DNA of 64,000 nucleotides from Chromobacterium haemolyticum DSM 19808 (GTDB lineage: Bacteria > Pseudomonadota > Gammaproteobacteria > Burkholderiales > Chromobacteriaceae): contig NZ_JONK01000017.1 of NCBI RefSeq assembly GCF_000711885.1, positions 1 to 64,000 of the forward strand. Direction: 5' to 3'. How positions within the stretch are numbered: the first letter of the stretch is position 1; each line of letters begins with the position of its first letter. A program made the translations under genes and the position numbers. Below the pieces are notes generated by a model. It did no database searches. It was not told the DNA's origin and was given only the letters and a program-made list of their open reading frames with translations. This document shows, piece by piece, positions 1 through 64,000 of this stretch.

Positions 1-1
1 T

Positions 2-78
2 GGAGTGGTAGTTCAGTTGGTTAGAATACCGGCCTGTCACGCCGGGGGTCGCGGGTTCGAGTCCCGTCCACTCCGCCA
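2..78 (+). tRNA. tRNA-Asp (anticodon GTC)
   Basis: A full cloverleaf of 77 nt can be folded. The acceptor stem GGAGTGG pairs with CCACTCC at 68-74, the discriminator is G75, and CCA is encoded at 76-78. The anticodon loop TGTCACG carries GTC, and the T arm contains GGTTCGAGTCC. A terminator follows at once, so this is the last RNA gene of its transcript; genes upstream of it lie outside the window. Confidence 0.97.
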
Positions 79-90
79 AGCATTGCGAAG

Positions 91-114
91 AAGCAGCCTT
101 TAGGCTGCTTTTTT
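91..114 (+). terminator. Rho-independent terminator after tRNA-Asp
   Basis: Perfect 8-bp stem AAGCAGCC/GGCTGCTT with a 4-nt loop, followed by a run of T. It lies 12 bp after the tRNA. Confidence 0.9.
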
Positions 115-266
115 GCATTTTGCGTCGCAGATTTCAAGCAATCATTCGCTTATCTCCCAATTTAAGACAAACAGCTACCATTCTATTGCTTATCAGCTTG
201 CAATGCGTCTAGGCTACGGTGATACTTTTGGTTGACTTTCGGTATTCCATATAAAGAGATTCAACT

Positions 267-1829
267 ATGCGCAATTTAATCCTGGCGACTGGCTGCTTTG
301 CTAGCACGCTGGCCTTGGCAGGCGACCCCGCCGACAAAGCCATCTGGGAATATACGGTCAAAAACGGCGACAACCTGTGGTCGCTGGCGGCCGAGCATTT
401 GTCGTCTCCTGCTTATGTGCCGAAGCTGCAAACCAGAAATCGCATCGCCAACCCTTATCGGCTGATTCCCGGCAGCATCTTGCGGGTCCCCTACCCCTGG
501 ATCAAGCAGACCCAATCCGACGCCACACTGGAAGAAATGTCCGGGGAGTCGGCCGCGGCCGACGCCAAAGGCAAGCCGTTGGAACTGGCGGTGGGCAAAA
601 AATATCCCAAAGGCACTCGTTTCACGACCGGAAACGACGCCATGATCAAACTGCGCTTCGTCGACGGCTCTTCCCTGATCGTCAACGCCAACACGGACCT
701 AAGCCTGCAAACCCAGGTCTACTATCCCAGCACCGGGGCAATCCAGTCTCAGATCAAGCTGAACAACGGCAGCACCGGCAATTCTGTGATTCCCAACATC
801 CTGATGCCCAGCCGCTACGAGATCCGCACCCCGTCGGCGGTGACCACCGTGCGCGGCACCGAATTCCGCGTCAACGCCGCCGGCGGAGAGGAGACCTTGG
901 CGGAAGTGCTCAAAGGCAGCGTGGAAGTCAAAGGCCGCCGCAGCAAGGTGGACGTGCCCGCCGGTTTCGGCACCCTGTCCAACCGCAAAAGCGGCCCCAG
1001 CAAACCCGAGGAGCTGCCTTCGCCGCCCGACCTCTCCACCGTGGCGGACAACAGCCAATTCAACCCTCCGCCTTTGGAATGGCAGCGCGACGAACGCGCA
1101 GCATCCTATCGCGTCACGCTGAGCGGCAAGAAACGCTTGGCTGAGCGCCAGTTGCAAACCCCGCGCTACTATCCGCGCCTGCCGGGCAACGGCGATTACG
1201 TGCTGAAAGTCCGCGCCAAGAACCGCTCTGGACTGGAAGGCTACGACAGCACGCGCAGCTTCAAGCTGCAAGCCTACCCGCTGCCGCCGCTGCTGTTCAC
1301 GCGCGCGGACGGCACCCAGTTGCGGGGCAAATCCCTGCCCCTGCGGGTGGACGCCAGCCCGGAACGGCCGCTGCGGCTGCAGATTTCGCGTCAACCGGAT
1401 TTCGCCCAGCCGCTACTGGAACAGACCTTGACCGAGGCCGAGTTTAAAGCCGAGTTGCCTGAATCCGGCATCTGGTACTGGAGGCTTGCGCGGCTGGACG
1501 CGCAAGGCCAGCCGGGACCTTTCTCCGCCGCGCAAAAAGTGGAATCCAAAGGGTGGCTTAGCCGCCTGGACAACACCACGCCGGTGCTGGCGGCCCGCCC
1601 CTATCCCATCGCGCGCGCGCGCTACACGCTAACGCTGACCGCGGTTCAGGCCGCCAACGCAAACACGTCCCCGTTCTCGCTGAGCAGCGATCGCCCGCAA
1701 TGGGAGCTGAAAGCGCTGGAAGCCTTGCCTGCCGGGCAATACAAAGCGACAGTCAAGGTAGAAGGAGAACACGGCTACTTGGCGACTGAGGAGCAAGAAA
1801 TGCTCACTCTCCCCGGAAAACTTCCCTAG
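267..1829 (+). CDS. Secreted LysM- and FecR-domain protein
   Basis: 520 residues. An N-terminal signal peptide (about residues 1-19, ending ALAG) suggests export to the periplasm or envelope. A LysM-type module occupies about residues 29-77 (YTVKNGDNLWSLA start), a peptidoglycan-binding fold. A FecR domain follows at about 115-235, with the characteristic RTPSAVTTVRGTEFRV segment. The C-terminal part (about 265-430) looks like beta-sandwich (fibronectin III-like) repeats. The next gene, a CHASE2 diguanylate cyclase, starts 9 bp downstream. FecR-domain proteins are commonly encoded beside CHASE2 cyclases, so I infer that this protein feeds an envelope signal to that cyclase. It is not a classical FecR, because no FecI sigma factor or TonB receptor lies nearby. 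Start chosen at the ATG with AAAGAGA upstream. Confidence 0.85.
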   Translation: MRNLILATGCFASTLALAGDPADKAIWEYTVKNGDNLWSLAAEHLSSPAYVPKLQTRNRIANPYRLIPGSILRVPYPWIKQTQSDATLEEMSGESAAADAKGKPLELAVGKKYPKGTRFTTGNDAMIKLRFVDGSSLIVNANTDLSLQTQVYYPSTGAIQSQIKLNNGSTGNSVIPNILMPSRYEIRTPSAVTTVRGTEFRVNAAGGEETLAEVLKGSVEVKGRRSKVDVPAGFGTLSNRKSGPSKPEELPSPPDLSTVADNSQFNPPPLEWQRDERAASYRVTLSGKKRLAERQLQTPRYYPRLPGNGDYVLKVRAKNRSGLEGYDSTRSFKLQAYPLPPLLFTRADGTQLRGKSLPLRVDASPERPLRLQISRQPDFAQPLLEQTLTEAEFKAELPESGIWYWRLARLDAQGQPGPFSAAQKVESKGWLSRLDNTTPVLAARPYPIARARYTLTLTAVQAANANTSPFSLSSDRPQWELKALEALPAGQYKATVKVEGEHGYLATEEQEMLTLPGKLP

Positions 1830-1838
1830 AATGACAAA

Positions 1839-3485
1839 ATGCTAACTCACTATCGCGACAAGATTTTGCGCTTGTTGCCGTTTTTGCTGGCCCTGCTGGC
1901 GGCCCTGCTGACTCTCTCCGGCCTTTTGCTTCGGCTGGACTTCTGGCTGTACGACGGGCTGATCCGGCTCAAGTCCAACCATAACCAGACCAGCGACATC
2001 GTTGTCGTCGCGGTGGACGAGCGCAGCCTGTCTGAACTGGGGCGCTGGCCTTGGCCGCGCGAGTATCACGCCCAGCTAGTGGACAAGCTGGCGCAGGCTA
2101 AAGCCGTGGGCCTGGACATCGTCTTGGCCGAGCCCTCGCACAATATGCCGGAGTCGGATCAAGCGCTGGCCGACGCCATTCGCCGCAACGGGAAAGTCAT
2201 CAGTCCGGTGTTTCCCGAAATGCAGGGCAACCGTCTGACCGAAACCCGTCCCTTGCCCGGCATCGCCGCCGCAAGCGCCGGCCTGGGTCATACAGACTAC
2301 GAGCTGGACAGCGATGGCGTGATACGCCGCGTCTACCTGAAAGCGGGACTGGGCTCGCCCCATCACCCCAATTTCGCGCAGGCCGTACTGGACCTGGCTA
2401 ATGGCCGGCGCCAATCCGACCAGCAAAAGCTGGGGATGCCTCACGGCAATCCTGACAGCTGGCTGCGCGAAGACCCGGTAATGGTGCCCTATCTGACAGG
2501 CTCCCCGCCATTCCAGCAGGTATCTTATATCGACGCGCTCAATCAACTGCCTCCGTCCTTCTTTGCCGGCAAAATCGTCTTGGTGGGCGCCACCGCCACC
2601 GGCCTGGGCGACATCCACGCCACGCCGCTGTCGGCCAACAATCGCGGCATGCCCGGCGTGGAGATCAACGCCTTCCTGCTCTACGGTTTACAACAAGACA
2701 ACACTCCTGTGCCGCTGCCTCTGGGATGGAAGGCCCTTATCAACGCGCTGGCCATCCTGCTGCTGGACCTGCTGCTCTGCCGCTACAAGCACCGCCAAGG
2801 CATTTTGCCGGCTTATCTGCTGGCCTCCTGTGGCGTGCTGGTGCTCAGCGTCTTGCTGCTGACGCTGGCCTCGGTGTTCTGGAGCGGCGTCACCACCGCC
2901 ATACTGCTGTTTCTGGCCGGCAGCGTCCGCTTCGTATCGCGGCAATCCAAGCTTTTGTTGCAGGCCAACACCGACGGCCTCACCGGACTTTACAACCGCC
3001 GGCACTTCGACGAGATCCTGGCGCCGACGCTGGACAAGCACCGCGCAGCCGGGAAAACTCTGGCGCTTTTGATCCTGGACGTGGACAACTTCAAAGGTTA
3101 CAACGACCACTACGGGCATTACGCCGGCGATCTGATCCTGCAACGGCTGGCGCAGGAGCTGAACGCCTACTTCAGCCCCCGTCGCCACATCGTGGCGCGC
3201 TTGGGCGGGGAAGAGTTCGGCGTGCTACTGGAAGAATGCGGCCAGGACCAGGCTGTGGCCGCCGCGGAAGGCTTTCGCGCACGACTGGAAGAGCTGGAGC
3301 TGCCTCATTTGAAAAGCCCTCTACGCAAAGTCACCTGCAGCATTGGCGTCGCCGCACGGGTGCCGGAAACGGACGACAATGGCCGCACTTTCTATGAAGA
3401 CGCCGACAGCGCGCTCTACATCGCCAAGCGCTCCGGCCGCAACGCGGTCAGCCCCGCTCCCGACACCTTGACGCCGCAGCACTAG
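1839..3485 (+). CDS. Membrane CHASE2-GGDEF diguanylate cyclase
   Basis: 548 residues. One membrane segment at about 11-31, then a periplasmic CHASE2 sensor domain (about 35-285), then a cluster of three hydrophobic helices (about 293-370), then a cytoplasmic GGDEF domain (about 380-540). The active-site loop reads GGEEF (in ARLGGEEFGVL), a functional variant, and LTGLYNRRHFDE marks the domain start. Predicted reaction: 2 GTP to cyclic di-GMP. The RxxD inhibitory site normally found five residues before GG(D/E)EF is not present (RRHIVARLGGEEF), so product inhibition through the I-site is unlikely. It probably forms an operon and a signalling pair with the FecR/LysM protein just upstream. Confidence 0.9.
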   Translation: MLTHYRDKILRLLPFLLALLAALLTLSGLLLRLDFWLYDGLIRLKSNHNQTSDIVVVAVDERSLSELGRWPWPREYHAQLVDKLAQAKAVGLDIVLAEPSHNMPESDQALADAIRRNGKVISPVFPEMQGNRLTETRPLPGIAAASAGLGHTDYELDSDGVIRRVYLKAGLGSPHHPNFAQAVLDLANGRRQSDQQKLGMPHGNPDSWLREDPVMVPYLTGSPPFQQVSYIDALNQLPPSFFAGKIVLVGATATGLGDIHATPLSANNRGMPGVEINAFLLYGLQQDNTPVPLPLGWKALINALAILLLDLLLCRYKHRQGILPAYLLASCGVLVLSVLLLTLASVFWSGVTTAILLFLAGSVRFVSRQSKLLLQANTDGLTGLYNRRHFDEILAPTLDKHRAAGKTLALLILDVDNFKGYNDHYGHYAGDLILQRLAQELNAYFSPRRHIVARLGGEEFGVLLEECGQDQAVAAAEGFRARLEELELPHLKSPLRKVTCSIGVAARVPETDDNGRTFYEDADSALYIAKRSGRNAVSPAPDTLTPQH

Positions 3486-3766
3486 CGCGGACCTTGCTCC
3501 GGACGGCGCGGCCCCTCGCCAAACACAATGCAGCGAAAAGCAGGCCGCTCGTCCGGCACTCCCAAGAAGCCGTTCAGAGCTTAACGAGCACGGGCGCGGC
3601 AACGAGCAGCCGCCGCAACCGGCTTTGAACAGGTTTCAAGCGGCGCTCGCATAGCAAGCTTATCTACCACAAAGGGAAAGGCTGCCCGGCCGGTCACCCG
3701 CCCCAACCGCACCGCCCAATGAAAAAGGCCGCTCAAGGCGGCCTTGTCAATGCTCGGGTCTAGACG
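3486..3766. other. Intergenic region with a terminator and a repeat fragment
   Basis: No gene is supported here. Around 3576-3636 a shortened piece of the dispersed palindromic repeat can be recognised: the CGTTCAGAGC-like left end and the TTTGAACAGG right end with most of the middle missing. The dsbB terminator lies at 3722-3745. Confidence 0.4.
3722..3745 (-). terminator. Terminator of dsbB
   Basis: Read on the minus strand, an 8-bp stem AAGGCCGC/GCGGCCTT with a 5-nt loop is followed by TTTTT. It lies just downstream of the dsbB stop codon. Confidence 0.85.
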
Positions 3767-4258
3767 TCACGCCGATTTGCGCGCCAGCAGCCAGCCGGCA
3801 AAGCCGATCACGCCGACAAAGAACACGGCTACCCAGAACGGCATTGCCATCCCCAGGAAGGTCCAGTCCACGGCGGCGCACTCGCCGCTGCCCTTCAGCA
3901 CTTTGGAGATCACCTCCATCAACGGAGAGGATTCCATCAGAAACTCCAGGCCCGGACCGCAGGCCGGCACCTGATCCGCCGGCAGGTGTTGCAGCCACAG
4001 TTGGCGCAGCGACACCGACAGGCCGCCCAAAGCCGCTAGAATCGTCAAACCGCCCCAGGCTCTGACGCCGCAACGGCCGGGGTTGACCATGGCCGCCAAC
4101 AAGGCGACCACGCCGGTGGCGATCACGCCGATGCGCTGGAAAATGCACAACGGGCAAGGCTCCAGACCCAGTTGGTACTGCGCGAATAGTGCAAAGCCCA
4201 TCGCGCCGGCGCAGGCGGCGGCGATCAGCAGAAAACCTTGTCGGTTGCTCAAGCCCAT
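3767..4258 (-). CDS. dsbB: Disulfide bond formation protein B
   Basis: 163 residues. Inner-membrane quinone reductase that re-oxidises DsbA. Four hydrophobic segments are visible. The first periplasmic loop holds the CPLC pair (Cys35, Cys38) and the second loop holds Cys100 and Cys127, the four redox cysteines of the family. The reading frame stays open for another 19 codons upstream, but I chose the ATG at 4258 because GAGGAAG sits at normal distance before it and the protein then has the usual DsbB length. It stands alone, with its own terminator; no dsbA lies next to it. Confidence 0.93.
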   Translation of the reverse strand: MGLSNRQGFLLIAAACAGAMGFALFAQYQLGLEPCPLCIFQRIGVIATGVVALLAAMVNPGRCGVRAWGGLTILAALGGLSVSLRQLWLQHLPADQVPACGPGLEFLMESSPLMEVISKVLKGSGECAAVDWTFLGMAMPFWVAVFFVGVIGFAGWLLARKSA

Positions 4259-4340
4259 ATCTTCCTCAATGTTTGGCGGTAAAACGTCATGGCGCATGAT
4301 TGTGCCATACAACATGGAGGATTCAGAACCGCGCCGCGCC

Positions 4341-5480
4341 TTAAAGTTCCAGGAAGCGGCGGATAGCCTCTTTCTGGTGCAAGGCGTCCTTATAGCCCAA
4401 GGCGATCAACTCGCGGGTATAGCCTGGCTCAAACAGTAGATACGTGGCCAAGGCCGTGCCCCGGTGGCGGGTGGCGCCGGTGCCCTTCATCAGGAAGCGC
4501 AGCAAGGGCGGAAACAGGCGAGTGTGCTTGTAGGCGATGCCCTCCAGCGATTTGCTGGGGTTGAGCATGAAGATGTCCACCTTGCGCAACTGGGTCTGGC
4601 GCGCCAGTTCCTCGTGGCTTTGCAATAGCGACACGGTATGGTTGACCCGGGTCAGCCGCTCCATGTCCACCGACATGCTGTCGATGAACACGCTGTTGAG
4701 CAGATGCCCGAATATCTGCGCCGGCGACGGATAAAAACCGCTATGGCGGCGTTCTATGGTGTCCGGCCGCTTACTGGCCAGACCAACCACAAACAGCTTT
4801 TCCGCCCCCAGGTGCAATGCCGGCGACAAGGGCGACAACTGACGCACCGCGCCGTCGCAGTAAAACTTCTCCCCTATGCACACCGAGGGAAAAATCAAGG
4901 GGATGGCCGAGGTGGCCATCATGTGCTCGATACCGATGCGCTCGCGCATGCCCAGCCGCTGATAGCGCTCCCACTCCTCCAGGCTGTCCGCGCCCTGGAA
5001 AAAGGTGACCGACATCCCCGTGGTGTAACACGAGGCCGTCAGCGCCAGCGCCTTGAGCGCGCCGTGGCGAACGGAATGGTCTATGCCCTCGAACACCATG
5101 ACCTTGGTCAGCAGCTCGCGCAGCGGGGCGTTGTCTAGAAAGCTTTTGGGGTTGCGCCACAGCCGGCCGCCGGACATCACGGACAGGCCAAAGTGCAAAA
5201 AGGTCTTCAGGAAATAGCCGGAACTGGCGTCGTAGACATCCTGAATGTGCAGTTGCTTCCACATCTGCGCCAGCGTGGATACCGCCAGGTGGAAGTTGCC
5301 GGCGCCGGAGGCCAGCGCCACCGCGTTGATTGCCCCGGCCGACGTGCCGCAGATGATGGGAAAGGGGTTGACGCGCGCATCCGGCAGCAGCCGGGAGATC
5401 CCCAGCAACACCCCCACTTGGTAAGCCGCGCGCGCGCCCCCCCCCGACAACACCAGTCCGATATCGGATTGCCTCCCCAT
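4341..5480 (-). CDS. Patatin-like phospholipase
   Basis: 379 residues. Patatin-family serine lipase with the Ser-Asp dyad: glycine-rich oxyanion loop LVLSGGGARAAYQVGVL near residues 9-25, nucleophile elbow GTSAG at about 45-49, and DGA (in YCDGAVRQLSP) carrying the catalytic Asp. Predicted to hydrolyse acyl ester bonds of phospholipids or lipids. No signal peptide is visible, so it probably acts in the cytoplasm or at the inner face of the membrane. It differs in sequence from the second patatin gene at 55193. It stands alone between dsbB and a decayed repeat copy. Confidence 0.88.
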   Translation of the reverse strand: MGRQSDIGLVLSGGGARAAYQVGVLLGISRLLPDARVNPFPIICGTSAGAINAVALASGAGNFHLAVSTLAQMWKQLHIQDVYDASSGYFLKTFLHFGLSVMSGGRLWRNPKSFLDNAPLRELLTKVMVFEGIDHSVRHGALKALALTASCYTTGMSVTFFQGADSLEEWERYQRLGMRERIGIEHMMATSAIPLIFPSVCIGEKFYCDGAVRQLSPLSPALHLGAEKLFVVGLASKRPDTIERRHSGFYPSPAQIFGHLLNSVFIDSMSVDMERLTRVNHTVSLLQSHEELARQTQLRKVDIFMLNPSKSLEGIAYKHTRLFPPLLRFLMKGTGATRHRGTALATYLLFEPGYTRELIALGYKDALHQKEAIRRFLEL

Positions 5481-5621
5481 CCCGCACCTCGCGTGGCTAT
5501 GTTGGCGGCGGACCGGTCGCCGGACGCCGCACGGCTTCTTGTACTATTTAGGGTAGTCAAACGCCGCGGCCAGCGCCAACTTCGCGCGGAGGAAAGCCCT
5601 TGGACGCGCCCGGAAGCGGCT

Positions 5622-5752
5622 CAAAGCCTAACGAGCCAGAGCGAGGCCAGACGCAAATCGCCGAGAAAGCGGCATGAACTAGAGGCTCATGGGCGTTTCG
5701 AAGGGGCACCCGTCGCGCCACGTCCCACGAAGCGCAGCGGACTTTTACAAGC
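5622..5752 (+). repeat. Dispersed palindromic repeat, diverged copy
   Basis: Copy of the about 140-bp family described at 53004. It is recognisable by AGAGCGAGGC, GAGAAAGCGG, the GGCTCATGGGCGTTTCGAAG centre and GCGCAGCGGACTTTTACAAG at the right end. It is more diverged than the other copies and ends 3 bp before the alkA stop codon. Confidence 0.6.
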
Positions 5753-5754
5753 CA

Positions 5755-6672
5755 TTAATAGCCGGCCGCCGTCTGCATCGCCCACAGATGCGCCCCCACC
5801 AGCGCGCGCCACGGCGCGAAGCCTTGCAGCCACTGTTCGGTTTCGCGCGGCGACACCGCCTCGGCCTTCCCCAGCAGACGCTGCAGGCCTCGCCGCACCG
5901 CCACGTCCCCGTGCAGAGAGCCGTCCAGCCAGCCATAGCCGCGTAGCAGCGCATAGCTGACCGTCCACGGACCGATGCCGGGCATGGCCAGCAGCCGCGC
6001 GGCGATCTCCTCTGGCGCGCCGCCGTCCAGCCAACCCTGCAACGGCAAGCTCCCGTCGGCCGTCTGCCGGCTCAGCTCCAGCAAGGTCCGGGTTTTGGCG
6101 CGCGAGAAGCCGGCCAGGCCCAGTTGATCCGGCTCCAGCGCCGCCACCTGATACGGCGACGGATGACATAGCAGACCGCCGCTGTGGCGGTTGCCGACCA
6201 ACTGCATCAGCCGGCGCCGCAGCGAGATCGCGGCATGCACGCTAATCTGCTGGCCCGTGACCGCCCAGACCAGCGCCTCAAACGGGGTGGCCGTCTGCGG
6301 CACGCGCAAACCGGGGCGAGCGGCGAGCAGCGCCGCCAGTTGGGGATGGCCGCGATGCGCGCGTTCGAAATCCGCCACCGGCTGCTCCAGTCCCAACATG
6401 CGGCGCGCCATGCCTATCAACACGGCCTCGTCGCCGTCCCGCGGCGGCGCATCCGCATCCAGGCCCACCCGAACCGCATCCGCATCGAAATCCATGCTGA
6501 GGCAGGCCGGCGCGCCGCGCCACAACAAACCCTTGCGCAAGCTCTGGGCCGTCACCCGCTCGGAAAGCTCCTGCGCGTCGCGACGATGGAAAGCCATGAA
6601 ATCCTCCCGGCGGAAATCCGCGGGCAAGGATAGGGATAAAGACAGCGAAGTGGAATCGGCCGGTTCAGCCAT
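5755..6672 (-). CDS. alkA: DNA-3-methyladenine glycosylase II (AlkA-like)
   Basis: 305 residues. Base-excision repair glycosylase that removes alkylated bases. The helix-hairpin-helix LLAMPGIGPWTV lies at 228-238, followed by the Gly/Asp stretch with the catalytic Asp at about 256 (GSLHGDVAVRRG). The N-terminal part matches the AlkA-type beta domain in length. It begins 3 bp after the stop of alkB, so the two are co-transcribed and give direct reversal plus excision of alkylation damage. No Ada-type regulator gene is adjacent, so how the pair is induced is not visible here. Confidence 0.88.
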   Translation of the reverse strand: MAEPADSTSLSLSLSLPADFRREDFMAFHRRDAQELSERVTAQSLRKGLLWRGAPACLSMDFDADAVRVGLDADAPPRDGDEAVLIGMARRMLGLEQPVADFERAHRGHPQLAALLAARPGLRVPQTATPFEALVWAVTGQQISVHAAISLRRRLMQLVGNRHSGGLLCHPSPYQVAALEPDQLGLAGFSRAKTRTLLELSRQTADGSLPLQGWLDGGAPEEIAARLLAMPGIGPWTVSYALLRGYGWLDGSLHGDVAVRRGLQRLLGKAEAVSPRETEQWLQGFAPWRALVGAHLWAMQTAAGY

Positions 6673-6675
6673 GGA

Positions 6676-7320
6676 TCAGCGCGCCTTGCGAAAAGTCAGA
6701 TTGATGCGGCGGCGCCCCAGCAAAGGGTGCTCGCCCTCCGCCACCGGCAACACCCCGTGGAAACGCATGCGGTCCGGCCCGCCCCACACCAGCACGTCGC
6801 CGTGGCGCAGCTCGACGCGGCCGGGACGCTCGGAGCGGCTAAGCCCGCCGAACAGGAAGGTAGCCGGCAAGCCCAGCGACACGGACACGATGGGCGCGCC
6901 AAAATCGCGCTCGTCCTTGTCCTGATGCAAGGACATCTTGGCGCCCGGCGCATAGCAATTGATCAAACAGGCATCCGGCGCGAAGCCGGGGAAGCCGGCT
7001 TCGGCCGCGGCCTCCTCGGCCAGAACGCGCAACAAGGCCGGCATCGCCGGCCAAGGCTGCCCGCTGCCGGGATCGCGCTCGGCGTAGCGGTAGCCGCGCG
7101 CATCGGACACCCAGCCGTAAGCGCCGCAGCTGGTTGTGGCGACCGACATCGCCCGTCCGCCCGGCGTCTGCATGCCGCGCGGAGGCGCTTGCCGCAGCAC
7201 CGTCTCCACTTCCGCCAGCAAGGCCGCGTCGATCTCGCAGACGCGGCGATGCAATAAGGCCGCGCCAGGCGATAGGCGCTCCAGCCAGCCGCCCTCTTCG
7301 GGCGCGAACAAATCCGCCAT
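6676..7320 (-). CDS. alkB: Alpha-ketoglutarate-dependent DNA repair dioxygenase AlkB
   Basis: 214 residues. Fe(II)/2-oxoglutarate dioxygenase that oxidatively demethylates 1-methyladenine and 3-methylcytosine. The iron ligands are visible: His132-x-Asp134 (in LHQDKDERDF) and His188 (in RFHGV), and the 2-oxoglutarate arginine is in RRINLTFR near the end. The frame is open upstream to 7368, but those codons run into the palindromic repeat. I chose the ATG at 7320 because MADLFAPEE matches the usual AlkB N-terminus. It is the first gene of an alkB-alkA operon. Confidence 0.92.
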   Translation of the reverse strand: MADLFAPEEGGWLERLSPGAALLHRRVCEIDAALLAEVETVLRQAPPRGMQTPGGRAMSVATTSCGAYGWVSDARGYRYAERDPGSGQPWPAMPALLRVLAEEAAAEAGFPGFAPDACLINCYAPGAKMSLHQDKDERDFGAPIVSVSLGLPATFLFGGLSRSERPGRVELRHGDVLVWGGPDRMRFHGVLPVAEGEHPLLGRRRINLTFRKAR

Positions 7321-7331
7321 CGCCTGCCTTA

Positions 7332-7471
7332 GAGCCTGTCCAAAGTCTCGCGGGCAAGAGCGAGACAAGGCGAAAACCGCTGAGAAAGCGGAATGGTCAA
7401 GGGGGACATGAGCGTTTCGAAGCGGTTATTAACGCCGTATCGCCGATGCGCAGCAGACATTGAGCAGGTTC
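7332..7471 (+). repeat. Dispersed palindromic repeat copy
   Basis: 140-bp copy with ends GAGCCTGTCC and GAGCAGGTTC. It lies between alkB (start 12 bp away) and pmbA. Its right outer edge abuts the pmbA stop codon (TGA GAACC read on the minus strand). Confidence 0.85.
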
Positions 7472-8815
7472 TCAGGCCTCGCCGGCCACCATCATGCTGC
7501 GCAACAGCACCGAGCCCATCTGTCGGCCGCCGCGCTCCAGCACGTCGTTGCCCACCGCGTCTATCTGCATGAACATCTCTCGCAGATTTCCCGCAATGGT
7601 GATTTCCTCCACCGGATGCATGATCACGCCGCGCTCCACCCAGAAGCCGGCCGCGCCGCGCGAGTAATCGCCGGTTACCGTGTTGACGCCTTGGCCCAGT
7701 AGTTCGGTCACCAACAGGCCGGTGCCCATAGTCCGCAGCAACTCCTCCAGGCTTTCGCCGGTGGAATGCACAACCAGATTATGCGCGCCGCCGGCGTTGC
7801 CGGTGGTCTGCATGCCCAGCTTGCGCGCCGAATAGCTCCCCAGCATATAACCCTGCAGCACGCCCTTGTCCACCAGCCGGCGCGCCACCGTGGCCACGCC
7901 CTCGTTGTCGAAGGCGCCGCTGGCCATGCCGCGCAGCAAGAAGGGGTCTTCGTCTATGGTGACATTGGCCGACATCACCGGCTTGCCCAGCGAGTCCAGC
8001 AGGAAGGACGATTTGCGGTACAGACTGCCGCCGCTGATGGCGGCCACCAGATGACTGAGCAACGAGGCGGCTATCGGCGCCTCGAATACCACCGGATACT
8101 GCCCGGTCTTCACCTTGCGCGCGCCCAGTCGCCGCGCCGCTCGCTGACCGGCCTTGGCGCCGATGGCTTCCGGCGCGTCCAGATCCTCGCGCCGGCGCGC
8201 CGACGAATACCAGTAATCGCGCTGCATCGCGCCGCCGTCCTCGGCCACCACCGCAGCGGAAATGCTGTGGCGGCTGCTGGCGTAGCCGGCGATGAATCCA
8301 TGGCTGTTGGCGTAAGCGAAGTGGCTGGACTGCGACGAGACGGTGCCGCCCTCGGAGTTGCGGATGCGCGGATCGGCGGCCAGCGCCGCGGCCTCGCAGG
8401 ACTTGGCCAGTTCGATGGCCTCCTCCACCGGCAGCGACCACGGATGGTACAGGCTGAGGTCCGGAAACTCCGTGGCCATCAACTGGGAATCCGCCAAGCC
8501 GGCGCACGGATCCTCGGCGGTGTAGCGCGCGATGTCCAACGCGGCGCGCACGGTGTCGGCCAAGGCCTCTTCGGAAAAATCGGAAGTGCTGGCGTGGCCT
8601 TTCTTCTGGCCCAGGTAGACGGTTACGCCCACGCCCTTGTCCTGGTTGTATTCGATGGTTTCCACCTCGGACAGGCGCACGCTCACGGTCTGGCCCAGTC
8701 CTTCGGAAACATCGGCTTCGGCGGCGCTGGCGCCTTCGGCCTTTGCCAGTTCGATGACGCGGGAGGCGATGTCCTCCAGCGCGGCCTGGCTGAAACTGAA
8801 TGTCTTGTCTTCCAT
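7472..8815 (-). CDS. pmbA: Metalloprotease subunit PmbA/TldE
   Basis: 447 residues, the normal PmbA length. Partner subunit of the TldD-TldE protease, which in enterobacteria matures microcin B17 and degrades CcdA. This subunit lacks the HExxxH zinc motif, which belongs to TldD; no tldD is in the window. Family features include the N-terminal VSVRLSEVETIEYNQDKGVGVTVYLG region and the C-terminal NLVVHSTGESLEELLRTMGTG and RGAAGFWVERG segments. It is transcribed divergently from darP. Confidence 0.92.
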   Translation of the reverse strand: MEDKTFSFSQAALEDIASRVIELAKAEGASAAEADVSEGLGQTVSVRLSEVETIEYNQDKGVGVTVYLGQKKGHASTSDFSEEALADTVRAALDIARYTAEDPCAGLADSQLMATEFPDLSLYHPWSLPVEEAIELAKSCEAAALAADPRIRNSEGGTVSSQSSHFAYANSHGFIAGYASSRHSISAAVVAEDGGAMQRDYWYSSARRREDLDAPEAIGAKAGQRAARRLGARKVKTGQYPVVFEAPIAASLLSHLVAAISGGSLYRKSSFLLDSLGKPVMSANVTIDEDPFLLRGMASGAFDNEGVATVARRLVDKGVLQGYMLGSYSARKLGMQTTGNAGGAHNLVVHSTGESLEELLRTMGTGLLVTELLGQGVNTVTGDYSRGAAGFWVERGVIMHPVEEITIAGNLREMFMQIDAVGNDVLERGGRQMGSVLLRSMMVAGEA

Positions 8816-8902
8816 CTAGTGTCTTTCGCAATGGTCGAAACGGCCGGAGGCCTTTTCCGGTATCATACCAGCCTTGAGAAAACCGATTGAGAATTGCCAA
8901 CG

Positions 8903-9454
8903 ATGACCCATTACCAGAACGACAGCCCGGACGACGGCTACGTCAGCAAATCCCAGCGCAAGCGCGACATGGATGCGCTGCAAGACCTGGGCCGCGAACT
9001 GGTGGAGCTGTCCAAGGACACGCTGAAGAAAATGCAGCTGCCGGAAGACCTCCTCACCGCTATTCTGGACTATAAACGCTTTACCGCGCACGGCGCGCTG
9101 CGCCGCCAACTGCAATACATCGGCAAGCTGATGCGCGACGTGGACCCGGAACCGATCCAGCAATACCTGCAAATTCTCAAAGGCGAATCGTCCGAGCACA
9201 TCGCCTGGCAGCACCTGCTGGAACGCTGGCGCGAGCGCTTGATGGAAGACGACAAGATGCTGGCCAGCTTTGTCACCGACTTCCCCGCCGCGGATCCGCA
9301 GCAGCTGCGCACGCTGATCCGCAACGCGCGCAAGGAAAAACAGGACAACAAACCGCCCAAGTCCTTCCGCCTGCTCTATCAGGCCGTCAAGGACGTGATT
9401 CCGGAACCGGGCAAGCCGCGCCTGCATCAGCAGGACCAAGAGGACGACGAGTGA
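8903..9454 (+). CDS. darP: Ribosome biogenesis factor DarP (YjgA, DUF615)
   Basis: 183 residues. Small, highly charged protein that associates with late 50S precursors and helps ribosome maturation. The conserved SKSQRKRDMDALQDLG start and LPEDLLTAI, QLQYIGKLMR and LRTLIRNARKE blocks are all present. A TTG codon lies 9 bp upstream in frame, but the ATG at 8903 is better spaced from GATTGAGAA. It overlaps the next gene (mog) by one base (TGATG), so translation is probably coupled. The divergent darP-pmbA arrangement is typical of beta- and gammaproteobacteria. Confidence 0.93.
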   Translation: MTHYQNDSPDDGYVSKSQRKRDMDALQDLGRELVELSKDTLKKMQLPEDLLTAILDYKRFTAHGALRRQLQYIGKLMRDVDPEPIQQYLQILKGESSEHIAWQHLLERWRERLMEDDKMLASFVTDFPAADPQQLRTLIRNARKEKQDNKPPKSFRLLYQAVKDVIPEPGKPRLHQQDQEDDE

Positions 9455-10032
9455 TGCTGAAAGTAGGCCTGGTCTCGATCTCCGACCGCGCCAGCAGCGG
9501 CGTGTACGAAGACAAGGGCATTCCGGCGCTGCAGGACTGGCTGACCGCCGCGCTGGCCAGCCCCTTCGTCGTCGTCGCCCGCCTGATCCCGGACGAGCAG
9601 CCGCAAATCGAAGCCGCGCTCAAGACGCTGGTGGACGAGGAAGGCTGCCAACTGGTGCTGACCACCGGCGGCACCGGCCCGGCCGCCCGCGACGTCACCC
9701 CCGAGGCCACGCTGGCGGTGGCGGACCGCGAGATGCCCGGCTTCGGCGAGCAGATGCGTCAGATCAGCCTGCGCTTCGTGCCCACCGCCATCCTCTCCCG
9801 CCAGGTGGGCGTGATCCGCAAGCAAGCGCTGATTCTCAACCTGCCCGGCCAGCCCAAGGCGATCAAGGAAACGCTGGAAGGCCTGCGCGGCGCCGACGGC
9901 CAAGTGGACACTCCCGGCATCTTCGCCGCCGTCCCCTACTGCATCGACCTGCTGGACGGTCCCTATATCGAAACCCATGAGGCGGTGGTCAAAGCCTTCC
10001 GCCCCAAATCGGCTCAGAAAAAGCCGGCCTGA
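9454..10032 (+). CDS. mog: Molybdopterin adenylyltransferase
   Basis: 192 residues. Adenylylates molybdopterin before molybdate insertion in cofactor synthesis. MoCF-domain motifs are present: VSISDRAS at the N-terminus, LTTGGTGPAARDVTPEAT at about 70-87 and LNLPGQPKAIKETL near residue 130. The start overlaps the stop of darP (A of ATG is the last base of TGA). A GTG one codon earlier is also in frame, but the ATG gives the usual N-terminus. The hydrolase gene follows after 3 bp. Confidence 0.93.
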   Translation: MLKVGLVSISDRASSGVYEDKGIPALQDWLTAALASPFVVVARLIPDEQPQIEAALKTLVDEEGCQLVLTTGGTGPAARDVTPEATLAVADREMPGFGEQMRQISLRFVPTAILSRQVGVIRKQALILNLPGQPKAIKETLEGLRGADGQVDTPGIFAAVPYCIDLLDGPYIETHEAVVKAFRPKSAQKKPA

Positions 10033-10035
10033 GCC

Positions 10036-10983
10036 ATGGCTTACCAGTCTCCCGCCTGGCTGCGCGGCGGCCATGCCCAAACCATCTGGCCGGCGCTGGC
10101 GATCAAGACCCCGCGCCCCGACTACCGCCGCGAGCTGTGGGACACGCCGGATGGCGCCCGTATCGCGCTGGACTTTATCGCCGGGCGGCCCGGCGCGCCG
10201 CTGGTCGTGTTGTTTCACGGACTGGAAGGCAGCAGCGACAGCCACTACGCGCGCGCGCTCATGCTGGCGGTTCAGCGGCGCGGCTGGCATGGCGTGGTGC
10301 CGCATTTTCGCGGCTGCGGCGGCGTGGACAATCCTCTGCCGCGCGCCTATCACGCCGGCGACAGTGCCGAAGTGCGCTGGATTCTGAGCCGGCTGGCTCA
10401 ACGCTTCCCGACCTTGGCCGCCGCCGCGGTATCGCTTGGCGGCAGCATGCTGCTCAACTACCTGGCGGATGAAGGCGCGCTGGCGCTGCCGCGCGCGGCG
10501 GCGGCAGTGTCCGCGCCGCTGGATCTGGTGGCGGCCAGCACTCAGCTGGACAGGGGCTTGGGCAAACTGCTGTACACCCGCATGTTCATGGGCACGCTCA
10601 AGCCCAAAGCGCTGGAATCGCTACAGCGCCACCCCGGCCTGTTCGACGGGGGCAAACTCCGCCGCGCACGCACCTTCATTGAATTCGACGACCTGGTCAC
10701 CGCGCCGATTCACGGCTTCGGCACCGCCCTCAACTACTGGCGCAGCGCCAGCGCCAAGCCTCGGCTGGGTCAGATCGCCCGCCCCACTCTGGTGTTGAAC
10801 GCGCGCAACGATCCCTTCCTGCCGGAACAGGCGCTGCCGCGTCAGGCCGACGTGGCCGACAGCGTCACGCTGGAATTCCCTCTCCACGGCGGCCACGTGG
10901 GCTTCGCCTCCGGCGCTTTCCCCGGCACGCTGGATTGGCTGCCGTCCCGCTTGCTGGAATTCTTCGAGCCGCATCTGGATTGA
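10036..10983 (+). CDS. YheT-family alpha/beta hydrolase
   Basis: 315 residues. Belongs to the COG0429 group of alpha/beta hydrolases (E. coli YheT). HGLEGSSDSHYARAL forms the oxyanion strand, Ser in AAVSLGGSMLLNYL is the likely nucleophile, Asp in LNARNDPFLP the acid, and His in LHGGHVGF the base. The substrate is unknown; the family acts on small esters. It starts 3 bp after mog and is probably in the darP-mog transcript. Confidence 0.88.
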   Translation: MAYQSPAWLRGGHAQTIWPALAIKTPRPDYRRELWDTPDGARIALDFIAGRPGAPLVVLFHGLEGSSDSHYARALMLAVQRRGWHGVVPHFRGCGGVDNPLPRAYHAGDSAEVRWILSRLAQRFPTLAAAAVSLGGSMLLNYLADEGALALPRAAAAVSAPLDLVAASTQLDRGLGKLLYTRMFMGTLKPKALESLQRHPGLFDGGKLRRARTFIEFDDLVTAPIHGFGTALNYWRSASAKPRLGQIARPTLVLNARNDPFLPEQALPRQADVADSVTLEFPLHGGHVGFASGAFPGTLDWLPSRLLEFFEPHLD

Positions 10984-11040
10984 CTGCGCGGCGCTTTCTG
11001 CGCATCTTGACGGCATCCACCCCTTAAGCGAGGGCGCCGC

Positions 11041-12357
11041 ATGAGCCCAGATTCCGTCAAAACTTCCGTTCTGCGCAAAACCTATTTGCGCATTCTCGCT
11101 CCGCTGTTCATCGCCTCCGTGCTGGCCTTTCTGGATCGGGTCAACGTCAGCTACGCGGCCCTGACCATGAACGCCGACCTCGGCTTCGACGCCAAGGTAT
11201 ACGGCCTGGCCTCCGGCATTTTCTTCGCCGGCTACGTGCTGTTCGAAGTACCCGGAGCGATTCTGGCTGAGCGCTGGAGCCCTAGCCGCTGGATCGCGCG
11301 CATCCTGTTCTCCTGGGGAGCGGTCAGCATATTGCTGAGCCTGGTGCAGAACGAATGGCAGTTCTACCTGCTGCGCTTTATGCTGGGCGTGTGCGAAGCC
11401 AGCTTCTACCCGGTGATCTACGCCTCGGTGATCCCGCGCTGGTTCGTCGCGGAAACCCGCGCCCGCGCCATTTCCATCACCTTGAGCTCCCTGCTGGTAT
11501 CCGCCATCGTCGGCGCGCCGCTTGCCGGCTGGTTGGTGGGTCTTCAGCCCTTCGGCCTGAAAGGTTGGCAAAGCCTGTTCCTGCTGGAGGGCGGCGTCAC
11601 CATGCTCTACGGCGGCGCTGTCTTGCTGTGGCTGCAGGACGATCCAGCCAAGGCCGCCTGGCTGAATGTGGAGGAAAAGCGCTATTTGATCGACACGCTG
11701 CAAGCGGAAAAAGCCGCCACCCGTCAACAACAGCCGGCCACGCTGCGTCAGGCCCTGGCGCAGCCGGCGGTGCTGCGGCTATGTCTGATCTATTTTCTAT
11801 GGATCACCGGTTTCTGGGGCTTCAGCTTCTGGATGCCCACGGTGATCAAGAACGCCTCCGGTTGGTCGCCGCTGGCCATCGGCCTGGCCTCCGCCGTGCC
11901 CATGCTGGCGGCGCTGGCCGCCATGCTGTGGCTGGGTCATTCCTCGTCGCGCCGGGCGGAGAAATGCTGGCACGTGGCGCTGCCGCTCTTGCTCGCCGCA
12001 GCCGGTTTCCTGATTGGCGCGCTCAGCGACCATCTCGCCGTGGCGCTGCTCTCCGTCACCGTCGTCGCCATCGGCGTCTACAGTCCGATGGGCGTGTGGT
12101 GGTCCATTCCCACTACTTTTCTCACCGGCACGCTGGCCGCGGGCGCCATCGGCCTGATCAATTCGGTGGGCAATATCGGCGGCTTCATCGGCCCCTATGC
12201 GCTGGGTTTGATTGAGGCCGCCACCGGCAGCCACACCCTGGCTTACCTCTGGCTCAGCGCTTCATTGCTGCTCAGCGCCCTGCTGGTGCTGGGCTTGAAG
12301 CCGCAAGCGCAAACAGCGGACAATGCAAGCCAAGCCGCCGCTTCCGGCGGACGATAG
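11041..12357 (+). CDS. MFS transporter, anion:cation symporter (ACS) type
   Basis: 438 residues with about twelve hydrophobic segments. The start (LAFLDRVNVSYAALTMNADLGF) and the first cytoplasmic loop (FFAGYVLFEVPGAILAERWSPSRWIARI) are characteristic of the ACS family, which imports organic anions such as glucarate, phthalate or hydroxyphenylacetate by proton symport. The substrate cannot be told from the sequence. GCGAGGG lies upstream of the ATG. A lipoprotein gene follows after 8 bp. Confidence 0.88.
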   Translation: MSPDSVKTSVLRKTYLRILAPLFIASVLAFLDRVNVSYAALTMNADLGFDAKVYGLASGIFFAGYVLFEVPGAILAERWSPSRWIARILFSWGAVSILLSLVQNEWQFYLLRFMLGVCEASFYPVIYASVIPRWFVAETRARAISITLSSLLVSAIVGAPLAGWLVGLQPFGLKGWQSLFLLEGGVTMLYGGAVLLWLQDDPAKAAWLNVEEKRYLIDTLQAEKAATRQQQPATLRQALAQPAVLRLCLIYFLWITGFWGFSFWMPTVIKNASGWSPLAIGLASAVPMLAALAAMLWLGHSSSRRAEKCWHVALPLLLAAAGFLIGALSDHLAVALLSVTVVAIGVYSPMGVWWSIPTTFLTGTLAAGAIGLINSVGNIGGFIGPYALGLIEAATGSHTLAYLWLSASLLLSALLVLGLKPQAQTADNASQAAASGGR

Positions 12358-12365
12358 GACGCACC

Positions 12366-12935
12366 ATGTTGACTCGACTCTTCACTCTCGCCTTCTGCTC
12401 TCTGCTGCTCACCGGCTGCGCCGGCATAGCCGAGCGTCTGAACGGCTCGCTGGAGCCGCCGGCCGAACGCGGCTACGCCATTCTGTCGCTGACCGGCAAA
12501 TCCTCCAACCCGGACAGCGCGACGCTGGGCCTGGATGTCGCCAACGCCGCTGGTCGCGTCGTGGCCGTCGACCGCGCCAGCCTGCTGACCGACACCGTAT
12601 TCGGCGAGCCGGGCAAATCCATGGCGGAGGGCAAATTGATGCTGTTCACGCTGGAGCCGGGCCGGTACCGGGTGGAACAGGTCTGGGCCAACTGGCTGGA
12701 GGACGGCGCTTGGGGCATGAGCCGCAAAATGCGCAGCTTCCGCCTGGCCGCTCCGTTTGAAGTGAAGCGCGGCGAGGCGGTCTATTTGGGCAATGTGGAC
12801 GTGGAAATGAGTTTTTTGCCGGAAGCGCGGCTGCGCGACGAGTCCGAACGCGATCTCGCGCATATCCGTCGCATCTGGAAAATCAAGGATGTATCCGGCA
12901 TTCAACTGCGACCGCTGGGCGAGGCTCTACCCTGA
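12366..12935 (+). CDS. Putative lipoprotein of unknown function
   Basis: 189 residues. A typical lipoprotein signal peptide: charged start MLTRLF, hydrophobic core, lipobox LLTG-Cys18. The rest is a beta-rich domain (LMLFTLEPGRYRVEQVWANW) resembling small carboxypeptidase-regulatory or DUF2846-like envelope domains, but I do not recognise a specific family. It lies 8 bp after the MFS gene and is therefore probably co-transcribed with it. It faces the convergent HD-GYP-like gene. Confidence 0.75.
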   Translation: MLTRLFTLAFCSLLLTGCAGIAERLNGSLEPPAERGYAILSLTGKSSNPDSATLGLDVANAAGRVVAVDRASLLTDTVFGEPGKSMAEGKLMLFTLEPGRYRVEQVWANWLEDGAWGMSRKMRSFRLAAPFEVKRGEAVYLGNVDVEMSFLPEARLRDESERDLAHIRRIWKIKDVSGIQLRPLGEALP

Positions 12936-12941
12936 ACCCGC

Positions 12942-14093
12942 TCACTTCTGCCACAGCTTGGACAGATAAGCCGGCTTCACCACCGCCGCCGACAACGGCG
13001 CAGCTTCCAGCACCCGGTAAGCGTTCTGCCGGGTGTCACGGAGCAACGCGTCGGCGTAGGGCGCGCCGTCTAGCTTGCGCAAGGCCGCCACTCGCGGCGC
13101 GTTGGCTTTGTCGCTGCGGTGGGTCACCACGCCGATCTCGTTGCTGGCCAGCTTGACGAAACTGCCGGGCGGGTACACGCCCAGCTCCTTGACCAACAAG
13201 GCGGCGTGCTGCGGATCGAAATCGCCCAGCTCGCCGCGATACAAGCTGCCGATCACCAAAGCCGGCAGAGCCGGCTGCGGCTGATGTATACAGGAACACA
13301 ACACGTCCACCATGTGCAGCAAGGCCGCATCCGGATGGATATCCTCGCCGCGCAGCCCCTGCGGGTAGCCGTCGCCGCCGCGCTGTTCCTGATGGGTCTG
13401 CACCAGTAGATGCCAATGTTCGTCCACCACGCCGGCTTCGCGCAAAATGGCGGAACCAACAATGGGATGAGCATAGAGTTCGTCGCGCTGGGCGGCATCC
13501 GGGGGCGTTTGCTGCCGCGATAGTTGATTCAACAAGCCGGTGATCGCCAAATTCATGCTCAAAGCCGCGCCCACCACCGCGCGCAAACGCGCCTCCGCCA
13601 TGCCCAGGCGCCGTCCCAGCACCGCCATGATCGCTGCTACGTGCACGCTATGGGCGCTGCCGATGTCGCGGTAGGGCGTCAGCAGCACGCTGGCCAGCAC
13701 CCCGTCCGGCTGTTTGCAAGCCAACCGGATCAACGCGTCCGCCATGTCCGCCAGCCTACCGGCCAGGCCCGGCACCGCCAGGCCATGCAAAAGCAGGCCC
13801 TCGGCGCGACGAGTCAGGAAACCCAGCTCCATGATGGGATTGGGCTGCACTTGCGCCGCGGCTTCCTTCTCGCGCTGCGCCGCGCGCTCCAGCTGCTCGC
13901 GCTCCAAGCGCGCCGCCACCTCCTCGCTGTCGCCGTGCGCCAGCGTCACCAGCCGCTCGCGCTGCTCGGGCGTCAGCACGTAATGGCCTTTTTTCAGCAG
14001 CAGCAAGCCGTTCTTGGCATACACGTCAACCGGCAGTTGCTGGCCGATGCGCAAGAAGCTGGTGGGCAGCTTCACTTTGGAGGAGTCCGACAT
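12942..14093 (-). CDS. Degenerate HD-GYP domain protein
   Basis: 383 residues. The N-terminus (about 1-60, LPVDVYAKNGLLLLKKGHYVLTPEQRERL) is the small domain often preceding HD-GYP. A charged coiled-coil stretch of Glu/Arg/Ala follows at about 57-82. The HD-GYP fold itself spans about 140-290: the GYP loop is well preserved (HQEQRGGDGYPQGLRGEDI), but where the metal-binding HDIGK motif should be the sequence reads LSMNLAITG, so the His-Asp pair is missing. I infer that it cannot hydrolyse cyclic di-GMP by the usual mechanism and may act as a binding or regulatory protein. Confidence 0.8.
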   Translation of the reverse strand: MSDSSKVKLPTSFLRIGQQLPVDVYAKNGLLLLKKGHYVLTPEQRERLVTLAHGDSEEVAARLEREQLERAAQREKEAAAQVQPNPIMELGFLTRRAEGLLLHGLAVPGLAGRLADMADALIRLACKQPDGVLASVLLTPYRDIGSAHSVHVAAIMAVLGRRLGMAEARLRAVVGAALSMNLAITGLLNQLSRQQTPPDAAQRDELYAHPIVGSAILREAGVVDEHWHLLVQTHQEQRGGDGYPQGLRGEDIHPDAALLHMVDVLCSCIHQPQPALPALVIGSLYRGELGDFDPQHAALLVKELGVYPPGSFVKLASNEIGVVTHRSDKANAPRVAALRKLDGAPYADALLRDTRQNAYRVLEAAPLSAAVVKPAYLSKLWQK

Positions 14094-14260
14094 AATCTAT
14101 ATACGTTTCGTTAAGTCATGCTTCAATGGCTGTGAATAATGCCGCATTCCCTCGTCCTAAGGAAGCCCCCGCAAACCGGCGCGCGCACCGGCTTGCCAGA
14201 CGATGTCATCGGCATTAATCTGATTAACCCAATCCAATCACCTCGTTGGAGAATGCCCTT

Positions 14261-15106
14261 ATGACAAGCAATCGATATATCGACGCCTCGCGCCGGGACT
14301 TTCTGAACAGCGCGGTGGGCGTGGGCTTCGCGCTGGCAGTGCAGCCCATAGCCGCCAGCGCCATTCTCACCGATGGCGACGGCCTCAACGCCGGGGCGGT
14401 GGAAATCCCGACGGGGCCCGCCATCATGCCAGGCTACATGGCAAAGCCCTCCACGGCCGGCGGCCCTCTGCCGGTGGTGCTGGTGGTGCAGGAAATCTTC
14501 GGCGTGCACGAACACATCCGCGACTTGTGCCGACGACTGGCCAAATCCGGCTACCTGGCCGTGGCCCCCGAGCTCTATTTCCGACAGGGCGACCCCAGCA
14601 AGGTGGCCAGCATCAGCGAGTTGGTCAGCGGCCTGGTCAGCAAGGTGCCGGACAACCAGGTAATGGCGGACCTGGACGCCACCCTGACCTGGGCAAGCGG
14701 CCACGGCGGCGACGTCAAACGCGCGGCCATCACCGGCTTTTGCTGGGGCGGACGCCAGGTATGGCTGTACGCCGCGCATAATCCCGCGCTCAAAGCCGGC
14801 GCCGCCTGGTACGGACGGCTGCAAGGAGAGGCCGGAACGAATACACCGCGCCAGCCGCTGGACATCGTCGCGCAGTTGCATGCGCCGGTGCTCGGGCTTT
14901 ACGGCGGGCTGGACAAGGGTATTCCTCTGGAGTCGGTGGACAAGATGAAAGCCGCGCTGCGCGCCGCCGGCAAGCCCTCTGAAATCGTGGTTTACCCTGA
15001 CGCCGACCACGGTTTCAACGCCGACTACCGTCCAACTTACAACGCGGCCGCCGCCAACGACGGCTGGCGCCGCATGCTGCAATGGTTCAAACAACACGGC
15101 GTCTGA
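14261..15106 (+). CDS. Exported dienelactone hydrolase family protein
   Basis: 281 residues. A twin-arginine type signal (SRRDFLNSAVGVGFALAV) suggests Tat export. The catalytic triad is of the dienelactone hydrolase type: nucleophile Cys in GFCWGG, Asp in PDADHG and His in the same motif, with Glu in VVQEIFGVHEHIRD near residue 75. Such enzymes open enol-lactones or hydrolyse small esters. The frame is open 15 bp further upstream to a TTG, but GGAG is placed correctly for the ATG at 14261. The genes on both sides are HD-GYP proteins on the minus strand. Confidence 0.88.
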   Translation: MTSNRYIDASRRDFLNSAVGVGFALAVQPIAASAILTDGDGLNAGAVEIPTGPAIMPGYMAKPSTAGGPLPVVLVVQEIFGVHEHIRDLCRRLAKSGYLAVAPELYFRQGDPSKVASISELVSGLVSKVPDNQVMADLDATLTWASGHGGDVKRAAITGFCWGGRQVWLYAAHNPALKAGAAWYGRLQGEAGTNTPRQPLDIVAQLHAPVLGLYGGLDKGIPLESVDKMKAALRAAGKPSEIVVYPDADHGFNADYRPTYNAAAANDGWRRMLQWFKQHGV

Positions 15107-15112
15107 CACCGG

Positions 15113-16219
15113 CTAATCTCCCGGCGGCCGTCTGGCGCAAGCCGCCAGACGCACGCGGATCACCTGATTGAAACGCGCCAGCCAAAAGGGATCGAACTGA
15201 CGCTCCGAGGCGTTGATCTCTGCGATGGCGCGCATCATCGAATGCCGCAAACCGCGATGCGAGTGCTTCAAAGTCACCGCCTCGAAGGCATCAACCAGAG
15301 CCAGAATAAGCGCGCCGCTGCAAATCTCATCACCGTGCAGGCCATGCGGATAGCCCCTGCCGTCCGGCATCTCGTGATGCTGGGCCACCATGCGCGCCGC
15401 GTCGGCCCAGGCCGGCATCCGTTCCAACAGGCCCGCCGCCCAGCCCGGGTGTTCCGCCATCTGATGGCGCTCGGACTCGCTCATCCGCCCCACTTTCAAC
15501 CAGAACGACTCAGGCAGCAGCATCATGCCGATATCGTGCATATACACCGCCGCCTCCAGCTGCCTGTCGTCCACCAGCCCCGGCGCTTGGCGACTAGTCT
15601 CCAGCGCCAGTTCCAGATTGCGCTCGGTACGGCCTTGGAACTGCGGCAAGCGATGTTCAAACTGCAGGGCCAATATCCGGAAAAACGCCAAATCGCCCTG
15701 GCTGAGCTGCGCGGCGGCATCCGTCGGCGCATCCGATTCAATCACATGCAAGGGAATCCCGGTAATCTGCTCCACCAGTTGCTGACAACGCTGCAACAGC
15801 TCGCCAACCGGGCATTCCGCCACCTGATTCAGCGCCCGCATCAGCAGGGGCAACTGCAAATCATCCAGCAATTCGTGGTTTTCCAGGGCCTCAAGCGCCA
15901 GGCCCAAACGGTCCATCACCAACAGCATCACATCGCCGATCGAATCCTCATAGTTCACCTCGCCGCTGCGCAGCCTCTCCAGCAGGCTTTCCAGCGAATG
16001 GACGAAAGGCACCACAAAGCGCACCTGGCACATGCTGGCGTCGCCCTTGATGCTATGCAGCAAGCGAAACAGCTGATCGATCTGCGCGGCGTCGGTATCG
16101 CCAAAACCCAGTTGGCAAACCAGATGCTCAACCTGCGGCGCGTAATCGCTCATCACCTCCATGAAATCGTGGAACGCCTCCGGCTCCACAATCTCCAGCT
16201 TCAGCTCCTGCTTGCCCAT
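15113..16219 (-). CDS. HPt domain fused to HD-GYP phosphodiesterase
   Basis: 368 residues. The N-terminal HPt domain (about 1-110) carries the phospho-acceptor His in LLHSIKGDAS. The C-terminal HD-GYP domain retains the HD pair (AAVYMHDIGMMLLP) and the GYP loop (HHEMPDGRGYPHGLHGDE). The usual Lys of HDIGK is Met, but the metal ligands remain. Predicted role: a phosphorelay-controlled cyclic di-GMP phosphodiesterase. In-frame starts exist at 16237 (TTG), 16231 and 16219 (ATG); the last is best placed behind GGGAGAGGG. No histidine kinase gene is adjacent. It converges with the dienelactone hydrolase gene with a 6-bp gap. Confidence 0.85.
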   Translation of the reverse strand: MGKQELKLEIVEPEAFHDFMEVMSDYAPQVEHLVCQLGFGDTDAAQIDQLFRLLHSIKGDASMCQVRFVVPFVHSLESLLERLRSGEVNYEDSIGDVMLLVMDRLGLALEALENHELLDDLQLPLLMRALNQVAECPVGELLQRCQQLVEQITGIPLHVIESDAPTDAAAQLSQGDLAFFRILALQFEHRLPQFQGRTERNLELALETSRQAPGLVDDRQLEAAVYMHDIGMMLLPESFWLKVGRMSESERHQMAEHPGWAAGLLERMPAWADAARMVAQHHEMPDGRGYPHGLHGDEICSGALILALVDAFEAVTLKHSHRGLRHSMMRAIAEINASERQFDPFWLARFNQVIRVRLAACARRPPGD

Positions 16220-16362
16220 GCCCTCTCCCATTTTCAATGACCCTTCATTCCAGTATATGCAGCATGTGGCAAAGCGTGCGACAGCGCCCTTTCCAAACCA
16301 TCACACGCCGCGCATAATTTGCGCCCTCGGCGCATCGCCCGCCTATCCGCCTTAATATTCCC

Positions 16363-16962
16363 ATGCAAAACCAACTGCAAACGCTGCAACAGCACATCGC
16401 CTTCATTATTGAAGTGGACAAACTCAAAACGGTGCTGCGCAAAACCAAGGCCGCATATGTGGACCGCTACGAGAATTCGGCGGAACACAGCTGGCAGATC
16501 GCCCTCTTCGCTCTCAATCTGCGCGACTTCGCCGCAGAGCCGGTGGACATCGACAAAGTCGTGCGCATGTTGTTGATTCACGACTTGGGCGAGATCGACA
16601 CCGGAGACACCCTCGTCTACGCCGCGGACGGCGCCGCGGAACGCGAAGCGGAAGAACTGGCCGCGATGCGCCGCATCCTGGGCCTATTGCCCCAGCCCAT
16701 CGCAACGGACTTGCTGGCCTTGTGGCAAGAGTTCGAGGCTCGCAAAACCCCTGAAGCGCGCTTCGCCCGCGCGATAGACCGTTTGATGCCCATCTTGCTC
16801 AATCTGCAATCCGGTGGCCAGAGTTGGCGTGAAAACGGGGTCAGCAAGCAACAAGTGCTAAGCATGGCGGTGGGCAAAGTGGAGGACGGCTGTCCGCTGG
16901 CGGCGGACTGGTTGCGCGCGGAATTGGACCGCGCGGAGCAAGCCGGTTGCTTCGGAGCCTGA
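16363..16962 (+). CDS. HD-superfamily phosphohydrolase (YfbR/HDDC2-like)
   Basis: 199 residues. HD-domain hydrolase of the COG1896 group, which includes 5'-deoxynucleotidases. The metal ligands appear in order: His in SAEHSWQ (about 46), His-Asp in LLIHDLGEI (about 74-75) and the final Asp in ARAIDRLMP (about 143). Predicted to remove phosphate from nucleoside monophosphates, but the substrate is not proven. It is an isolated gene with its own upstream region. Confidence 0.85.
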   Translation: MQNQLQTLQQHIAFIIEVDKLKTVLRKTKAAYVDRYENSAEHSWQIALFALNLRDFAAEPVDIDKVVRMLLIHDLGEIDTGDTLVYAADGAAEREAEELAAMRRILGLLPQPIATDLLALWQEFEARKTPEARFARAIDRLMPILLNLQSGGQSWRENGVSKQQVLSMAVGKVEDGCPLAADWLRAELDRAEQAGCFGA

Positions 16963-17202
16963 CTCCAAACCATTAAAAACCGGCAGAAATACCAGGGTAT
17001 CCTGAAAAAACAGGATAAAAACCCTTTCGGCCATGCAGAAAACGCTTGCCATGTCCCGGAACTATAGGCACTATTCCTGCCGCAGGATGCTCAAGTTGTG
17101 GATGTGTTGTTGTCGTAGTGGCATTAAGTCCGTACCTCAGTCGCCATTTCCCTTGAACTTCGTGCCTTTTATTTCAACTGCTCGTTTTGAGGAATTAACA
17201 AA

Positions 17203-17406
17203 ATGGCAACCGGTACCGTTAAGTGGTTCAACGACTCCAAAGGTTTTGGCTTTATCACCCCGGATGAAGGCGGCGACGACGTGTTCGCTCACTTCTCCCA
17301 GATCAATGCCAAAGGCTTCCGCACCCTGGCTGAAAACCAGCGCGTTAGCTTTGACGTCGTAGACGGCCCGAAAGGCAAACAAGCCTCCAACATCCAGCCC
17401 ATCTAA
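17203..17406 (+). CDS. Cold-shock protein (CspA family)
   Basis: 67 residues. A single cold-shock domain with RNP1 (KGFGFI) and RNP2 (DVFAHF) motifs. It binds single-stranded RNA or DNA and acts as an RNA chaperone. A strong GAGGAATTAACAAA leader precedes the ATG, and a long gene-free stretch of over 100 bp upstream is consistent with the structured 5' leader typical of csp genes. A clear terminator follows. Confidence 0.96.
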
Positions 17407-17430
17407 TCCACGCGATTAGTCAGCTTGATG

Positions 17431-17457
17431 AAAACCCGGCCTCGTGCCGGGTTTTTT
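17431..17457 (+). terminator. Terminator of the cold-shock gene
   Basis: Stem AAAACCCGGC/GCCGGGTTTT with a 5-nt loop and a T run, 24 bp after the stop codon. Confidence 0.92.
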
Positions 17458-17485
17458 GCATTCACGCTTCAACGCAAGGAATCCC

Positions 17486-18046
17486 ATGCCCGCCTCCGAC
17501 GATCACGAACACATCATCGCCGCCACCCGCGACTGGCTGGAAAAAGCGGTGATCGGGCTCAATCTGTGCCCGTTCGCCAAGAGCGTCTACGTGAAAAACC
17601 AGGTGCGCTACGTGGTCAGCGACGCAGCCCAGCCGGATCAGTTGGCGCAAGAGCTCGCCTCCGAACTGCGTCTGCTGGCCGACAGCAGCCCGGACGAGAT
17701 CGACACCACCTTGCTGATCCACCCGCGCGCGCTGCAGCGCTTCCTGGATTTCAACGACTTTCTCGACATCGCCGACGCCATCGTGGAAGACATGGGGCTG
17801 GACGGCGAACTGCAAGTGGCCAGTTTCCACCCCAAGTTCCAGTTTGAAGGCACCGGCGTCAACGATATAGAGAATTTCACCAACCGCGCGCCCTATCCGA
17901 CCTTGCACCTGCTGCGCGAAGCCAGCATCGGCCGGGCGGTGGAAGCCTTCCCGCAAGCGGAAGCCATCTATGAGAAAAATATCGAAACGCTGAAACAGCT
18001 GGGGCTGGACGGCTGGAAGGCGCTGTTCGCCGGCAAAACACCGTAA
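17486..18046 (+). CDS. DUF1415 family protein
   Basis: 186 residues. Contains the family's signature near the start, GLNLCPFAKSVYVKNQVRY, and the DFNDFLDIADAIVEDMGL and NRAPYPTLHLLREASI blocks. The function of DUF1415 proteins is not established; the conserved Cys-Pro-Phe looks redox- or metal-related but that is a guess. Start chosen at the ATG with AAGGA upstream; the frame is open 42 bp further, but this would overlap the csp terminator. Confidence 0.85.
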   Translation: MPASDDHEHIIAATRDWLEKAVIGLNLCPFAKSVYVKNQVRYVVSDAAQPDQLAQELASELRLLADSSPDEIDTTLLIHPRALQRFLDFNDFLDIADAIVEDMGLDGELQVASFHPKFQFEGTGVNDIENFTNRAPYPTLHLLREASIGRAVEAFPQAEAIYEKNIETLKQLGLDGWKALFAGKTP

Positions 18047-18126
18047 GCGGATACGCGCCGCGCATTGCCAAGCACGGCGCGGGCATGGTACACCAACGGG
18101 CATTCCACTTCTGGAGCTCCATTTCC

Positions 18127-18861
18127 ATGTCGCCCAGGCCCTTGCTGCCGCTCGCCGCTTTACTTCTGAGCGCCTGCGCTTACACTCCAGTGCAAAAACC
18201 CGTCGCCGGCGACGACTTCCGCGGCAACGAGCTGGGACAGAGCAGCGCCAACCGCACGGCCAATCTGGCCATGCGCGACAATCTGGCCAGCTTGCAAACC
18301 CTGCTGGAAAAGCTGTATAAGCGCAACCCCAAGGAATGGCGAAAGACCGGCGCGGCGGACTACCCGGCCGCAATGCGACAAGTCATGGGCGCAATCCGCA
18401 ATAACGCCCCGCTGCCGGCCTTGGCCGGGCAGCGCTCCATCGCGGCGATGAGCGCGGCTTTCGACCCGGGTTTTGGCGGCGACCGCGCAGGCGCGCTGAT
18501 CTACGGCATGGGCTCGATGCTGGTGGACGCCTACGGCGGCCGCACCGAGCTGTTTCTGGTGCACGGACTGGACGCGCAGCAACTGGCCAACGCCTCGCAC
18601 AATCTGGAAGTGGCGGCCTGGATGCTGAACAACCGCCAGATCAGCGGCGCGCCGGCCTTGCTGTCCAACGAGATCGGCAACGTGCGCAATCTGTCCTTCG
18701 AGCGGGAATTCGGCAAGATGATGGCCAGGCTGGACCTGCTGGCGGAATTGTCGGACGAGAAACTGCGCCGCAGCGCCATCGACTTCGGCCAATCCCTGAT
18801 TGCCGGCCCTTTCCTCCAGTTCCTGCCGGTGAGTGCCGCCGCCCAGGCCGCGGCCCCCTGA
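18127..18861 (+). CDS. Putative lipoprotein of unknown function
   Basis: 244 residues. Lipobox LLLSAC with Cys17 after a hydrophobic core. The mature part is helical, with TLLEKLYKRNPKEWRK and GLDAQQLANASHNLEVAAWML segments. I do not recognise a characterised function. Start chosen at 18127 because the upstream 14 in-frame codons would spoil the signal peptide; GGAG lies upstream. The stop codon is the first base triplet of a fragment of the dispersed repeat (TGAAAACCTG). Confidence 0.75.
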   Translation: MSPRPLLPLAALLLSACAYTPVQKPVAGDDFRGNELGQSSANRTANLAMRDNLASLQTLLEKLYKRNPKEWRKTGAADYPAAMRQVMGAIRNNAPLPALAGQRSIAAMSAAFDPGFGGDRAGALIYGMGSMLVDAYGGRTELFLVHGLDAQQLANASHNLEVAAWMLNNRQISGAPALLSNEIGNVRNLSFEREFGKMMARLDLLAELSDEKLRRSAIDFGQSLIAGPFLQFLPVSAAAQAAAP

Positions 18862-18895
18862 AAACCTGTTAAATGTCTGCTGCGCGTCAGCGAGA
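18861..18895 (-). repeat. Fragment of the dispersed palindromic repeat
   Basis: Only one end of the repeat is present: AAAACCTGTT followed by GTCTGCTGCGCGTCAGCGAG, matching the right arm of other copies read in reverse. It begins within the stop codon of the lipoprotein gene. Confidence 0.5.
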
Positions 18896-18913
18896 GGCAT
18901 GGAGAGGGCTGAC

Positions 18914-19489
18914 TTAGCCTTGATTCGGGCGCTTACCCACCTTGTCGCGGTAAAAGGCGCGAATGCGAGGCATATCGGCGTCGATATCGCCGCTGGGCGT
19001 GAAGATGGGACCGAAACCGGCCTCCTTGCGGCTGTAGTCCAGATACGCCAAAGCCACCGGCACCTCCGCGCCGCAGGCAATGTGATAAAAGCCCGTCTTC
19101 CATTCGGACACCGCCTTGCGCGTGCCCTCCGGCGGAATCGCCACCACTAGCCGGTCCGAACGCCGGTACACCTCCACCATTTGTTGCACCAGCGAATTAT
19201 TCTGATGCCGCTTGACCGGAATACCGCCCAACCAACGCATCACCGGTCCGATCGGCCCGGCAAACAGTGTGTGCTTGCCCATCCAGTAAATCTTGGCCCG
19301 CGCGGCGAAACACACCGCCAGCGTCAACGGAAAATCCCAGTTGCTGGTATGCGGCGCGCCGATCAGCACGTATTTATCCAGCTTGGGAAACTCCCCTCGC
19401 AGCTTCCAGCCGCTCAGTTTGAGCATGACGATGGACAAGCAGCGGAACAAAGGCCGGATCACGGGCGTGTCGAAAATGGTGAAATGCAT
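18914..19489 (-). CDS. PlsC-like lysophospholipid acyltransferase family protein
   Basis: 191 residues. Acyltransferase with the HX4D motif HTSNWD near residue 45 and a downstream PPEGTRK block that fits the glycerophosphate-binding motif of the family. Likely transfers an acyl chain to a lysophospholipid or related lipid at the inner membrane. The frame is open to 19609, but AGGA is correctly spaced for the ATG at 19489 and the extension is not conserved in style. Confidence 0.85.
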   Translation of the reverse strand: MHFTIFDTPVIRPLFRCLSIVMLKLSGWKLRGEFPKLDKYVLIGAPHTSNWDFPLTLAVCFAARAKIYWMGKHTLFAGPIGPVMRWLGGIPVKRHQNNSLVQQMVEVYRRSDRLVVAIPPEGTRKAVSEWKTGFYHIACGAEVPVALAYLDYSRKEAGFGPIFTPSGDIDADMPRIRAFYRDKVGKRPNQG

Positions 19490-19684
19490 GACTGTCCTGA
19501 GCAAGGGCCTTGCCGCAGAACGGAGAACAACAACCAAGGAGGCGCTGCCCAGCGTCGGAGCAAGCGCCAACCACGTGGAAAAACGCCGGAATGTACCTGA
19601 TAAAACCATCCCGGTAAATCCGGATTGCGAAATACAATCAGCTCACGCAAGTCCATGAATTCAAAAAGCAAGCGCCGCGTCGTC

Positions 19685-20323
19685 TCACTCCGTCAAGGGC
19701 ACGATGCGATATACGCAGCGCCGCCCGCCCTCGGCCAGCGCGTGCTCCAGCCGCCGCACCTCCGCCCTCTGCCCCAACACCCGCGCAAACAACGCCAGCT
19801 CGGATCGGCACAAGCCCTGGCATTGACGCGCCGCCGCGCAGATCGGGCAATGATTTTCCAGCAACAGCCAACCGTCCCCGTCTTGACGCGCCTCCGCCAT
19901 ATAACCTTCCTGGCTGCGTATTCGCGCCAGCGCGGCCACCCGGTCCGCCAGCGCGCTGGCGCCGGACATAGCCTGCCTGTATTCCTCCTCCGACTGTGCT
20001 TCTCGCCGTTGAATCAAAGTCTCCAGGCCAGCCTCGCCAAACAGCTCTCGCACTTGCGCCAACAACTGCAGCGTCAAATCCGCGTGCCGATCCGGAAAAC
20101 GGCCATGGCCGCGTTCGGTCAAACTCCAGAGCTGAGCCGGCCGGCCAACGCCCTGGGCCAAGGTTTCCATCCTTGCCAGCCCTTTTTCCTCCAGAACCAG
20201 CAAATGCTTGCGCGCGCCCATGCTGGTCAGACCCAACTCCGCCGCCAGCGCCTGCGCCGTCAAGGGCCCCCGCGTTTTCAGCAGATACAGCAACCGATCC
20301 GCGCTATTCATCGTCGCCGCCAT
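19685..20323 (-). CDS. SufR-like winged-helix transcriptional regulator with Fe-S type cysteines
   Basis: 212 residues. The N-terminal winged helix (about 7-70) has a clear helix-turn-helix, LTAQALAAELGLTSMGARKHL. The C-terminal region carries four cysteines, CPICAAARQCQGLCRSEL (Cys159, 162, 168, 172), in the arrangement used by SufR-type regulators to bind a 4Fe-4S cluster. The group is COG2345. Its ATG overlaps the stop of the MFS gene (TGATG), so it is translated with it, and a palindrome upstream of the MFS gene is a likely operator. I infer redox- or iron-responsive control of the transporter; the true signal is unknown. Confidence 0.82.
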   Translation of the reverse strand: MAATMNSADRLLYLLKTRGPLTAQALAAELGLTSMGARKHLLVLEEKGLARMETLAQGVGRPAQLWSLTERGHGRFPDRHADLTLQLLAQVRELFGEAGLETLIQRREAQSEEEYRQAMSGASALADRVAALARIRSQEGYMAEARQDGDGWLLLENHCPICAAARQCQGLCRSELALFARVLGQRAEVRRLEHALAEGGRRCVYRIVPLTE

Positions 20324-21543
20324 CAGACGTCCTCCGCTTCGCGGATCACCCCTTGCAGCCAGACGGCGGCCAGGCCGCACGTCAAAGCGCCCAGGACCAG
20401 CACCAGCCGGGTGTCCAGAATGGTCAACACGCTGCCCAGCAAAGCCACCAACACATTGGCCACGCAGAAGATCGTGGTCAACAAACCCATCACGCTGCCC
20501 TGCCCCAGGCTGGCGAAACGCTCCGAACACCAACTGGGCAGAATGGCGTTGTAAATCGCCAGCGGCACGCCCAACAACACGATCAAGCCTATGCCCGGCC
20601 AGGGCAGATCCGCCAGCAGGCTCAGCCCCAGCAGGCCCAGAGCCACCCAGGCCGCATTGATGCGCGCCAGTTCCAGCGGCGCCCGCTTATGCCCAAGCTT
20701 GCCCAGCAAAACGCTGGCCGATGTCATCAACACGCACATCAACGCCGTCACCACCGCGATGCCGCGGCTGTCCAGCCGCGCGTACTCCACCAGCCACAAA
20801 GGGTAGAACTCGTAAAAAGCGTTGACCCCGATAGCGAACGCCAGTTGCATCCAGAACAACCGGGCCAACAAGGGGTCCGCCGACAACAGCCGGAAGGAGT
20901 GCTGGCCGCGCATCACCTGCAGCAAGGTCTGATCCTGATGCATGCGCTCGCCGGTTTCCGGCAGGAAGACCAGCAGCACCGCCAAGCACAGCAAGATGGC
21001 GCCGGCGGCCAGCAGGAAAGGCACTGCCTCTCCCAATGGCAAGGTCAACCCGCCGATCAGCGGCCCCACCAGCCAGCCGGTATACAGCACCGCATTGAGA
21101 ATGGCGAAGGAGCGCGTGCGATCCAGCTGCGGATGCAGATCCGCGACGATGGCGCGCGCCACCGCCACATTGCCCTCGGTCAGGCCGGTGACAAAACGCG
21201 CCAGCACGAACAGCAGATACCAGCGGCTCCATAAAGCGTACGCCGTCAACAGATAGCCGGCGAAGGTAAGCAACAAGGTGCCTGTCAACACCCGCCGCCG
21301 CCCCAGCCGGTCCGACAACGCTCCAATCAAGGTGCTGCCCAACAAAATGCCCAGCGGGTTGGCGGCCAAGGCCAGGCCCAGCAACAGCTTGGGCGGCAGC
21401 CCCAGGAAGTGGTTGAACGCATCCGGCGCGGAGTTCACGAAGATGGGCGCCAGGATGGGATAAGGCATGGCTACCCCGGCCGTGCTCATCAGCGCCACCA
21501 GACAGACGGTTAGCAGAATTAATTTTGGATGGGAAACATTCAT
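20323..21543 (-). CDS. MFS efflux transporter (Tet(A)-like)
   Basis: 406 residues with about twelve transmembrane segments. The loop 2-3 motif IGALSDRLGRRRVL and VARFVTGLTEGNVAVARAI-type TM5 region fit the drug:H+ antiporter-1 group. Substrate unknown. Two starts are possible: ATG at 21588 lies only 3 bp past a strong palindrome, so I prefer the ATG at 21543, which leaves room for a leader. It is the first gene of a two-gene operon with the Fe-S type regulator. Confidence 0.85.
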   Translation of the reverse strand: MNVSHPKLILLTVCLVALMSTAGVAMPYPILAPIFVNSAPDAFNHFLGLPPKLLLGLALAANPLGILLGSTLIGALSDRLGRRRVLTGTLLLTFAGYLLTAYALWSRWYLLFVLARFVTGLTEGNVAVARAIVADLHPQLDRTRSFAILNAVLYTGWLVGPLIGGLTLPLGEAVPFLLAAGAILLCLAVLLVFLPETGERMHQDQTLLQVMRGQHSFRLLSADPLLARLFWMQLAFAIGVNAFYEFYPLWLVEYARLDSRGIAVVTALMCVLMTSASVLLGKLGHKRAPLELARINAAWVALGLLGLSLLADLPWPGIGLIVLLGVPLAIYNAILPSWCSERFASLGQGSVMGLLTTIFCVANVLVALLGSVLTILDTRLVLVLGALTCGLAAVWLQGVIREAEDV

Positions 21544-21590
21544 GACGCATACCAACGGAACAATGGCCCATACTAATCCTGCCCCCATAA

Positions 21591-21614
21591 TAAGTAAACA
21601 AATTAGTTTACTTA
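21591..21614. promoter_or_regulatory. Palindromic operator upstream of the MFS-regulator operon
   Basis: Perfect 9-bp inverted repeat TAAGTAAAC / GTTTACTTA with a 6-bp AT spacer. It sits just upstream of the MFS gene that is co-translated with a winged-helix regulator, so it is the obvious autoregulatory binding site. Confidence 0.65.
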
Positions 21615-21760
21615 ATGGCGCGCCGCGTACTGGAAATCATCAATTCAGCATATAGAATGCTGTACGTATGGTTACGAAAAGGCGTGTAAAAATAGGAACC
21701 AGATAGCATTCAAAGCGTCTCAGACTACACAAGACCTACTTCATGTTTTTGGAGACTTCG

Positions 21761-21988
21761 ATGACCTCGATTACCAGCAAACCCGCCGTTAAAGTCATTG
21801 CCGCCAGCCTGCTCGCCGTGAGCCTGCTGTCCGGTTGCGCCAACATGTCCAAGCGCCAGCAAAACACCGCCATCGGCGCGGCCGCCGGCGCCGTGCTCGG
21901 CTCCGTGCTCACCGGCGGCGACGCCATCGGCACTGTCGGCGGCGCGGCGGTGGGCGGCGTGGTCGGCAATCAGACCGGTAAACGCTAA
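21761..21988 (+). CDS. Glycine-zipper lipoprotein (OsmB/SlyB-like)
   Basis: 75 residues. Lipobox LLSGC near residue 26, then a glycine-zipper 2TM-type segment (AIGAAAGAVLGSVLTGG and GTVGGAAVGGVVGNQTGKR), which inserts in the outer membrane. Start chosen at 21761 behind TTTTGGAG; another ATG 18 bp upstream is in frame but lacks a ribosome-binding site. A terminator follows. Confidence 0.88.
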   Translation: MTSITSKPAVKVIAASLLAVSLLSGCANMSKRQQNTAIGAAAGAVLGSVLTGGDAIGTVGGAAVGGVVGNQTGKR

Positions 21989-22005
21989 ACCCGCGACCCC
22001 ATTCC

Positions 22006-22037
22006 AAGAGCCAGCCCCGCGCTGGCTCTTTTGTTTT
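22006..22037 (+). terminator. Terminator of the glycine-zipper lipoprotein gene
   Basis: 10-bp stem AAGAGCCAGC/GCTGGCTCTT with a 5-nt loop, then TTGTTTT. Confidence 0.9.
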
Positions 22038-22084
22038 GCCCGCCGCGCCCATATCATCAAGACAACAGCACCACGGGCTATGCC

Positions 22085-23452
22085 ATGACCTCCTCCGCAC
22101 GCATGAATTGGGAACGACTCCTCTCCACCAAACGCTTCAAGGTCATTCAGGGCCACGTCAAGGAAACCCGCACCCCGGCCACCGAAGAAGGCAGCCCGGG
22201 CTTGCGCACGGACTTCCACATCGACCACGACCGCGTGGTGTTTTCCAGCGCCTTCCGCCGGCTGGGACGCAAGACCCAAGTGCACCCGCTAGCGCGCCAC
22301 GACCACACTCACAACCGGCTCACCCACAGCGTGGAGGTGGCCAGCGTCGGCCGCAGCCTGGGCAACCGCGTCGGCATGATGATGCAGCACGCTCATCTGC
22401 TGCCGGACAACTACACTCCACACGACATCGGCGCCGTGGTGCAAGTGGCCTGCTTGGCCCACGACATCGGCAACCCGCCCTTCGGCCACACCGGTGAATA
22501 CGCGCTGCGCAACTGGTTTCGCGCCGAACGCAACGCGCACTGGCTGCACGGCCTGGCGCCCGAGGAAATCCGCGATGTGCAGACCTACGAAGGCAACGCC
22601 CATGGCCTGCGTATGCTGGCCACGCTGGAAATGTACACCGGCGAAGGCGGCATGCGCCTCACCGCCGCCGCCTTGGGCGCCTTGATCAAATACCCGTGGA
22701 CCTCGGACGCCGAAGCCGCCCAGGCCCGCGACAAATTCAACATCTACCGCACCGAGCTGCCCTATTTCCAGCGCGTGGCCGCGGAGCTGGGCCTGCTGCC
22801 CAAGGGCATCCAGCAATGGAGCCGCCACCCGCTGTCCTACCTGATGGAAGCCGCCGACGACATCTGCTACGCGATTCTGGACCTGGAAGACGCGGTGGAG
22901 ATCGGCATCCTTGACTTCAAGGAGTTCGAAACCCTGTTCTCCGGCTTTACCGAATACGAACGCATCTGGGACATGCAAGACGTGCGGCAGAAATGCGGCA
23001 CCTTGCGCGGCATCGCCATCGGCCGCTGCGTCAGCGAAGTGGCGGAGAAATTCATGCTGCACCACGACGGCCTGCTACGCGGCGAATTCCCGGCCAAGGA
23101 CCTGATCAATCTGTGCGGCGCCCAGGTACAGGACGCTTTGATCCACGCCAAGGAACTGGCCAGCACCCGCGTCTACCGCCACCGAACCAAGCTGGTGACC
23201 GAACTGGCCTCCTACCCGTGCATGGCGGGCATTCTGGACGCGCTGATCCCCGCCGCTCACGCCTACGTCAACAAGGGCGCCGAGTGCCTGAGCCCGCGAG
23301 AACACCTGGCCATGGGCCTGCTGGAACAGCATATCCGCAGTGACGACAGCCTGTATCAGGCCTATATGAAAGTATTGGATTTCGTCGGCGGCATGACCGA
23401 CAACTACGCCGCCAACCTGGCGCGCGACATCTCCGGCGTGGGCATTTTGTAA
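22085..23452 (+). CDS. dgt: Deoxyguanosinetriphosphate triphosphohydrolase-like protein
   Basis: 455 residues. HD-domain triphosphohydrolase that splits dNTPs (classically dGTP) to nucleoside and triphosphate. Motifs: FRRLGRKTQVHPL, HNRLTHSVEVASVGRSLG, and the metal-binding CLAHDIGNPPFGHTGE. Two ATGs (22085 and 22103) are possible starts and neither has a strong ribosome-binding site; the longer is given. A histidine phosphatase follows. Confidence 0.9.
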   Translation: MTSSARMNWERLLSTKRFKVIQGHVKETRTPATEEGSPGLRTDFHIDHDRVVFSSAFRRLGRKTQVHPLARHDHTHNRLTHSVEVASVGRSLGNRVGMMMQHAHLLPDNYTPHDIGAVVQVACLAHDIGNPPFGHTGEYALRNWFRAERNAHWLHGLAPEEIRDVQTYEGNAHGLRMLATLEMYTGEGGMRLTAAALGALIKYPWTSDAEAAQARDKFNIYRTELPYFQRVAAELGLLPKGIQQWSRHPLSYLMEAADDICYAILDLEDAVEIGILDFKEFETLFSGFTEYERIWDMQDVRQKCGTLRGIAIGRCVSEVAEKFMLHHDGLLRGEFPAKDLINLCGAQVQDALIHAKELASTRVYRHRTKLVTELASYPCMAGILDALIPAAHAYVNKGAECLSPREHLAMGLLEQHIRSDDSLYQAYMKVLDFVGGMTDNYAANLARDISGVGIL

Positions 23453-23498
23453 GGCCGCCTCGCCGCATTTTCGGCAGTTAAAAATCAGAAAGACAGGA

Positions 23499-24140
23499 AT
23501 GCAGCACACCACCCGTTTTTGCGTCGTCCGCCATGGCGAAACCGACTGGAACCGCGAATATCGATTGCAAGGCCATACCGACATCCCCCTCAACCCCACC
23601 GGCCAGGAGCAGGCGGCAAGCCTCAGCCGCGCGCTATGGCCGGGGCGCTACGCCTTTGACGCGCTCTACGTCAGCGACCTGACCCGCACCCGCCAAACCG
23701 CCGCGCCGTTGCAAGCGCGGCTAAGCCTGACCCCCACCTACAGCGCCGAATTGCGCGAGCGCCACATGGGCGTGTTCCAGGGCCTGACCTACGCCGAGGC
23801 GGAGCAAACCATTCGCGACGACTATCTGCAACTGAAATCCCGCGATCCGGACTACGACCTCAAGGGCGGGGAAAGCCTCAATGTCTTCATGCGACGCATC
23901 CGCGATGGCTTCACCAGCATCGCCCGCAGCCATCTGGGCCAAACCCTGCTGGTAGTCACTCATGGCGGCGTGCTGGAAATGATGTACCGACTGGCCACCG
24001 GCAAACCGATGTCCGAAGCCCGCGATTTCCCCATCCCCAACGCGGCGCTGAACTGGCTGAGCTATTGCGACGGCCGCTGGCAGGTCGAACAATGGGCCGA
24101 CGAATCCCACTTGCCCGCCGCGCTGGACGAAATCCAATAG
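23499..24140 (+). CDS. Histidine phosphatase family protein (phosphoglycerate mutase-like)
   Basis: 213 residues. The phosphohistidine motif VVRHGETDWN begins at residue 7 and the second catalytic His is in VVTHGGVLEMM. The length and the ERHMGVFQGLTYAEAE loop fit the broad-specificity GpmB/CobC-like branch rather than glycolytic GpmA. Substrate unknown. ACAGGA precedes the ATG. Confidence 0.88.
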   Translation: MQHTTRFCVVRHGETDWNREYRLQGHTDIPLNPTGQEQAASLSRALWPGRYAFDALYVSDLTRTRQTAAPLQARLSLTPTYSAELRERHMGVFQGLTYAEAEQTIRDDYLQLKSRDPDYDLKGGESLNVFMRRIRDGFTSIARSHLGQTLLVVTHGGVLEMMYRLATGKPMSEARDFPIPNAALNWLSYCDGRWQVEQWADESHLPAALDEIQ

Positions 24141-24185
24141 CAAAACCGGCCGCGGCCGGCACAATCCGCCGCGGCCAGCGACAAG

Positions 24186-24806
24186 CTAAGCCAAGGCCGA
24201 CAGGGTGCGCGCGATGGTTTCCGCCGACGGCAGCTCCGTCGATCGCCACGCCAGCCGGTGCTTGGCATCCACCAGCAAGACTTCCGTATGGTGCGCGCCC
24301 AAATCCGTCCGGCGCTGATTGAACGTAGCCAGCACCAAGTCCAGGGAGGCCAGCTCGGGGCTGGCAGCCCGCCAGCCTGGCTTGGGACGAAACGGCGCCA
24401 GCCATCGCCGCAGCTGCTCGGGCGTATCGTTCAATGGGTCAAGACTTAGCGACAATAGCTGCGTCCTCGCGCGCTTCGACTCCGGAATCAAATCCTGCAC
24501 CTGCCTGAATGTCGCGCCCTGAATCGGGCAAACATTGGAACAGCGGGTAAAAATCAGCTGGATAGCCGTCAAGCGACGCTGCAATAAAGCGTAAAACGAA
24601 CGTCGCTGACCATCGCTGTCCCTCAGCAGGAAATCCGGCAGCGGCAACGGCGGGGAAATCTCCCCATGCGCCAAGGCCAGGTCCCTCGGCGACACGGCGT
24701 CGGCAAACGCGGCCGGCCCCGCCAGCCATAAGGGCGCCAGCCCCGCCAAACCCATCGCAAACCGCCTCCGCCCTTGATCCAACGGCTCGACATCTTTCCG
24801 CTGCAT
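24186..24806 (-). CDS. SCO1/SenC-like copper protein
   Basis: 206 residues. Thioredoxin-fold protein with the copper motif Cys89-xxx-Cys93 (RCSNVCPI) and the partner His in GAHHTEVLL (about 172). The start has an export signal with three arginines (RRRFAMGLAGLAPLWLAG), possibly Tat-dependent. Family role: periplasmic delivery of copper or thiol reduction during copper-enzyme assembly. Its start lies 1 nt after the stop of the cytochrome gene (CATTAGCATG), and both follow a secreted copper-radical oxidase gene, so I infer that it metallates that oxidase. Confidence 0.87.
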   Translation of the reverse strand: MQRKDVEPLDQGRRRFAMGLAGLAPLWLAGPAAFADAVSPRDLALAHGEISPPLPLPDFLLRDSDGQRRSFYALLQRRLTAIQLIFTRCSNVCPIQGATFRQVQDLIPESKRARTQLLSLSLDPLNDTPEQLRRWLAPFRPKPGWRAASPELASLDLVLATFNQRRTDLGAHHTEVLLVDAKHRLAWRSTELPSAETIARTLSALA

Positions 24807-24807
24807 G

Positions 24808-25254
24808 CTAATGCTCCTGCAAAAAAAGCCATAAAGCCCGGCACTCCACCGCGCTCAAGCGGTAGCGCGGCATATCCGTGCTGATCAAGATCGCGGTCGG
24901 GTCTTTTCCGGTTCGCAACATCTCGCAAAAACTCTGCTCGGTATAAGCCCGCTCCGGTCCTCCGCGCCTGGCGCTGGGCTCCGTCAAAAATTTCGCGCCC
25001 AAATCAGGACCGAAGCGGCCTTCCGCCCGCGCCTGATCCTGTAGGCGATGGCAGTTGGCGCAACGCACGTACTCGGCGCCCAAGGGACGGTTATGGACAT
25101 ATAGCTGGCCGATCAAAGCGACCTGACCGTAGAACAGCCGGCCGCCGGCCGGCGCCTCCTCGCCGCCGGCCGCGCACGGGATCCCCAACAGGGCAAGCGC
25201 GCAGGCGAGCCCTCCCAAGCGCTGTTTAATTGATGGTGATGATCCGGGCCACAC
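24808..25254 (-). CDS. Monohaem c-type cytochrome
   Basis: 148 residues. Signal peptide (hydrophobic stretch LGGLACALALLGIPCAAG), one haem c site CANCH (Cys65, Cys68, His69) and a likely axial Met in STDMPRY. The start is GTG at 25254, inside the last codons of the upstream oxidase gene; a later TTG is an alternative. It is the middle gene of a tight operon with the galactose oxidase-like enzyme and the SCO-like protein, which suggests that it carries electrons from the oxidase or keeps its radical copper site active. Confidence 0.85.
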   Translation of the reverse strand: MWPGSSPSIKQRLGGLACALALLGIPCAAGGEEAPAGGRLFYGQVALIGQLYVHNRPLGAEYVRCANCHRLQDQARAEGRFGPDLGAKFLTEPSARRGGPERAYTEQSFCEMLRTGKDPTAILISTDMPRYRLSAVECRALWLFLQEH

Positions 25255-27241
25255 TGGGCACCCCCTGCGGGCTCATGGCAAACAGCATGTAGTTGCCGGG
25301 CAAAACCACGCCGCTATCCGCCGGAATCTGCAGGGAATAACTAGTTTCCCCCCCAGTCGGCGCAAGCTTCGACACCGACAGCGCAATGCGGCGCTGATCA
25401 TTGTTGACAGAGTGAGTTACCGCGGACAAGCGCACCAAGGAAAAATGGCTCGCCGCCTGCTGCGTTTTGACTTCGATCACGCTCCCCGGCCTCGCCTGCG
25501 CTGGCGCGGCGCTGATCACCGGCCGGGCAGCCAGGCTGCCGTCGGCGTTCAGCAGATACGGAGGCGTCAATATTTCCGCGTTCAAGTGGTTTTGCGGGCA
25601 ATTCGCACCGCACAAGCCGCCGCCTCCGACAAACACGCGCCCATCCTGCAGCAAGATCGCCGTGCTATGGTAGGTGCGCGGCACCTGCATCGGTTTCAAG
25701 GGCGAAAATGTCTGCTTCGCCGCGCTCCATAACTCAGGCGTCAACACCGCGTAGGAATCCGTGAACGGCTGCGGTATCGTCTGCCCGCCCACCACCACGA
25801 CATCGCCGTCCGGCAAAACCACCGAATTGGCGAATGCGCGGCGATAGCTCATCCCCGGCAGTGGCTTGACCTTCACTGGAGCCTTGGGGCCGCCACGGAT
25901 ATCGATCAGATAAGCCGAGTTGCTCGCGTAAGTCGTGCCTGTGTTCTGCTGATAAGCCGGCGCGCCGCCCAGCTTCAGGATCTGGCCGGCGTCCACCATC
26001 ACCGCATTGCCGTTGATGCTGTAGGGGTCGTTGCCGCGCGTTCCCGCCGAGACGATGCTCCCGGAACCGCTGGTGCCAATCCAGTTCATCTGCGCGCTGG
26101 GTCCGGCATGAAATACCATCCCGCCGCTGCTGGCGAACAGCCATAAATGATTATCGCCGCGGTACACGCTGCCATTGGTGTCCTGCGGATCGGGGCCGAT
26201 CACATTATTTTCAGGCACACCGGCAAGAACTTTCCAATGGCCGCCTTCCCACACCTCTCCGGTACGATTGGGCCGGCTCTTGCTGTTGTAGCCGCCGCTC
26301 CAGGAACCGCCCAAAGTCAGCACCCGTCCATCCGACAGCACGGTATTGGCCTCATAGCCCCGCGGGATATTCATATTGCCGCTGGCGCTCCAACGCTTGG
26401 CAGCCCAATCGTATATCTGTGTTTTAGGGCTGCTGGAGCCGCCGTTGATCAACAGATTGCCGTTGGACAGCATCGACGTGCCCGGGCAGAACAAATTCGA
26501 GCCGGTGGTAACCACCGTCAGCGGGAGCGGCGCGTTCTTCGCCGCGTCGAACAGCGCGGTATAGGTCTTGCTGTTGCCATTGCCGCTGTCTCCGCTGAAA
26601 GCGTCGGGGAAATCCGCGGACCACATCATCAGCTTGTTGTCCGGCAGATTGGCGACGCCCACGGGAGTTACCGGCAAGGGAATCACTCCGCTCCAGGCGG
26701 AGGGAAGAACCGTACTTTTGGAACCAGGGTAATCGAACATGAACTGGTCGTTCACCTGCGCCTTGCCCTGGCAGGGCCATTGCACCACTTTGGTTCCCTG
26801 AGTCGCGACGCCGGAAAAGATGTTCACGCACTGGCCGCTGGATGCGGACACGATATGGTAAGTGCCGACATCCACCGGCTGGATTTTCCACTGGTCATTG
26901 GTCGCCGCAGCGCCTTGGCATGGCCACTGAATCAGCTGGACACCCTGATTGCGACTGGAAGCCGGCACATTCAGGCACATCTGCGATTTCTGCGAGACGA
27001 TGTGATAGAAACCGTTGGCCAAGGGCACGAACGTCCATTGCTCATTGCTCCCCGCCGAGCAGGGCCACTGAATGATGCCGGCCCCGGACTGGGTCGAACC
27101 GCCCCCGACATTCAAGCACTGGCCGCTATTGACCGCCACGATGCCGGTGGTGGCGGCAGCGCCCGCCTCAGAGCAAACCAGCCCTAGCAGCCCGAGCACG
27201 CCGCTCGCCAACGTCAGCAAATTGATTCGAAGCCTCAACAT
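25226..27241 (-). CDS. Secreted galactose oxidase-like copper-radical oxidase with ricin-type lectin domain
   Basis: 671 residues. Signal peptide (about 1-28), then a ricin B-type lectin domain (about 32-170) with three QxW-like repeats (QWTF, QWKI, QFMF), then a seven-bladed kelch domain, then the C-terminal DUF1929 domain. The galactose oxidase active site is fully conserved with identical spacing: Cys252 (thioether), Tyr296, stacking Trp314, axial Tyr524, His525 and His610, matching Cys228, Tyr272, Trp290, Tyr495, His496 and His581 of the fungal enzyme. It should oxidise a primary alcohol (sugar or other) to the aldehyde with O2. The lectin domain probably targets it to glycans. AAAGGGG precedes the ATG. 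First gene of an operon with cytochrome c and SCO genes. Confidence 0.92.
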   Translation of the reverse strand: MLRLRINLLTLASGVLGLLGLVCSEAGAAATTGIVAVNSGQCLNVGGGSTQSGAGIIQWPCSAGSNEQWTFVPLANGFYHIVSQKSQMCLNVPASSRNQGVQLIQWPCQGAAATNDQWKIQPVDVGTYHIVSASSGQCVNIFSGVATQGTKVVQWPCQGKAQVNDQFMFDYPGSKSTVLPSAWSGVIPLPVTPVGVANLPDNKLMMWSADFPDAFSGDSGNGNSKTYTALFDAAKNAPLPLTVVTTGSNLFCPGTSMLSNGNLLINGGSSSPKTQIYDWAAKRWSASGNMNIPRGYEANTVLSDGRVLTLGGSWSGGYNSKSRPNRTGEVWEGGHWKVLAGVPENNVIGPDPQDTNGSVYRGDNHLWLFASSGGMVFHAGPSAQMNWIGTSGSGSIVSAGTRGNDPYSINGNAVMVDAGQILKLGGAPAYQQNTGTTYASNSAYLIDIRGGPKAPVKVKPLPGMSYRRAFANSVVLPDGDVVVVGGQTIPQPFTDSYAVLTPELWSAAKQTFSPLKPMQVPRTYHSTAILLQDGRVFVGGGGLCGANCPQNHLNAEILTPPYLLNADGSLAARPVISAAPAQARPGSVIEVKTQQAASHFSLVRLSAVTHSVNNDQRRIALSVSKLAPTGGETSYSLQIPADSGVVLPGNYMLFAMSPQGVPSVARIITIN

Positions 27242-27778
27242 ATGTCCCCTTTGGAGTCAGTCACGCGATCAAAACTCTCCCGATTCACCCGACGGCCCTC
27301 CCGCCTTTCCCACGGCATGAACGGCAGCAACAGGCACTGCCGCCACTCTGATGCCCGCTTCGAACAAACACAACAAAAATTTACAACTGATAATTTATTT
27401 TGTATCAAATGCAGCACACAGTGCTGTGGGAAAACCCTGGGGTCGGCATAATGTTGAAAATAGAAAGGCTATTTGGAAGTATTTTTTTATTTTTAATAAA
27501 TATATTAATTAATTCAGGCAACGTACTCCACATCGTTACAAACTCCCGCTCCGAATCCGTCATCCACGGGCGGCCGGCACGACTAATGAATCTGAGGCCA
27601 AGTTGGGTGACAAGAAGGCCAACACAGCATCAGGGGTTTTGTTAGCAGGTCAAATATTGAGATAAGAGCCCGCACCCTTCCCCCGTCAACCCTGTCCCCG
27701 GTAAAACCTTAACGCCAGATATACCGGCAACCAGGACTCGCCCTAAAATAGGGCTAACCCACTGCACAGGAGCGCACC
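27242..27778. other. Gene-free region between the oxidase operon and msrB
   Basis: About 540 bp. It must hold the divergent promoters of the copper oxidase operon and msrB. An AT-rich tract runs from about 27,465 to 27,530. Short open frames exist but none has a credible start or recognisable product, so I call no gene. Confidence 0.6.
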
Positions 27779-28171
27779 ATGACCATGCAAAAAACCGATC
27801 AAGAATGGCAACGGCAGCTGACGCCGGAACAATACCGCGTCACCCGTCAGGCCGGCACCGAGCGTCCGTTCAGCGGTGAACACTATACCCGCACAGAGAA
27901 CGGCGACTATCACTGCGTCTGCTGCGGCACCTTGCTATTCCATAGCGACGCCAAGTACGACCCCGGCTGCGGCTGGCCCAGTTTTTGGGCCGAAGCCGCC
28001 GGCGCGCGCATCGCCCGCATCGTCGACCACTCCCACGGCATGACCCGCATCGAAGTGCGCTGCTCGGAATGCGACGCCCACCTGGGCCACGTCTTCCCGG
28101 ACGGCCCCGAACCCAGCGGCGAGCGCTACTGCATCAACTCGGTGGCGCTGGCGTTCACGCCCAAGGCGTGA
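27779..28171 (+). CDS. msrB: Peptide methionine (R)-S-oxide reductase
   Basis: 130 residues. Repairs R-methionine sulfoxide in proteins using thioredoxin. Structural zinc cysteines are in CVCC (Cys46, Cys49) and RCSEC (Cys95, Cys98); the catalytic Cys118 is in RYCIN; CGWPSFW holds a likely resolving Cys64. It starts behind ACAGGAG. The gene is intact, and a Tn7-like transposon begins only 7 bp after its stop codon with the transposase genes facing away from msrB, exactly the position expected if the 3' end of msrB is the attachment site read by TniQ. Confidence 0.96.
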
Positions 28172-28173
28172 GC

Positions 28174-28178
28174 CCTGC
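28174..28178. repeat. Target site duplication, tns-proximal side
   Basis: CCTGC immediately before the TGTAGGGA end of the transposon; the same five bases follow its other end at 41492-41496. Five-base duplications are the rule for Tn7-type transposition. Confidence 0.9.
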
Positions 28179-28230
28179 TGTAGGGAGGCAAAATTATTGA
28201 CAACTCAAGGCAAATAAATTGCAACTCGCT
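28179..28230 (+). repeat. tns-proximal transposon end (Tn7R-equivalent) with TnsB-type sites
   Basis: The terminal 8 bp TGTAGGGA match the other end exactly. A TnsB-like site GCAAAATTATTGACAACTCA lies at 28188-28207, and a weaker relative, GCAAATAAATTGCAACTCGC, 22 bp further in (28210-28229). This close spacing resembles the overlapping TnsB sites of Tn7R. Confidence 0.75.
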
Positions 28231-28300
28231 CCAAGTCGATAAAAAAGCATTCCATCAAAACCCCAACGGCAAATTCAATGGCATGCCGTATCAAAAATAC

Positions 28301-28334
28301 AACACAGAATAGATTTCATCTGTTCTGTGTTTTT
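28301..28334 (+). terminator. Terminator-like hairpin inside the transposon end
   Basis: A 9-bp stem AACACAGAA/TTCTGTGTT, a T-G wobble, then AGAT/ATCT around a TTC loop, followed by a T run. It reads in the direction of msrB transcription and would stop read-through from msrB into the transposon. Confidence 0.7.
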
Positions 28335-28835
28335 CATTTCAACTCAACAGCAGAATAAAAAGCAAAGCCTGCCGACTACCCCGATATCCGATCTCCGATT
28401 TACTCCTCAGTAACCCATTGAAAATTACCTATTATCCTTTCGCAAATCCGGAATCACTTTCAGATAAAAATTCCGAAATCTAGAAAAGCATCCATGGCAA
28501 AAATTGGCTCAAGCTCATCCTGGAGCCATCTTTTTCATCCACTCACCAAAATTCCATAATCATAATTTTTCGTAGAATATAGTTTCTACGGAAAAACAGA
28601 AGCTTAGGAAGGATTTAAACTAAAAAATTACTATCACCTCGCTAGGTCGGAGGCTAGAATTTAGAGGACATGCAGAAAAAACATGAAAGGAGAACTTGCG
28701 TCTAGATAGCAAAAAGGACACCCCTTAAGAAAGAAGTGCCCCTCTTAGCCAGTGTAGGGTGACCCACACGATGCTTATATATAAACCGTCGCTGGTTTCA
28801 GTATCGTTGAACGCCCCCCCACTGGTCAAGCTCCC

Positions 28836-28899
28836 CGCACGTCTTTTTTCCCTGTCTCGAGCCTCGAGATGGAAACGTGCGCCCTAAAAATCTTAGGAG
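28836..28899 (+). promoter_or_regulatory. Structured leader of tnsA with partly masked ribosome-binding site
   Basis: Outer stem CGCACGT/ACGTGCG (28836-28842 with 28875-28881) encloses a second stem TCTCGA/TCGAGA. Just after it, CCTAA (28883-28887) can pair with TTAGG (28893-28897), which contains most of the AGGAG that serves the tnsA ATG at 28906. This could dampen translation of the transposase operon. It is an inference from pairing only. Confidence 0.5.
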
Positions 28900-28905
28900 A
28901 TCGAC

Positions 28906-29577
28906 ATGGCCAGTCAAATCTATGAAGTTTTAGTTGCCGCTGTTTGCAAACTACTTAATTCCACTCACCCTGTCCGTGATGCATTCCACAAGCACGGAAA
29001 TGGCTCCTATCGCGGTATGTGCCCGTCAAACAAAGGGATTGATGGCTGCATACCCTATGAGTCCGGGCTAGCCCGCGACGCGATCAGGCTTTACAACTTA
29101 GCGCCCGAGGTCATGCTCATCATTCCGGAGCCGTTCGTTCTGGACTACGAGCTCGATGGTGAGGCCCGTAGCTATACACCAGATTTTTTGTTGCACCTAC
29201 GCGACGGTAGACGCGCTGTTGTAGAGATCAAGTATCAAGCGGAAGCCAACACCCCTGAGAACCAACGCCGTTTCCAAGTGATCGCGTCACTGATCGAATC
29301 CGCAGGTGGACTTTTCGCAGTCTTGTCCGAAAAAACGCTGCGAGACAAGGTCTTGCTGCACAACCTTGGGTTGGTTGAAAGCCAGCGTCATCGACATATC
29401 CCACTAACAGCCAAGGCCGCAATGCTTCAAATCCTCAGAGAGGGCCCCGCCTCACTGGAAGCCCTCAGTAGCGCAGCGGCAGATGTCCAACTGGTCTATG
29501 CCGCCATTGCTCAGGAATGGCTTGCAGTTAATCTCAGCAAACCGCTGCGTCCCAGCACCTTGATCCGGGGGATATGA
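28906..29577 (+). CDS. tnsA: Tn7-type endonuclease TnsA
   Basis: 223 residues. The restriction-like nuclease that cuts the 5' strands at transposon ends so that the element leaves by cut-and-paste. The catalytic residues of the family are visible: Glu52 in YESGLARD, Asp93 in SYTPDFLL, and Glu107-x-Lys109 in VVEIKYQAEA. The C-terminal part (about 170-223) is a small winged-helix-like region that would contact TnsC. AGGAG lies before the ATG. The stop overlaps the tnsB start (ATGA), so the two subunits of the heteromeric transposase are coupled. Tn402/Tn5053-type elements lack this gene, which places the element with Tn7. Confidence 0.93.
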   Translation: MASQIYEVLVAAVCKLLNSTHPVRDAFHKHGNGSYRGMCPSNKGIDGCIPYESGLARDAIRLYNLAPEVMLIIPEPFVLDYELDGEARSYTPDFLLHLRDGRRAVVEIKYQAEANTPENQRRFQVIASLIESAGGLFAVLSEKTLRDKVLLHNLGLVESQRHRHIPLTAKAAMLQILREGPASLEALSSAAADVQLVYAAIAQEWLAVNLSKPLRPSTLIRGI

Positions 29578-31391
29578 TCATGTCACTCCAGATCATTCTG
29601 AAAAGCCCGAAAGGGCTTTCCGACCAAGAACCACCGGTCAGTGCTCAACAGCGCCCATTCGACAGCCATTCCCCTCTCGCCCAAACCTCAGCTTTACGGC
29701 GGCAGGCCTATACTGATGCCTTCAATGCCCAGCATAACCCTTGCTACACCAAACATAAGCTGGAAGCATTCATACAAGACATTGCCCAACACATCGGGGA
29801 TCGCAACCCACCCTCTAGCAGCACGCTATATCGATGGCATACGCGCCTGCAGAGCAGCGGAGGCAACCCCTTGGCGCTCGTGCCTAACTTTGACCGCCGC
29901 GGAGGAAAAGGCCCACGAATGGAAGGCGAGTTACTCCTCTTGGCAGAGGCCGTAATTCAAACAGCCTATTTGACGTTGAAGCGCCCATCCATCCGCATCA
30001 CCTATGAAAAGCTGCTTATCCAGATTGCTGCTCACAACGATCAAGCGCCTGCGGATAGACAACTCAAGGCCCCCTGCTACGATACCTTCCGACGGCTGAT
30101 TCGCAATCAACCCCAGTATGAGGTCGATCTTGCCCGCTACGGACGCGAGTACGCCCGCAAAAAGTACCGGCATAGCAGCATCACACCTGCCACGATGTAT
30201 CTGCTGGAACGCGTCGAAATTGACCATACGCCGTTCAACATCTTCGTCATCGATGAGGAGTCGATGCTGGTACTGGGGCGCCCGTACATCACGGTGATCA
30301 TCGATTGCCACACTCGTATGATCCTGGGCTTCTACTTGTCGTTCTCACCGCCCAGCATCGAGGCGGTGCTGCGTTGCTTGCAGCACGCCATCGGCAGCAA
30401 AGACTATGTGAAGGAGCGGTATCCCGACATCCAGCATGACTGGCCATGCCATGGTATACCCACCACCGCTGTCGTCGACAACGGATTGGAGTTTCACTCC
30501 CAGGACCTGCTGCGCGCCACTTTCGAACTGGGCATCAACTATCAGTTCTGCCCGCCCCGCACACCCTGGTTCAAGCCCATGGTAGAGCGATCGCTACGGA
30601 CGCTGGCGGAACAGTTCGCCCATCAGTTGCCTGGCACCAGCTTTGCCAACTGGTTCGACCGCTACGGCTATGACCCATTGAAGGAGTCCATCGTCACCTT
30701 GTCAGAGATGGTCCACGCTCTGCACATCTGGATCATCGACATCTACTCCCAGACCTACCATCGAGGTCTGAAGCAGACGCCGTATGCCGCCTGGCAACGC
30801 GCGGCGGAAATCGTCACGCCTCGCACCATCGATCCAGATCGCTTACGACTGATACTCTCCAAGCAGGCTGAACGGGTACTAGGTCATGCCGGCATTGAGC
30901 TGCACGGACTGCGCTACAACAGCAAAGATCTGCTCCCTTGGCGCAAACAACTCGGCGACCGCATCAAAGTGCAGGTCCGTTTCGATCCAGACAACCTGGG
31001 CTCGATATTCGCCCTCCACCCGCAGACCAAAGAGGCCATGCTCGTTCCCTGCCTCACCCCAGACTACGCCGAGGGACTGCAACTGCACCAGCACAAGCTG
31101 ATTCTGGCCGCGATGCGCAAGGAAGGCCTGGCATCCGCCGATCCGCTATCGCTGGCTCGGGCCAAGGTGCACATGCAGGAGGTGGTCGGCCAATTGCTGC
31201 AAAGCCGTAAGCTGGCCGATCGCAAACGCGCTGCTCGGGCCAAAGGTGCGCACTCAAGCAAGGTGATGACCACCGGCAAGCTGCCTCCTACGATTTCAGA
31301 GGACGCGGAACTCCCCCCGACAGACAGCTGGTCACCTCCCAGTACGTTGCCCGTGCTCACGCACGATCCGGAAGGAGATGACCATGAGTGA
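29574..31391 (+). CDS. tnsB: Tn7-type DDE transposase TnsB
   Basis: 605 residues. Binds the transposon ends and performs 3'-end cleavage and strand transfer. N-terminal helix-turn-helix DNA-binding regions (about 40-150) precede an RNase H-like integrase core with Asp216 (VEIDHTP), Asp302 (VVDNGLEF) and Glu338 (PMVERSLRTL), a DD(35)E arrangement. A Mu-transposase-like beta barrel follows (about 440-510), then a charged tail that would contact TnsC. The end binding sites with consensus near GCARARTTnnTGAAAA are its likely targets. ATG overlaps the tnsA stop; a second ATG at 29580 is an alternative. Confidence 0.94.
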   Translation: MIMSLQIILKSPKGLSDQEPPVSAQQRPFDSHSPLAQTSALRRQAYTDAFNAQHNPCYTKHKLEAFIQDIAQHIGDRNPPSSSTLYRWHTRLQSSGGNPLALVPNFDRRGGKGPRMEGELLLLAEAVIQTAYLTLKRPSIRITYEKLLIQIAAHNDQAPADRQLKAPCYDTFRRLIRNQPQYEVDLARYGREYARKKYRHSSITPATMYLLERVEIDHTPFNIFVIDEESMLVLGRPYITVIIDCHTRMILGFYLSFSPPSIEAVLRCLQHAIGSKDYVKERYPDIQHDWPCHGIPTTAVVDNGLEFHSQDLLRATFELGINYQFCPPRTPWFKPMVERSLRTLAEQFAHQLPGTSFANWFDRYGYDPLKESIVTLSEMVHALHIWIIDIYSQTYHRGLKQTPYAAWQRAAEIVTPRTIDPDRLRLILSKQAERVLGHAGIELHGLRYNSKDLLPWRKQLGDRIKVQVRFDPDNLGSIFALHPQTKEAMLVPCLTPDYAEGLQLHQHKLILAAMRKEGLASADPLSLARAKVHMQEVVGQLLQSRKLADRKRAARAKGAHSSKVMTTGKLPPTISEDAELPPTDSWSPPSTLPVLTHDPEGDDHE

Positions 31392-32358
31392 GCGTTATAC
31401 GCTGGCAGACCTTCGACGGGCGGAGCGGATCCAGATCCTGCATCCACAATTCAGCACCGCGCTGGAAAGGCTGTCGCACAGCCATGCCCTGTCGCGCCAA
31501 GGCGCCGCTGCCAGGCATCTGCTGCTGATTGGCGCATCCGGCACCGGCAAGACCTCGGTGCTGCACAGCTTTGCCAAACAGCACCCCAGCTACGAAACGG
31601 AGGAAGCAACGATACGCCCGGTGGTGTATGTCCAAGTGCCTGCCCACCCGACCATCCGAGGCCTGGCGGAGGCCATTCTGATCGCGCTAGGGGCCGGCGT
31701 TCAGGTCCGGGGCAGCACCGCGGAGAAGACCAACCAGATCGTGCAGCTGATCCGCGGCGGTAAAACCGAGGCCTTGCTGCTGGATGAGTTCCATCACTTC
31801 GTCGACGCCGGCCGTAGAACCTTCGAGGAGGTCACCGAGTGGCTGAAGACCCTGATCGATCAGATCGCCATTCCCACGGTACTGTCCGGCCTGCCAGAGT
31901 GCGAGTGGATCCTGCGCTCCAACGAGCAGTTGCGCCGTCGCTTCGCCGCCCGCGTGGCGCTGACGCCGATCGGTTTCTCCTGCAACGAGGACAAGTCCTT
32001 GTTCCGCGACGTCGTCCATGCCTGGGACACGCAGATCAACCAAGGACGCCCAACCTGGGGACTCGCCGAGTGGGAGTGCGTCAAGCGCCTGCACTATGCC
32101 AGCAATGGCCTGCTCGGCTATCTCTCCAAGGTGATTCTGGGGGGATTGGAATGCTTAATTGAACAGGATCAGCACAATCTCAACCAAAGTATTTTGGCCA
32201 TGGCTTTCTCCAACTATGTCTGGCGAGACAGCCCGCCTGAGCTGAATCCCTTCGATACCAACTTTGTATTCCGACGCCTGAACCAGCCTGACGAGCCATT
32301 CGAGCCCACCCGGTTCTCCCGCCGGAACGCGCCCAAAGCCGCCATCCCCGCGTTGTAA
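31384..32358 (+). CDS. tnsC: Transposition ATPase TnsC/TniB
   Basis: 324 residues. AAA+ regulator that links target recognition by TniQ to TnsA/TnsB. Walker A is GASGTGKT near residue 38, Walker B is ALLLDEFHHF near 120, and an arginine-finger region (NEQLRRRFAARVALTP) follows. The size is closer to TniB than to the 555-residue Tn7 TnsC. I chose the ATG at 31384, 8 bp inside the tnsB end, because GGAG sits at good distance; an ATG two codons earlier is possible. A perfect 10-bp hairpin lies just downstream, before tniQ. Confidence 0.92.
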   Translation: MSERYTLADLRRAERIQILHPQFSTALERLSHSHALSRQGAAARHLLLIGASGTGKTSVLHSFAKQHPSYETEEATIRPVVYVQVPAHPTIRGLAEAILIALGAGVQVRGSTAEKTNQIVQLIRGGKTEALLLDEFHHFVDAGRRTFEEVTEWLKTLIDQIAIPTVLSGLPECEWILRSNEQLRRRFAARVALTPIGFSCNEDKSLFRDVVHAWDTQINQGRPTWGLAEWECVKRLHYASNGLLGYLSKVILGGLECLIEQDQHNLNQSILAMAFSNYVWRDSPPELNPFDTNFVFRRLNQPDEPFEPTRFSRRNAPKAAIPAL

Positions 32359-32364
32359 CCCCAT

Positions 32365-32389
32365 GAGGATCGCCTTTATGGCGATCCTC
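32365..32389 (+). promoter_or_regulatory. Perfect hairpin between tnsC and tniQ
   Basis: 10-bp inverted repeat GAGGATCGCC/GGCGATCCTC with a TTTAT loop and no T run after it. It lies 7 bp after the tnsC stop and 14 bp before the tniQ ATG. It may stabilise the upstream message or act as a partial terminator that keeps tniQ expression low. Confidence 0.5.
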
Positions 32390-32403
32390 CAACGGAACAC
32401 ATC

Positions 32404-34251
32404 ATGACCTCCCCATTACTGCAGATCCGCCCCAAGCCGCAGGCGGGCGAAAGTCTGCTGGGTTATTGCCTGCGCCTCGGGCACGCCAACGGCTACCCAG
32501 GTCAGACCTGGCTACCACTATTTGTCAAAAAACACGATGCCGCCTGGCAGAATCTAACCCGGCTGACAGGCCATGATCAGACTAGCCTAGCATGCCTGAC
32601 AGGCCCGGCGCCGGCCAGCCTGGGCCGTCACAGCTACCATCGGCTCGGTCTCAAGGTGACGTACTGGAATCACCATCACCGACGCTGGTGCCCCGTCTGC
32701 TTGGCCGAGCACGGCATCTGGCAAACGGAATGGCTGCTAACCCTGCAAATAGCCTGCCCCACCCACCGCCTGCTGCTACGAGAAAAATGCCCCGGCTGCG
32801 ACAAACTCATCCGCTGGCATCAAGGCACCATGTTTACTTGCAGCTGCGGCGCCGACTTGCGCCATGCAGCCACACGCCCAGGCACCGCTGCCGAGCTGGC
32901 ACTCGCCAAACTGATTACTCAGACCATACGGCCGCTGGTCGGCCTGCCCGACCTCGCTGTCAGCAACATCCCCACCCCGCCGGAATTAGATCATCTACAC
33001 CCGGCGCAACTATGCGACCTGCTTTGGTTCTTTGGCGCCTATGCATCGCACCGTCCCAACACCCGGCCACAGAAAATAGCCGATCATGGCCGGATCGAAA
33101 TCATTCAGCCCTATTTGCAGTTGGCCATGCAGATCGCCCAGCACTGGCCGCAACGCTTCCATCAACTGTTGGAGGAGTACACACTGCCCATATCCGGCAA
33201 CACGGCATCGCTGCGGGTGTACTTGCGAGAAATACATCAGGCCCTCTATCGGCTGCTGATCCATCCAGAGTTGCTATTTGTACGGGAAGAATTCGAGCGT
33301 TATGTCCATGAGCGATGGCCGGATAAACTGATCCTGCAGCAGGATCTGCGTCAGGCCCATCCCATCATTAGCTTGGCCAAGGCCGCGGAACAGCTCAATC
33401 TCTCAAGAGGCGCGGTACACAAGCTGATAGAAAGCGGCACAATCAAAGGCTGCCAATCCTCATCGGCGAAAGGGAAAACGACTTGGATGGTAGAACGCAG
33501 TTCGCTGGATGCCTACGCCCGCAGTGAGCATGGCACGCTGACTATTTCGGAGGTGGAACGCATGCTGCGCATCACCCCCAAACGGATCCGTTTGCTGATC
33601 GAAAGTGGTCTGCTGCAGCCACTGCCTCACGATAAGAAACGCACCCGGTGGTGCTTTCAGCTAGAAACCATTAACACTTTTCTGAAGCAGCTGAACCATG
33701 GCCTGATCAGCCCAGAACCGGACAATCCAGAACTGCTATCGGTGTGGGAAATCACCAAACGGTGGATGCAAGGCAGCGAGCCCTTCTTGGCGGTCATCCA
33801 CGCCCTGCAGGATGGCTCGCTGGAAGTGGTAGGCCGCAACCCGGCCGACCATGGCCTCCGCGCGTTGCTGGTTTCCCGACAGCAATTCACGCTCTGGCAT
33901 AAGCAATACCGCCGCTCCCACGGTTTCTTCACGGTCAGGGAGGCGGCAACATCCATCCGGATGGACGTCAACCTGCTCTATCACCTGATTGGGACTGGGC
34001 ATGCCCACGCCAGCCGGCAACAATATGGTTATGAGAAGCGGATGCTCCTGGGGCTGGAAGCCAAAGAGCTGGAACGGCTGACCAACGACTACATCTGGGG
34101 CGAACGCTTGGCGGAACAGATCGTTAAACCTGTACACAAGGCCGCCGGGCACTTGATCAAACAAGGACTACACCCCCTCTGCGGGCCAACGGTAGACGAC
34201 GGGAAAGAGTATGTGTTCAGGCGTACCGATGTCGCAGCAAAAGTGACTTGA
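32404..34251 (+). CDS. tniQ: TniQ/TnsD-family target selector with tandem helix-turn-helix repeats
   Basis: 615 residues, longer than Tn7 TnsD (508). The N-terminal TniQ domain begins LLQIRPKPQAGESLLGYCLRL and has paired zinc-finger cysteines: CPVC (96, 99), CPTH (118, 121), CPGC (129, 132) and CSC (146, 148). The C-terminal half contains at least three excisionase/MerR-like helix-turn-helix units: about 320-360 (SLAKAAEQLNLSRGAVHKLI), about 378-400 (TISEVERMLRITPKRIRLLI) and about 505-530 (TVREAATSIRMDVNLLYHLI). This array would read an extended DNA target; by position, the 3' end of msrB. The ribosome-binding site is weak, in line with a low-level regulatory protein. It is the only TniQ in the element. 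Confidence 0.92.
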   Translation: MTSPLLQIRPKPQAGESLLGYCLRLGHANGYPGQTWLPLFVKKHDAAWQNLTRLTGHDQTSLACLTGPAPASLGRHSYHRLGLKVTYWNHHHRRWCPVCLAEHGIWQTEWLLTLQIACPTHRLLLREKCPGCDKLIRWHQGTMFTCSCGADLRHAATRPGTAAELALAKLITQTIRPLVGLPDLAVSNIPTPPELDHLHPAQLCDLLWFFGAYASHRPNTRPQKIADHGRIEIIQPYLQLAMQIAQHWPQRFHQLLEEYTLPISGNTASLRVYLREIHQALYRLLIHPELLFVREEFERYVHERWPDKLILQQDLRQAHPIISLAKAAEQLNLSRGAVHKLIESGTIKGCQSSSAKGKTTWMVERSSLDAYARSEHGTLTISEVERMLRITPKRIRLLIESGLLQPLPHDKKRTRWCFQLETINTFLKQLNHGLISPEPDNPELLSVWEITKRWMQGSEPFLAVIHALQDGSLEVVGRNPADHGLRALLVSRQQFTLWHKQYRRSHGFFTVREAATSIRMDVNLLYHLIGTGHAHASRQQYGYEKRMLLGLEAKELERLTNDYIWGERLAEQIVKPVHKAAGHLIKQGLHPLCGPTVDDGKEYVFRRTDVAAKVT

Positions 34252-34404
34252 TCGCCAGCCTTTCGTCGGATTGCAATATTTCCAATTGGTACAGTGTCTA
34301 GAGTCTTACCCCCTTGTTTGACACAGAGTTTTTACCGTACCGATCAACTATGATGTTTTTTTATCAATAGCTTTTGTTAAAAATCCGATTTTGCTAAGGA
34401 AATC

Positions 34405-34689
34405 ATGATGCCTGACTACCCGGTAATAGAAATCTCTGTTCATGTTCCGGCTCAAATGGCGGATAGAATCGCCCAAATGGCAAGTCACCTGGGACGCTCT
34501 CAAGACTGGATCATGCAACAGGCGCTATCTGCCTGGATAGAACGAGAGGAAGAACGCGAACGTCTTACTCAAGAAGCACTTACCGATGTCGATCTTGGTC
34601 AGGTAGTCAGCGACCAAGCTATAAATACCTGGGCGGAAAGCCTAGGAACAGAAAGTTCAATTCCATTACCAAGGAAAGTGGGGCAGTAG
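34405..34689 (+). CDS. Ribbon-helix-helix (CopG/antitoxin-like) protein
   Basis: 94 residues. A ribbon-helix-helix fold is suggested by the beta strand IEISVHVPAQMADRIAQMA followed by SHLGRSQDWIMQQALSAWIERE; the C-terminal half is acidic. Such proteins are usually antitoxins or autoregulators of a toxin pair. No RelE/ParE-like or PIN toxin gene follows: the next 230 bp hold no credible reading frame, so it looks like an orphan antitoxin or a transposon regulator. AAGGA precedes the ATG pair (34405 and 34408). Confidence 0.72.
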   Translation: MMPDYPVIEISVHVPAQMADRIAQMASHLGRSQDWIMQQALSAWIEREEERERLTQEALTDVDLGQVVSDQAINTWAESLGTESSIPLPRKVGQ

Positions 34690-34868
34690 AACCCCTTCCA
34701 AATTTATTGGGCAATACAAGCTGTGTGCACAGGTACATGGAAAGTCTGTCACTTGAGCCGAACTGACCTTTACTCTTTATGAAAGCTGCACCTGACCTTC
34801 CGGTCTCCGTGGCATTACAAGAGAGAAAATTCGTTTAACATGCCGTAGCATAGCAAAATTTTATTTAA
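34690..34868. other. Gene-free stretch after the ribbon-helix-helix gene
   Basis: No gene is supported. This is where a partner toxin gene would be expected; none is seen in any frame. Confidence 0.6.
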
Positions 34869-34909
34869 ATTGTATCATTTATATGATACAATAATAATTA
34901 TTGTATCAT
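34869..34909. promoter_or_regulatory. Three-half-site operator upstream of the regulator-methyltransferase operon
   Basis: ATTGTATCAT at 34869-34878 and its inverted copy ATGATACAAT at 34883-34892 form a perfect 10-bp palindrome with a 4-bp spacer. A third half-site ATTGTATCAT follows at 34900-34909 in direct orientation. The layout resembles the controller boxes that time restriction-modification genes. Confidence 0.75.
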
Positions 34910-34927
34910 TATTGCGAGACATTTATT

Positions 34928-35314
34928 GTGAATAAATTCTGCGTGAGCAATAAAGAAATTAGTAATTTAGTTACATTGGAGCTCAAAAAAAGACACTGGA
35001 GCATTCGCAACTGCGTTTCATTTTACAATGCCAAAAGGAAGCTAGACTCTTCTTACACAAGCCTCCCCAATTTAAACAAAGACTTCCTACTTAGAGTAAA
35101 AAACAATAAGTTTGACGTAATGAACGAGCGCATCGTCAAACTTTGCATTTTCTTAGGCATTGACTTAGAGCAAGCACCTAATAATTCTTCACCATTACGA
35201 GAAGAGTTTGATAGAGTTGAAGCCCTACTAAAAGGACAGCCACATCTAGAAAGGCAGCTTAGCGCTATGCTGAATAGCATAGCAGACCTAGCGACTTGCG
35301 CGAGGGGTAAATAG
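34928..35314 (+). CDS. Probable transcriptional regulator of the methyltransferase operon
   Basis: 128 residues, AT-rich coding. The sequence is basic in the first half (LELKKRHWSIRNCVSFYNAKRKLD) and fits a helix-turn-helix protein of the controller/Xre type, with VKNNKFDVMNERIVKLCIFLGI as a probable DNA-binding helical region; I cannot assign a named family. The frame is open to a TTG at 34901, but that codon lies inside the third operator half-site, so the GTG at 34928 behind GCGAG is more likely. The methyltransferase ATG follows 2 bp after its stop, so the pair is coupled. The upstream palindrome is its likely operator. Confidence 0.65.
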   Translation: MNKFCVSNKEISNLVTLELKKRHWSIRNCVSFYNAKRKLDSSYTSLPNLNKDFLLRVKNNKFDVMNERIVKLCIFLGIDLEQAPNNSSPLREEFDRVEALLKGQPHLERQLSAMLNSIADLATCARGK

Positions 35315-35316
35315 AA

Positions 35317-36291
35317 ATGCGTAGCTATAAAATAGTTGAGCTATTTTCAGGAGCTGGTTTAATGGGGGGGGGATTTAAAGAAACTGGGTTTCAAAGTATA
35401 TTTGCAGCAGAACTAGACCCCAGAGCTGTCTCAACTTACAATTACAATATTGAACCGGTAGCAGAAGTTTGGGATGTGAACATTGTAAAAGAAAATTTAG
35501 AATATGACGTCTTAGTTGCAGGTCCGCCTTGTCAAGGGTTTAGCACCTTGGGAAGAAGAGACCCCAAGGACAAAAGAAATTCTCTATCCCTTTGCGTATA
35601 TAAGTGGGCTGAAAAGCATGCGCCGAAAGTAGTTCTCATAGAGAATGTACCTCAATTTTTAGATTCGAAATACTTCACACTGCTGAAGAAGAAATTCTCA
35701 AAATTAGGGTACGCTTGCGTAACTTGGATTTTAAACTCAGAGCACTATGGTGTTGCCCAAAAGAGAATTCGAAGTTTCACAATTTTTTCCACTATTGGTT
35801 TACCAAAAAAACCTGAAGCGAGTGAAGTTCGTCTAACCCTACGAGATGCGTTCCATGGACTAAGCGATAAAACCACAGGCAGTGACTATCATATTTCTCC
35901 AGAACCAACCGACATTGCCCTTGCCAGAATGAAATTAATACCTCCCCTAGGTGACAAGAGAGATATACTAAGCAAAGCTCCTGAGCTTTGCCCTCCAAGT
36001 TGGTTTAAAATGGGTAATCAAGCTGTTGATGTATGGGGGCGAATGGACTGGGAGCGACCCGCAAATACGTTAAGATGCTCTTTTCAGTCCGCATCTAAAG
36101 GTAGATATATCCATCCTCGTGAAAATAGAGTAATTTCTTTACGAGAGGGTGCCAGAATACAAGGCATTCCAGACACATGGATATTTAGTGGAGATAGAAC
36201 TGCCATTGCTAGGCAAATCGGAAATGGCGTTCCCGTACCCCTTGCCAGCGCAGTTGCCAAATCAATAATGCATTTACTTATTTCATCGTGA
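35317..36291 (+). CDS. DNA (cytosine-5-)-methyltransferase
   Basis: 324 residues. All main C5-methyltransferase motifs are present in order: I (VELFSGAGLMGGGF, SAM binding), IV with catalytic Cys72 (GPPCQGFSTLG), VI (Glu109-Asn-Val), VIII (QKRIR, 148-152), a short target-recognition region, IX (RPANTLRC) and X (QIGNGVPVPLA). It is compact and complete and should be active; the recognition site cannot be read from sequence. It is transcribed with the small regulator upstream and converges on the GHKL-nuclease gene. No ordinary restriction endonuclease gene is nearby, which makes the GHKL-nuclease the best candidate partner. Confidence 0.95.
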   Translation: MRSYKIVELFSGAGLMGGGFKETGFQSIFAAELDPRAVSTYNYNIEPVAEVWDVNIVKENLEYDVLVAGPPCQGFSTLGRRDPKDKRNSLSLCVYKWAEKHAPKVVLIENVPQFLDSKYFTLLKKKFSKLGYACVTWILNSEHYGVAQKRIRSFTIFSTIGLPKKPEASEVRLTLRDAFHGLSDKTTGSDYHISPEPTDIALARMKLIPPLGDKRDILSKAPELCPPSWFKMGNQAVDVWGRMDWERPANTLRCSFQSASKGRYIHPRENRVISLREGARIQGIPDTWIFSGDRTAIARQIGNGVPVPLASAVAKSIMHLLISS

Positions 36292-36325
36292 CTCTGTCGA
36301 TTGAAATAAAAATAAAAATTCCCAT

Positions 36326-36359
36326 ATAGCTACCTAGCCACAAAAAACTAGGTAGCTAT
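36326..36359. terminator. Bidirectional terminator between methyltransferase and GHKL-nuclease genes
   Basis: 12-bp stem ATAGCTACCTAG/CTAGGTAGCTAT with a 10-nt loop. A-runs before it give a U tract on the minus strand, and TT precedes an A run on the plus strand, so it works best for the minus-strand gene but lies where two converging transcripts meet. Confidence 0.75.
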
Positions 36360-36376
36360 TTAAAAACAGCACAACC

Positions 36377-38551
36377 CTAGCTTAACTCTTCATTCAATCT
36401 TTTCTCCTCAGCCTCAAATATTTCAATCCCATTTTTGTGTACTTGCTGAGCTCTAGTTATTAAATCTAACACATCAAATATATGTATTGGTGAATTTGGT
36501 CCCATCTCTGAAATCTTCTTCAAAAGATGTCGTTTCCCCGTACTCTTTGTATCTTGCGCCGGCTTTGTTCCTATTAAAAATCCTCGAACTCTTACGGCCC
36601 TGCCTAATTTAGCGTTTAAATACTCTTCAGTTTTAAAAATATACTCTTCCAACTGAGTCAGATGATCAAATTCCAGCTCAATCCCTGGCGATTTTAGTTC
36701 TACAATAACAACATCATCAGGACTGGGTTGATTTGCTGCCAAGAAAACTAGATCCGGCCGTGTTCTATCATCATCTGAAATAGCATTACTTACCTCACTA
36801 TCAATTTCTAAAACTGCATTTAGAGTCCGGCACAACTCACCCATAGGTTTGTCACTTGTCAAATATGAAGCAAATTCCGGCTGAATTAACCACGGAGATT
36901 CCTTAAAAAGACCATGAAGTTCGTTTTCATAACCCTTGCCCTTTCTATTTGACATAGAATCAAGATGTAATTTATGCAGCGCCCCAATCGCTTTAGATCT
37001 TCCTCTGTATAGCTTTAACAAATCACTTGTTTCCATCCTAGTCAATTCAACCATTGAATGCGCAAGAACTGGAATACTCTGAGGATCAATTTCCAACTCA
37101 ATTAATTTAGTTAAAACCTCACTAGCATTTACCGCTTGTAAAATTATAGGCGCCATCTCCCTATATGTTTCACTACTAATTCCATGCTCACGGCCGATCA
37201 CATTCAAAATTTGCTTTGCAGCACGCTGTGATTTTTTATTGACATGGCTAAGCGGGCTCAAAATACCCCTGCTATAATCATCATTATCAATCGCAATGTC
37301 TATCTCTTTATCTCTATATTTATAATGTTCAGCCAACCCCTTTTTCATTAACTCAGTCACAACATCAAACAGAGAATCCACAACTGGATTATCTTTATTA
37401 AGCCCCTCTCGACTTGTAACCACAAAATCATTATCAAACTCATCTATCGCATCTGCAATTACAATACACTCCATATAATCTTGACCGTGAAAATTATGAA
37501 CCCCCGAGTGAAGCTTTAGAAGACTTGGCCCATGAGTTATACGGCCATGAGAATATATTCTTGCACCTCTCCTCTCCGCAGGAAGACTTGATCTTCTTTT
37601 CTTTTCTTCTTCAGTCGCGCCATGGTCATTAGGCCTGGCTCTAAATCTTATAATATAATCTATGCTAAAAGTACTATCCTCATCCACTTTGACATTGGCA
37701 GAAGCTAAATTATCAATAGAATGTCCAGCTGGATAGTTGTATTCCCAATCCATCTCCTCCTCTTCCACCTTAGCACCATTAAGATTTATAGAGAAATCTT
37801 CATCGAGTATGCAAAAAGTCCTTGAGAGAACGTCATTTATTCTCTTTTTACTAGCTTTCATTGAATCGCAGCGAAGCTGACTCAATGATATTATTGTAAA
37901 ATGATCTTCTAAACTTAATCCATCCCTGTACTCTGCCTTAAACCTGGCATTTGCAAGGTCATTGTACTTCTTAATATTAATATAATCCATTTCAAAGGTT
38001 GTCGAATAACTCTCTCCAGCTCTTTTACTTGTTACTTTGATATGCTCTGCCGCACCAAATCCTGCAAGCTTTCCGACACCTTTTCTTCCCATAACACGGC
38101 GCCTACCCGACTCTGTATATATTTTGGTTGGCCTACCATTCTCATCATCTCTTCTATTTCTGGTAATCGAAAGAAAATAATCTTGAATCTCCCTCGCAGT
38201 CATACCATGTCCATCATCAAATATCTCTATCGTTATATCAGACGGAAGTGGATCATACACTGCAGATATATCCTGTCTCCTCCCCTCTTTTTTCTCTTTT
38301 TTTGCATTTTCTCTAACTATCTTTTTTGCGCTATCAATTCTGTCAAAATCCATGTGTATCGAGACATTTTTTGCATCTGCATCATAAGCATTCGCCACAA
38401 ACTCGGCCAAACACTTTGCTACCGATGAGTACATATTATGTCCCATAGTTTCCAACATACCAGAGTGTATTTTCATATAAAAATCTTCTGGCTTTTCTAT
38501 GACTGATTGACTCTCACCATCACTTTGAGAAACAGAATATAAATTGCCCAC
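36377..38551 (-). CDS. GHKL ATPase fused to a PD-(D/E)XK nuclease-like domain
   Basis: 724 residues. The N-terminal GHKL (HSP90/MutL/MORC-type) ATPase shows the N box LAEFVANAYDADAKNV (48-63), the G1 box DDGHGM (112-117) and the G2 box GRKGVGKLAGFG (155-166). The middle (about 200-420) continues the transducer-like fold. The C-terminus (about 545-724) looks like a restriction-type nuclease: an ESPWLIQPEF entry motif, Asp600 (RPDLVF), Glu618-x-Lys620 (IVELKSP) and Gln633 (HLTQLEEY). The start is GTG behind AGAGG. It converges on the C5 methyltransferase. I infer a defence effector or the restriction partner of that enzyme, cutting DNA under ATP control. The fusion is not one I can name; Shedu-type nucleases share a similar C-terminal motif set. 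Confidence 0.82.
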   Translation of the reverse strand: MGNLYSVSQSDGESQSVIEKPEDFYMKIHSGMLETMGHNMYSSVAKCLAEFVANAYDADAKNVSIHMDFDRIDSAKKIVRENAKKEKKEGRRQDISAVYDPLPSDITIEIFDDGHGMTAREIQDYFLSITRNRRDDENGRPTKIYTESGRRRVMGRKGVGKLAGFGAAEHIKVTSKRAGESYSTTFEMDYINIKKYNDLANARFKAEYRDGLSLEDHFTIISLSQLRCDSMKASKKRINDVLSRTFCILDEDFSINLNGAKVEEEEMDWEYNYPAGHSIDNLASANVKVDEDSTFSIDYIIRFRARPNDHGATEEEKKRRSSLPAERRGARIYSHGRITHGPSLLKLHSGVHNFHGQDYMECIVIADAIDEFDNDFVVTSREGLNKDNPVVDSLFDVVTELMKKGLAEHYKYRDKEIDIAIDNDDYSRGILSPLSHVNKKSQRAAKQILNVIGREHGISSETYREMAPIILQAVNASEVLTKLIELEIDPQSIPVLAHSMVELTRMETSDLLKLYRGRSKAIGALHKLHLDSMSNRKGKGYENELHGLFKESPWLIQPEFASYLTSDKPMGELCRTLNAVLEIDSEVSNAISDDDRTRPDLVFLAANQPSPDDVVIVELKSPGIELEFDHLTQLEEYIFKTEEYLNAKLGRAVRVRGFLIGTKPAQDTKSTGKRHLLKKISEMGPNSPIHIFDVLDLITRAQQVHKNGIEIFEAEEKRLNEELS

Positions 38552-38941
38552 TACATTAACCTCTCACGGGATTATTAACTTAATCAGAAGGTAAATACCT
38601 GCTCGATAAATACTTATATTCCACCAATTCTAATTACTATTCCTACTGGCACCCCATAAAATAGACTGAATTATAACATGCCAAATAACCACAATTATGC
38701 CACAATAATATTTCGATTGCAAAACAAGAAATTTAGTATAAAATCATTTTACCTAAAGCAACTGAATTTTCTATTATTAACGTCAAACGAGGAAAGAGTG
38801 AATCGAACCTGTTTTCATAGAATTAAGCAGAAAATCAAATGAAATCAGATAATCTAGAGCCGTTTGTAGTGGATGAGCCTGCAGCACGGAGCCACATCCA
38901 TAGCAAGTGTGCGGCATCGACAGCAACGGGAGTTATCACGA
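38552..38941. other. AT-rich divergent promoter region
   Basis: About 390 bp between the divergent GHKL-nuclease and KAP genes. It is AT-rich up to about 38,860, where composition changes to that of the KAP gene, suggesting a joint between two cargo modules. No gene is supported. Confidence 0.55.
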
Positions 38942-41185
38942 ATGTTTCGCTGTTTTAAATCAAGAAGAAAAACGACGGAGCCACGACAGGCGACGACTGC
39001 CTCCAAGCAGCCCCCTTCCACCGGAACTGCCAACGCCACGATCACTCCTCCATCGAAGCAGTTTGTATCTGACGAGCCGATTTCCGGCGCAGACCAGGAT
39101 CGCTTTAATCGGGCACCATTCGCCTCACGAATTGCCCACACTATTGCTCTCAGACCCGACCCATCAAGCTTGGTGGTCGGCGTTTTCGGGCCATGGGGTG
39201 ATGGCAAAACCTCAGTCCTGAAGATGATGGAAGAAGAACTTCAACGCCATGACTATGTAGTAGTCCTGCATTTCAATCCATGGCATTTCCAGTCTGAGGA
39301 GCAGTTGATCCGTGGCTTCTTTGCTACTCTGGCAGATGGCCTCGACAGAAAGCTGAACAATGCCAAAGAGAAAATTGGCAAGGTCCTGAAGGACTACGGC
39401 TCGCTCCTATCAATCGGTTCTGTCGTCTTGGGAGGAGCGGTTACCCTTCGACCAGGGGACGCCGCAAAGGGTGTTGGAGAAGCCATGTCCAACGTCGGTT
39501 TGGACGAACTCAGATCTCGCATCGAGACATTCCTTGCGGAGAGTGGAAAGCGTGTCGTTGTTCTTGTCGACGATATCGACCGCCTCGACAGGACCGAGAC
39601 CCACTCGATGTTCAAACTAGTAAAGCTATCCGCCGGCTTCAATCACACGTCTTATGTACTGGCTTTCGATGATGAGGTGGTCGCTGCCGCGCTCGGCGAG
39701 CGCTACGGCGCGGGCGGCCAGCAAGCCGGTCGCGCATTCTTGGAAAAAATCATACAGGTACCTCTGCATCTGCCACCGGTTGATACCGTTAGTCTTCGTT
39801 TGGTGGCCTTCGAAGGAGTGGAGGCAGCGTTGTCCATGGCGGGCATCGAGCTCAAGCAGACACAGGTCGACGCCTTCATCCGCCATTTTGTTGACGGCCT
39901 GGAACCGAGACTAAGCACCCCGCGCGTCGCAAAACTGTATACCAATGCGCTGATGTTCGCGTTGCCCTTACTAAAGGGCGAGGTCAACATTATGAACTTG
40001 ATGCTGGTTGAAGGCATTCGGGTTCTTTATCCAGGTCTCTACGCAGCGATCCGAGACAACCCTTCGATGTTTCTTGAGTCTCATCGCGAGAACCGCAGTA
40101 ACGGCTTTAATCAAGCACCTACCCCGTTTGATCAGTTAGTGGATGGGGCTCTGCCCAGTTTCACAACTACTGAACGCGAAACGATCAAGGACCGCCTGCT
40201 TCGCCCGCTGTTCCCGAGGACCGGCAACATGCAGTACGGTCACGAATGGGACAACATTTGGGCCCAAGAGCAACGTATCTGTGCAGCGGGGTACTTCAAG
40301 AGGTACTTCTCATACTGCGTTCCAGACGGGGATGTCTCGGACGCCAGCGTGATTGCGCTCATGGAAGGGGTGGTCGATGCCGATGACGAGGGAAAGCGCG
40401 CGCTGATCGAAACGTTCGGCAGGAGACGGTCGATTGACAGGCTTGTTAGCGTGTTGCGACAGCGGTCGGAGCAGCTGCCGCCAGAGTGTGCTGGTCCACT
40501 TGCGCGAGCTATTGTACTCAGCGGAGGCCTTTTCCCTCAGGAGCGCGGCATGTCCATGCTAACGACTCGGATGCAGGCAGGTATCCTTGTAAAACAGCTC
40601 ATGAAGAGGCTTCCTGCAGGGCCAGTCCGTTGGGCAGAAATTAAAAGCGTTCTCGAGGACGCTACTCCTCTCCCCTTCGCTGCTGAGTGCATCCGCTGGC
40701 TGCGTCACGACGCTGAGGGCGAAGACGACCGGAACGTCGTAGAAGCGGATGACAACCCTCGCATGGAGAGCATCATTGGGCAGCGGATTGCACGGGCGCA
40801 CGATGAGCAGCCCGTATACGTTCAGTTCGGACGTGATGCGCCGTCGTTGCTATGGTTGTGGAACAGGAATGACGCGGAGGGCTCGCGAGTCGCGCTGCGA
40901 CACCGCTTCGATCTGCATCAGGAAGAGGTTGATGCCTACCTAGATTGCTATGTCGGCGAAGGCTGGGAAATCGAAAGTGGCCTGCCGGTTCGAGGTAGGT
41001 TCGAACGACGACACTTCGATGAAGTTGACCGGATTGTCGGAGCGGAATACGTGATGGAGAACTTGGCCAGACGTTATGGCGACGATCTCGACAGCCCCCA
41101 GGAGTACCCTCCACAGGAGTGGCCGTTCGCTCGAAAAGTTGCACACCAATTCGTCCTGATCTATCGACATGTCCGGCAGTCATAG
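38942..41185 (+). CDS. KAP-family P-loop NTPase
   Basis: 747 residues. KAP NTPase domain at about 50-400 with Walker A GPWGDGKT (83-90), the FNPWHF motif typical of KAP proteins (111-116) and Walker B VVVLVDDIDRLD (206-217). A weak hydrophobic segment (155-169) sits where other KAP proteins carry membrane spans inserted in the NTPase domain. The C-terminal 350 residues are helical and unfamiliar. F-plasmid PifA, which excludes phage T7, is a KAP protein, so a phage-defence role is reasonable. The frame is open from 38873, but GGAG is well placed only for the ATG at 38942. Its GC content is clearly higher than that of the neighbouring methyltransferase and GHKL genes, so it was probably added separately. 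Confidence 0.85.
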   Translation: MFRCFKSRRKTTEPRQATTASKQPPSTGTANATITPPSKQFVSDEPISGADQDRFNRAPFASRIAHTIALRPDPSSLVVGVFGPWGDGKTSVLKMMEEELQRHDYVVVLHFNPWHFQSEEQLIRGFFATLADGLDRKLNNAKEKIGKVLKDYGSLLSIGSVVLGGAVTLRPGDAAKGVGEAMSNVGLDELRSRIETFLAESGKRVVVLVDDIDRLDRTETHSMFKLVKLSAGFNHTSYVLAFDDEVVAAALGERYGAGGQQAGRAFLEKIIQVPLHLPPVDTVSLRLVAFEGVEAALSMAGIELKQTQVDAFIRHFVDGLEPRLSTPRVAKLYTNALMFALPLLKGEVNIMNLMLVEGIRVLYPGLYAAIRDNPSMFLESHRENRSNGFNQAPTPFDQLVDGALPSFTTTERETIKDRLLRPLFPRTGNMQYGHEWDNIWAQEQRICAAGYFKRYFSYCVPDGDVSDASVIALMEGVVDADDEGKRALIETFGRRRSIDRLVSVLRQRSEQLPPECAGPLARAIVLSGGLFPQERGMSMLTTRMQAGILVKQLMKRLPAGPVRWAEIKSVLEDATPLPFAAECIRWLRHDAEGEDDRNVVEADDNPRMESIIGQRIARAHDEQPVYVQFGRDAPSLLWLWNRNDAEGSRVALRHRFDLHQEEVDAYLDCYVGEGWEIESGLPVRGRFERRHFDEVDRIVGAEYVMENLARRYGDDLDSPQEYPPQEWPFARKVAHQFVLIYRHVRQS

Positions 41186-41354
41186 CCGGCCGCCGCACAA
41201 GAAGCTGGCGCAGCCTCTCCAGACTAAAGGCAGTACGGTCAACCAATTCAGTACAAGTGGCAACCTACGTGCAAGAACTGCCGAAGCACAGTGACGACGC
41301 ACCTGCAACAGGCAAGGGCAACGAACGAACCCGCCAGATGTAGCCACTACCGCA

Positions 41355-41491
41355 GATTTTTTCAACAACTTTGCAGAAAAGTCAGATTTTTTCAGAAATT
41401 CTGCGTCTGTTCGGCTTCGTTGCAAGCACACAAAAATGAAAAAGCCTTGCAAGGCAAGGCAGGATGTTTTCACTAACTCTGCGTCCCTACA
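41355..41491 (-). repeat. Cargo-side transposon end (Tn7L-equivalent) with three TnsB-type sites
   Basis: Read inward on the minus strand, three related 20-bp sites are present: GCAGAGTTAGTGAAAACATC (41463-41482), GCAGAATTTCTGAAAAAATC (41385-41404) and GCAAAGTTGTTGAAAAAATC (41355-41374). The end is TGTAGGGA, identical to the other terminus. Spread-out sites here against closely spaced ones at the other end repeat the left-right asymmetry of Tn7. Confidence 0.85.
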
Positions 41492-41496
41492 CCTGC
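41492..41496. repeat. Target site duplication, cargo side
   Basis: CCTGC directly after the TCCCTACA end, identical to 28174-28178. Removing the element and one copy restores a continuous sequence downstream of msrB. Confidence 0.9.
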
Positions 41497-41588
41497 AGGG
41501 AGGGGCGTATCAAGAGAGGCTGGCTAGCGAGCCGGATCGCCGTCGGTTCCACTGCGATATGGACCCGCAATCAAAATCCGTTGCGGGT

Positions 41589-42188
41589 TCATGCTTGGCG
41601 TCCTTCCGTGATTTCGCTTAATGCTAGGTGCTGCAAGAGCATGATTGTCTTGCCGTCGACGATTTCGCCGCTTTTGACCAACTGTAAAGCGGTCCGCAGC
41701 GGCATTTCGAGCACCTCAAGATCCTCTCCCTCGTCTTCGAGGCCACCGCCATCATTTACGCGCATGGACGCGTCGTAGTCCCCCAAATAGAAATAGAGCT
41801 TCTCGGTCACTGACCCCGGACTCATGTAAGCCTCAAATACCTTGCGGATATTGCTTACGCGGTACCCAGTCTCCTCTTCCGCCTCTAGGCGTATGCGCTC
41901 TTCCGGTGTGGCGTTGTCGAGCAAGCCCGCGGCCGCCTCGATCAACATGCCGTCGTGTCCATTGACGAACACGGGCATCCGAAACTGGCGCGTGAGCACG
42001 ACATTTCCCGTGTGCCGGCAATGCAACAGGATGGTTGCGCCGTTGCCGCGATCGTATGTTTCCCTGCTTTGACGCTGCCACCTGCCGTCTCGGCGCAGAA
42101 AATCGAACGTCACCTTCTTCAGCGTGTACCAATTGTCGGAGAGTACGGTGGACTCGACGATGCGAACCCGGTCTTTCGTTGCAGCCAT
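41589..42188 (-). CDS. NUDIX hydrolase (NudK-like)
   Basis: 199 residues. NUDIX fold with the box region GLLDNATPEERIRLEAEEETGYRV at about 95-118; the metal-binding glutamates in EAEEETG are present. The overall pattern (SDNWYTLKKVTFDFLRRDG at the start and EAYMSPGSVTEKLYFYLG after the box) resembles GDP-mannose pyrophosphatase NudK. It should hydrolyse a nucleoside diphosphate linked to another group. It is divergent from a DeoR-type regulator with only about 80 bp between them, so that regulator may control it. Before the transposon arrived its 3' end faced msrB. Confidence 0.85.
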   Translation of the reverse strand: MAATKDRVRIVESTVLSDNWYTLKKVTFDFLRRDGRWQRQSRETYDRGNGATILLHCRHTGNVVLTRQFRMPVFVNGHDGMLIEAAAGLLDNATPEERIRLEAEEETGYRVSNIRKVFEAYMSPGSVTEKLYFYLGDYDASMRVNDGGGLEDEGEDLEVLEMPLRTALQLVKSGEIVDGKTIMLLQHLALSEITEGRQA

Positions 42189-42226
42189 GGCGCCTCCAGT
42201 CGACAGCTAAATATAGATAATGGTAT

Positions 42227-42262
42227 CGTGCACATTCGTGCAATATCAAGATATTTCGTGCA
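42227..42262. promoter_or_regulatory. Phased direct repeats in the NUDIX/DeoR divergent promoter
   Basis: CGTGCA occurs three times in the same orientation, at 42227, 42237 and 42257, so the copies are 10 and 20 bp apart, one and two helical turns. They lie between the two divergent starts and are the likely binding sites of the DeoR-type regulator. Confidence 0.6.
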
Positions 42263-42267
42263 AACAT

Positions 42268-43023
42268 ATGCTAACGTCACGCAGAAAGAAAGCCATCCTG
42301 GACGCGCTCGCTCGCGATGGCCAAGTGCTCGCCGGCGAGTTGAGCGTGGAGTTCGGCGTATCGGAAGACACGATTCGCCGGGACTTGCGTGAACTCGCTT
42401 CGGAGGGGTTATTGCAACGCGTTCACGGCGGCGCGTTGCCCGTTTCTCCTGCGCTCGCGCCGTTCGAGCTGCGCCGGGACATTGAATCGGCTGCCAAGCA
42501 GAGGATTGCACGGCAAGCGGCCACGATGATCGCCCCCGGGCAGACAGCAATCATTGATGGCGGCACCACGTCGGCATTGTTGGTCAAGGCACTGCCCGCT
42601 GATCTGCGGGCGACGATCGTCACGCATAGCCCAAGCGTCGCCACGGCGCTCGCCGAGCACCCTTCGGTCGAAGTCATTCTGATAGGAGGACGGCTGTACA
42701 AGCATTCGATCGTCGCCGTCGGCGCCGCTGCGATAGAGGGCATCTCGCGCATCCATGCGGATTGGTACTTCATGGGCGTGACCGGTGTTCACCCAACGGC
42801 GGGCCTGAGTACCGGAGATTTTGAGGAGGCCGCTATCAAGCGCGCGCTCGCTGCGCGCGCGGCGGAGACGGTTGTTCTGGCGTCGTCGTCGAAACTCAAT
42901 GCGGCGTCGCCGTTCATCATCGGTGAGATCACGCTCGCACAAACCATCGTCGCCGAGAAGGCCGCCGACCGGGAATTGATGAAACAGATCGAAGCAGCGG
43001 GAGTGTCGGTTGTGCGTGCGTAG
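42268..43023 (+). CDS. DeoR/GlpR-family transcriptional regulator
   Basis: 251 residues. N-terminal DeoR helix-turn-helix (about 1-60: RRKKAILDALARDGQVLAGELSVEFGVSEDTIRRDLRELASEGLLQRVHGG), then the sugar-phosphate-sensing DeoRC domain with IIDGGTTSALLVKAL and VTHSPSVATALAEHP motifs. Such proteins usually repress carbohydrate or nucleoside genes and are released by a phosphorylated sugar. No sugar operon is adjacent; the only divergent gene is the NUDIX hydrolase. Start chosen at 42268, since the extension upstream covers the repeat operators. Confidence 0.9.
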   Translation: MLTSRRKKAILDALARDGQVLAGELSVEFGVSEDTIRRDLRELASEGLLQRVHGGALPVSPALAPFELRRDIESAAKQRIARQAATMIAPGQTAIIDGGTTSALLVKALPADLRATIVTHSPSVATALAEHPSVEVILIGGRLYKHSIVAVGAAAIEGISRIHADWYFMGVTGVHPTAGLSTGDFEEAAIKRALAARAAETVVLASSSKLNAASPFIIGEITLAQTIVAEKAADRELMKQIEAAGVSVVRA

Positions 43024-43612
43024 TGCTGCCAATCAAAGCTTGCAGCCAAGGTTGCGGCAACCCGGACGGCATCTGTGCGTCGGCACATCCCTGCTCCCAA
43101 ACGCCCAAATGCCGATTGAGCCTCATGCCGGCACAAGGCCGTCCATCGAGTGATGACCAACGATCTGGCAGGTAACAGCGACTGTCTCAAACTGGCCGAC
43201 TGCCGCTATCGGACTGACCCAACCCAAGCCTATCCGGCCCCGTGCGCAAGGCCGATGCGCAAGCAACACGCAACTAGTGTGCAGTGAGGATGCCATCTCG
43301 CAACCGGGTTGCCAGGCATCGGTTTCTTTGATGTCTTCCGCATCCATCGGCATGCAGAATACAAGGACATCGCACGTGCATTTCAAAGCTGTTTTCAACG
43401 CCGCGTTGCTGAAGCGCCGTAGGCTTTGCATCACTTAGAACCTGATCACGATCTGCTACGCGTCGGCGAGACGAGGCGAAAACGGCTGAAAAAGCGGAGT
43501 GTACACACGGTATATGAGCATTTTGAATGCCGCTTTCAACGCCGTATCGCCGACGCGTAGCAGATCGTGAACAGGTTCTTAGACGAACGCAACAAATGCC
43601 GGCAGGCTTGAA
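43024..43612. other. Gene-free region, probably decayed coding DNA plus a repeat
   Basis: About 590 bp. From 43,024 to 43,437 the base usage still looks coding-like, but no frame gives a convincing protein; short minus-strand frames of 65 and 103 codons lack a recognisable start or domain. The rest is a copy of the dispersed palindromic repeat. Confidence 0.5.
43438..43578 (+). repeat. Dispersed palindromic repeat copy
   Basis: 141 bp with ends GAACCTGATCACGATCTGCT and AGATCGTGAACAGGTTC, both flanked by TTA. It differs from other copies in the centre (TGTACACACGGTATATG). Confidence 0.85.
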
Positions 43613-44455
43613 CTACAGCGCTAGCCGGCCTTCGATGCAGGTCACGGCATGCCCCCCTATCCACACCTCATCGCCCACCTGCTCCACTTCAATGCACCCG
43701 GCGCGCCCCATGCTCAGACCCTGGCTGACGCGGTAGCGCGCCGGAGCCAGTCCAGCCCCCAGCAACCACTGGGCAATACCGGCGTTCAGGCTGCCAGTGG
43801 CCGGGTCTTCGGGCATGCCGTCGCCGGAGATGAAAGCTCTCACTTCGAACTGCGCGTCGGTATCGTCGTGCCGCGGGTCGCAGGGTGCGATCACTCCCAC
43901 CGCCAGCCCGCTCAGCGCCGGATAGTCCGGTTGCAGGTCCAGCACCCGCTGGCGCTTGGCCAGCATCACCGCCAGCCAGCCCGCGCCGTTGTCCACCCAC
44001 TGGGCCGCGACGATCTCCCCGGGCGCCAGGCGCAAGCCCAGGCGCACCCGCTCCAGCATTTCGTCTTCCACCGGCCCGAAACGCAGCAAGGGCGGCGCCA
44101 GAAACGCCAACTGCCGCCCCTGGCGGCGGATCCGCACCAGCCCCACCGCGCATTCCTGAATGATCTCCTCCCCCTGGGGCGCACCTCCGGACTCCAGCCA
44201 GGCGTGGCAGCTGCCCAGGGTCGGATGACCGGCAAACGGCAGTTCGTTCAGGGTGGTGAAGATCCGCAGACGATAGTCCGCCCGCGGGTCGCTGGGCTGG
44301 AGGATGAAAGTGGTCTCACTGAGGTTGGTCCAGTTGGCGAAGGTCGCCATCTGCCGGTCATCGAGCCCGTCGGCGTCGAACACCACGGCCACTGGATTAC
44401 CCTTGAGGGGTATGGAACTGAAGACATCGACCTGCTTGAAGCCCAGGGAGCTCAT
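43613..44455 (-). CDS. PhzF-family isomerase-like protein
   Basis: 280 residues. PhzF fold with the conserved NPVAVVFDADGL start, Glu in WTNLSETTFIL (about 47), LPFAGHPTLGSCHAWL and the PEDPATGSLNAGIAQWLL block. PhzF itself isomerises a dihydro-hydroxyanthranilate in phenazine synthesis, but no other phz genes are near, so this is one of the many stand-alone homologues of unknown substrate. Confidence 0.9.
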   Translation of the reverse strand: MSSLGFKQVDVFSSIPLKGNPVAVVFDADGLDDRQMATFANWTNLSETTFILQPSDPRADYRLRIFTTLNELPFAGHPTLGSCHAWLESGGAPQGEEIIQECAVGLVRIRRQGRQLAFLAPPLLRFGPVEDEMLERVRLGLRLAPGEIVAAQWVDNGAGWLAVMLAKRQRVLDLQPDYPALSGLAVGVIAPCDPRHDDTDAQFEVRAFISGDGMPEDPATGSLNAGIAQWLLGAGLAPARYRVSQGLSMGRAGCIEVEQVGDEVWIGGHAVTCIEGRLAL

Positions 44456-44518
44456 GAAATGTCCTATTGGTATTTTGCTGGGCCGGCTAGTCTACCTCCA
44501 AACCCGCCTCGTGACCCA

Positions 44519-45445
44519 TCAAGCCAACTCGGCCCGAATCAAACGAATGCCGTCTTGGTAGCGGGTCACCGCGAAATCGGGGAAGCGGCGTTTGAATTTG
44601 CTGGAATCGAACAGATTGTCGCTTTCATAGCGGGGCAGCAGTTCCCGGATTTCCCGCGCCGGCTTGGAAAACAGACCCAAGGCGGTCAACATCCATTTGC
44701 CGACCAGCGCGTACGAGGCCTCTCTGCCGAACGCCTCGCACGCCATGGCGGCGAATTGCTTGTAGGTCGGCCGGTCTTCGCAGCAGGGCAAGTGCCAAGT
44801 CTGGCCAAACGCGTCCGGCGTGTTGCCCAGCGCCGCCAGCGCCCGGCTCGCGTCCGGCGTCCAGATCAGGGTTCTTCTTGTGTCATCGCGCACCGGCACG
44901 CGCGGCTTGCGGCCCTGTTTGAGCGGGTCGAAGACCAGCGCATTGGTGATGCTTTGCGTATTAGCCGGCCCGTAGAACTCGGGGGCCCGTCCGATCAGCA
45001 CGGGTATCTCGCCACGGGCCATCTCCTGCAAGACCATGGCGGCCATGGTCGCCCTGACCCGGCCTTTGCGGCCCACCGGCGCGAAAGGCGTCTCCTCCGT
45101 CAGTATCCTGCCATCCTGCGGATACATATAAGTGTTGTCGAAATAGGCGAACTTGGCGCCCTCCGCCCGACACGCGTCCAGCGCGTTTTTCAACATCAAT
45201 GGGAACTGCGTCTCCCACAGCGTACTGTCCGGCGGCAGCCCTGCGGTGAAGTAGACCAGTTCGCTGCCCCTGACCGCCTCGCGCGTCTGCCCGGCATCCA
45301 GCAAGTTTGCGGGCAGCAGCGCATCGCTGGCGTTGACTTTACGCGGCTTGCGGCTGACCAGCCGCAAATCGCTGTGATAGTTATCGTGAAGCTCGCGGGC
45401 GAGTTCCACCGCGATCTGGCCATTGGCTCCAAGTATGGTTTGCAT
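44519..45445 (-). CDS. NAD(P)-dependent epimerase/dehydratase-like protein
   Basis: 308 residues. Rossmann start MQTILGANGQIAVELA (GxxGxxx dinucleotide motif) and a substrate domain with NTYMYPQDGRILTEETPFAPVGRKGRVRA. It belongs to the atypical short-chain dehydrogenases; the usual YxxxK is not obvious. Substrate unknown. It lies downstream of the MerR-type regulator and DJ-1-like genes in the same direction, so the three may form one unit. Confidence 0.82.
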   Translation of the reverse strand: MQTILGANGQIAVELARELHDNYHSDLRLVSRKPRKVNASDALLPANLLDAGQTREAVRGSELVYFTAGLPPDSTLWETQFPLMLKNALDACRAEGAKFAYFDNTYMYPQDGRILTEETPFAPVGRKGRVRATMAAMVLQEMARGEIPVLIGRAPEFYGPANTQSITNALVFDPLKQGRKPRVPVRDDTRRTLIWTPDASRALAALGNTPDAFGQTWHLPCCEDRPTYKQFAAMACEAFGREASYALVGKWMLTALGLFSKPAREIRELLPRYESDNLFDSSKFKRRFPDFAVTRYQDGIRLIRAELA

Positions 45446-45506
45446 AGTGCTTCGTGGAATCTTGAGTGGGAAATGAGATGCGTGGATTCAGCGGCCAGGC
45501 CGCACG

Positions 45507-45920
45507 CTATTTGTCGACGGCAAAGCCCAGGCCGGCCATCACCTGGGCGGCATTGACCTTGCAGTCCATGCCTTCCGGCTTGGATTCGATCAGCTGAACC
45601 AGGGATTGGATCTGCGCCTTGCTTTGCGCCAAGCGCGCCTCCACCGCATCAATATCCGCCACTTTGCGCTTGAGCGTGCCGATCAGCTCATCATGCCGCC
45701 AGGACGAAACATCCACCGGCAGCAGACGCTTGATTTCCTCCAGCGAGAAACCGGCCTGCTGGGCATCATTGATGATGGTCAGCAGCGTCAGCGCTTCCGG
45801 CGGGTAATCTCGGTAGCCGTTTGCCTGCCGGCTGGCGATCTTCAGCAAGCCCTTGGCTTCGTAGAAGCGGATCGCCGACGCCGCCATACCGGCGCGCTTG
45901 GCCAACTCACCGATTTTCAT
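45507..45920 (-). CDS. MerR-family transcriptional regulator
   Basis: 137 residues. Winged helix-turn-helix MKIGELAKRAGMAASAIRFYE, the YRDYPPEALTLLTII region, then a long dimerisation helix (about 85-120). A single C-terminal Cys (GMDCKV) does not form a metal site like MerR or CueR, so it may sense a redox or organic signal as SoxR- or YcgE-like members do. Start chosen at 45920; it overlaps the upstream DJ-1 gene by 14 bp, indicating coupled expression. Confidence 0.88.
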   Translation of the reverse strand: MKIGELAKRAGMAASAIRFYEAKGLLKIASRQANGYRDYPPEALTLLTIINDAQQAGFSLEEIKRLLPVDVSSWRHDELIGTLKRKVADIDAVEARLAQSKAQIQSLVQLIESKPEGMDCKVNAAQVMAGLGFAVDK

Positions 45921-46713
45921 GCGCGTCCTGACCCAGGCTTGGCAGGCCCTCAGCTTGCCGCGGGTGAGCGGCCGGCAAGGCGGCCAGCAAGGCCCGCGCC
46001 ACTTCCTTGCTGGAGCCGGGGTTCTGGCCGGTGACAATGCGGCCATCGATCAACACAAAGCTGCCGAAGGGCACCCATGACTTTTCGTAGCGCGCGCCTC
46101 GGGCCTCCAGCTCGCTCTGCAGCCAATAGGGCACTTGGTCCTTGACCCCGGACAGCGTTTCTTCGAGATTGGAAAACCCGGTCACGCGGCGGCCTTCAAT
46201 CAATGGCCGGCCGTCGTCCGCCTCAAGCTCCAGCAGCCCGGCAGCGCCATGGCAGACCGAGGCCACAATGCCGCCATGACGGTAGATGCTTTCCGCCGCT
46301 CGCTTGAGAGCCGGATTGTCGCGGAAGTCCCACATCGTGCCGTGGCCTCCGGTGTAGAAGATGGCCAGATAGGCATCCGGATCAATGTCCGCCGCCGCCC
46401 TTGTCGATTGCAGCCGCGCCATGAAGGCCGGATCGCGCAGACGGGCTTTCGCCGCGGCGTCGGCATGGGGCCACCCCAGGCTGCGAGGGTCCAGCGGCAC
46501 GGCGCCGCCCTTGGGGCTGACAAAATCCACCGCGTAGCCGGCGGCCGTCAACACATCGTAGACATGGGTCAACTCGGCGAGCCACAACCCGGTGCCATCG
46601 TTTCTGCCCGGATAACGGTCGTGGCTGGTCATGACCAGCAGCACCCTGCCGAGGCGGGCGGCTGACGCCGGCGCCGATTCGGCCGCAGCGGTTTTCATCA
46701 TCAATAGCGACAT
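45907..46713 (-). CDS. DJ-1/PfpI-family protein (Hsp31-like)
   Basis: 268 residues. Class I glutamine-amidotransferase-like fold with the nucleophile elbow ASVCHGAAGL (Cys near 155) and IFYTGGHGTMWDF, the layout of Hsp31/YDR533C-type glyoxalase III or chaperone proteins. Likely protects against glyoxals or stress. The first residues are hydrophobic (MSLLMMKTAAAESAPASAA), a possible short signal or just a flexible start. It is the first gene of a cluster with the MerR-type regulator and the epimerase. Confidence 0.85.
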   Translation of the reverse strand: MSLLMMKTAAAESAPASAARLGRVLLVMTSHDRYPGRNDGTGLWLAELTHVYDVLTAAGYAVDFVSPKGGAVPLDPRSLGWPHADAAAKARLRDPAFMARLQSTRAAADIDPDAYLAIFYTGGHGTMWDFRDNPALKRAAESIYRHGGIVASVCHGAAGLLELEADDGRPLIEGRRVTGFSNLEETLSGVKDQVPYWLQSELEARGARYEKSWVPFGSFVLIDGRIVTGQNPGSSKEVARALLAALPAAHPRQAEGLPSLGQDAHENR

Positions 46714-46881
46714 GGCGAATCAGACAAGCCTCTTGAAAGTCAGCATGGGGACACCCTGTGAAGAATAGAACATTCCGCCACGCCTTCCGCTTCGGCTGGT
46801 GATGGCAAGGACCATGCTAAGCTTGAAGTTCGCTTTAATGTCAACCACGGGTTTTCCGGCCGCAACGCCGGCGCGGCAGCC

Positions 46882-46922
46882 AAACAAAAAGGCAGCGCCG
46901 CCGTTCCGGCGACACTGCCTTT
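46882..46922 (-). terminator. Terminator of the ABC-F gene
   Basis: Read on the minus strand, AAAGGCAG pairs with CTGCCTTT, with an inner GCCG/CGGC stem, followed by TTTTGTTT. The repeat copy lies between it and the gene end. Confidence 0.8.
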
Positions 46923-46937
46923 GATGATTGCCACTAA

Positions 46938-47080
46938 CAGCCTGTCCAAAGGCTCGCGAGCATGGGCGAGACAAGGCTAAAACTAGCGAAGAAGCGGAAT
47001 GGTCGAGGGGTACATGAGCATTTTGAGCCTGTACTCACCGTGCAACGCCTCACGAAGCGCAGCAGACTTTGAACAGGCTC
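46938..47080 (+). repeat. Dispersed palindromic repeat copy
   Basis: 143 bp, from CAGCCTGTCC to GAACAGGCTC, 16 bp beyond the ABC-F stop codon. The centre carries GGGGTACATGAGCATTTTGAG. Confidence 0.8.
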
Positions 47081-47096
47081 CAAGGCCCCTTTCAGC

Positions 47097-48764
47097 TTAA
47101 CGCTTGCCCGCCGCTTCTTCGCGCCGGCGCTTCGCTTCTTCCAGCAAATACACTTGGTAGTCGTCCAGATCACCGTCAAAATCGCTGACGCCGCCGCGCG
47201 ACACCATCCAGAACTCGTCGCAGACCGCGCGCAGCAGGGCTCGGTCATGGCTGACCAGCATCACCGAACCCTCGAACTCGTTCAACGCCACGCTCAAGGC
47301 CTCGCGCGTGGCCAGGTCCAGATGGTTGGTCGGCTCGTCCAGCAGCAATAGATTGGGACGCAGCCAAACAATCATGCACAACACCAGCCGCGCCTTCTCT
47401 CCGCCGCTCATGCTGCCCACCGCCTGCTTGACCATGTCGCCGCTGAAATTGAAGGTGCCCAGGAAGTTGCGCAGGCCCTGTTCTCGGCAATCATTGGCCG
47501 GCGGACGCAGCTGCGCCGGCGTTTCGCGCGCCAATCGCAGCATGTGCTGCAGCGGGTCGTCTTCCGGCCGCAGCACGTCCAACTCCTGCTGCGAGAAATA
47601 GCCGATGTTCAAACCCTTGCCGCGGATGATCTCGCCGCCGGTGGCCGCCAGCGCCTCGGCCACTGTTTTCACCAGCGTGGACTTGCCCTGGCCGTTGGCG
47701 CCCAGGATGCCGATGCGCTGGCCGGCCAGCACCGAGCGGTTGACGTCCTTGACGATCACGATGGGCGGCGCGCCGTCCCCCGCGCCCTCAGCCGCCGGAT
47801 AGCCGAACGAAGCCTGCGACATGGTCAGCATCGGGTTGGGCAGGCTGCTGGGTTCTTTGAACTCGAACTGGAAGTCGGCTTCGGTCAGCACCGGCGCGAT
47901 CTTCTCCATCCGCTCCAACGCCTTGACGCGGCTTTGCGCCTGCTTGGCCTTGCTGGCCTTGGCCTTGAAGCGGTCGATGAATTTCTGCAGATGCGCCATC
48001 TTCTCCTGCTGCTTGGCCAGCACGGCCTGTTGCAGAATCAGCTGCTCGGCGCGCATATCCTCGAACTTGCTGTAATTGCCGCCGTAACGCACCAGCTTGC
48101 CGTGATCGATGTGCAGGGTGACATTGGTCACCGCGTCCAGAAATTCACGATCATGGCTGATCACCACCATGGTGCCGGCGTATTGCTTGAGCCAGGCCTC
48201 CAGCCAGACCAGCGCGTCCAAATCCAGGTGGTTGGTGGGTTCGTCCAGCAGCAACAGGTCGGACGGGCACATCAGCGCGCGCGCCAGTTGCAGGCGCATG
48301 CGCCAGCCGCCGGAAAAACTGTTCACCGGCCGCTGCAGCTCGGCCACGCTAAAGCCCAGGCCCAGAATCAGCGCCTGCGCCCGCGCGGGAGCGTCGTGCT
48401 CGCCGGCGTCGTTCAGCGCGGTGTAGGCATGCGCCATGCGCATGTAGTCTTCGCCCGCCTCAGCTTCGGCCACTTCGCGCCGTGCCGCCAGCAGCGCGGT
48501 ATCGCCCTCCACCACGAACTCGGTGGCGGTCTGCGAGGTTTCCGGCATGTCCTGCGCCACCTGCGCCATCCTCCACTGGCTGGGGATGGAGAAATCGCCG
48601 CTGTCTTCGTGCAGGCTGCCGTTCAATACCGCAAACAGAGAAGACTTGCCCGCGCCGTTGCGCCCTACCAGGCCCACCTTTTCACCGGGATTGATATTGA
48701 CTGTCGCGCCGTCCAGCAAAACTTTAGTGCCGCGACGCAAAGCCACGTTTTTCAGAATGATCAT
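47097..48764 (-). CDS. ABC-F ATPase (YheS-like)
   Basis: 555 residues. Two ABC domains without membrane parts: Walker A GRNGAGKSS and GANGQGKST, signatures FSGGWRMRLQLA and MSGGEKARLVL, Walker B LLLLDEPTNHLDL twice with the catalytic Glu intact. The linker between the domains (KAKQAQSRVKALERMEKIAP) is the P-site interaction motif. It resembles E. coli YheS, an ABC-F protein acting on stalled ribosomes, but lacks its long C-terminal coiled coil. Start chosen at MIILKNV (48764); the upstream open frame is not YheS-like. Confidence 0.9.
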   Translation of the reverse strand: MIILKNVALRRGTKVLLDGATVNINPGEKVGLVGRNGAGKSSLFAVLNGSLHEDSGDFSIPSQWRMAQVAQDMPETSQTATEFVVEGDTALLAARREVAEAEAGEDYMRMAHAYTALNDAGEHDAPARAQALILGLGFSVAELQRPVNSFSGGWRMRLQLARALMCPSDLLLLDEPTNHLDLDALVWLEAWLKQYAGTMVVISHDREFLDAVTNVTLHIDHGKLVRYGGNYSKFEDMRAEQLILQQAVLAKQQEKMAHLQKFIDRFKAKASKAKQAQSRVKALERMEKIAPVLTEADFQFEFKEPSSLPNPMLTMSQASFGYPAAEGAGDGAPPIVIVKDVNRSVLAGQRIGILGANGQGKSTLVKTVAEALAATGGEIIRGKGLNIGYFSQQELDVLRPEDDPLQHMLRLARETPAQLRPPANDCREQGLRNFLGTFNFSGDMVKQAVGSMSGGEKARLVLCMIVWLRPNLLLLDEPTNHLDLATREALSVALNEFEGSVMLVSHDRALLRAVCDEFWMVSRGGVSDFDGDLDDYQVYLLEEAKRRREEAAGKR

Positions 48765-49131
48765 TGGGAATAGCAGTGTTGCAGAATTTTTAGGAAGCAA
48801 GAAAACAGCAGCCCGGCGACCACTTGCGCCCCGGCGGAATGCCATGAATTAACCATGCCGGCGGACAAAGCCCGCCGGCACGAGGGGGATTATACAGATG
48901 CGCTCTGTCAGCGAAACGCCTGGCGACGGACGCGCTCTCCGAAAACAGCCGAACGGCCTAGCGCCGCCTCAACGGAGTCATTGGCTCTCAAAGCCTGCTC
49001 AAAGTGCCGCGAACTAAAGCAAAACAAGGTGAAAATCACTGAGAAAGCGGAGCGCGGGCCTGAAGCATGAGTGTTTCAAAGCGTTGCTCAATACGCCGCT
49101 TCGCACGAAACACAACAGACTTTGAGCAGGT
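48765..49131. other. Gene-free region with repeat copy
   Basis: About 370 bp. It contains the promoter side of the ABC-F gene and, from 48991, a repeat copy reaching the hflX stop codon. No gene is supported. Confidence 0.6.
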
Positions 49132-49133
49132 TC
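48991..49133 (+). repeat. Dispersed palindromic repeat, diverged copy
   Basis: 143 bp from AAGCCTGCTC to GAGCAGGTTC. Its right end runs into the hflX stop codon (TGAACC on the minus strand). The central palindrome is eroded (GCGGGCCTGAAGCATGAG). Confidence 0.75.
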
Positions 49134-50520
49134 AGACTTCCCAGTATTCCTTCTCTCGCCCCTGCGAGCCCGGGTTCAACTGCTCGCGCAGGCTGCGCAG
49201 CTTTTCCGGCTCGCCGCGCACGCGGAACCAGCTGCCCTCTTCGTCCGCGCGCTCTTCCAGCACTTGGCAGTGGCTGTAGATGTCGCCGCGCAACTGCTGC
49301 GCCGACCACGGCAACAGCAGCTCGCCTTCCTCCAGGTCGCGCTGGAAGAAGGCGACGATGAGGCCGCGCAATTGGGCCACTTCCTCGGGCCGGCGCGCGC
49401 TCATCACCACGCAGTCCGGGTAGCGCTGCCGCAGCTCGGCCGTCCAGGCGGCCTGCGCCGCCTCGTCGCCGACATGGTCGATCTTGTTGAACACCCGGAT
49501 GCGCGGCACCTCGTCGGCGCCGATTTCTCCCAACACCTCGTCGGTGACCTCCAGCTGACGCTGGAAACCTGGATCGCTGGCGTCGATCACATGCAACAGC
49601 AAAGCGGCGTCCAGCGCCTCTTCCAAGGTGGATTTGAACGAAGCCACCAATCCGTGAGGCAGGTTCTTGATGAAACCCACGGTATCGCTGACCAGCACCC
49701 GCGGCACGCTTTCCGGGTAGATCGCGCGCACCGTGGTGTCGAGGGTGGCGAACAATTTATTGGCCACCAGCACCTCGCTGCCGGTCAAGGCGCGCATCAG
49801 CGTGGACTTGCCGGCGTTGGTATAACCCACCAAGGATACCCCGCCCAGGCCCTGGCCCTGACGCTCCAGCCGGCGCGCGCGCTGGGTCTTGCGTTCCAGT
49901 TCCATCGCGACGATTTCGCGTTGCAGTTCGGCGATGCGGTCGCGCACCTTGCGCCGGTCCAGCTCGGTATGCGATTCGCCGGCACCGCGCCCGCCCATGC
50001 CGCTGCGCTGCCGGCCTTGCGGACCGGCCAGCTTGGCCGCCTCGCGCAAGCGCGGCGCCATATAGCCAAGACGGGCGATTTCCACTTGGGCGCGCGCCGC
50101 GCGCGAGCGGGCGTTGCGGTGGAATATCTCCAGGATGACCATGGTGCGGTCCATCACTTCGCAACCGACCGCCAACTCCAGATTGCGCGCCTGCGACGGC
50201 GATATCTCGTGGTCCACCAGCAAGGCATCGATCTCCACCGTGCTAGCATCCAGCACCGGCGGCGCGTCTTCCAGCTCGTCGTTGCGAAGGCCGCGGTTGA
50301 CGAACTGGCTGATTTCCTCCAGCTTGCCCACCCCCATATAGGCGGTGCGGTCGAAGCTGTTACGCTTTTGCACAAAGGTCCGCACCACTTGGAAGCCCAG
50401 GGTCTTGGCCAATTCGCTCAGTTCGGTGAGCGAGGCCTCGAACTCGACATCGCTGACATCGGGCAACTGGACCGAGGCCACCAGGGCGTAGCGGGGTTTC
50501 TCTTTGACTTCTGTTTGCAT
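49132..50520 (-). CDS. hflX: Ribosome-associated GTPase HflX
   Basis: 462 residues. Splits stalled ribosomes during stress. The N-terminal HflX domain contains VDHEISPSQARNLELAVGCEVMDR and RDRIAELQREI coiled-coil regions; the G domain has G1 VGYTNAGKSTL, G3 DTVGFI and G4 NKID. A C-terminal domain of about 90 residues is present. In many bacteria hflX follows hfq; here it stands alone. It is divergent from the RhlE-like helicase gene. Confidence 0.93.
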   Translation of the reverse strand: MQTEVKEKPRYALVASVQLPDVSDVEFEASLTELSELAKTLGFQVVRTFVQKRNSFDRTAYMGVGKLEEISQFVNRGLRNDELEDAPPVLDASTVEIDALLVDHEISPSQARNLELAVGCEVMDRTMVILEIFHRNARSRAARAQVEIARLGYMAPRLREAAKLAGPQGRQRSGMGGRGAGESHTELDRRKVRDRIAELQREIVAMELERKTQRARRLERQGQGLGGVSLVGYTNAGKSTLMRALTGSEVLVANKLFATLDTTVRAIYPESVPRVLVSDTVGFIKNLPHGLVASFKSTLEEALDAALLLHVIDASDPGFQRQLEVTDEVLGEIGADEVPRIRVFNKIDHVGDEAAQAAWTAELRQRYPDCVVMSARRPEEVAQLRGLIVAFFQRDLEEGELLLPWSAQQLRGDIYSHCQVLEERADEEGSWFRVRGEPEKLRSLREQLNPGSQGREKEYWEV

Positions 50521-50681
50521 GTGCGTATGACTTTAACTTGATAGCGAGCCCAGATAGTACTCGCAAACGGAACTTCCCGCTGCGCCACGCGCGTTGCGGC
50601 GACGCCACGCCCCGCTTGACCCGGCCGCGGTCAGCGCCGATACTCCTGCCGCTTCAAGCACCATCGCCGTCAACGCCACCC

Positions 50682-51941
50682 ATGCCATTCACCTCACTGG
50701 GCCTGTCGCCCGCCCTGGCCCAGGCTGCAAGCGATCAAGGCTACCCGGCCCCCACCGCCGTTCAGCTCGCCGCCGTCCCCACCATTCTGCAAGGCCACGA
50801 CGTGCTGGCCACCGCGCAAACCGGCTCCGGCAAAACCGCGGCTTACTGCCTGCCGCTGTTGCAGCAATGGCTGGCGGGCCGCCAGGCCTCGCCGCGCCAG
50901 GCGCAAACGCTGATCCTGCTCCCCACGCGAGAGCTGGCGGCGCAAGTGGGCGACGTCCTGCGCCAACTGTCGCAGGGCCTGCCGCGCCGGCCCAAGATCG
51001 CCGTGGTCTTCGGCGGCGTTTCCATCAACCCGCAAATGATGGCCCTGCGCGGCGGCGCCGACATCGTGGCGGCCACGCCCGGCCGGCTGCTGGACTTGCT
51101 GGCGCATAAGGCGCTGCGGCTTTCCTCCGTCGACACCCTGGTGCTGGACGAGGCCGACCGCCTGCTCGATCTCGGCTTTGCCGACGAGCTGGCCGGCGTG
51201 CTGGAGCAACTTCCGCCCTACCGGCAGAACCTGCTGTTTTCCGCCACCTTCCCGCCCGCCGTGCGCGCGCTGGCGGAACGACTGCTAAACCAGCCGCAGC
51301 GCATCGACATCGCGCCCGACGACACCGCCGCGCCGGACATCCGCCAGCGCGCCATCGAAGTGGACGCCGGCCGGCGCACCATGCTGCTGCGCCATCTGCT
51401 GCAAACCCATGGCTGGGAACGGGCGCTGGTCTTCGTGGCCAGCCGGCACAGCGCCGACCGGGTGGCCGGCAAACTGCAGGCCGCCGGCATCCGCGCCGCC
51501 GCGCTGCATGGGGACTGCAGCCAGGGACAACGCGGCCAAGTGCTGGCCGATCTCAAGTCCGGCCGCCTGCAAGTGCTGGTGGCCACCGACGTGGCCGCGC
51601 GCGGCATCGACATCGCCCGCCTGCCGGTGGTGATCAACTACGACCTGCCCCGCTCGCCGGTGGACTACACCCACCGCATCGGCCGCACCGGCCGCGCCGG
51701 CGCCAGCGGCGAAGCCGTCAGCTTCATCAGCGCCGACTGCGCCGCGCATTTCCAATTGATAGAAAAACGCCAGCGCTTGCGGCTGCCGCGCGAGCGGATC
51801 GCCGGCTTCGAGCCCGTTGCCGTCAACCCCGCCGCCAGCCCAAACGCGGCAATCGACAACGGCGGCGTCAAGGGCAAACGAAAGAGCAAGAAAGACAAGC
51901 TGCGGGAAGCCGCCGCCCAAGCGCAGGCCGAACCACGCTAA
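50682..51941 (+). CDS. DEAD-box RNA helicase (RhlE-like)
   Basis: 419 residues. All helicase motifs are present: Q motif (FTSLGLSPALAQAASDQGYPAPTAVQ), AQTGSGKT, PTRELAAQ, DEAD (VLDEADRLLDLGF), SAT, ARGIDIA and HRIGRTGR. The C-terminal tail is basic (KGKRKSKKDKLRE) and typical of RhlE. Predicted role in RNA remodelling or ribosome assembly. Start chosen at MPFTSLGL, the conserved N-terminus; the frame is open to 50538 without similarity. A bidirectional terminator follows. Confidence 0.9.
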   Translation: MPFTSLGLSPALAQAASDQGYPAPTAVQLAAVPTILQGHDVLATAQTGSGKTAAYCLPLLQQWLAGRQASPRQAQTLILLPTRELAAQVGDVLRQLSQGLPRRPKIAVVFGGVSINPQMMALRGGADIVAATPGRLLDLLAHKALRLSSVDTLVLDEADRLLDLGFADELAGVLEQLPPYRQNLLFSATFPPAVRALAERLLNQPQRIDIAPDDTAAPDIRQRAIEVDAGRRTMLLRHLLQTHGWERALVFVASRHSADRVAGKLQAAGIRAAALHGDCSQGQRGQVLADLKSGRLQVLVATDVAARGIDIARLPVVINYDLPRSPVDYTHRIGRTGRAGASGEAVSFISADCAAHFQLIEKRQRLRLPRERIAGFEPVAVNPAASPNAAIDNGGVKGKRKSKKDKLREAAAQAQAEPR

Positions 51942-51969
51942 GGCGCCGAGCCCAACGGAGAACTCAAAC

Positions 51970-52003
51970 AACAGGGCCGTTCCAGCTGGAACGGCCCTGT
52001 TTT
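51970..52003. terminator. Bidirectional terminator between helicase and phosphatase genes
   Basis: A 14-bp or longer perfect stem ACAGGGCCGTTCCA/TGGAACGGCCCTGT with a 2-nt centre, T-rich on the plus strand and with A residues before it. It serves both converging genes. Confidence 0.88.
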
Positions 52004-52019
52004 CGCCTGCGGCCTAACT

Positions 52020-52799
<780 letters not shown>

Positions 52800-52897
52800 A
52801 CGGTATATCCAAAACACAGGTGCCGATTCCGCCGGCACGGAGGCGGGCCGCGGCTTCATTCGCCGCAACCGCGACAGCATAGCACGGCGGCTCTATC

Positions 52898-53000
52898 GAG
52901 CTTGTTGAAAGTCTAGCGAGCAAGGTCGGACGTTGCGGCAGAAAAGGCCTCGCCTACGAAATCACAATCTCGCAGCGCGCGGCGGGCTTTGAACAGGTTC
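52898..53000 (+). repeat. Dispersed palindromic repeat, internally deleted copy
   Basis: 103 bp: GAGCTTGTTGAAAGTCTAGC at the left and GGCTTTGAACAGGTTC at the right; the usual TGTACACGTGG centre is missing. It is separated from the next copy by only TTA. Confidence 0.7.
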
Positions 53001-53003
53001 TTA

Positions 53004-53143
53004 GAGCCTGTTCACGATCTCGCGAGCAAGAGCGAGACAAGGCGAAAACGAGCGAAAAAGCGGAATGTACACGTGGTACATGAGCATTTTGAGCTTGTTT
53101 TTAACGCCGTATCGCCACAGCGCAGCAGATCGTGAACAGGTTC
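53004..53143 (+). repeat. Dispersed palindromic repeat, best-preserved copy
   Basis: 140 bp, flanked by TTA on both sides. The outer arms GAGCCTGTTCACGATCT and AGATCGTGAACAGGTTC are inverted repeats; towards the middle CGAGACAAGGCGAAAACGAG mirrors TTGTTTTTAACGCCGTATCG with mismatches, and the centre is ATGTACACGTGGTACAT. The whole element can fold as one long imperfect hairpin. This copy is used as reference for the family. Confidence 0.9.
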
Positions 53144-53342
53144 TTAGGTCGGCCTCCCGCGCCAATCCATCCTAACGGACAGGTGACATGGAACCAAGCT
53201 ACCGCTATCGGGCTCTTTAGCTGTACCATCGACGCCAGATGCACGCCTGCCCGCCGCGCCGATTTTTCCCGGCGGGCTCCTATCGCAGCAGCGGCCGCTC
53301 CCCACAGGTGCGACCTTTTGCCACCCAGGGAGCGCAGCACGT

Positions 53343-54083
53343 ATGAACATCGACGCCATCCGCGAGCAGGCCTTCGCCATGCCGCTAACCAACCCCGCCT
53401 TCCCCCGCGGCCCCTACCGCTTCACCAACCGCGAATTCTTCATCATCACCTACCGCACCGATCCGGCCAAACTGCGCGAGGTGGTGCCGGAGCCGCTGCA
53501 ACCGGCCTCGGACCTGGTGAATTTCGAATTCATCCGCATGCCGGACTCCACCGGCTTCGGCGACTACACCGAAAGCGGCCAGGTGATACCCGTGCGGCTG
53601 GGCGGCGTGGCCGGCAACTACACCCATGCGATGTATCTGAACGATCACCCGCCCATCGCCGGCGGCCGCGAGCTGTGGGGCTTTCCCAAAAAACTAGCTT
53701 GCCCGCGGCTGCAAGTGCGCACCGACACCCTGGTGGGCGAACTGGACTACGGCCCGGTTCGGGTGGCCACCGCCACCATGGGCTATAAGCACCAGACGCT
53801 GGACGCCAGCGCGCTGCAGCGCTCCATGGTCAACACCCCCAACTTCCTGCTGAAGATCATTCCGCACGTGGACGGCAGCGCCCGCATTTGCGAACTGGTG
53901 CGCTTCTACTTGAAGGACGTGACCGTGCACGGCGCCTGGAGCGGGCCTGCGGCGCTGGCGCTGTTCCCGCACGCGCTGGCGCCGGTGGCGGAACTGCCGG
54001 TGCTGGAGATCGTGGAAGCGCGCCATATCATCGCCGACCTGACCCTGGGCCTAGGTGAAGTGGAATTCGATTACCTCAACTAA
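53343..54083 (+). CDS. adc: Acetoacetate decarboxylase
   Basis: 246 residues. Converts acetoacetate to acetone and CO2. The Schiff-base lysine pair lies in [10 protein letters not shown] (Lys116-Lys117), as in the Clostridium enzyme, and PFxxGPY-like [10 protein letters not shown] and ISP-type strands fit the family. It is followed by 3-hydroxybutyrate dehydrogenase, whose product is acetoacetate. The stop TAA forms part of the next repeat (TAAGAACCTG). The gene is bracketed by inverted, nearly identical repeat copies. Confidence 0.93.
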
Positions 54084-54223
54084 GAACCTGTCCAATATCT
54101 GCTGCGCATCGGCGATACGGCGTTAAAAACAAGCTCAAAATGCTCATGTACCACGTGTACATTCCGCTTTTTCGCTCGTTTTCGCCTTGTCTCGCCCTTG
54201 CTCGCGAGACTTTGAACAGGCTC
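54084..54223 (-). repeat. Dispersed palindromic repeat copy, inverted
   Basis: 140 bp, in reverse orientation to the copy at 53004 and nearly identical to it over the central 95 bp. It starts inside the adc stop codon and is separated from the next copy by TAA. Confidence 0.88.
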
Positions 54224-54226
54224 TAA

Positions 54227-54356
54227 GAACCTATTTACGATCTGCTGCGCGGCGGCGACACGGCGTTGAAAACCCCTTAGAAAGGGTCATGTACCGCTTG
54301 ACCATTTCGCTTTTTCAGCCGTTCTCGCCTTGACTCGCGAGATCGTAAACACGTTT
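54227..54356 (-). repeat. Dispersed palindromic repeat copy, inverted and diverged
   Basis: 130 bp, from GAACCTATTTACGATCTGCT to GATCGTAAACACGTTT. It follows the previous copy directly, in the same orientation. The two together fill the 330-bp gap between adc and bdhA, leaving the last 55 bp for a promoter. Confidence 0.82.
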
Positions 54357-54413
54357 AAGAGCCGCTTCGCGGCCCGTCCCCACGCGACAACTCACCACAA
54401 CAAGGAGAGCAGC

Positions 54414-55196
54414 ATGCAATTGAACGGCAAAGTGGCCTTGATCACCGGCGCGGCCAGCGGCATAGGCAAAGCCATTGCGGAAACCTACGCCCGGGCCGGC
54501 GCGGCGGTGGCTATCGCCGACATCAATCTGGCCGCCGCGCAGGCAACGGCGGAGGAGATCAAAGCCGCCGGCGGCAAGGCGGTGGGCGTGGCGATGGATG
54601 TGACCAACGAGGAATCCGTCAACGCCGGCACCCAAGCGGCGGTGGACGCGCTGGGCGGGCTGGACATCCTGATTTCCAACGCCGGCATCCAGATCGTCAA
54701 CCCGCTGGTGGACTACAAGTTTTCCGACTGGAAGAAAATGCAGGCCATCCACGTGGACGGCGCTTTTCTCACCACCAAGGCCGCGCTGCCGCATATGTAC
54801 AAAGACAAGCGCGGCGGCACGGTGATCTATATGGGGTCGGTCCACTCTCACGAGGCGTCCAAACTCAAATCCGCCTACGTCACCGCCAAGCATGCCTTGC
54901 TGGGCTTGTGCCGGGTGCTGGCCAAGGAAGGCGCGGAATACAATGTGCGCGCCCACGTGATCTGCCCCGGCTTCGTGCGCACGCCGTTGGTGGAGAAACA
55001 GATTCCGGAGCAGGCCAAAGAACTGGGCATCAGCGAGGAGGAAGTGGTCAAGCGCGTAATGCTGGGCAATACCGTGGACGGCGTATTCACCACGGTGGAC
55101 GACGTGGCCCAAACCGCGCTGTTTCTGGCCGCCTTCCCCAGCGCTGCGCTGACCGGCCAATCCGTCATCGTCAGCCACGGCTGGTATATGCAATGA
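54414..55196 (+). CDS. bdhA: 3-Hydroxybutyrate dehydrogenase
   Basis: 260 residues. Short-chain dehydrogenase that interconverts 3-hydroxybutyrate and acetoacetate with NAD. Motifs: [12 protein letters not shown] cofactor site, NAG (ISNAGIQ), catalytic Ser in [11 protein letters not shown] and Tyr-x-x-x-Lys in SAYVTAKHA. The C-terminal [19 protein letters not shown] segment is characteristic of the BdhA group. AAGGAGAG precedes the ATG at 54414; the upstream open frame runs into a repeat. Its stop overlaps the start of the next gene (ATGA). Links to polyhydroxybutyrate use. Confidence 0.92.
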
Positions 55197-56380
55197 CGCC
55201 GCCGCACAATCCGGCCTGCCCTCAGGCCGGCGGCCTGTACCAAAGCCGCAGCCTGCCGCCCGGCCATCGCTACCAGGTGCTGGCGCTGGTGCTTCAGGGC
55301 GGCGGCGCGCTGGGCTCCTACCAGCCCGGCGTCTATCAAGGCCTGGCCGAAGCCGACCTGCATCCTAACTGGGTGGCCGGCATCTCCATAGGCGCGCTCA
55401 ACGCCGCCATCATCGCCGGCAATCCGCCGGAACGGCGGGTGGAGCAACTGCGCGCCTTCTGGGACACCATCTGCCGGCCGCCGTTTCTGCCACCCAGCCC
55501 GTTCAGCCAACTGGACACCCACCACTGGCCCGCGAGCCTCAACGGGCTGATGGCAAGCTGGGAAGCCTGGCGCGCGCTGACCGAGGGCCAGAACGGTTTC
55601 TTCCTGCCGCGCTCTCCCTGGCCGGCCGGCGCGCCCTCTCCCGCCAACTGCAGTTTCTACGACACCGCGCCGCTGAAAAGCACGCTGGAGCGCTTCGCTG
55701 ATTTCGACCGCATCAACGACAGCGATCAGATGCGGGTATCGGTGGGCGCGGTCAATCTACGCAGCGGCAACTTCGTCTATTTCGACAACACCCGTCAACG
55801 TCTGCGCCCCGAGCATTTCATGGCCTCCGGCGCGCTGCCCCCCGGTTTCCCGGCGGTGGAGATAGACGGCGAGTACTACTGGGACGGCGGCCTGGTGTCC
55901 AATACGCCGCTGAAGCAGATACTGAGCACCGAACCCCGCAAGAACTCCTTGGTGTTCCAGGTGGACCTGTGGAGCGCCAAGGGAAAGCCGCCCACGGACA
56001 TGAAGGCGATCGCCATGCGGCAGAAGGACATCCAGTACTCCAGCCGCACCCGCCAAATCACCGATACGATGAAGCGGGAGCAGAACTACCGCGGCTTGCT
56101 GCGGCAGTTGATGGAGCTGGTGCCGGAAGCGCAGCGCGAGCACCCGGCTTACCGTCGCGCCCATGAGCTGGCCTGCGGCCGGCTGCTGAAGGTGATCCAC
56201 CTGATCTACCAGGACAAGGAGTACGAGGACCACCACAAGGATTATCAGTTCGGCGCCCAGACCATGCGCGCGCACTGGGCCAGCGGCTACCAGGACATCT
56301 GCCGCACGCTGGGCCACCCGGATTGGCTGGAGATGCCGTCGCCGGACCGGCCCTTCGTCACCCACGACGTGCATCGCTGA
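55193..56380 (+). CDS. Patatin-like phospholipase with C-terminal DUF3734 domain
   Basis: 395 residues. Patatin dyad: [19 protein letters not shown] oxyanion loop, [10 protein letters not shown] nucleophile Ser near 64, DGG ([13 protein letters not shown]) catalytic Asp near 228. The C-terminal third ([24 protein letters not shown] onward) fits DUF3734, a common extension of this group. It starts within the last codon of bdhA, so it is part of the ketone-body/PHB operon, where I infer a role in lipid or polyester granule turnover. TGA is immediately followed by a repeat copy. Confidence 0.9.
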
Positions 56381-56520
56381 GAACGTGTTTACGATCTCGC
56401 GAGCAAGGGTGAGACAAGGCGAAAGCGGCTGAGAAAGCGGAATGTACGCGTGGTACATGAGCATTTCGAAGCGGGTTTCAACGCCTTACCGCCGACGCGC
56501 GGCAGATCGTCAACAGGTGC
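56381..56520 (+). repeat. Dispersed palindromic repeat copy
   Basis: 140 bp from GAACGTGTTTACGATCTCGC to GATCGTCAACAGGTGC, beginning directly at the patatin stop codon. The centre is ATGTACGCGTGGTACATGAG. Confidence 0.85.
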
Positions 56521-56553
56521 TGAGACGGCGGAAGCCGGCGCGCGCCCGGCCTT

Positions 56554-57213
<660 letters not shown>

Positions 57214-57325
57214 CTAAAGACATGCGGCGCCCGGCGCCAGCGCCAAAACGCGAACACTGCGTTTCCCGGCGCGCCGTCCGTCCTGGCCGCCGACCGACAC
57301 CCAGCGGACGTTGAACGGACTCTCA

Positions 57326-57468
57326 GAGCCTGTTCACGATCTTGCAAGCCAAGGCGAAACAAGGCGAAAACCGCTGAGAAAGCGGAGTGTACAAGTGGTA
57401 CATGAGCATTTCGAAGCGGTAGCCACCGTGTCACGCCTCACAACGCGCAGCAGATCGTGAACCGGTTC
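57326..57468 (+). repeat. Dispersed palindromic repeat copy
   Basis: 143 bp from GAGCCTGTTCACGATCTTGC to GATCGTGAACCGGTTC. Its right end abuts the cysM stop codon (TGAGAACC on the minus strand). The centre is GTGTACAAGTGGTACATGAG. Confidence 0.87.
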
Positions 57469-58353
57469 TCAACCAAACAGGCCGGTGGACAGGTAGCGAT
57501 CGCCGCGGTCGCAGACAATGGAGACAATGACCGCGTTTTCCAGCTGGCTCGACAGGCGCAAGGCCACCGCCAGCGCGCCGCCGGACGAAGGCCCGGCCAG
57601 AATGCCCTCCTCGCGCGCCAGCAGCCGCGCCATATCCTCCGCCTCCTGCTGGCTGACATGCTGCAAATCGTCCAGCTGCGAGAAATCGCAGATCTTGGGC
57701 ACGTAGGGGTCTTCCCATTTACGGATGCCGGCAATCTGACTGCCTGGCTCCGGATGCACGCCCACAATCTGGATGGCCGGGTTTTGCCGCTTCAGGTAGC
57801 TGCCGGTGCCCATGATGGTGCCGGTGGTGCCCATGCTGGACACGAAGTGAGTGATGCCGCCCCGGGTGTCCTGCCAGATTTCCGGCCCGGTGCTTTCATA
57901 GTGGGCCAGCGGATTGTCCGGATTGGAGAACTGGTCCAGGATGCGGCCCTGGCCGGCGGCTTCCATCTTGCGCGCCAGGTCGATGGAACCCGGCATCGAG
58001 GCCTCCTTGGGCGTCAGGACCACTTCCGCGCCGTAGGCGCGCATCGCCTGCACCCGCTCGGCGCTGGAGTTCTCCGGCATGATGAGGATCATCTTGTACC
58101 CCATCATCGCCGCCGCCATCGCCAGCGCAATGCCGGTATTGCCGCTGGTGGGTTCGATCAGAGTATCACCCGACTTGATCTCGCCGCGTTCTTCGGCGCG
58201 ACGGATCATGGACAGGGCCGGCCGGTCCTTGACCGAGCCCGCCGGGTTGTTGCCTTCCAGCTTGACCAGCACGGTGTTGCTGGTGACGCCGGGCAGGCGC
58301 TTGAGTCTGACCAGCGGGGTGTGGCCGACGAAATCTTCCAGATGCTTGTACAC
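57469..58353 (-). CDS. cysM: Cysteine synthase B (O-acetylserine sulfhydrylase)
   Basis: 294 residues. PLP enzyme that makes cysteine from O-acetylserine and sulfide or thiosulfate. The PLP lysine is Lys42 in NPAGSVKDRPA; SGNTGIALAMAAA is the substrate-binding loop, and VSSMGTTGTIMGTGSYLK binds the phosphate. Length and the ERGEIKSGDTLIEPTSGNTG block place it with CysM rather than CysK. GGAGAACG lies upstream. Confidence 0.94.
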   Translation of the reverse strand: MYKHLEDFVGHTPLVRLKRLPGVTSNTVLVKLEGNNPAGSVKDRPALSMIRRAEERGEIKSGDTLIEPTSGNTGIALAMAAAMMGYKMILIMPENSSAERVQAMRAYGAEVVLTPKEASMPGSIDLARKMEAAGQGRILDQFSNPDNPLAHYESTGPEIWQDTRGGITHFVSSMGTTGTIMGTGSYLKRQNPAIQIVGVHPEPGSQIAGIRKWEDPYVPKICDFSQLDDLQHVSQQEAEDMARLLAREEGILAGPSSGGALAVALRLSSQLENAVIVSIVCDRGDRYLSTGLFG

Positions 58354-58438
58354 GACGCGTTCTCCAACGGGGAACGGTCATTATACCGATTGGCTATCAG
58401 CAAAGACGGAATCCTTATGTCTAAGCAAATAACCGTTA

Positions 58439-58464
58439 CGCTCCCTCGCGGCGGCGAGGGAGCG
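58439..58464. repeat. Perfect GC-rich hairpin downstream of the giant gene
   Basis: 11-bp inverted repeat CGCTCCCTCGC/GCGAGGGAGCG with a 4-nt loop, between cysM and the end of the giant LysM-like gene. No T run follows on either strand, so it may be a weak terminator or a message stabiliser. Confidence 0.55.
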
Positions 58465-58520
58465 GGTCTTGCGCCAGAGGGAGGCCGCCCTCCGGCGCGC
58501 GGCGGAGCCTGGGCGGTTGA

Positions 58521-61500
58521 TCAAACCATGGGCGGCTCGATTCTGGTGAGCTCCAGGAACACATTGCGCAAGCGCAACAAGGGCTGAGCTTGTTCAGTCA
58601 AATTGGAGCTGACGGTCAGGTCGAACCACAAGCTGCCGCCTTTTTGCTCCGGTTCGTGCGCGGCGAACCAGTCCACGCAACCCCGGGCTTGCTGGACAAC
58701 GACGTCGGCCAGCGGCAGACCGCCGCCGCCCTCTTGCAAGGCCACCTCGGTAGGCGGCATCAGGTAGACCGGCAAGCGCACCTTGCTCAACGCATCGTTC
58801 AGCCGGTACTCGTAATATACCGTCAGGCTGAGGATGGCGCTGTCGCTGCCGGCATGGCCGAACAAAGCCTGATAGAACAAGCCAAGCTGGCACTCCAGCG
58901 ACCGGCTCACCGGCTGGTCCGCGCCCTGGGCGTAGATGACAGCCATGTTCACCGGCTGATCCGAATCCACGGTGGGACGCAGCGGCGCGGACAGGGACAC
59001 CGTCGGCGTCTGATAGACGAACGGCTCCGCCGTCGGCTTGCCCGGCACCAACTCCTCGTTGCGCCGCAGGAAGACCTGAGCGTTGGCGTCCTGCCGCTCC
59101 AGGATATCCAGGTCCGGCAATACCACCATGCGCGCGGCGATGCCCTTGCCTTCGGACGCGGCCAGATAGGCGCCGGTGCTCCGATCAAGATAAGTGAAGG
59201 AACGGCTCAGGCCTTCTCCCTCCTCCGGCTCGCACTCGTATCGCTCCGGCTCCACCTGCACGAAAGGTTGGCCGGCGCGCTCGGGCAGCGGCTGCGCCAG
59301 CGTCAGCGTCACTCGCAGCGCGCTCACCTTGCCTCCATCCGGGTTGACGCGCTCCACCGCGTCCTCCTCAATGACGAAGCGTATCGGTTCCGCCTGCGCC
59401 AGCAGCCGGCTGTTCGCTTGCAACAAGCCCCCGCCGCCGGCGCTGTCCGCCAGCCACTGCACCATCTCGCCGGCGGACAGCAGCGCCGCCTCGGCGTTCT
59501 GGATCTGAGCCGGGTCCTTGCTGTTGATGTCCAGCGGCAGCAAGAAGCGGTTCAGATCCTCCACCACCTTGGGAAAGACCTGGGTCATTTCCGCCAGGTT
59601 GTCGAACAGATCCCGGCTGAGCGCCATCGCCCTCAAACCGGATTGTCCGCCCAGATTGAAATCAATCTGGCCGTTGATCGCGTCCTGCTCGAAATGGCGT
59701 TGCAGCGCATAGCGCAGCCGATAATTCCAACGACTCAGCGCGGCCAGCGGATTGTAGTCGCCGGGCCGGCTGCAAGCCGGGTCCCCGGCGGCCGTAAGCC
59801 GCGCCGCCATGACTTCATCCGCAGGCAGACGGCACGGGCAAGCGATGTCGGCGTTGGCCGCCGCCTCCTGCAGGGTCAGGGTCGGCGTTTCCGGGAAGGC
59901 GCGCAGCACGATGGGGGTGCTGAAAGCGCCCAACGCCTGGCGCAGCGGCCAGCTCTCGCCGGCGGTGTCCGCCACGAAACTGAGCCAGGACGACGGCTGG
60001 TAGCCGCGGATGCCGGCCAGCGCGCCGATCTGGTGTTCAATGTTCTGTCCTTCGAACACCAGGTCCAGGTCCACTTTCTTGGCCTCCAGGCCCGCGCTGG
60101 AGAGCAGGAAGCTCAGCAGGCGAGTATTGCCGCCGCCGTCGCCGGCCAGCTTCAATCCCAGCTTGGGCGCGGTCAGAGACAGGTTGCCGCGGCCCATGAT
60201 GCCGCTGCCGCCCGGCTGGCTCACAATATTGCCGTATAGCCGCGGCGTCAGTTCCGCGCCCGAGGGTTGGATCGCGGCATTGACCTCGGCCTGGAACTGC
60301 AGACCGGCGCGCACCGCGTAGAACTCGCTCAGCGTGCCCAGCATCCTCTGGAAGAAGGCTTCGCGGATCGCGTCCAGTTCCCTCTGGTCCGCGCTCTCGT
60401 CGCGGAACACCGGAATCATCGCGCTCTTCAAGGCTTGGGCCAGCGCTTCTTTCGCGTCCAGCAGTCCCTGCATCGCGTTGTTGCCGGTCAGGCTGCGCAA
60501 GATCTGCGCCGGCGCGACATAGGCCGGCGACAGCAATTGGTCAATGCGAGCCAACGAGGATTGCAGCCATTGATCCAGATCCACGTCGGTGAAAGCGCGC
60601 GGCTCGGCCGGGTCCTGCAGGCTGATCACCTTGCCCGTGCGGTAGGGAATGATGGCCGCGTCCATCTTGGACGCCAATTGATTGGATACCGGCCTGGGCG
60701 CGAACTGCTTGGGTTGGCCCGGATTGAGCAGACGGTAGGAGATGCCCTGCGCGGCGTCCCGTCCCAACTGCACCGCCCACAAGGTCATGCCGGAGCCGCC
60801 GGTGAAGGCGTTGCGATCGCTGCCGGTGGCCACTTGGTAGCGCGGCCCCTGCGGAGTGGACAGCGCTTGCTCGAAGCGGGCCGCAAACTGCTTGAGATCG
60901 CGCTGGGCGCTCGCCGCGGCCTGGTCGCCTTGCAGCGGGCCGGTGGACGGCGACAACAGCGTGCCCGCTTCGGCCACGCCGGACACCGCCGCCAGCGCGC
61001 CGCTCACCAACTGCGGTTTGCGGCTCAAGGTCAGGCTGGCGTCCAAGCGGAAGATCTGGTCGTCGTTGATCTGGCCAGCCTGCAGCGGCGCGCTCAACTC
61101 CAACAGCGGCTGGAAGCCGGCGGCTCGCTCTTGATGGCTGCCGCTGCTGTTGGGCAGCAAGCTGTTGAGCCAGGCGTAGATGTCCACCGCCCAATTGACC
61201 AGCGCCGCCTGCTGCGAGGGCTCCAACAGCGCGGTCTCCGGGCAGACGCTGCTGCTCAGCTCGATGCCGAGGCCGTTGGGGTCTTGCAACTGATACAAGA
61301 CCTTGGCGTAGATGGCGATGGCCTGTTCGATGCGCTGCCGACCACCGGCGTCCAGCGCCTTGGCCGCGTCCAAATAGGGCTGCTGGTCAAAGGCCAGCGA
61401 CACCTTGAGCCCCGCCTTGCCGTCTTGCAAGGTGGCGAACAGGTAGTCGTTGGCCACAGACGGCCATTGACCGATGCCCAACACGCTGTCGGTATAGCCG

Positions 61501-64000
61501 GTCAGCTGCGGCGGGAAGTTGTATACGCGCGCCTCGGCCGGCGGCGCGTCCAGGTCGCTGAGGATGCGGTTGCCGAACAAATCCAGCCAGGCCAGTTCAA
61601 TTTGCAACAAACCGCCCACGCCCAGGTATGGGCTGCCGCTCACCGCAGGCGAGGCCTGGCGCTGCACCGGCGGATGCCGGTACAAACCGGGATACGGCAC
61701 GGTGCGGACATAACGCCACGGCTCGTCCTCGTTCGCGGCGCGCGGCGCGCGCACTTTGTCGGCAGGGCCGTTGCCGTCGATATTGCCCGGACCGGTGGCC
61801 ACGCCGAAATTGCTCTCTTTGAAATCGTCGGTCAGGCTGTTGCGGTAGCCGAGCAGATTGAACAGATTGGCCAGATAGATCCAGCCCCAATCGGCGCCGT
61901 CGGCCCTGTCCGGCACGGGCGGGGCGGCCTTGCGCTCCAGTTCGATGCCGGCCACGCCGGCCTGAGTCGTGGCCGACACATCGAACGGCCCCAACTCGAC
62001 CTCCAGCGCGGTTTGGGCCGGGAACAGGCCGGGCGTGCGCGCATTGGCTGCGGCCAGGCCGGCCAAGGGCGCCTGGAAATAGGCCGAGACATCGTCCAGC
62101 GTGGAGAACACAGCGCCGTTGGCGTAGCGCCGGCCCACGGTCACATCGACCTCGGGCAGACGCAAAGCGGTATAGCTGACCAACGGGCCGCTCCAGCTGG
62201 CGCGATACGGGTTGGCCTGCTTGATCGCGTCTTCGGTGGTGAAGAAATGCTCGGCGATGCGCGTCAGGTCGCCGCCAGGGGCCGCGCCAGTCGGCGCGAC
62301 TTGATAAACGCCGCCATGCACTCGCAACACGGCGCCGTCGCGCAACGGCCGCCCGGCGTTAAGCCGGGCCAGACTATCGACCCGGCTGTAATAGCCGGCG
62401 GCGACGCCGTCCAGCGTGGCCGCGTCAGCCAACGGCGCGGTCTGTTCCCGCCGCAGCACCGCGGTCGCCACCAGCGCCGCGGCGCTGGCGTCGAAGGACT
62501 CATTGGTGGCCAGCACGTTCATCCAGTTGCCCACCGCCTGCCCTTCGCCCTCGTCCGCGGCGAACAGCGCCAGCACCGCCAGTTCGGCTTCGCCGCTGTC
62601 GTTGAACACATGGTCCGGCAAACCGGACAGCGTGCCGCCGGCTTGCAAGCCCTGGCTGTAGCTGAGGAAAAAGCCCCCCTGACGGGTGATGCTGGCTTCC
62701 CACAACAGCCGCAGAAAATCGTCCGGCGCGCCGATCAGATTGGGGAAGGCGTTCTCGGTCAGCGCCAGCGCGCGCAAGCCGTTCTGCGCCGGAGGACGGG
62801 TCTCGGTGGACAGATTGACCTTGGCGATGCCGGCCAGGCTGGCGGCCGGGTTTTCCATCTGCCAACCGGCCACCTCGCTGCCGGTGGCGGCCGGCCGGTA
62901 CAGCACCAGCAGTTGGCTCAAGCCCGCGCCCGGCCCCTGCAATTGGCTGAGCACGCGCTCCAGCAACACGATTTCCTTGTCCGGCGCGCCGATGATTTCA
63001 TACAGCCGCTGACTGCTGGGATTGTTCGCCAGCGGCTGAGTACGACGCACACCGAAGGGGATCAGCATGCCAAAGCCGTAATTGAGCAAGGGCTGCTCGC
63101 TGACGCTGCCGGTGGCGGCGTCGGTGCGCGCCAGCTGCGGCGCGAAACGCGGCAACACGCCTTGCTCCAGCGGGGTGTTGATCAGCGAATCCGGCAGGCT
63201 CCACAAACGCGGTTCGGCCACCTCCGGCGCGCGGGCCTGGCGCGGCAGCGCCACCGGCGCCGCGCACTGCCAGGGCTGGGAGCTGGACAGCGGGAAGCGC
63301 GAGGCCTGGGCCTCGGCGTCCAGCAAGGGCCGGATCGCCCGCGTATCCGTGCGCAAAGGCTGCCCGGTGGCTGTGGCGCGCACTTTCACATAGCGCAGGT
63401 AATCGTCCTGGCTCACTTCGAAACTGGCGCTGGCGCTGCCCGGCGCGCCCAGGCTGAGCCAGGTTTCGGCAGCGCCGCGGCTCAGCGTGAAGCTGAACTT
63501 CGCCCCCTGCGCCGGGTCTTGCAGCGCGGGCAGCGGGAAGGCCTGCCCAGTCAGCGCGAACAGACCCAGCTGCGCCGGGTAGTCGTAGCCGCCCTGGCCG
63601 TTGGGCTTGACGAACAAGCCGGGCGATTTCGCCGTCAGGCCGGCGGTGGGCAGCCGCAAACCGTTGAGGTAGTAACGCGAAGCCATCGCGCCCAGGTTCT
63701 GGAACGCCAGCGTGCGCAGCGCTTCGTCGATCAACTCGCCCACCTGGAACTGCGCCAGTTCCGGGATATTCAGATTGGGATCGCTGTCATGATCGAACAA
63801 ACCGGCGGCCGCGCCGTTGGCGCCGGCCAGCAGATCCAGGCTCACGCCCAAGCGCGCGGAAATGCCGGCCAGGGTGTCTCCAGCGGCCACCGGCTGCGAG
63901 AAGGCCGGCAACGCCAGTATCGCCAGCGACGACAACAGGTCCGCGCGCCGCAGCACGTCGCTGCCTTGCAGTAGCGTGTCCAGCGATACGCCCAGCCCGG
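58521..64000 (-). CDS. Giant protein with LysM-like repeats (5' end outside window)
   Basis: At least 1825 residues are visible; the frame stays open to the window edge, so the true start lies beyond it. Near the visible start there are LysM-like units: GVSLDTLLQGSDVL, then AAGDTLAGISARLGVSLDLLAGANGAAAGLF, and further ones around residues 540-640 (DLTRIAEHFFTTEDAIKQAN and LDDVSAYFQAPLAGLAAAN...PGLF). They alternate with DGAVLRV- and PAQTALEV-type beta segments. The remaining 1100 residues are beta-rich without a domain I recognise, and no clear enzyme motif or transmembrane segment is seen. It could be a surface or secreted structural protein or part of a toxin-like machine; I do not assign a function. 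Confidence 0.75.
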   Translation of the reverse strand, partial: GLGVSLDTLLQGSDVLRRADLLSSLAILALPAFSQPVAAGDTLAGISARLGVSLDLLAGANGAAAGLFDHDSDPNLNIPELAQFQVGELIDEALRTLAFQNLGAMASRYYLNGLRLPTAGLTAKSPGLFVKPNGQGGYDYPAQLGLFALTGQAFPLPALQDPAQGAKFSFTLSRGAAETWLSLGAPGSASASFEVSQDDYLRYVKVRATATGQPLRTDTRAIRPLLDAEAQASRFPLSSSQPWQCAAPVALPRQARAPEVAEPRLWSLPDSLINTPLEQGVLPRFAPQLARTDAATGSVSEQPLLNYGFGMLIPFGVRRTQPLANNPSSQRLYEIIGAPDKEIVLLERVLSQLQGPGAGLSQLLVLYRPAATGSEVAGWQMENPAASLAGIAKVNLSTETRPPAQNGLRALALTENAFPNLIGAPDDFLRLLWEASITRQGGFFLSYSQGLQAGGTLSGLPDHVFNDSGEAELAVLALFAADEGEGQAVGNWMNVLATNESFDASAAALVATAVLRREQTAPLADAATLDGVAAGYYSRVDSLARLNAGRPLRDGAVLRVHGGVYQVAPTGAAPGGDLTRIAEHFFTTEDAIKQANPYRASWSGPLVSYTALRLPEVDVTVGRRYANGAVFSTLDDVSAYFQAPLAGLAAANARTPGLFPAQTALEVELGPFDVSATTQAGVAGIELERKAAPPVPDRADGADWGWIYLANLFNLLGYRNSLTDDFKESNFGVATGPGNIDGNGPADKVRAPRAANEDEPWRYVRTVPYPGLYRHPPVQRQASPAVSGSPYLGVGGLLQIELAWLDLFGNRILSDLDAPPAEARVYNFPPQLTGYTDSVLGIGQWPSVANDYLFATLQDGKAGLKVSLAFDQQPYLDAAKALDAGGRQRIEQAIAIYAKVLYQLQDPNGLGIELSSSVCPETALLEPSQQAALVNWAVDIYAWLNSLLPNSSGSHQERAAGFQPLLELSAPLQAGQINDDQIFRLDASLTLSRKPQLVSGALAAVSGVAEAGTLLSPSTGPLQGDQAAASAQRDLKQFAARFEQALSTPQGPRYQVATGSDRNAFTGGSGMTLWAVQLGRDAAQGISYRLLNPGQPKQFAPRPVSNQLASKMDAAIIPYRTGKVISLQDPAEPRAFTDVDLDQWLQSSLARIDQLLSPAYVAPAQILRSLTGNNAMQGLLDAKEALAQALKSAMIPVFRDESADQRELDAIREAFFQRMLGTLSEFYAVRAGLQFQAEVNAAIQPSGAELTPRLYGNIVSQPGGSGIMGRGNLSLTAPKLGLKLAGDGGGNTRLLSFLLSSAGLEAKKVDLDLVFEGQNIEHQIGALAGIRGYQPSSWLSFVADTAGESWPLRQALGAFSTPIVLRAFPETPTLTLQEAAANADIACPCRLPADEVMAARLTAAGDPACSRPGDYNPLAALSRWNYRLRYALQRHFEQDAINGQIDFNLGGQSGLRAMALSRDLFDNLAEMTQVFPKVVEDLNRFLLPLDINSKDPAQIQNAEAALLSAGEMVQWLADSAGGGGLLQANSRLLAQAEPIRFVIEEDAVERVNPDGGKVSALRVTLTLAQPLPERAGQPFVQVEPERYECEPEEGEGLSRSFTYLDRSTGAYLAASEGKGIAARMVVLPDLDILERQDANAQVFLRRNEELVPGKPTAEPFVYQTPTVSLSAPLRPTVDSDQPVNMAVIYAQGADQPVSRSLECQLGLFYQALFGHAGSDSAILSLTVYYEYRLNDALSKVRLPVYLMPPTEVALQEGGGGLPLADVVVQQARGCVDWFAAHEPEQKGGSLWFDLTVSSNLTEQAQPLLRLRNVFLELTRIEPPMV

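Follow-up and report, generated by a model that had tools for sequence, protein, structure and literature searches.

The AT-rich block described here, in the genome of Chromobacterium haemolyticum DSM 19808, was predicted to carry an operator, a small regulator, a C5 methyltransferase and, convergent on it, a GHKL ATPase joined to a nuclease-like domain. The question which it raises is whether these genes constitute a restriction-modification (RM) system and, if so, whether this system is of an undescribed kind. The whole stretch of DNA that was analysed (hereafter the window) covers 64,000 nt (contig NZ_JONK01000017.1, positions 1 to 64,000, forward strand). The GC content per kb is 0.37-0.45 over 34-39 kb, versus 0.55-0.70 in most other kilobases of the window, in agreement with the claim of an AT-rich block, and all of the predicted parts are present, including a complete methyltransferase gene and an intact, convergent gene for the GHKL-nuclease (Table 1).

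Table 1. Positions of the mobile element and of the genes and sites that it carries in the window.
Feature	Position	Strand	Basis
Tn7-like transposon carrying the system; ends TGTAGGGA...TCCCTACA	28179..41491	.	Ends and repeats read directly
Transposition genes	28906..34251	+	Pfam rve/Mu-transpos_C, TniB, TniQ
Predicted TnsA	28906-29577	+	Named by position and order only (inference)
Predicted TnsB/TniA	29574-31391	+	Pfam rve/Mu-transpos_C
Predicted TnsC/TniB	31378-32358	+	Pfam TniB
Predicted TniQ	32404-34251	+	Pfam TniQ
Predicted operator: 22-bp palindrome (34870-34891) and degenerate copy (34901-34922), spaced 31 bp	34870..34922	+	Sequence read, shuffles, L081 relative
Small regulator, 128 aa from GTG, predicted XRE-like helix-turn-helix	34928..35314	+	7 homologs, alignment A2, structure model, Foldseek
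C5-cytosine DNA methyltransferase, 324 aa	35317..36291	+	Pfam PF00145, NCBIfam TIGR00675
GHKL (MORC-like) ATPase fused to predicted PD-(D/E)XK nuclease, 724 aa; candidate restriction endonuclease	36377..38551	-	

Genomic setting of the block

The block consisting of the operator, regulator, C5 and GHKL-nuclease genes lies as cargo inside a larger Tn7-like transposon, which is recognised by its TnsB, TnsC and TniQ genes, by matching ends with repeats, and by a 5-bp target duplication (CCTGC, at 28174-28178 and 41492-41496). The insertion site lies 7 bp beyond the stop codon of msrB. The left end of the element aligns from its first base in two related loci (L070 and L072) and in another (L079) the alignment runs through the final base of the right end; a relative element at the corresponding site carries DISARM-like genes. 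If the GHKL protein were a MutL/MORC-like repair or DNA-looping protein, then it could use the methylated sites in mismatch repair or in modification-dependent cutting and would not restrict unmethylated DNA. Its GHKL part resembles MORC and HSP90/MutL-type families, in keeping with such a role, and Iyer et al. have suggested that some members of the family were recruited to repair (PMC2292703). However, this explanation is made very unlikely by the carriage of the gene as Tn7-like cargo, in a location that DISARM-like genes occupy in a relative element, and by the best NCBIfam match of the protein, which is to a restriction-enzyme family (the BbrUII/HgiDII model NF050001).

Full-length relatives were not found in 60 other relatives of the host (5 of the 61 genomes matched, inclusive of its own, the other four weakly and partially), and among 368 other genomes of the class no relative was found at E 1e-30 (1/369, viz. 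its own genome). No match was seen in phage records, nor in E. coli genomes when the methyltransferase DNA was compared. Matches were found in 11 plasmid records, every one at <60% identity, and in two loci of viral contigs (L081 and L082), each with a convergent C5 gene.

The GHKL-nuclease and the adjacent methyltransferase

The 724-aa protein contains the GHKL motifs E50, N54, D57, D112xG114xG116 and R156KGxGK161 and the nuclease residues E542, D600, E618 and K620, each of which is identical in all 40 rows of an alignment of the window protein with 39 relatives. The conservation of the nuclease residues throughout these rows argues, at the level of sequence, against the objection that the nuclease domain is inactive, which the original prediction had itself raised. 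A separate alignment of the nuclease part (19 rows) keeps D600 and E618 in 18 rows and K620 in 19; the deviating row, L016, seems off register, and the E542 column has a gap in three rows. Sequence comparison assigns the nuclease half of the window protein to no family with confidence (HSDR_N_2 at E 0.15), and its alignment, searched against PDB sequences, found no credible match. The matches listed in the structure search are to GHKL proteins, over residues 27-460, and none was obtained for the nuclease half. The PD-(D/E)XK fold is predicted from the motifs and from the secondary structure of the model. The A1 profile has 132 PDB matches, of which the 60 best, those listed, are of HSP90/HtpG type. 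Further, the first ten of the eleven positions of the MORC S5 motif GhXhhpXXRhl are present in 36/40 rows (GARIYSHGRIT at 329-339 in the window protein), the last position being A, T or S and not aliphatic.

Among 32 related genome loci, 29 have a C5 gene next to the GHKL gene, and 39 of all 47 loci have one within 2.2 kb, as counted with a C5 profile built from the same loci; hence the finding named beforehand as refuting the prediction, that homologues occur mostly without a methyltransferase, was not obtained. The adjacency persists through changes between convergent and tandem layouts. Linked genes for a methyltransferase and an endonuclease candidate are conserved across lineages, as in a type II-like RM pair. 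The distances of the GHKL proteins and of their C5 partners co-vary (Mantel r 0.73, 0/5000 permutations), a correlation that would also be expected from linked descent without function. Given that the two genes are neighbours in related loci from several bacterial phyla, they probably make up a restriction system, which would cut foreign DNA without the methyl mark. The RM-like reading of the block is well supported, as far as sequence can tell, by the adjacency, the correlation and the pairing kept across layouts. In this regard, the statement that the block has no ordinary endonuclease gene has to be corrected, as the GHKL gene is the one proposed to encode the endonuclease. Two loci without the C5 gene (L024 and L032) also have a shortened GHKL frame, and in two others (L020 and L031) the GHKL frame is shortened yet the C5 gene is present.

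If the GHKL protein instead acted as a standalone Shedu-like nuclease, sensing phage without a methyltransferase as VcSduA does, then the C5 gene would be a neighbour with a role of its own. The GHKL-nuclease order is shared with VcSduA, the C5 gene is missing in five distant relatives (L043, L044, L046, L047 and L048), and one relative (P0012) reaches Pfam SduA_C at 18.3 bits, under the cut-off of 27. However, this reading is hardly probable, given the frequent adjacency in either layout and the co-varying distances, and given that the window protein has no match to SduA_C/DUF4263 at E 1 and that none of its PADLOC matches carries a Shedu name; these matches include REase_II profiles.

The methyltransferase matches Pfam PF00145 at 1e-55, with nearly the whole model covered, and exceeds the cut-off of NCBIfam TIGR00675. 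In the window family, the specificity region is as conserved (identity 0.53) as the core (0.52), which suggests a single target sequence common to the family across phyla. The PDB matches of the window enzyme are of DNMT1, HaeIII and HhaI types, the best match to a solved structure being DNMT1; this is not peculiar to the branch, as DNMT1 is likewise the top PDB match of an outside methyltransferase (L035), whereas that of L079 matches HaeIII best. The DNMT1 match is hence given weight only in the farther-reaching reading below. No recognition motif is claimed, because these matches include no close methyltransferase whose specificity is known. A further explanation is that the pair is a divergent isoschizomer of BbrUII/HgiDII type, with the same target GTCGAC and nothing new. 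The characterised enzyme M.HgiDII places 5mC in GTCGAC (PMC5867850), residues 107-710 of the GHKL-nuclease align nearly full length with profile positions 49-643 of 659 in NF050001, and one of nine outside methyltransferases, that of L035, shows the same identity to the window enzyme in its specificity region and its core (0.26 in both). However, the NF050001 score is 189.5 bits against a curated cut-off of 550, which none of the outside relatives tested reached, the characterised HgiDII enzymes being outside the comparison. Against the nine outside relatives, the specificity region averages an identity of 0.23 (core 0.31), in contrast to the values within the family, and the near-MORC signature is absent from all 14 outside, distant relatives, the true HgiDII enzymes not being among them. 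We therefore regard a mere isoschizomer as unlikely.

Predicted regulator and operator

The small regulator is rare, with 7 homologs found. Its listed frame starts at TTG 34901, and alignment with these homologs places the start at GTG 34928. The operator palindrome TTGTATCATTTATATGATACAA is symmetric at 10/11 position pairs, a symmetry matched by 3/2000 single-base shuffles of the 150 bases upstream, its 22-bp length having been picked after inspection. In L081, an operator-like relative precedes the regulator homolog; it is in register and identical at 17/22 positions, the changes at positions 5 and 18 being paired. The structure model has a mean pLDDT of 77.6, and its best Foldseek matches, although of probability about 0.99, are weak (E 0.1-0.6); C.Esp1396I and C.BclI are among them (E 0.3-0.6). 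The naming of this protein as a controller is thus plausible in regard to its predicted XRE-like fold, these weak matches and the operator before its own gene. Before the nuclease gene, the best operator-like site matches at 16/22 positions (22/22 and 19/22 at the regulator). As no good operator copy precedes the nuclease gene, its direct control by the regulator is not indicated.

Proposed mechanism and relation to known systems

We consider it probable that these genes form a two-gene RM system, in which the C5 methyltransferase would methylate a single short DNA sequence and the GHKL (MORC-like) ATPase-nuclease encoded next to it would cleave DNA lacking this mark. Both genes are intact, and the ATPase and nuclease motif residues, the conserved adjacency and the co-varying divergence are consistent with this. 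By analogy with MORC, MutL and topoisomerases, ATP binding may close the GHKL dimer round DNA, and this closure may gate the two nuclease domains, leading to a double-strand break at or near an unmethylated site. The predicted XRE-type regulator, whose gene opens the methyltransferase operon, likely binds the palindromes preceding this gene and would therefore set the methyltransferase level. The pair travels as cargo of the Tn7-like transposon.

GHKL-type restriction enzymes have been named, but little was found in the literature on their mechanism, and the pair raises the question of an ATP-driven DNA clamp that serves a methylation-sensitive endonuclease. Eukaryotic MORC proteins have been proposed to derive from RM systems (PMC2292703), and this proposal becomes testable with one enzyme pair, because the branch is compact (two genes), spans several phyla, has apparently one target and mostly carries the near-MORC signature. 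A farther-reaching reading, and a doubtful one, is that of a living bacterial RM family near the source of the eukaryotic MORC-type, DNA-methylation-linked silencing proteins, with ATP-driven entrapment of unmethylated phage DNA and one target fixed across phyla; its basis is a MORC-type clamp fused to its own nuclease, together with a C5 enzyme whose best solved-structure match is DNMT1. The location in a cargo-swapping transposon illustrates how such pairs travel.

The expectation of an undescribed system is not upheld, since its relatives include the BbrUII/HgiDII enzymes, the PADLOC REase_II group and the published paraMORC3 and VcSduA architectures. Judged from its similarities, the GHKL-nuclease system is a fresh branch of an already known kind. 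No description of this branch was found in the literature searched, mostly without subscription papers, and the available parts of PMC8011034 and PMC4618763 held nothing bearing on it. What is distinctive of the branch is its near-MORC signature, conserved specificity region, rare predicted regulator with a 22-bp operator, and Tn7-like placement beside msrB.

In comparison with RM controller proteins (C.Esp1396I and C.BclI), the predicted XRE-like fold and the palindromic sites before the regulator's own gene are alike, whereas the structural match is weak and the nuclease gene is without a good upstream copy. VcSduA, the GHKL-type Shedu of Vibrio cholerae, likewise has an N-terminal GHKL ATPase and a C-terminal PD-(D/E)XK nuclease (predicted in the window protein), and it blocks phage, its defence requiring both activities (PMC12137116). 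However, in the available part of this source it is described without a methyltransferase, so that this architecture alone does not require one, whereas the branch mostly has an adjacent C5 gene; SduA_C, too, is unmatched by the window protein. The nuclease-fused GHKL proteins of paraMORC3 (Iyer, Abhiman and Aravind 2008), some in RM neighbourhoods and some standalone, have GHKL, S5-like and C-terminal restriction-enzyme-fold nuclease domains with E-D-ExK residues (PMC2292703). The window protein has the same domain order (its GHKL/S5-like part by model, its nuclease fold predicted) and the same residues, whereas most branch members differ in having ten of the eleven positions of a motif reserved for MORC proper (PMC2292703). 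With BbrUII/HgiDII, the GHKL ATPase and C-terminal part align almost end to end and a C5 partner is shared; however, the window protein falls well below the model's cut-off, its system has its own small regulator, and both the near-MORC signature and the mean difference in the specificity region set the branch apart from the outside relatives, among which there is no characterised HgiDII enzyme.

Gene layout and linkage of the GHKL and C5 methyltransferase genes

The original prediction described this block as a candidate restriction-modification-like system consisting of a controller, a C5 methyltransferase and a GHKL-nuclease, and the genes of this description agree with the ORFs and the sequence. 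In the window, the GHKL and C5 methyltransferase genes converge across a gap of 85 bp, and 2 bp lie between the end of the regulator gene and the C5 methyltransferase gene. Based on its homologs, the regulator starts at GTG 34928, not at TTG 34901, and two copies of the predicted operator, 31 bp apart, are located immediately upstream of this start.

Positions of the described features in the window
Feature	Position	Strand
msrB end	27779-28178	
Tn7-like transposon	28179-41491	
Transposition genes compared (TnsA, TnsB, TnsC)	28906-32358	
Ribbon-helix-helix gene (after TniQ)	34405-34689	plus
C5 methyltransferase gene	35317-36291	plus
GHKL gene	36377-38551	minus
KAP-family P-loop NTPase gene	38873-41185	plus
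Transposon to phzF-like gene	41492-43600	

In a single scan covering 84,980 species genomes, 47 GHKL loci were identified, and a C5 gene is present at a distance of up to 2.2 kb in 39 of them. Adjacency was counted in 32 loci (L002-L032 and L038) with at least 28% identity over at least 370 residues, a cut which was set after the table had been inspected and which omits L046 and L047, both lacking a C5 gene, whose best segments show 29-31% identity over only about 240 residues. The count that had been proposed as a check showed that GHKL homologues occur mostly with a C5 gene (29 of these 32 loci), as judged by a profile made from motif-bearing frames of these same loci and hence partly self-made. 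L027 has a C5 fragment (58% identical) at the contig end, and L024 and L032, in both of which the GHKL frame is shortened, show no C5 gene by the profile. The gap exceeds 200 bp in three of the 29 loci (L014, L020 and L031), with shortened GHKL frames in L020 and L031. Around the 32 loci, 30 C5 matches (counting two halves of the one broken gene of L031) lie within 2 kb (121,129 bases), versus 1 in the 310,052 bases farther out. Among the 47 loci, no C5 gene was found at five distant relatives (L043, L044, L046, L047 and L048), which agrees with the 2008 report of paraMORC3 genes that stand alone (PMC2292703).

The two genes are convergent in 21 and tandem in 8 of the 29 loci, which include one pair with identical proteins (L012/L013) and one near-identical pair (L009/L010). 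In a quick tree of the window and 25 loci, from which broken or cut genes were left out, 4 layout changes are required, and for 3 of these the branches that demand them are well supported. The GHKL and C5 protein distances are also correlated (26 pairs, r 0.732, exceeding all 5000 permutations, maximum 0.343). This correlation could result from linked descent alone, and the retention of adjacency through the changes in layout argues more strongly for a functional bond.

The Tn7-like carrier and its insertion site

The system is carried by a Tn7-like transposon of 13,313 bp, flanked by CCTGC, which lies 7 bp beyond the msrB stop codon. Same-genus relatives align with its left end from the first base (L070, L072) and with its right end up to the last base (L079). 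Of the 19 genus genomes searched for msrB, element sequence is found beside this gene in the window's own genome and at least four more (G001, G006, G007 and G009), long msrB flanks having been examined in 5 of the 18 others. The msrB end serves in several genus genomes as the insertion site for Tn7-like elements with differing cargo, and among the papers listed by one literature search pairing Tn7-like with msrB, none contains the word msrB. In G006, the same transposon core carries matches to DrmA, DrmB and a C5 methyltransferase, which make up a DISARM-like set, together with an MzaA-like gene. At L079:7896-17339, matches to the DISARM genes DrmA and DrmB are likewise present in a relative of this transposon, along with genes for a C5 methyltransferase and for MzaA-like and NERD-helicase-like proteins. 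The commonest defence cargo of Tn7-like transposons is reported to be restriction-modification modules (PMC8649781).

Compared with the window, TnsA of the loci L076 and L080 is 49-50% identical, whereas TnsB and TnsC are 82-83% and 94-98% identical, which suggests recombination inside the transposition genes. The ribbon-helix-helix gene, 98% identical in L076, seems to belong to the transposon backbone, not to the restriction-modification unit. The second cargo gene, encoding the KAP-family P-loop NTPase (PADLOC PifA 233.5 bits, QatA weaker), is likely a further phage-exclusion gene of the same transposon. The interval from the transposon to the phzF-like gene holds two genes, named by eye as NUDIX-like and DeoR-like; neither was found in 13.3 kb of G013, where phzF directly follows msrB.

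Methyltransferase specificity region and the regulator

In C5 methyltransferases, specificity resides in the segment that separates motif VIII from motif IX. Within the family (28 members, 378 pairs), the identity of this region is 0.53 versus 0.52 for the core, and in the 3 pairs with core below 0.42 the values are 0.44 and 0.41; the incomplete proteins of L030, L031 and L037 were excluded from the comparison. Against nine outside relatives, the family values are 0.23 for the specificity region and 0.31 for the core, and among these relatives themselves 0.31 and 0.37; L035 versus the window shows no drop (0.26 and 0.26). Since the region is conserved like the core within the family, with the nine outside relatives as the yardstick, we infer that members from Pseudomonadota, Thermodesulfobacteriota, Planctomycetota, Verrucomicrobiota and Poribacteria may share one target sequence. 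The best PDB match is DNMT1 for the methyltransferases near GHKL nucleases in the window and L035 (4770-5930), and HaeIII for the DISARM-like L079:15615-17339.

Seven regulator homologs, from 16 candidates, were found in the databases at E 0.001, and five of these used as queries matched, among the loci searched, only the window's own locus and L081, from a viral contig. The homolog with readable DNA context (P0244, identical to the L081 frame) precedes a C5 gene and a GHKL gene convergent with it, which is also the arrangement of the window. L081 and the window are 61% (GHKL), 71% (C5) and 53% (regulator) identical. The predicted regulator model (mean pLDDT 77.6) shows likeness to XRE-type regulators, including C.Esp1396I and C.BclI, with no match at E below 0.1. 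In L081, a 22-bp palindrome in register with the window operator is identical at 17 of 22 positions; at position 5 an A is replaced by C, and position 18 shows the mirror-image change. Because the promoter region of the nuclease gene lacks a good operator copy (best 16/22), the simplest reading is that the predicted operator would control the regulator-methyltransferase operon.

Affinities and proposed mechanism

MORC proper is defined by GhXhhpXXRhl, and nuclease-fused proteins were placed in paraMORC3 (Iyer et al., PMC2292703). The first ten positions of this motif are present in 36 of 40 aligned GHKL proteins (GARIYSHGRIT at residues 329-339 in the window) and in none of 14 outside relatives. 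The final position is A, T or S, which differs from MORC proper. The predicted nuclease fusion is common to paraMORC3 and this branch. By its sequence, the branch thus appears to unite features of both groups. The best 60 of 132 matches of the family profile to PDB sequences are of the HSP90/HtpG type, which counts against closeness to MORC.

In the most likely mechanism, the GHKL-nuclease would restrict DNA unmethylated at one short site, and ATP-gated dimer closure would control the double-strand cut, the ATP step, site and cut all being inferential. This reading is based on the conserved GHKL-C5 linkage and on two precedents. VcSduA of Vibrio cholerae, a GHKL-nuclease protein like that of the window, has been shown to block phage, with both activities required (PMC12137116). 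BbrUII/HgiDII, named as a restriction-enzyme family by NCBIfam, has C5 partners (PMC5867850 for the methyltransferases) and the same layout as here.
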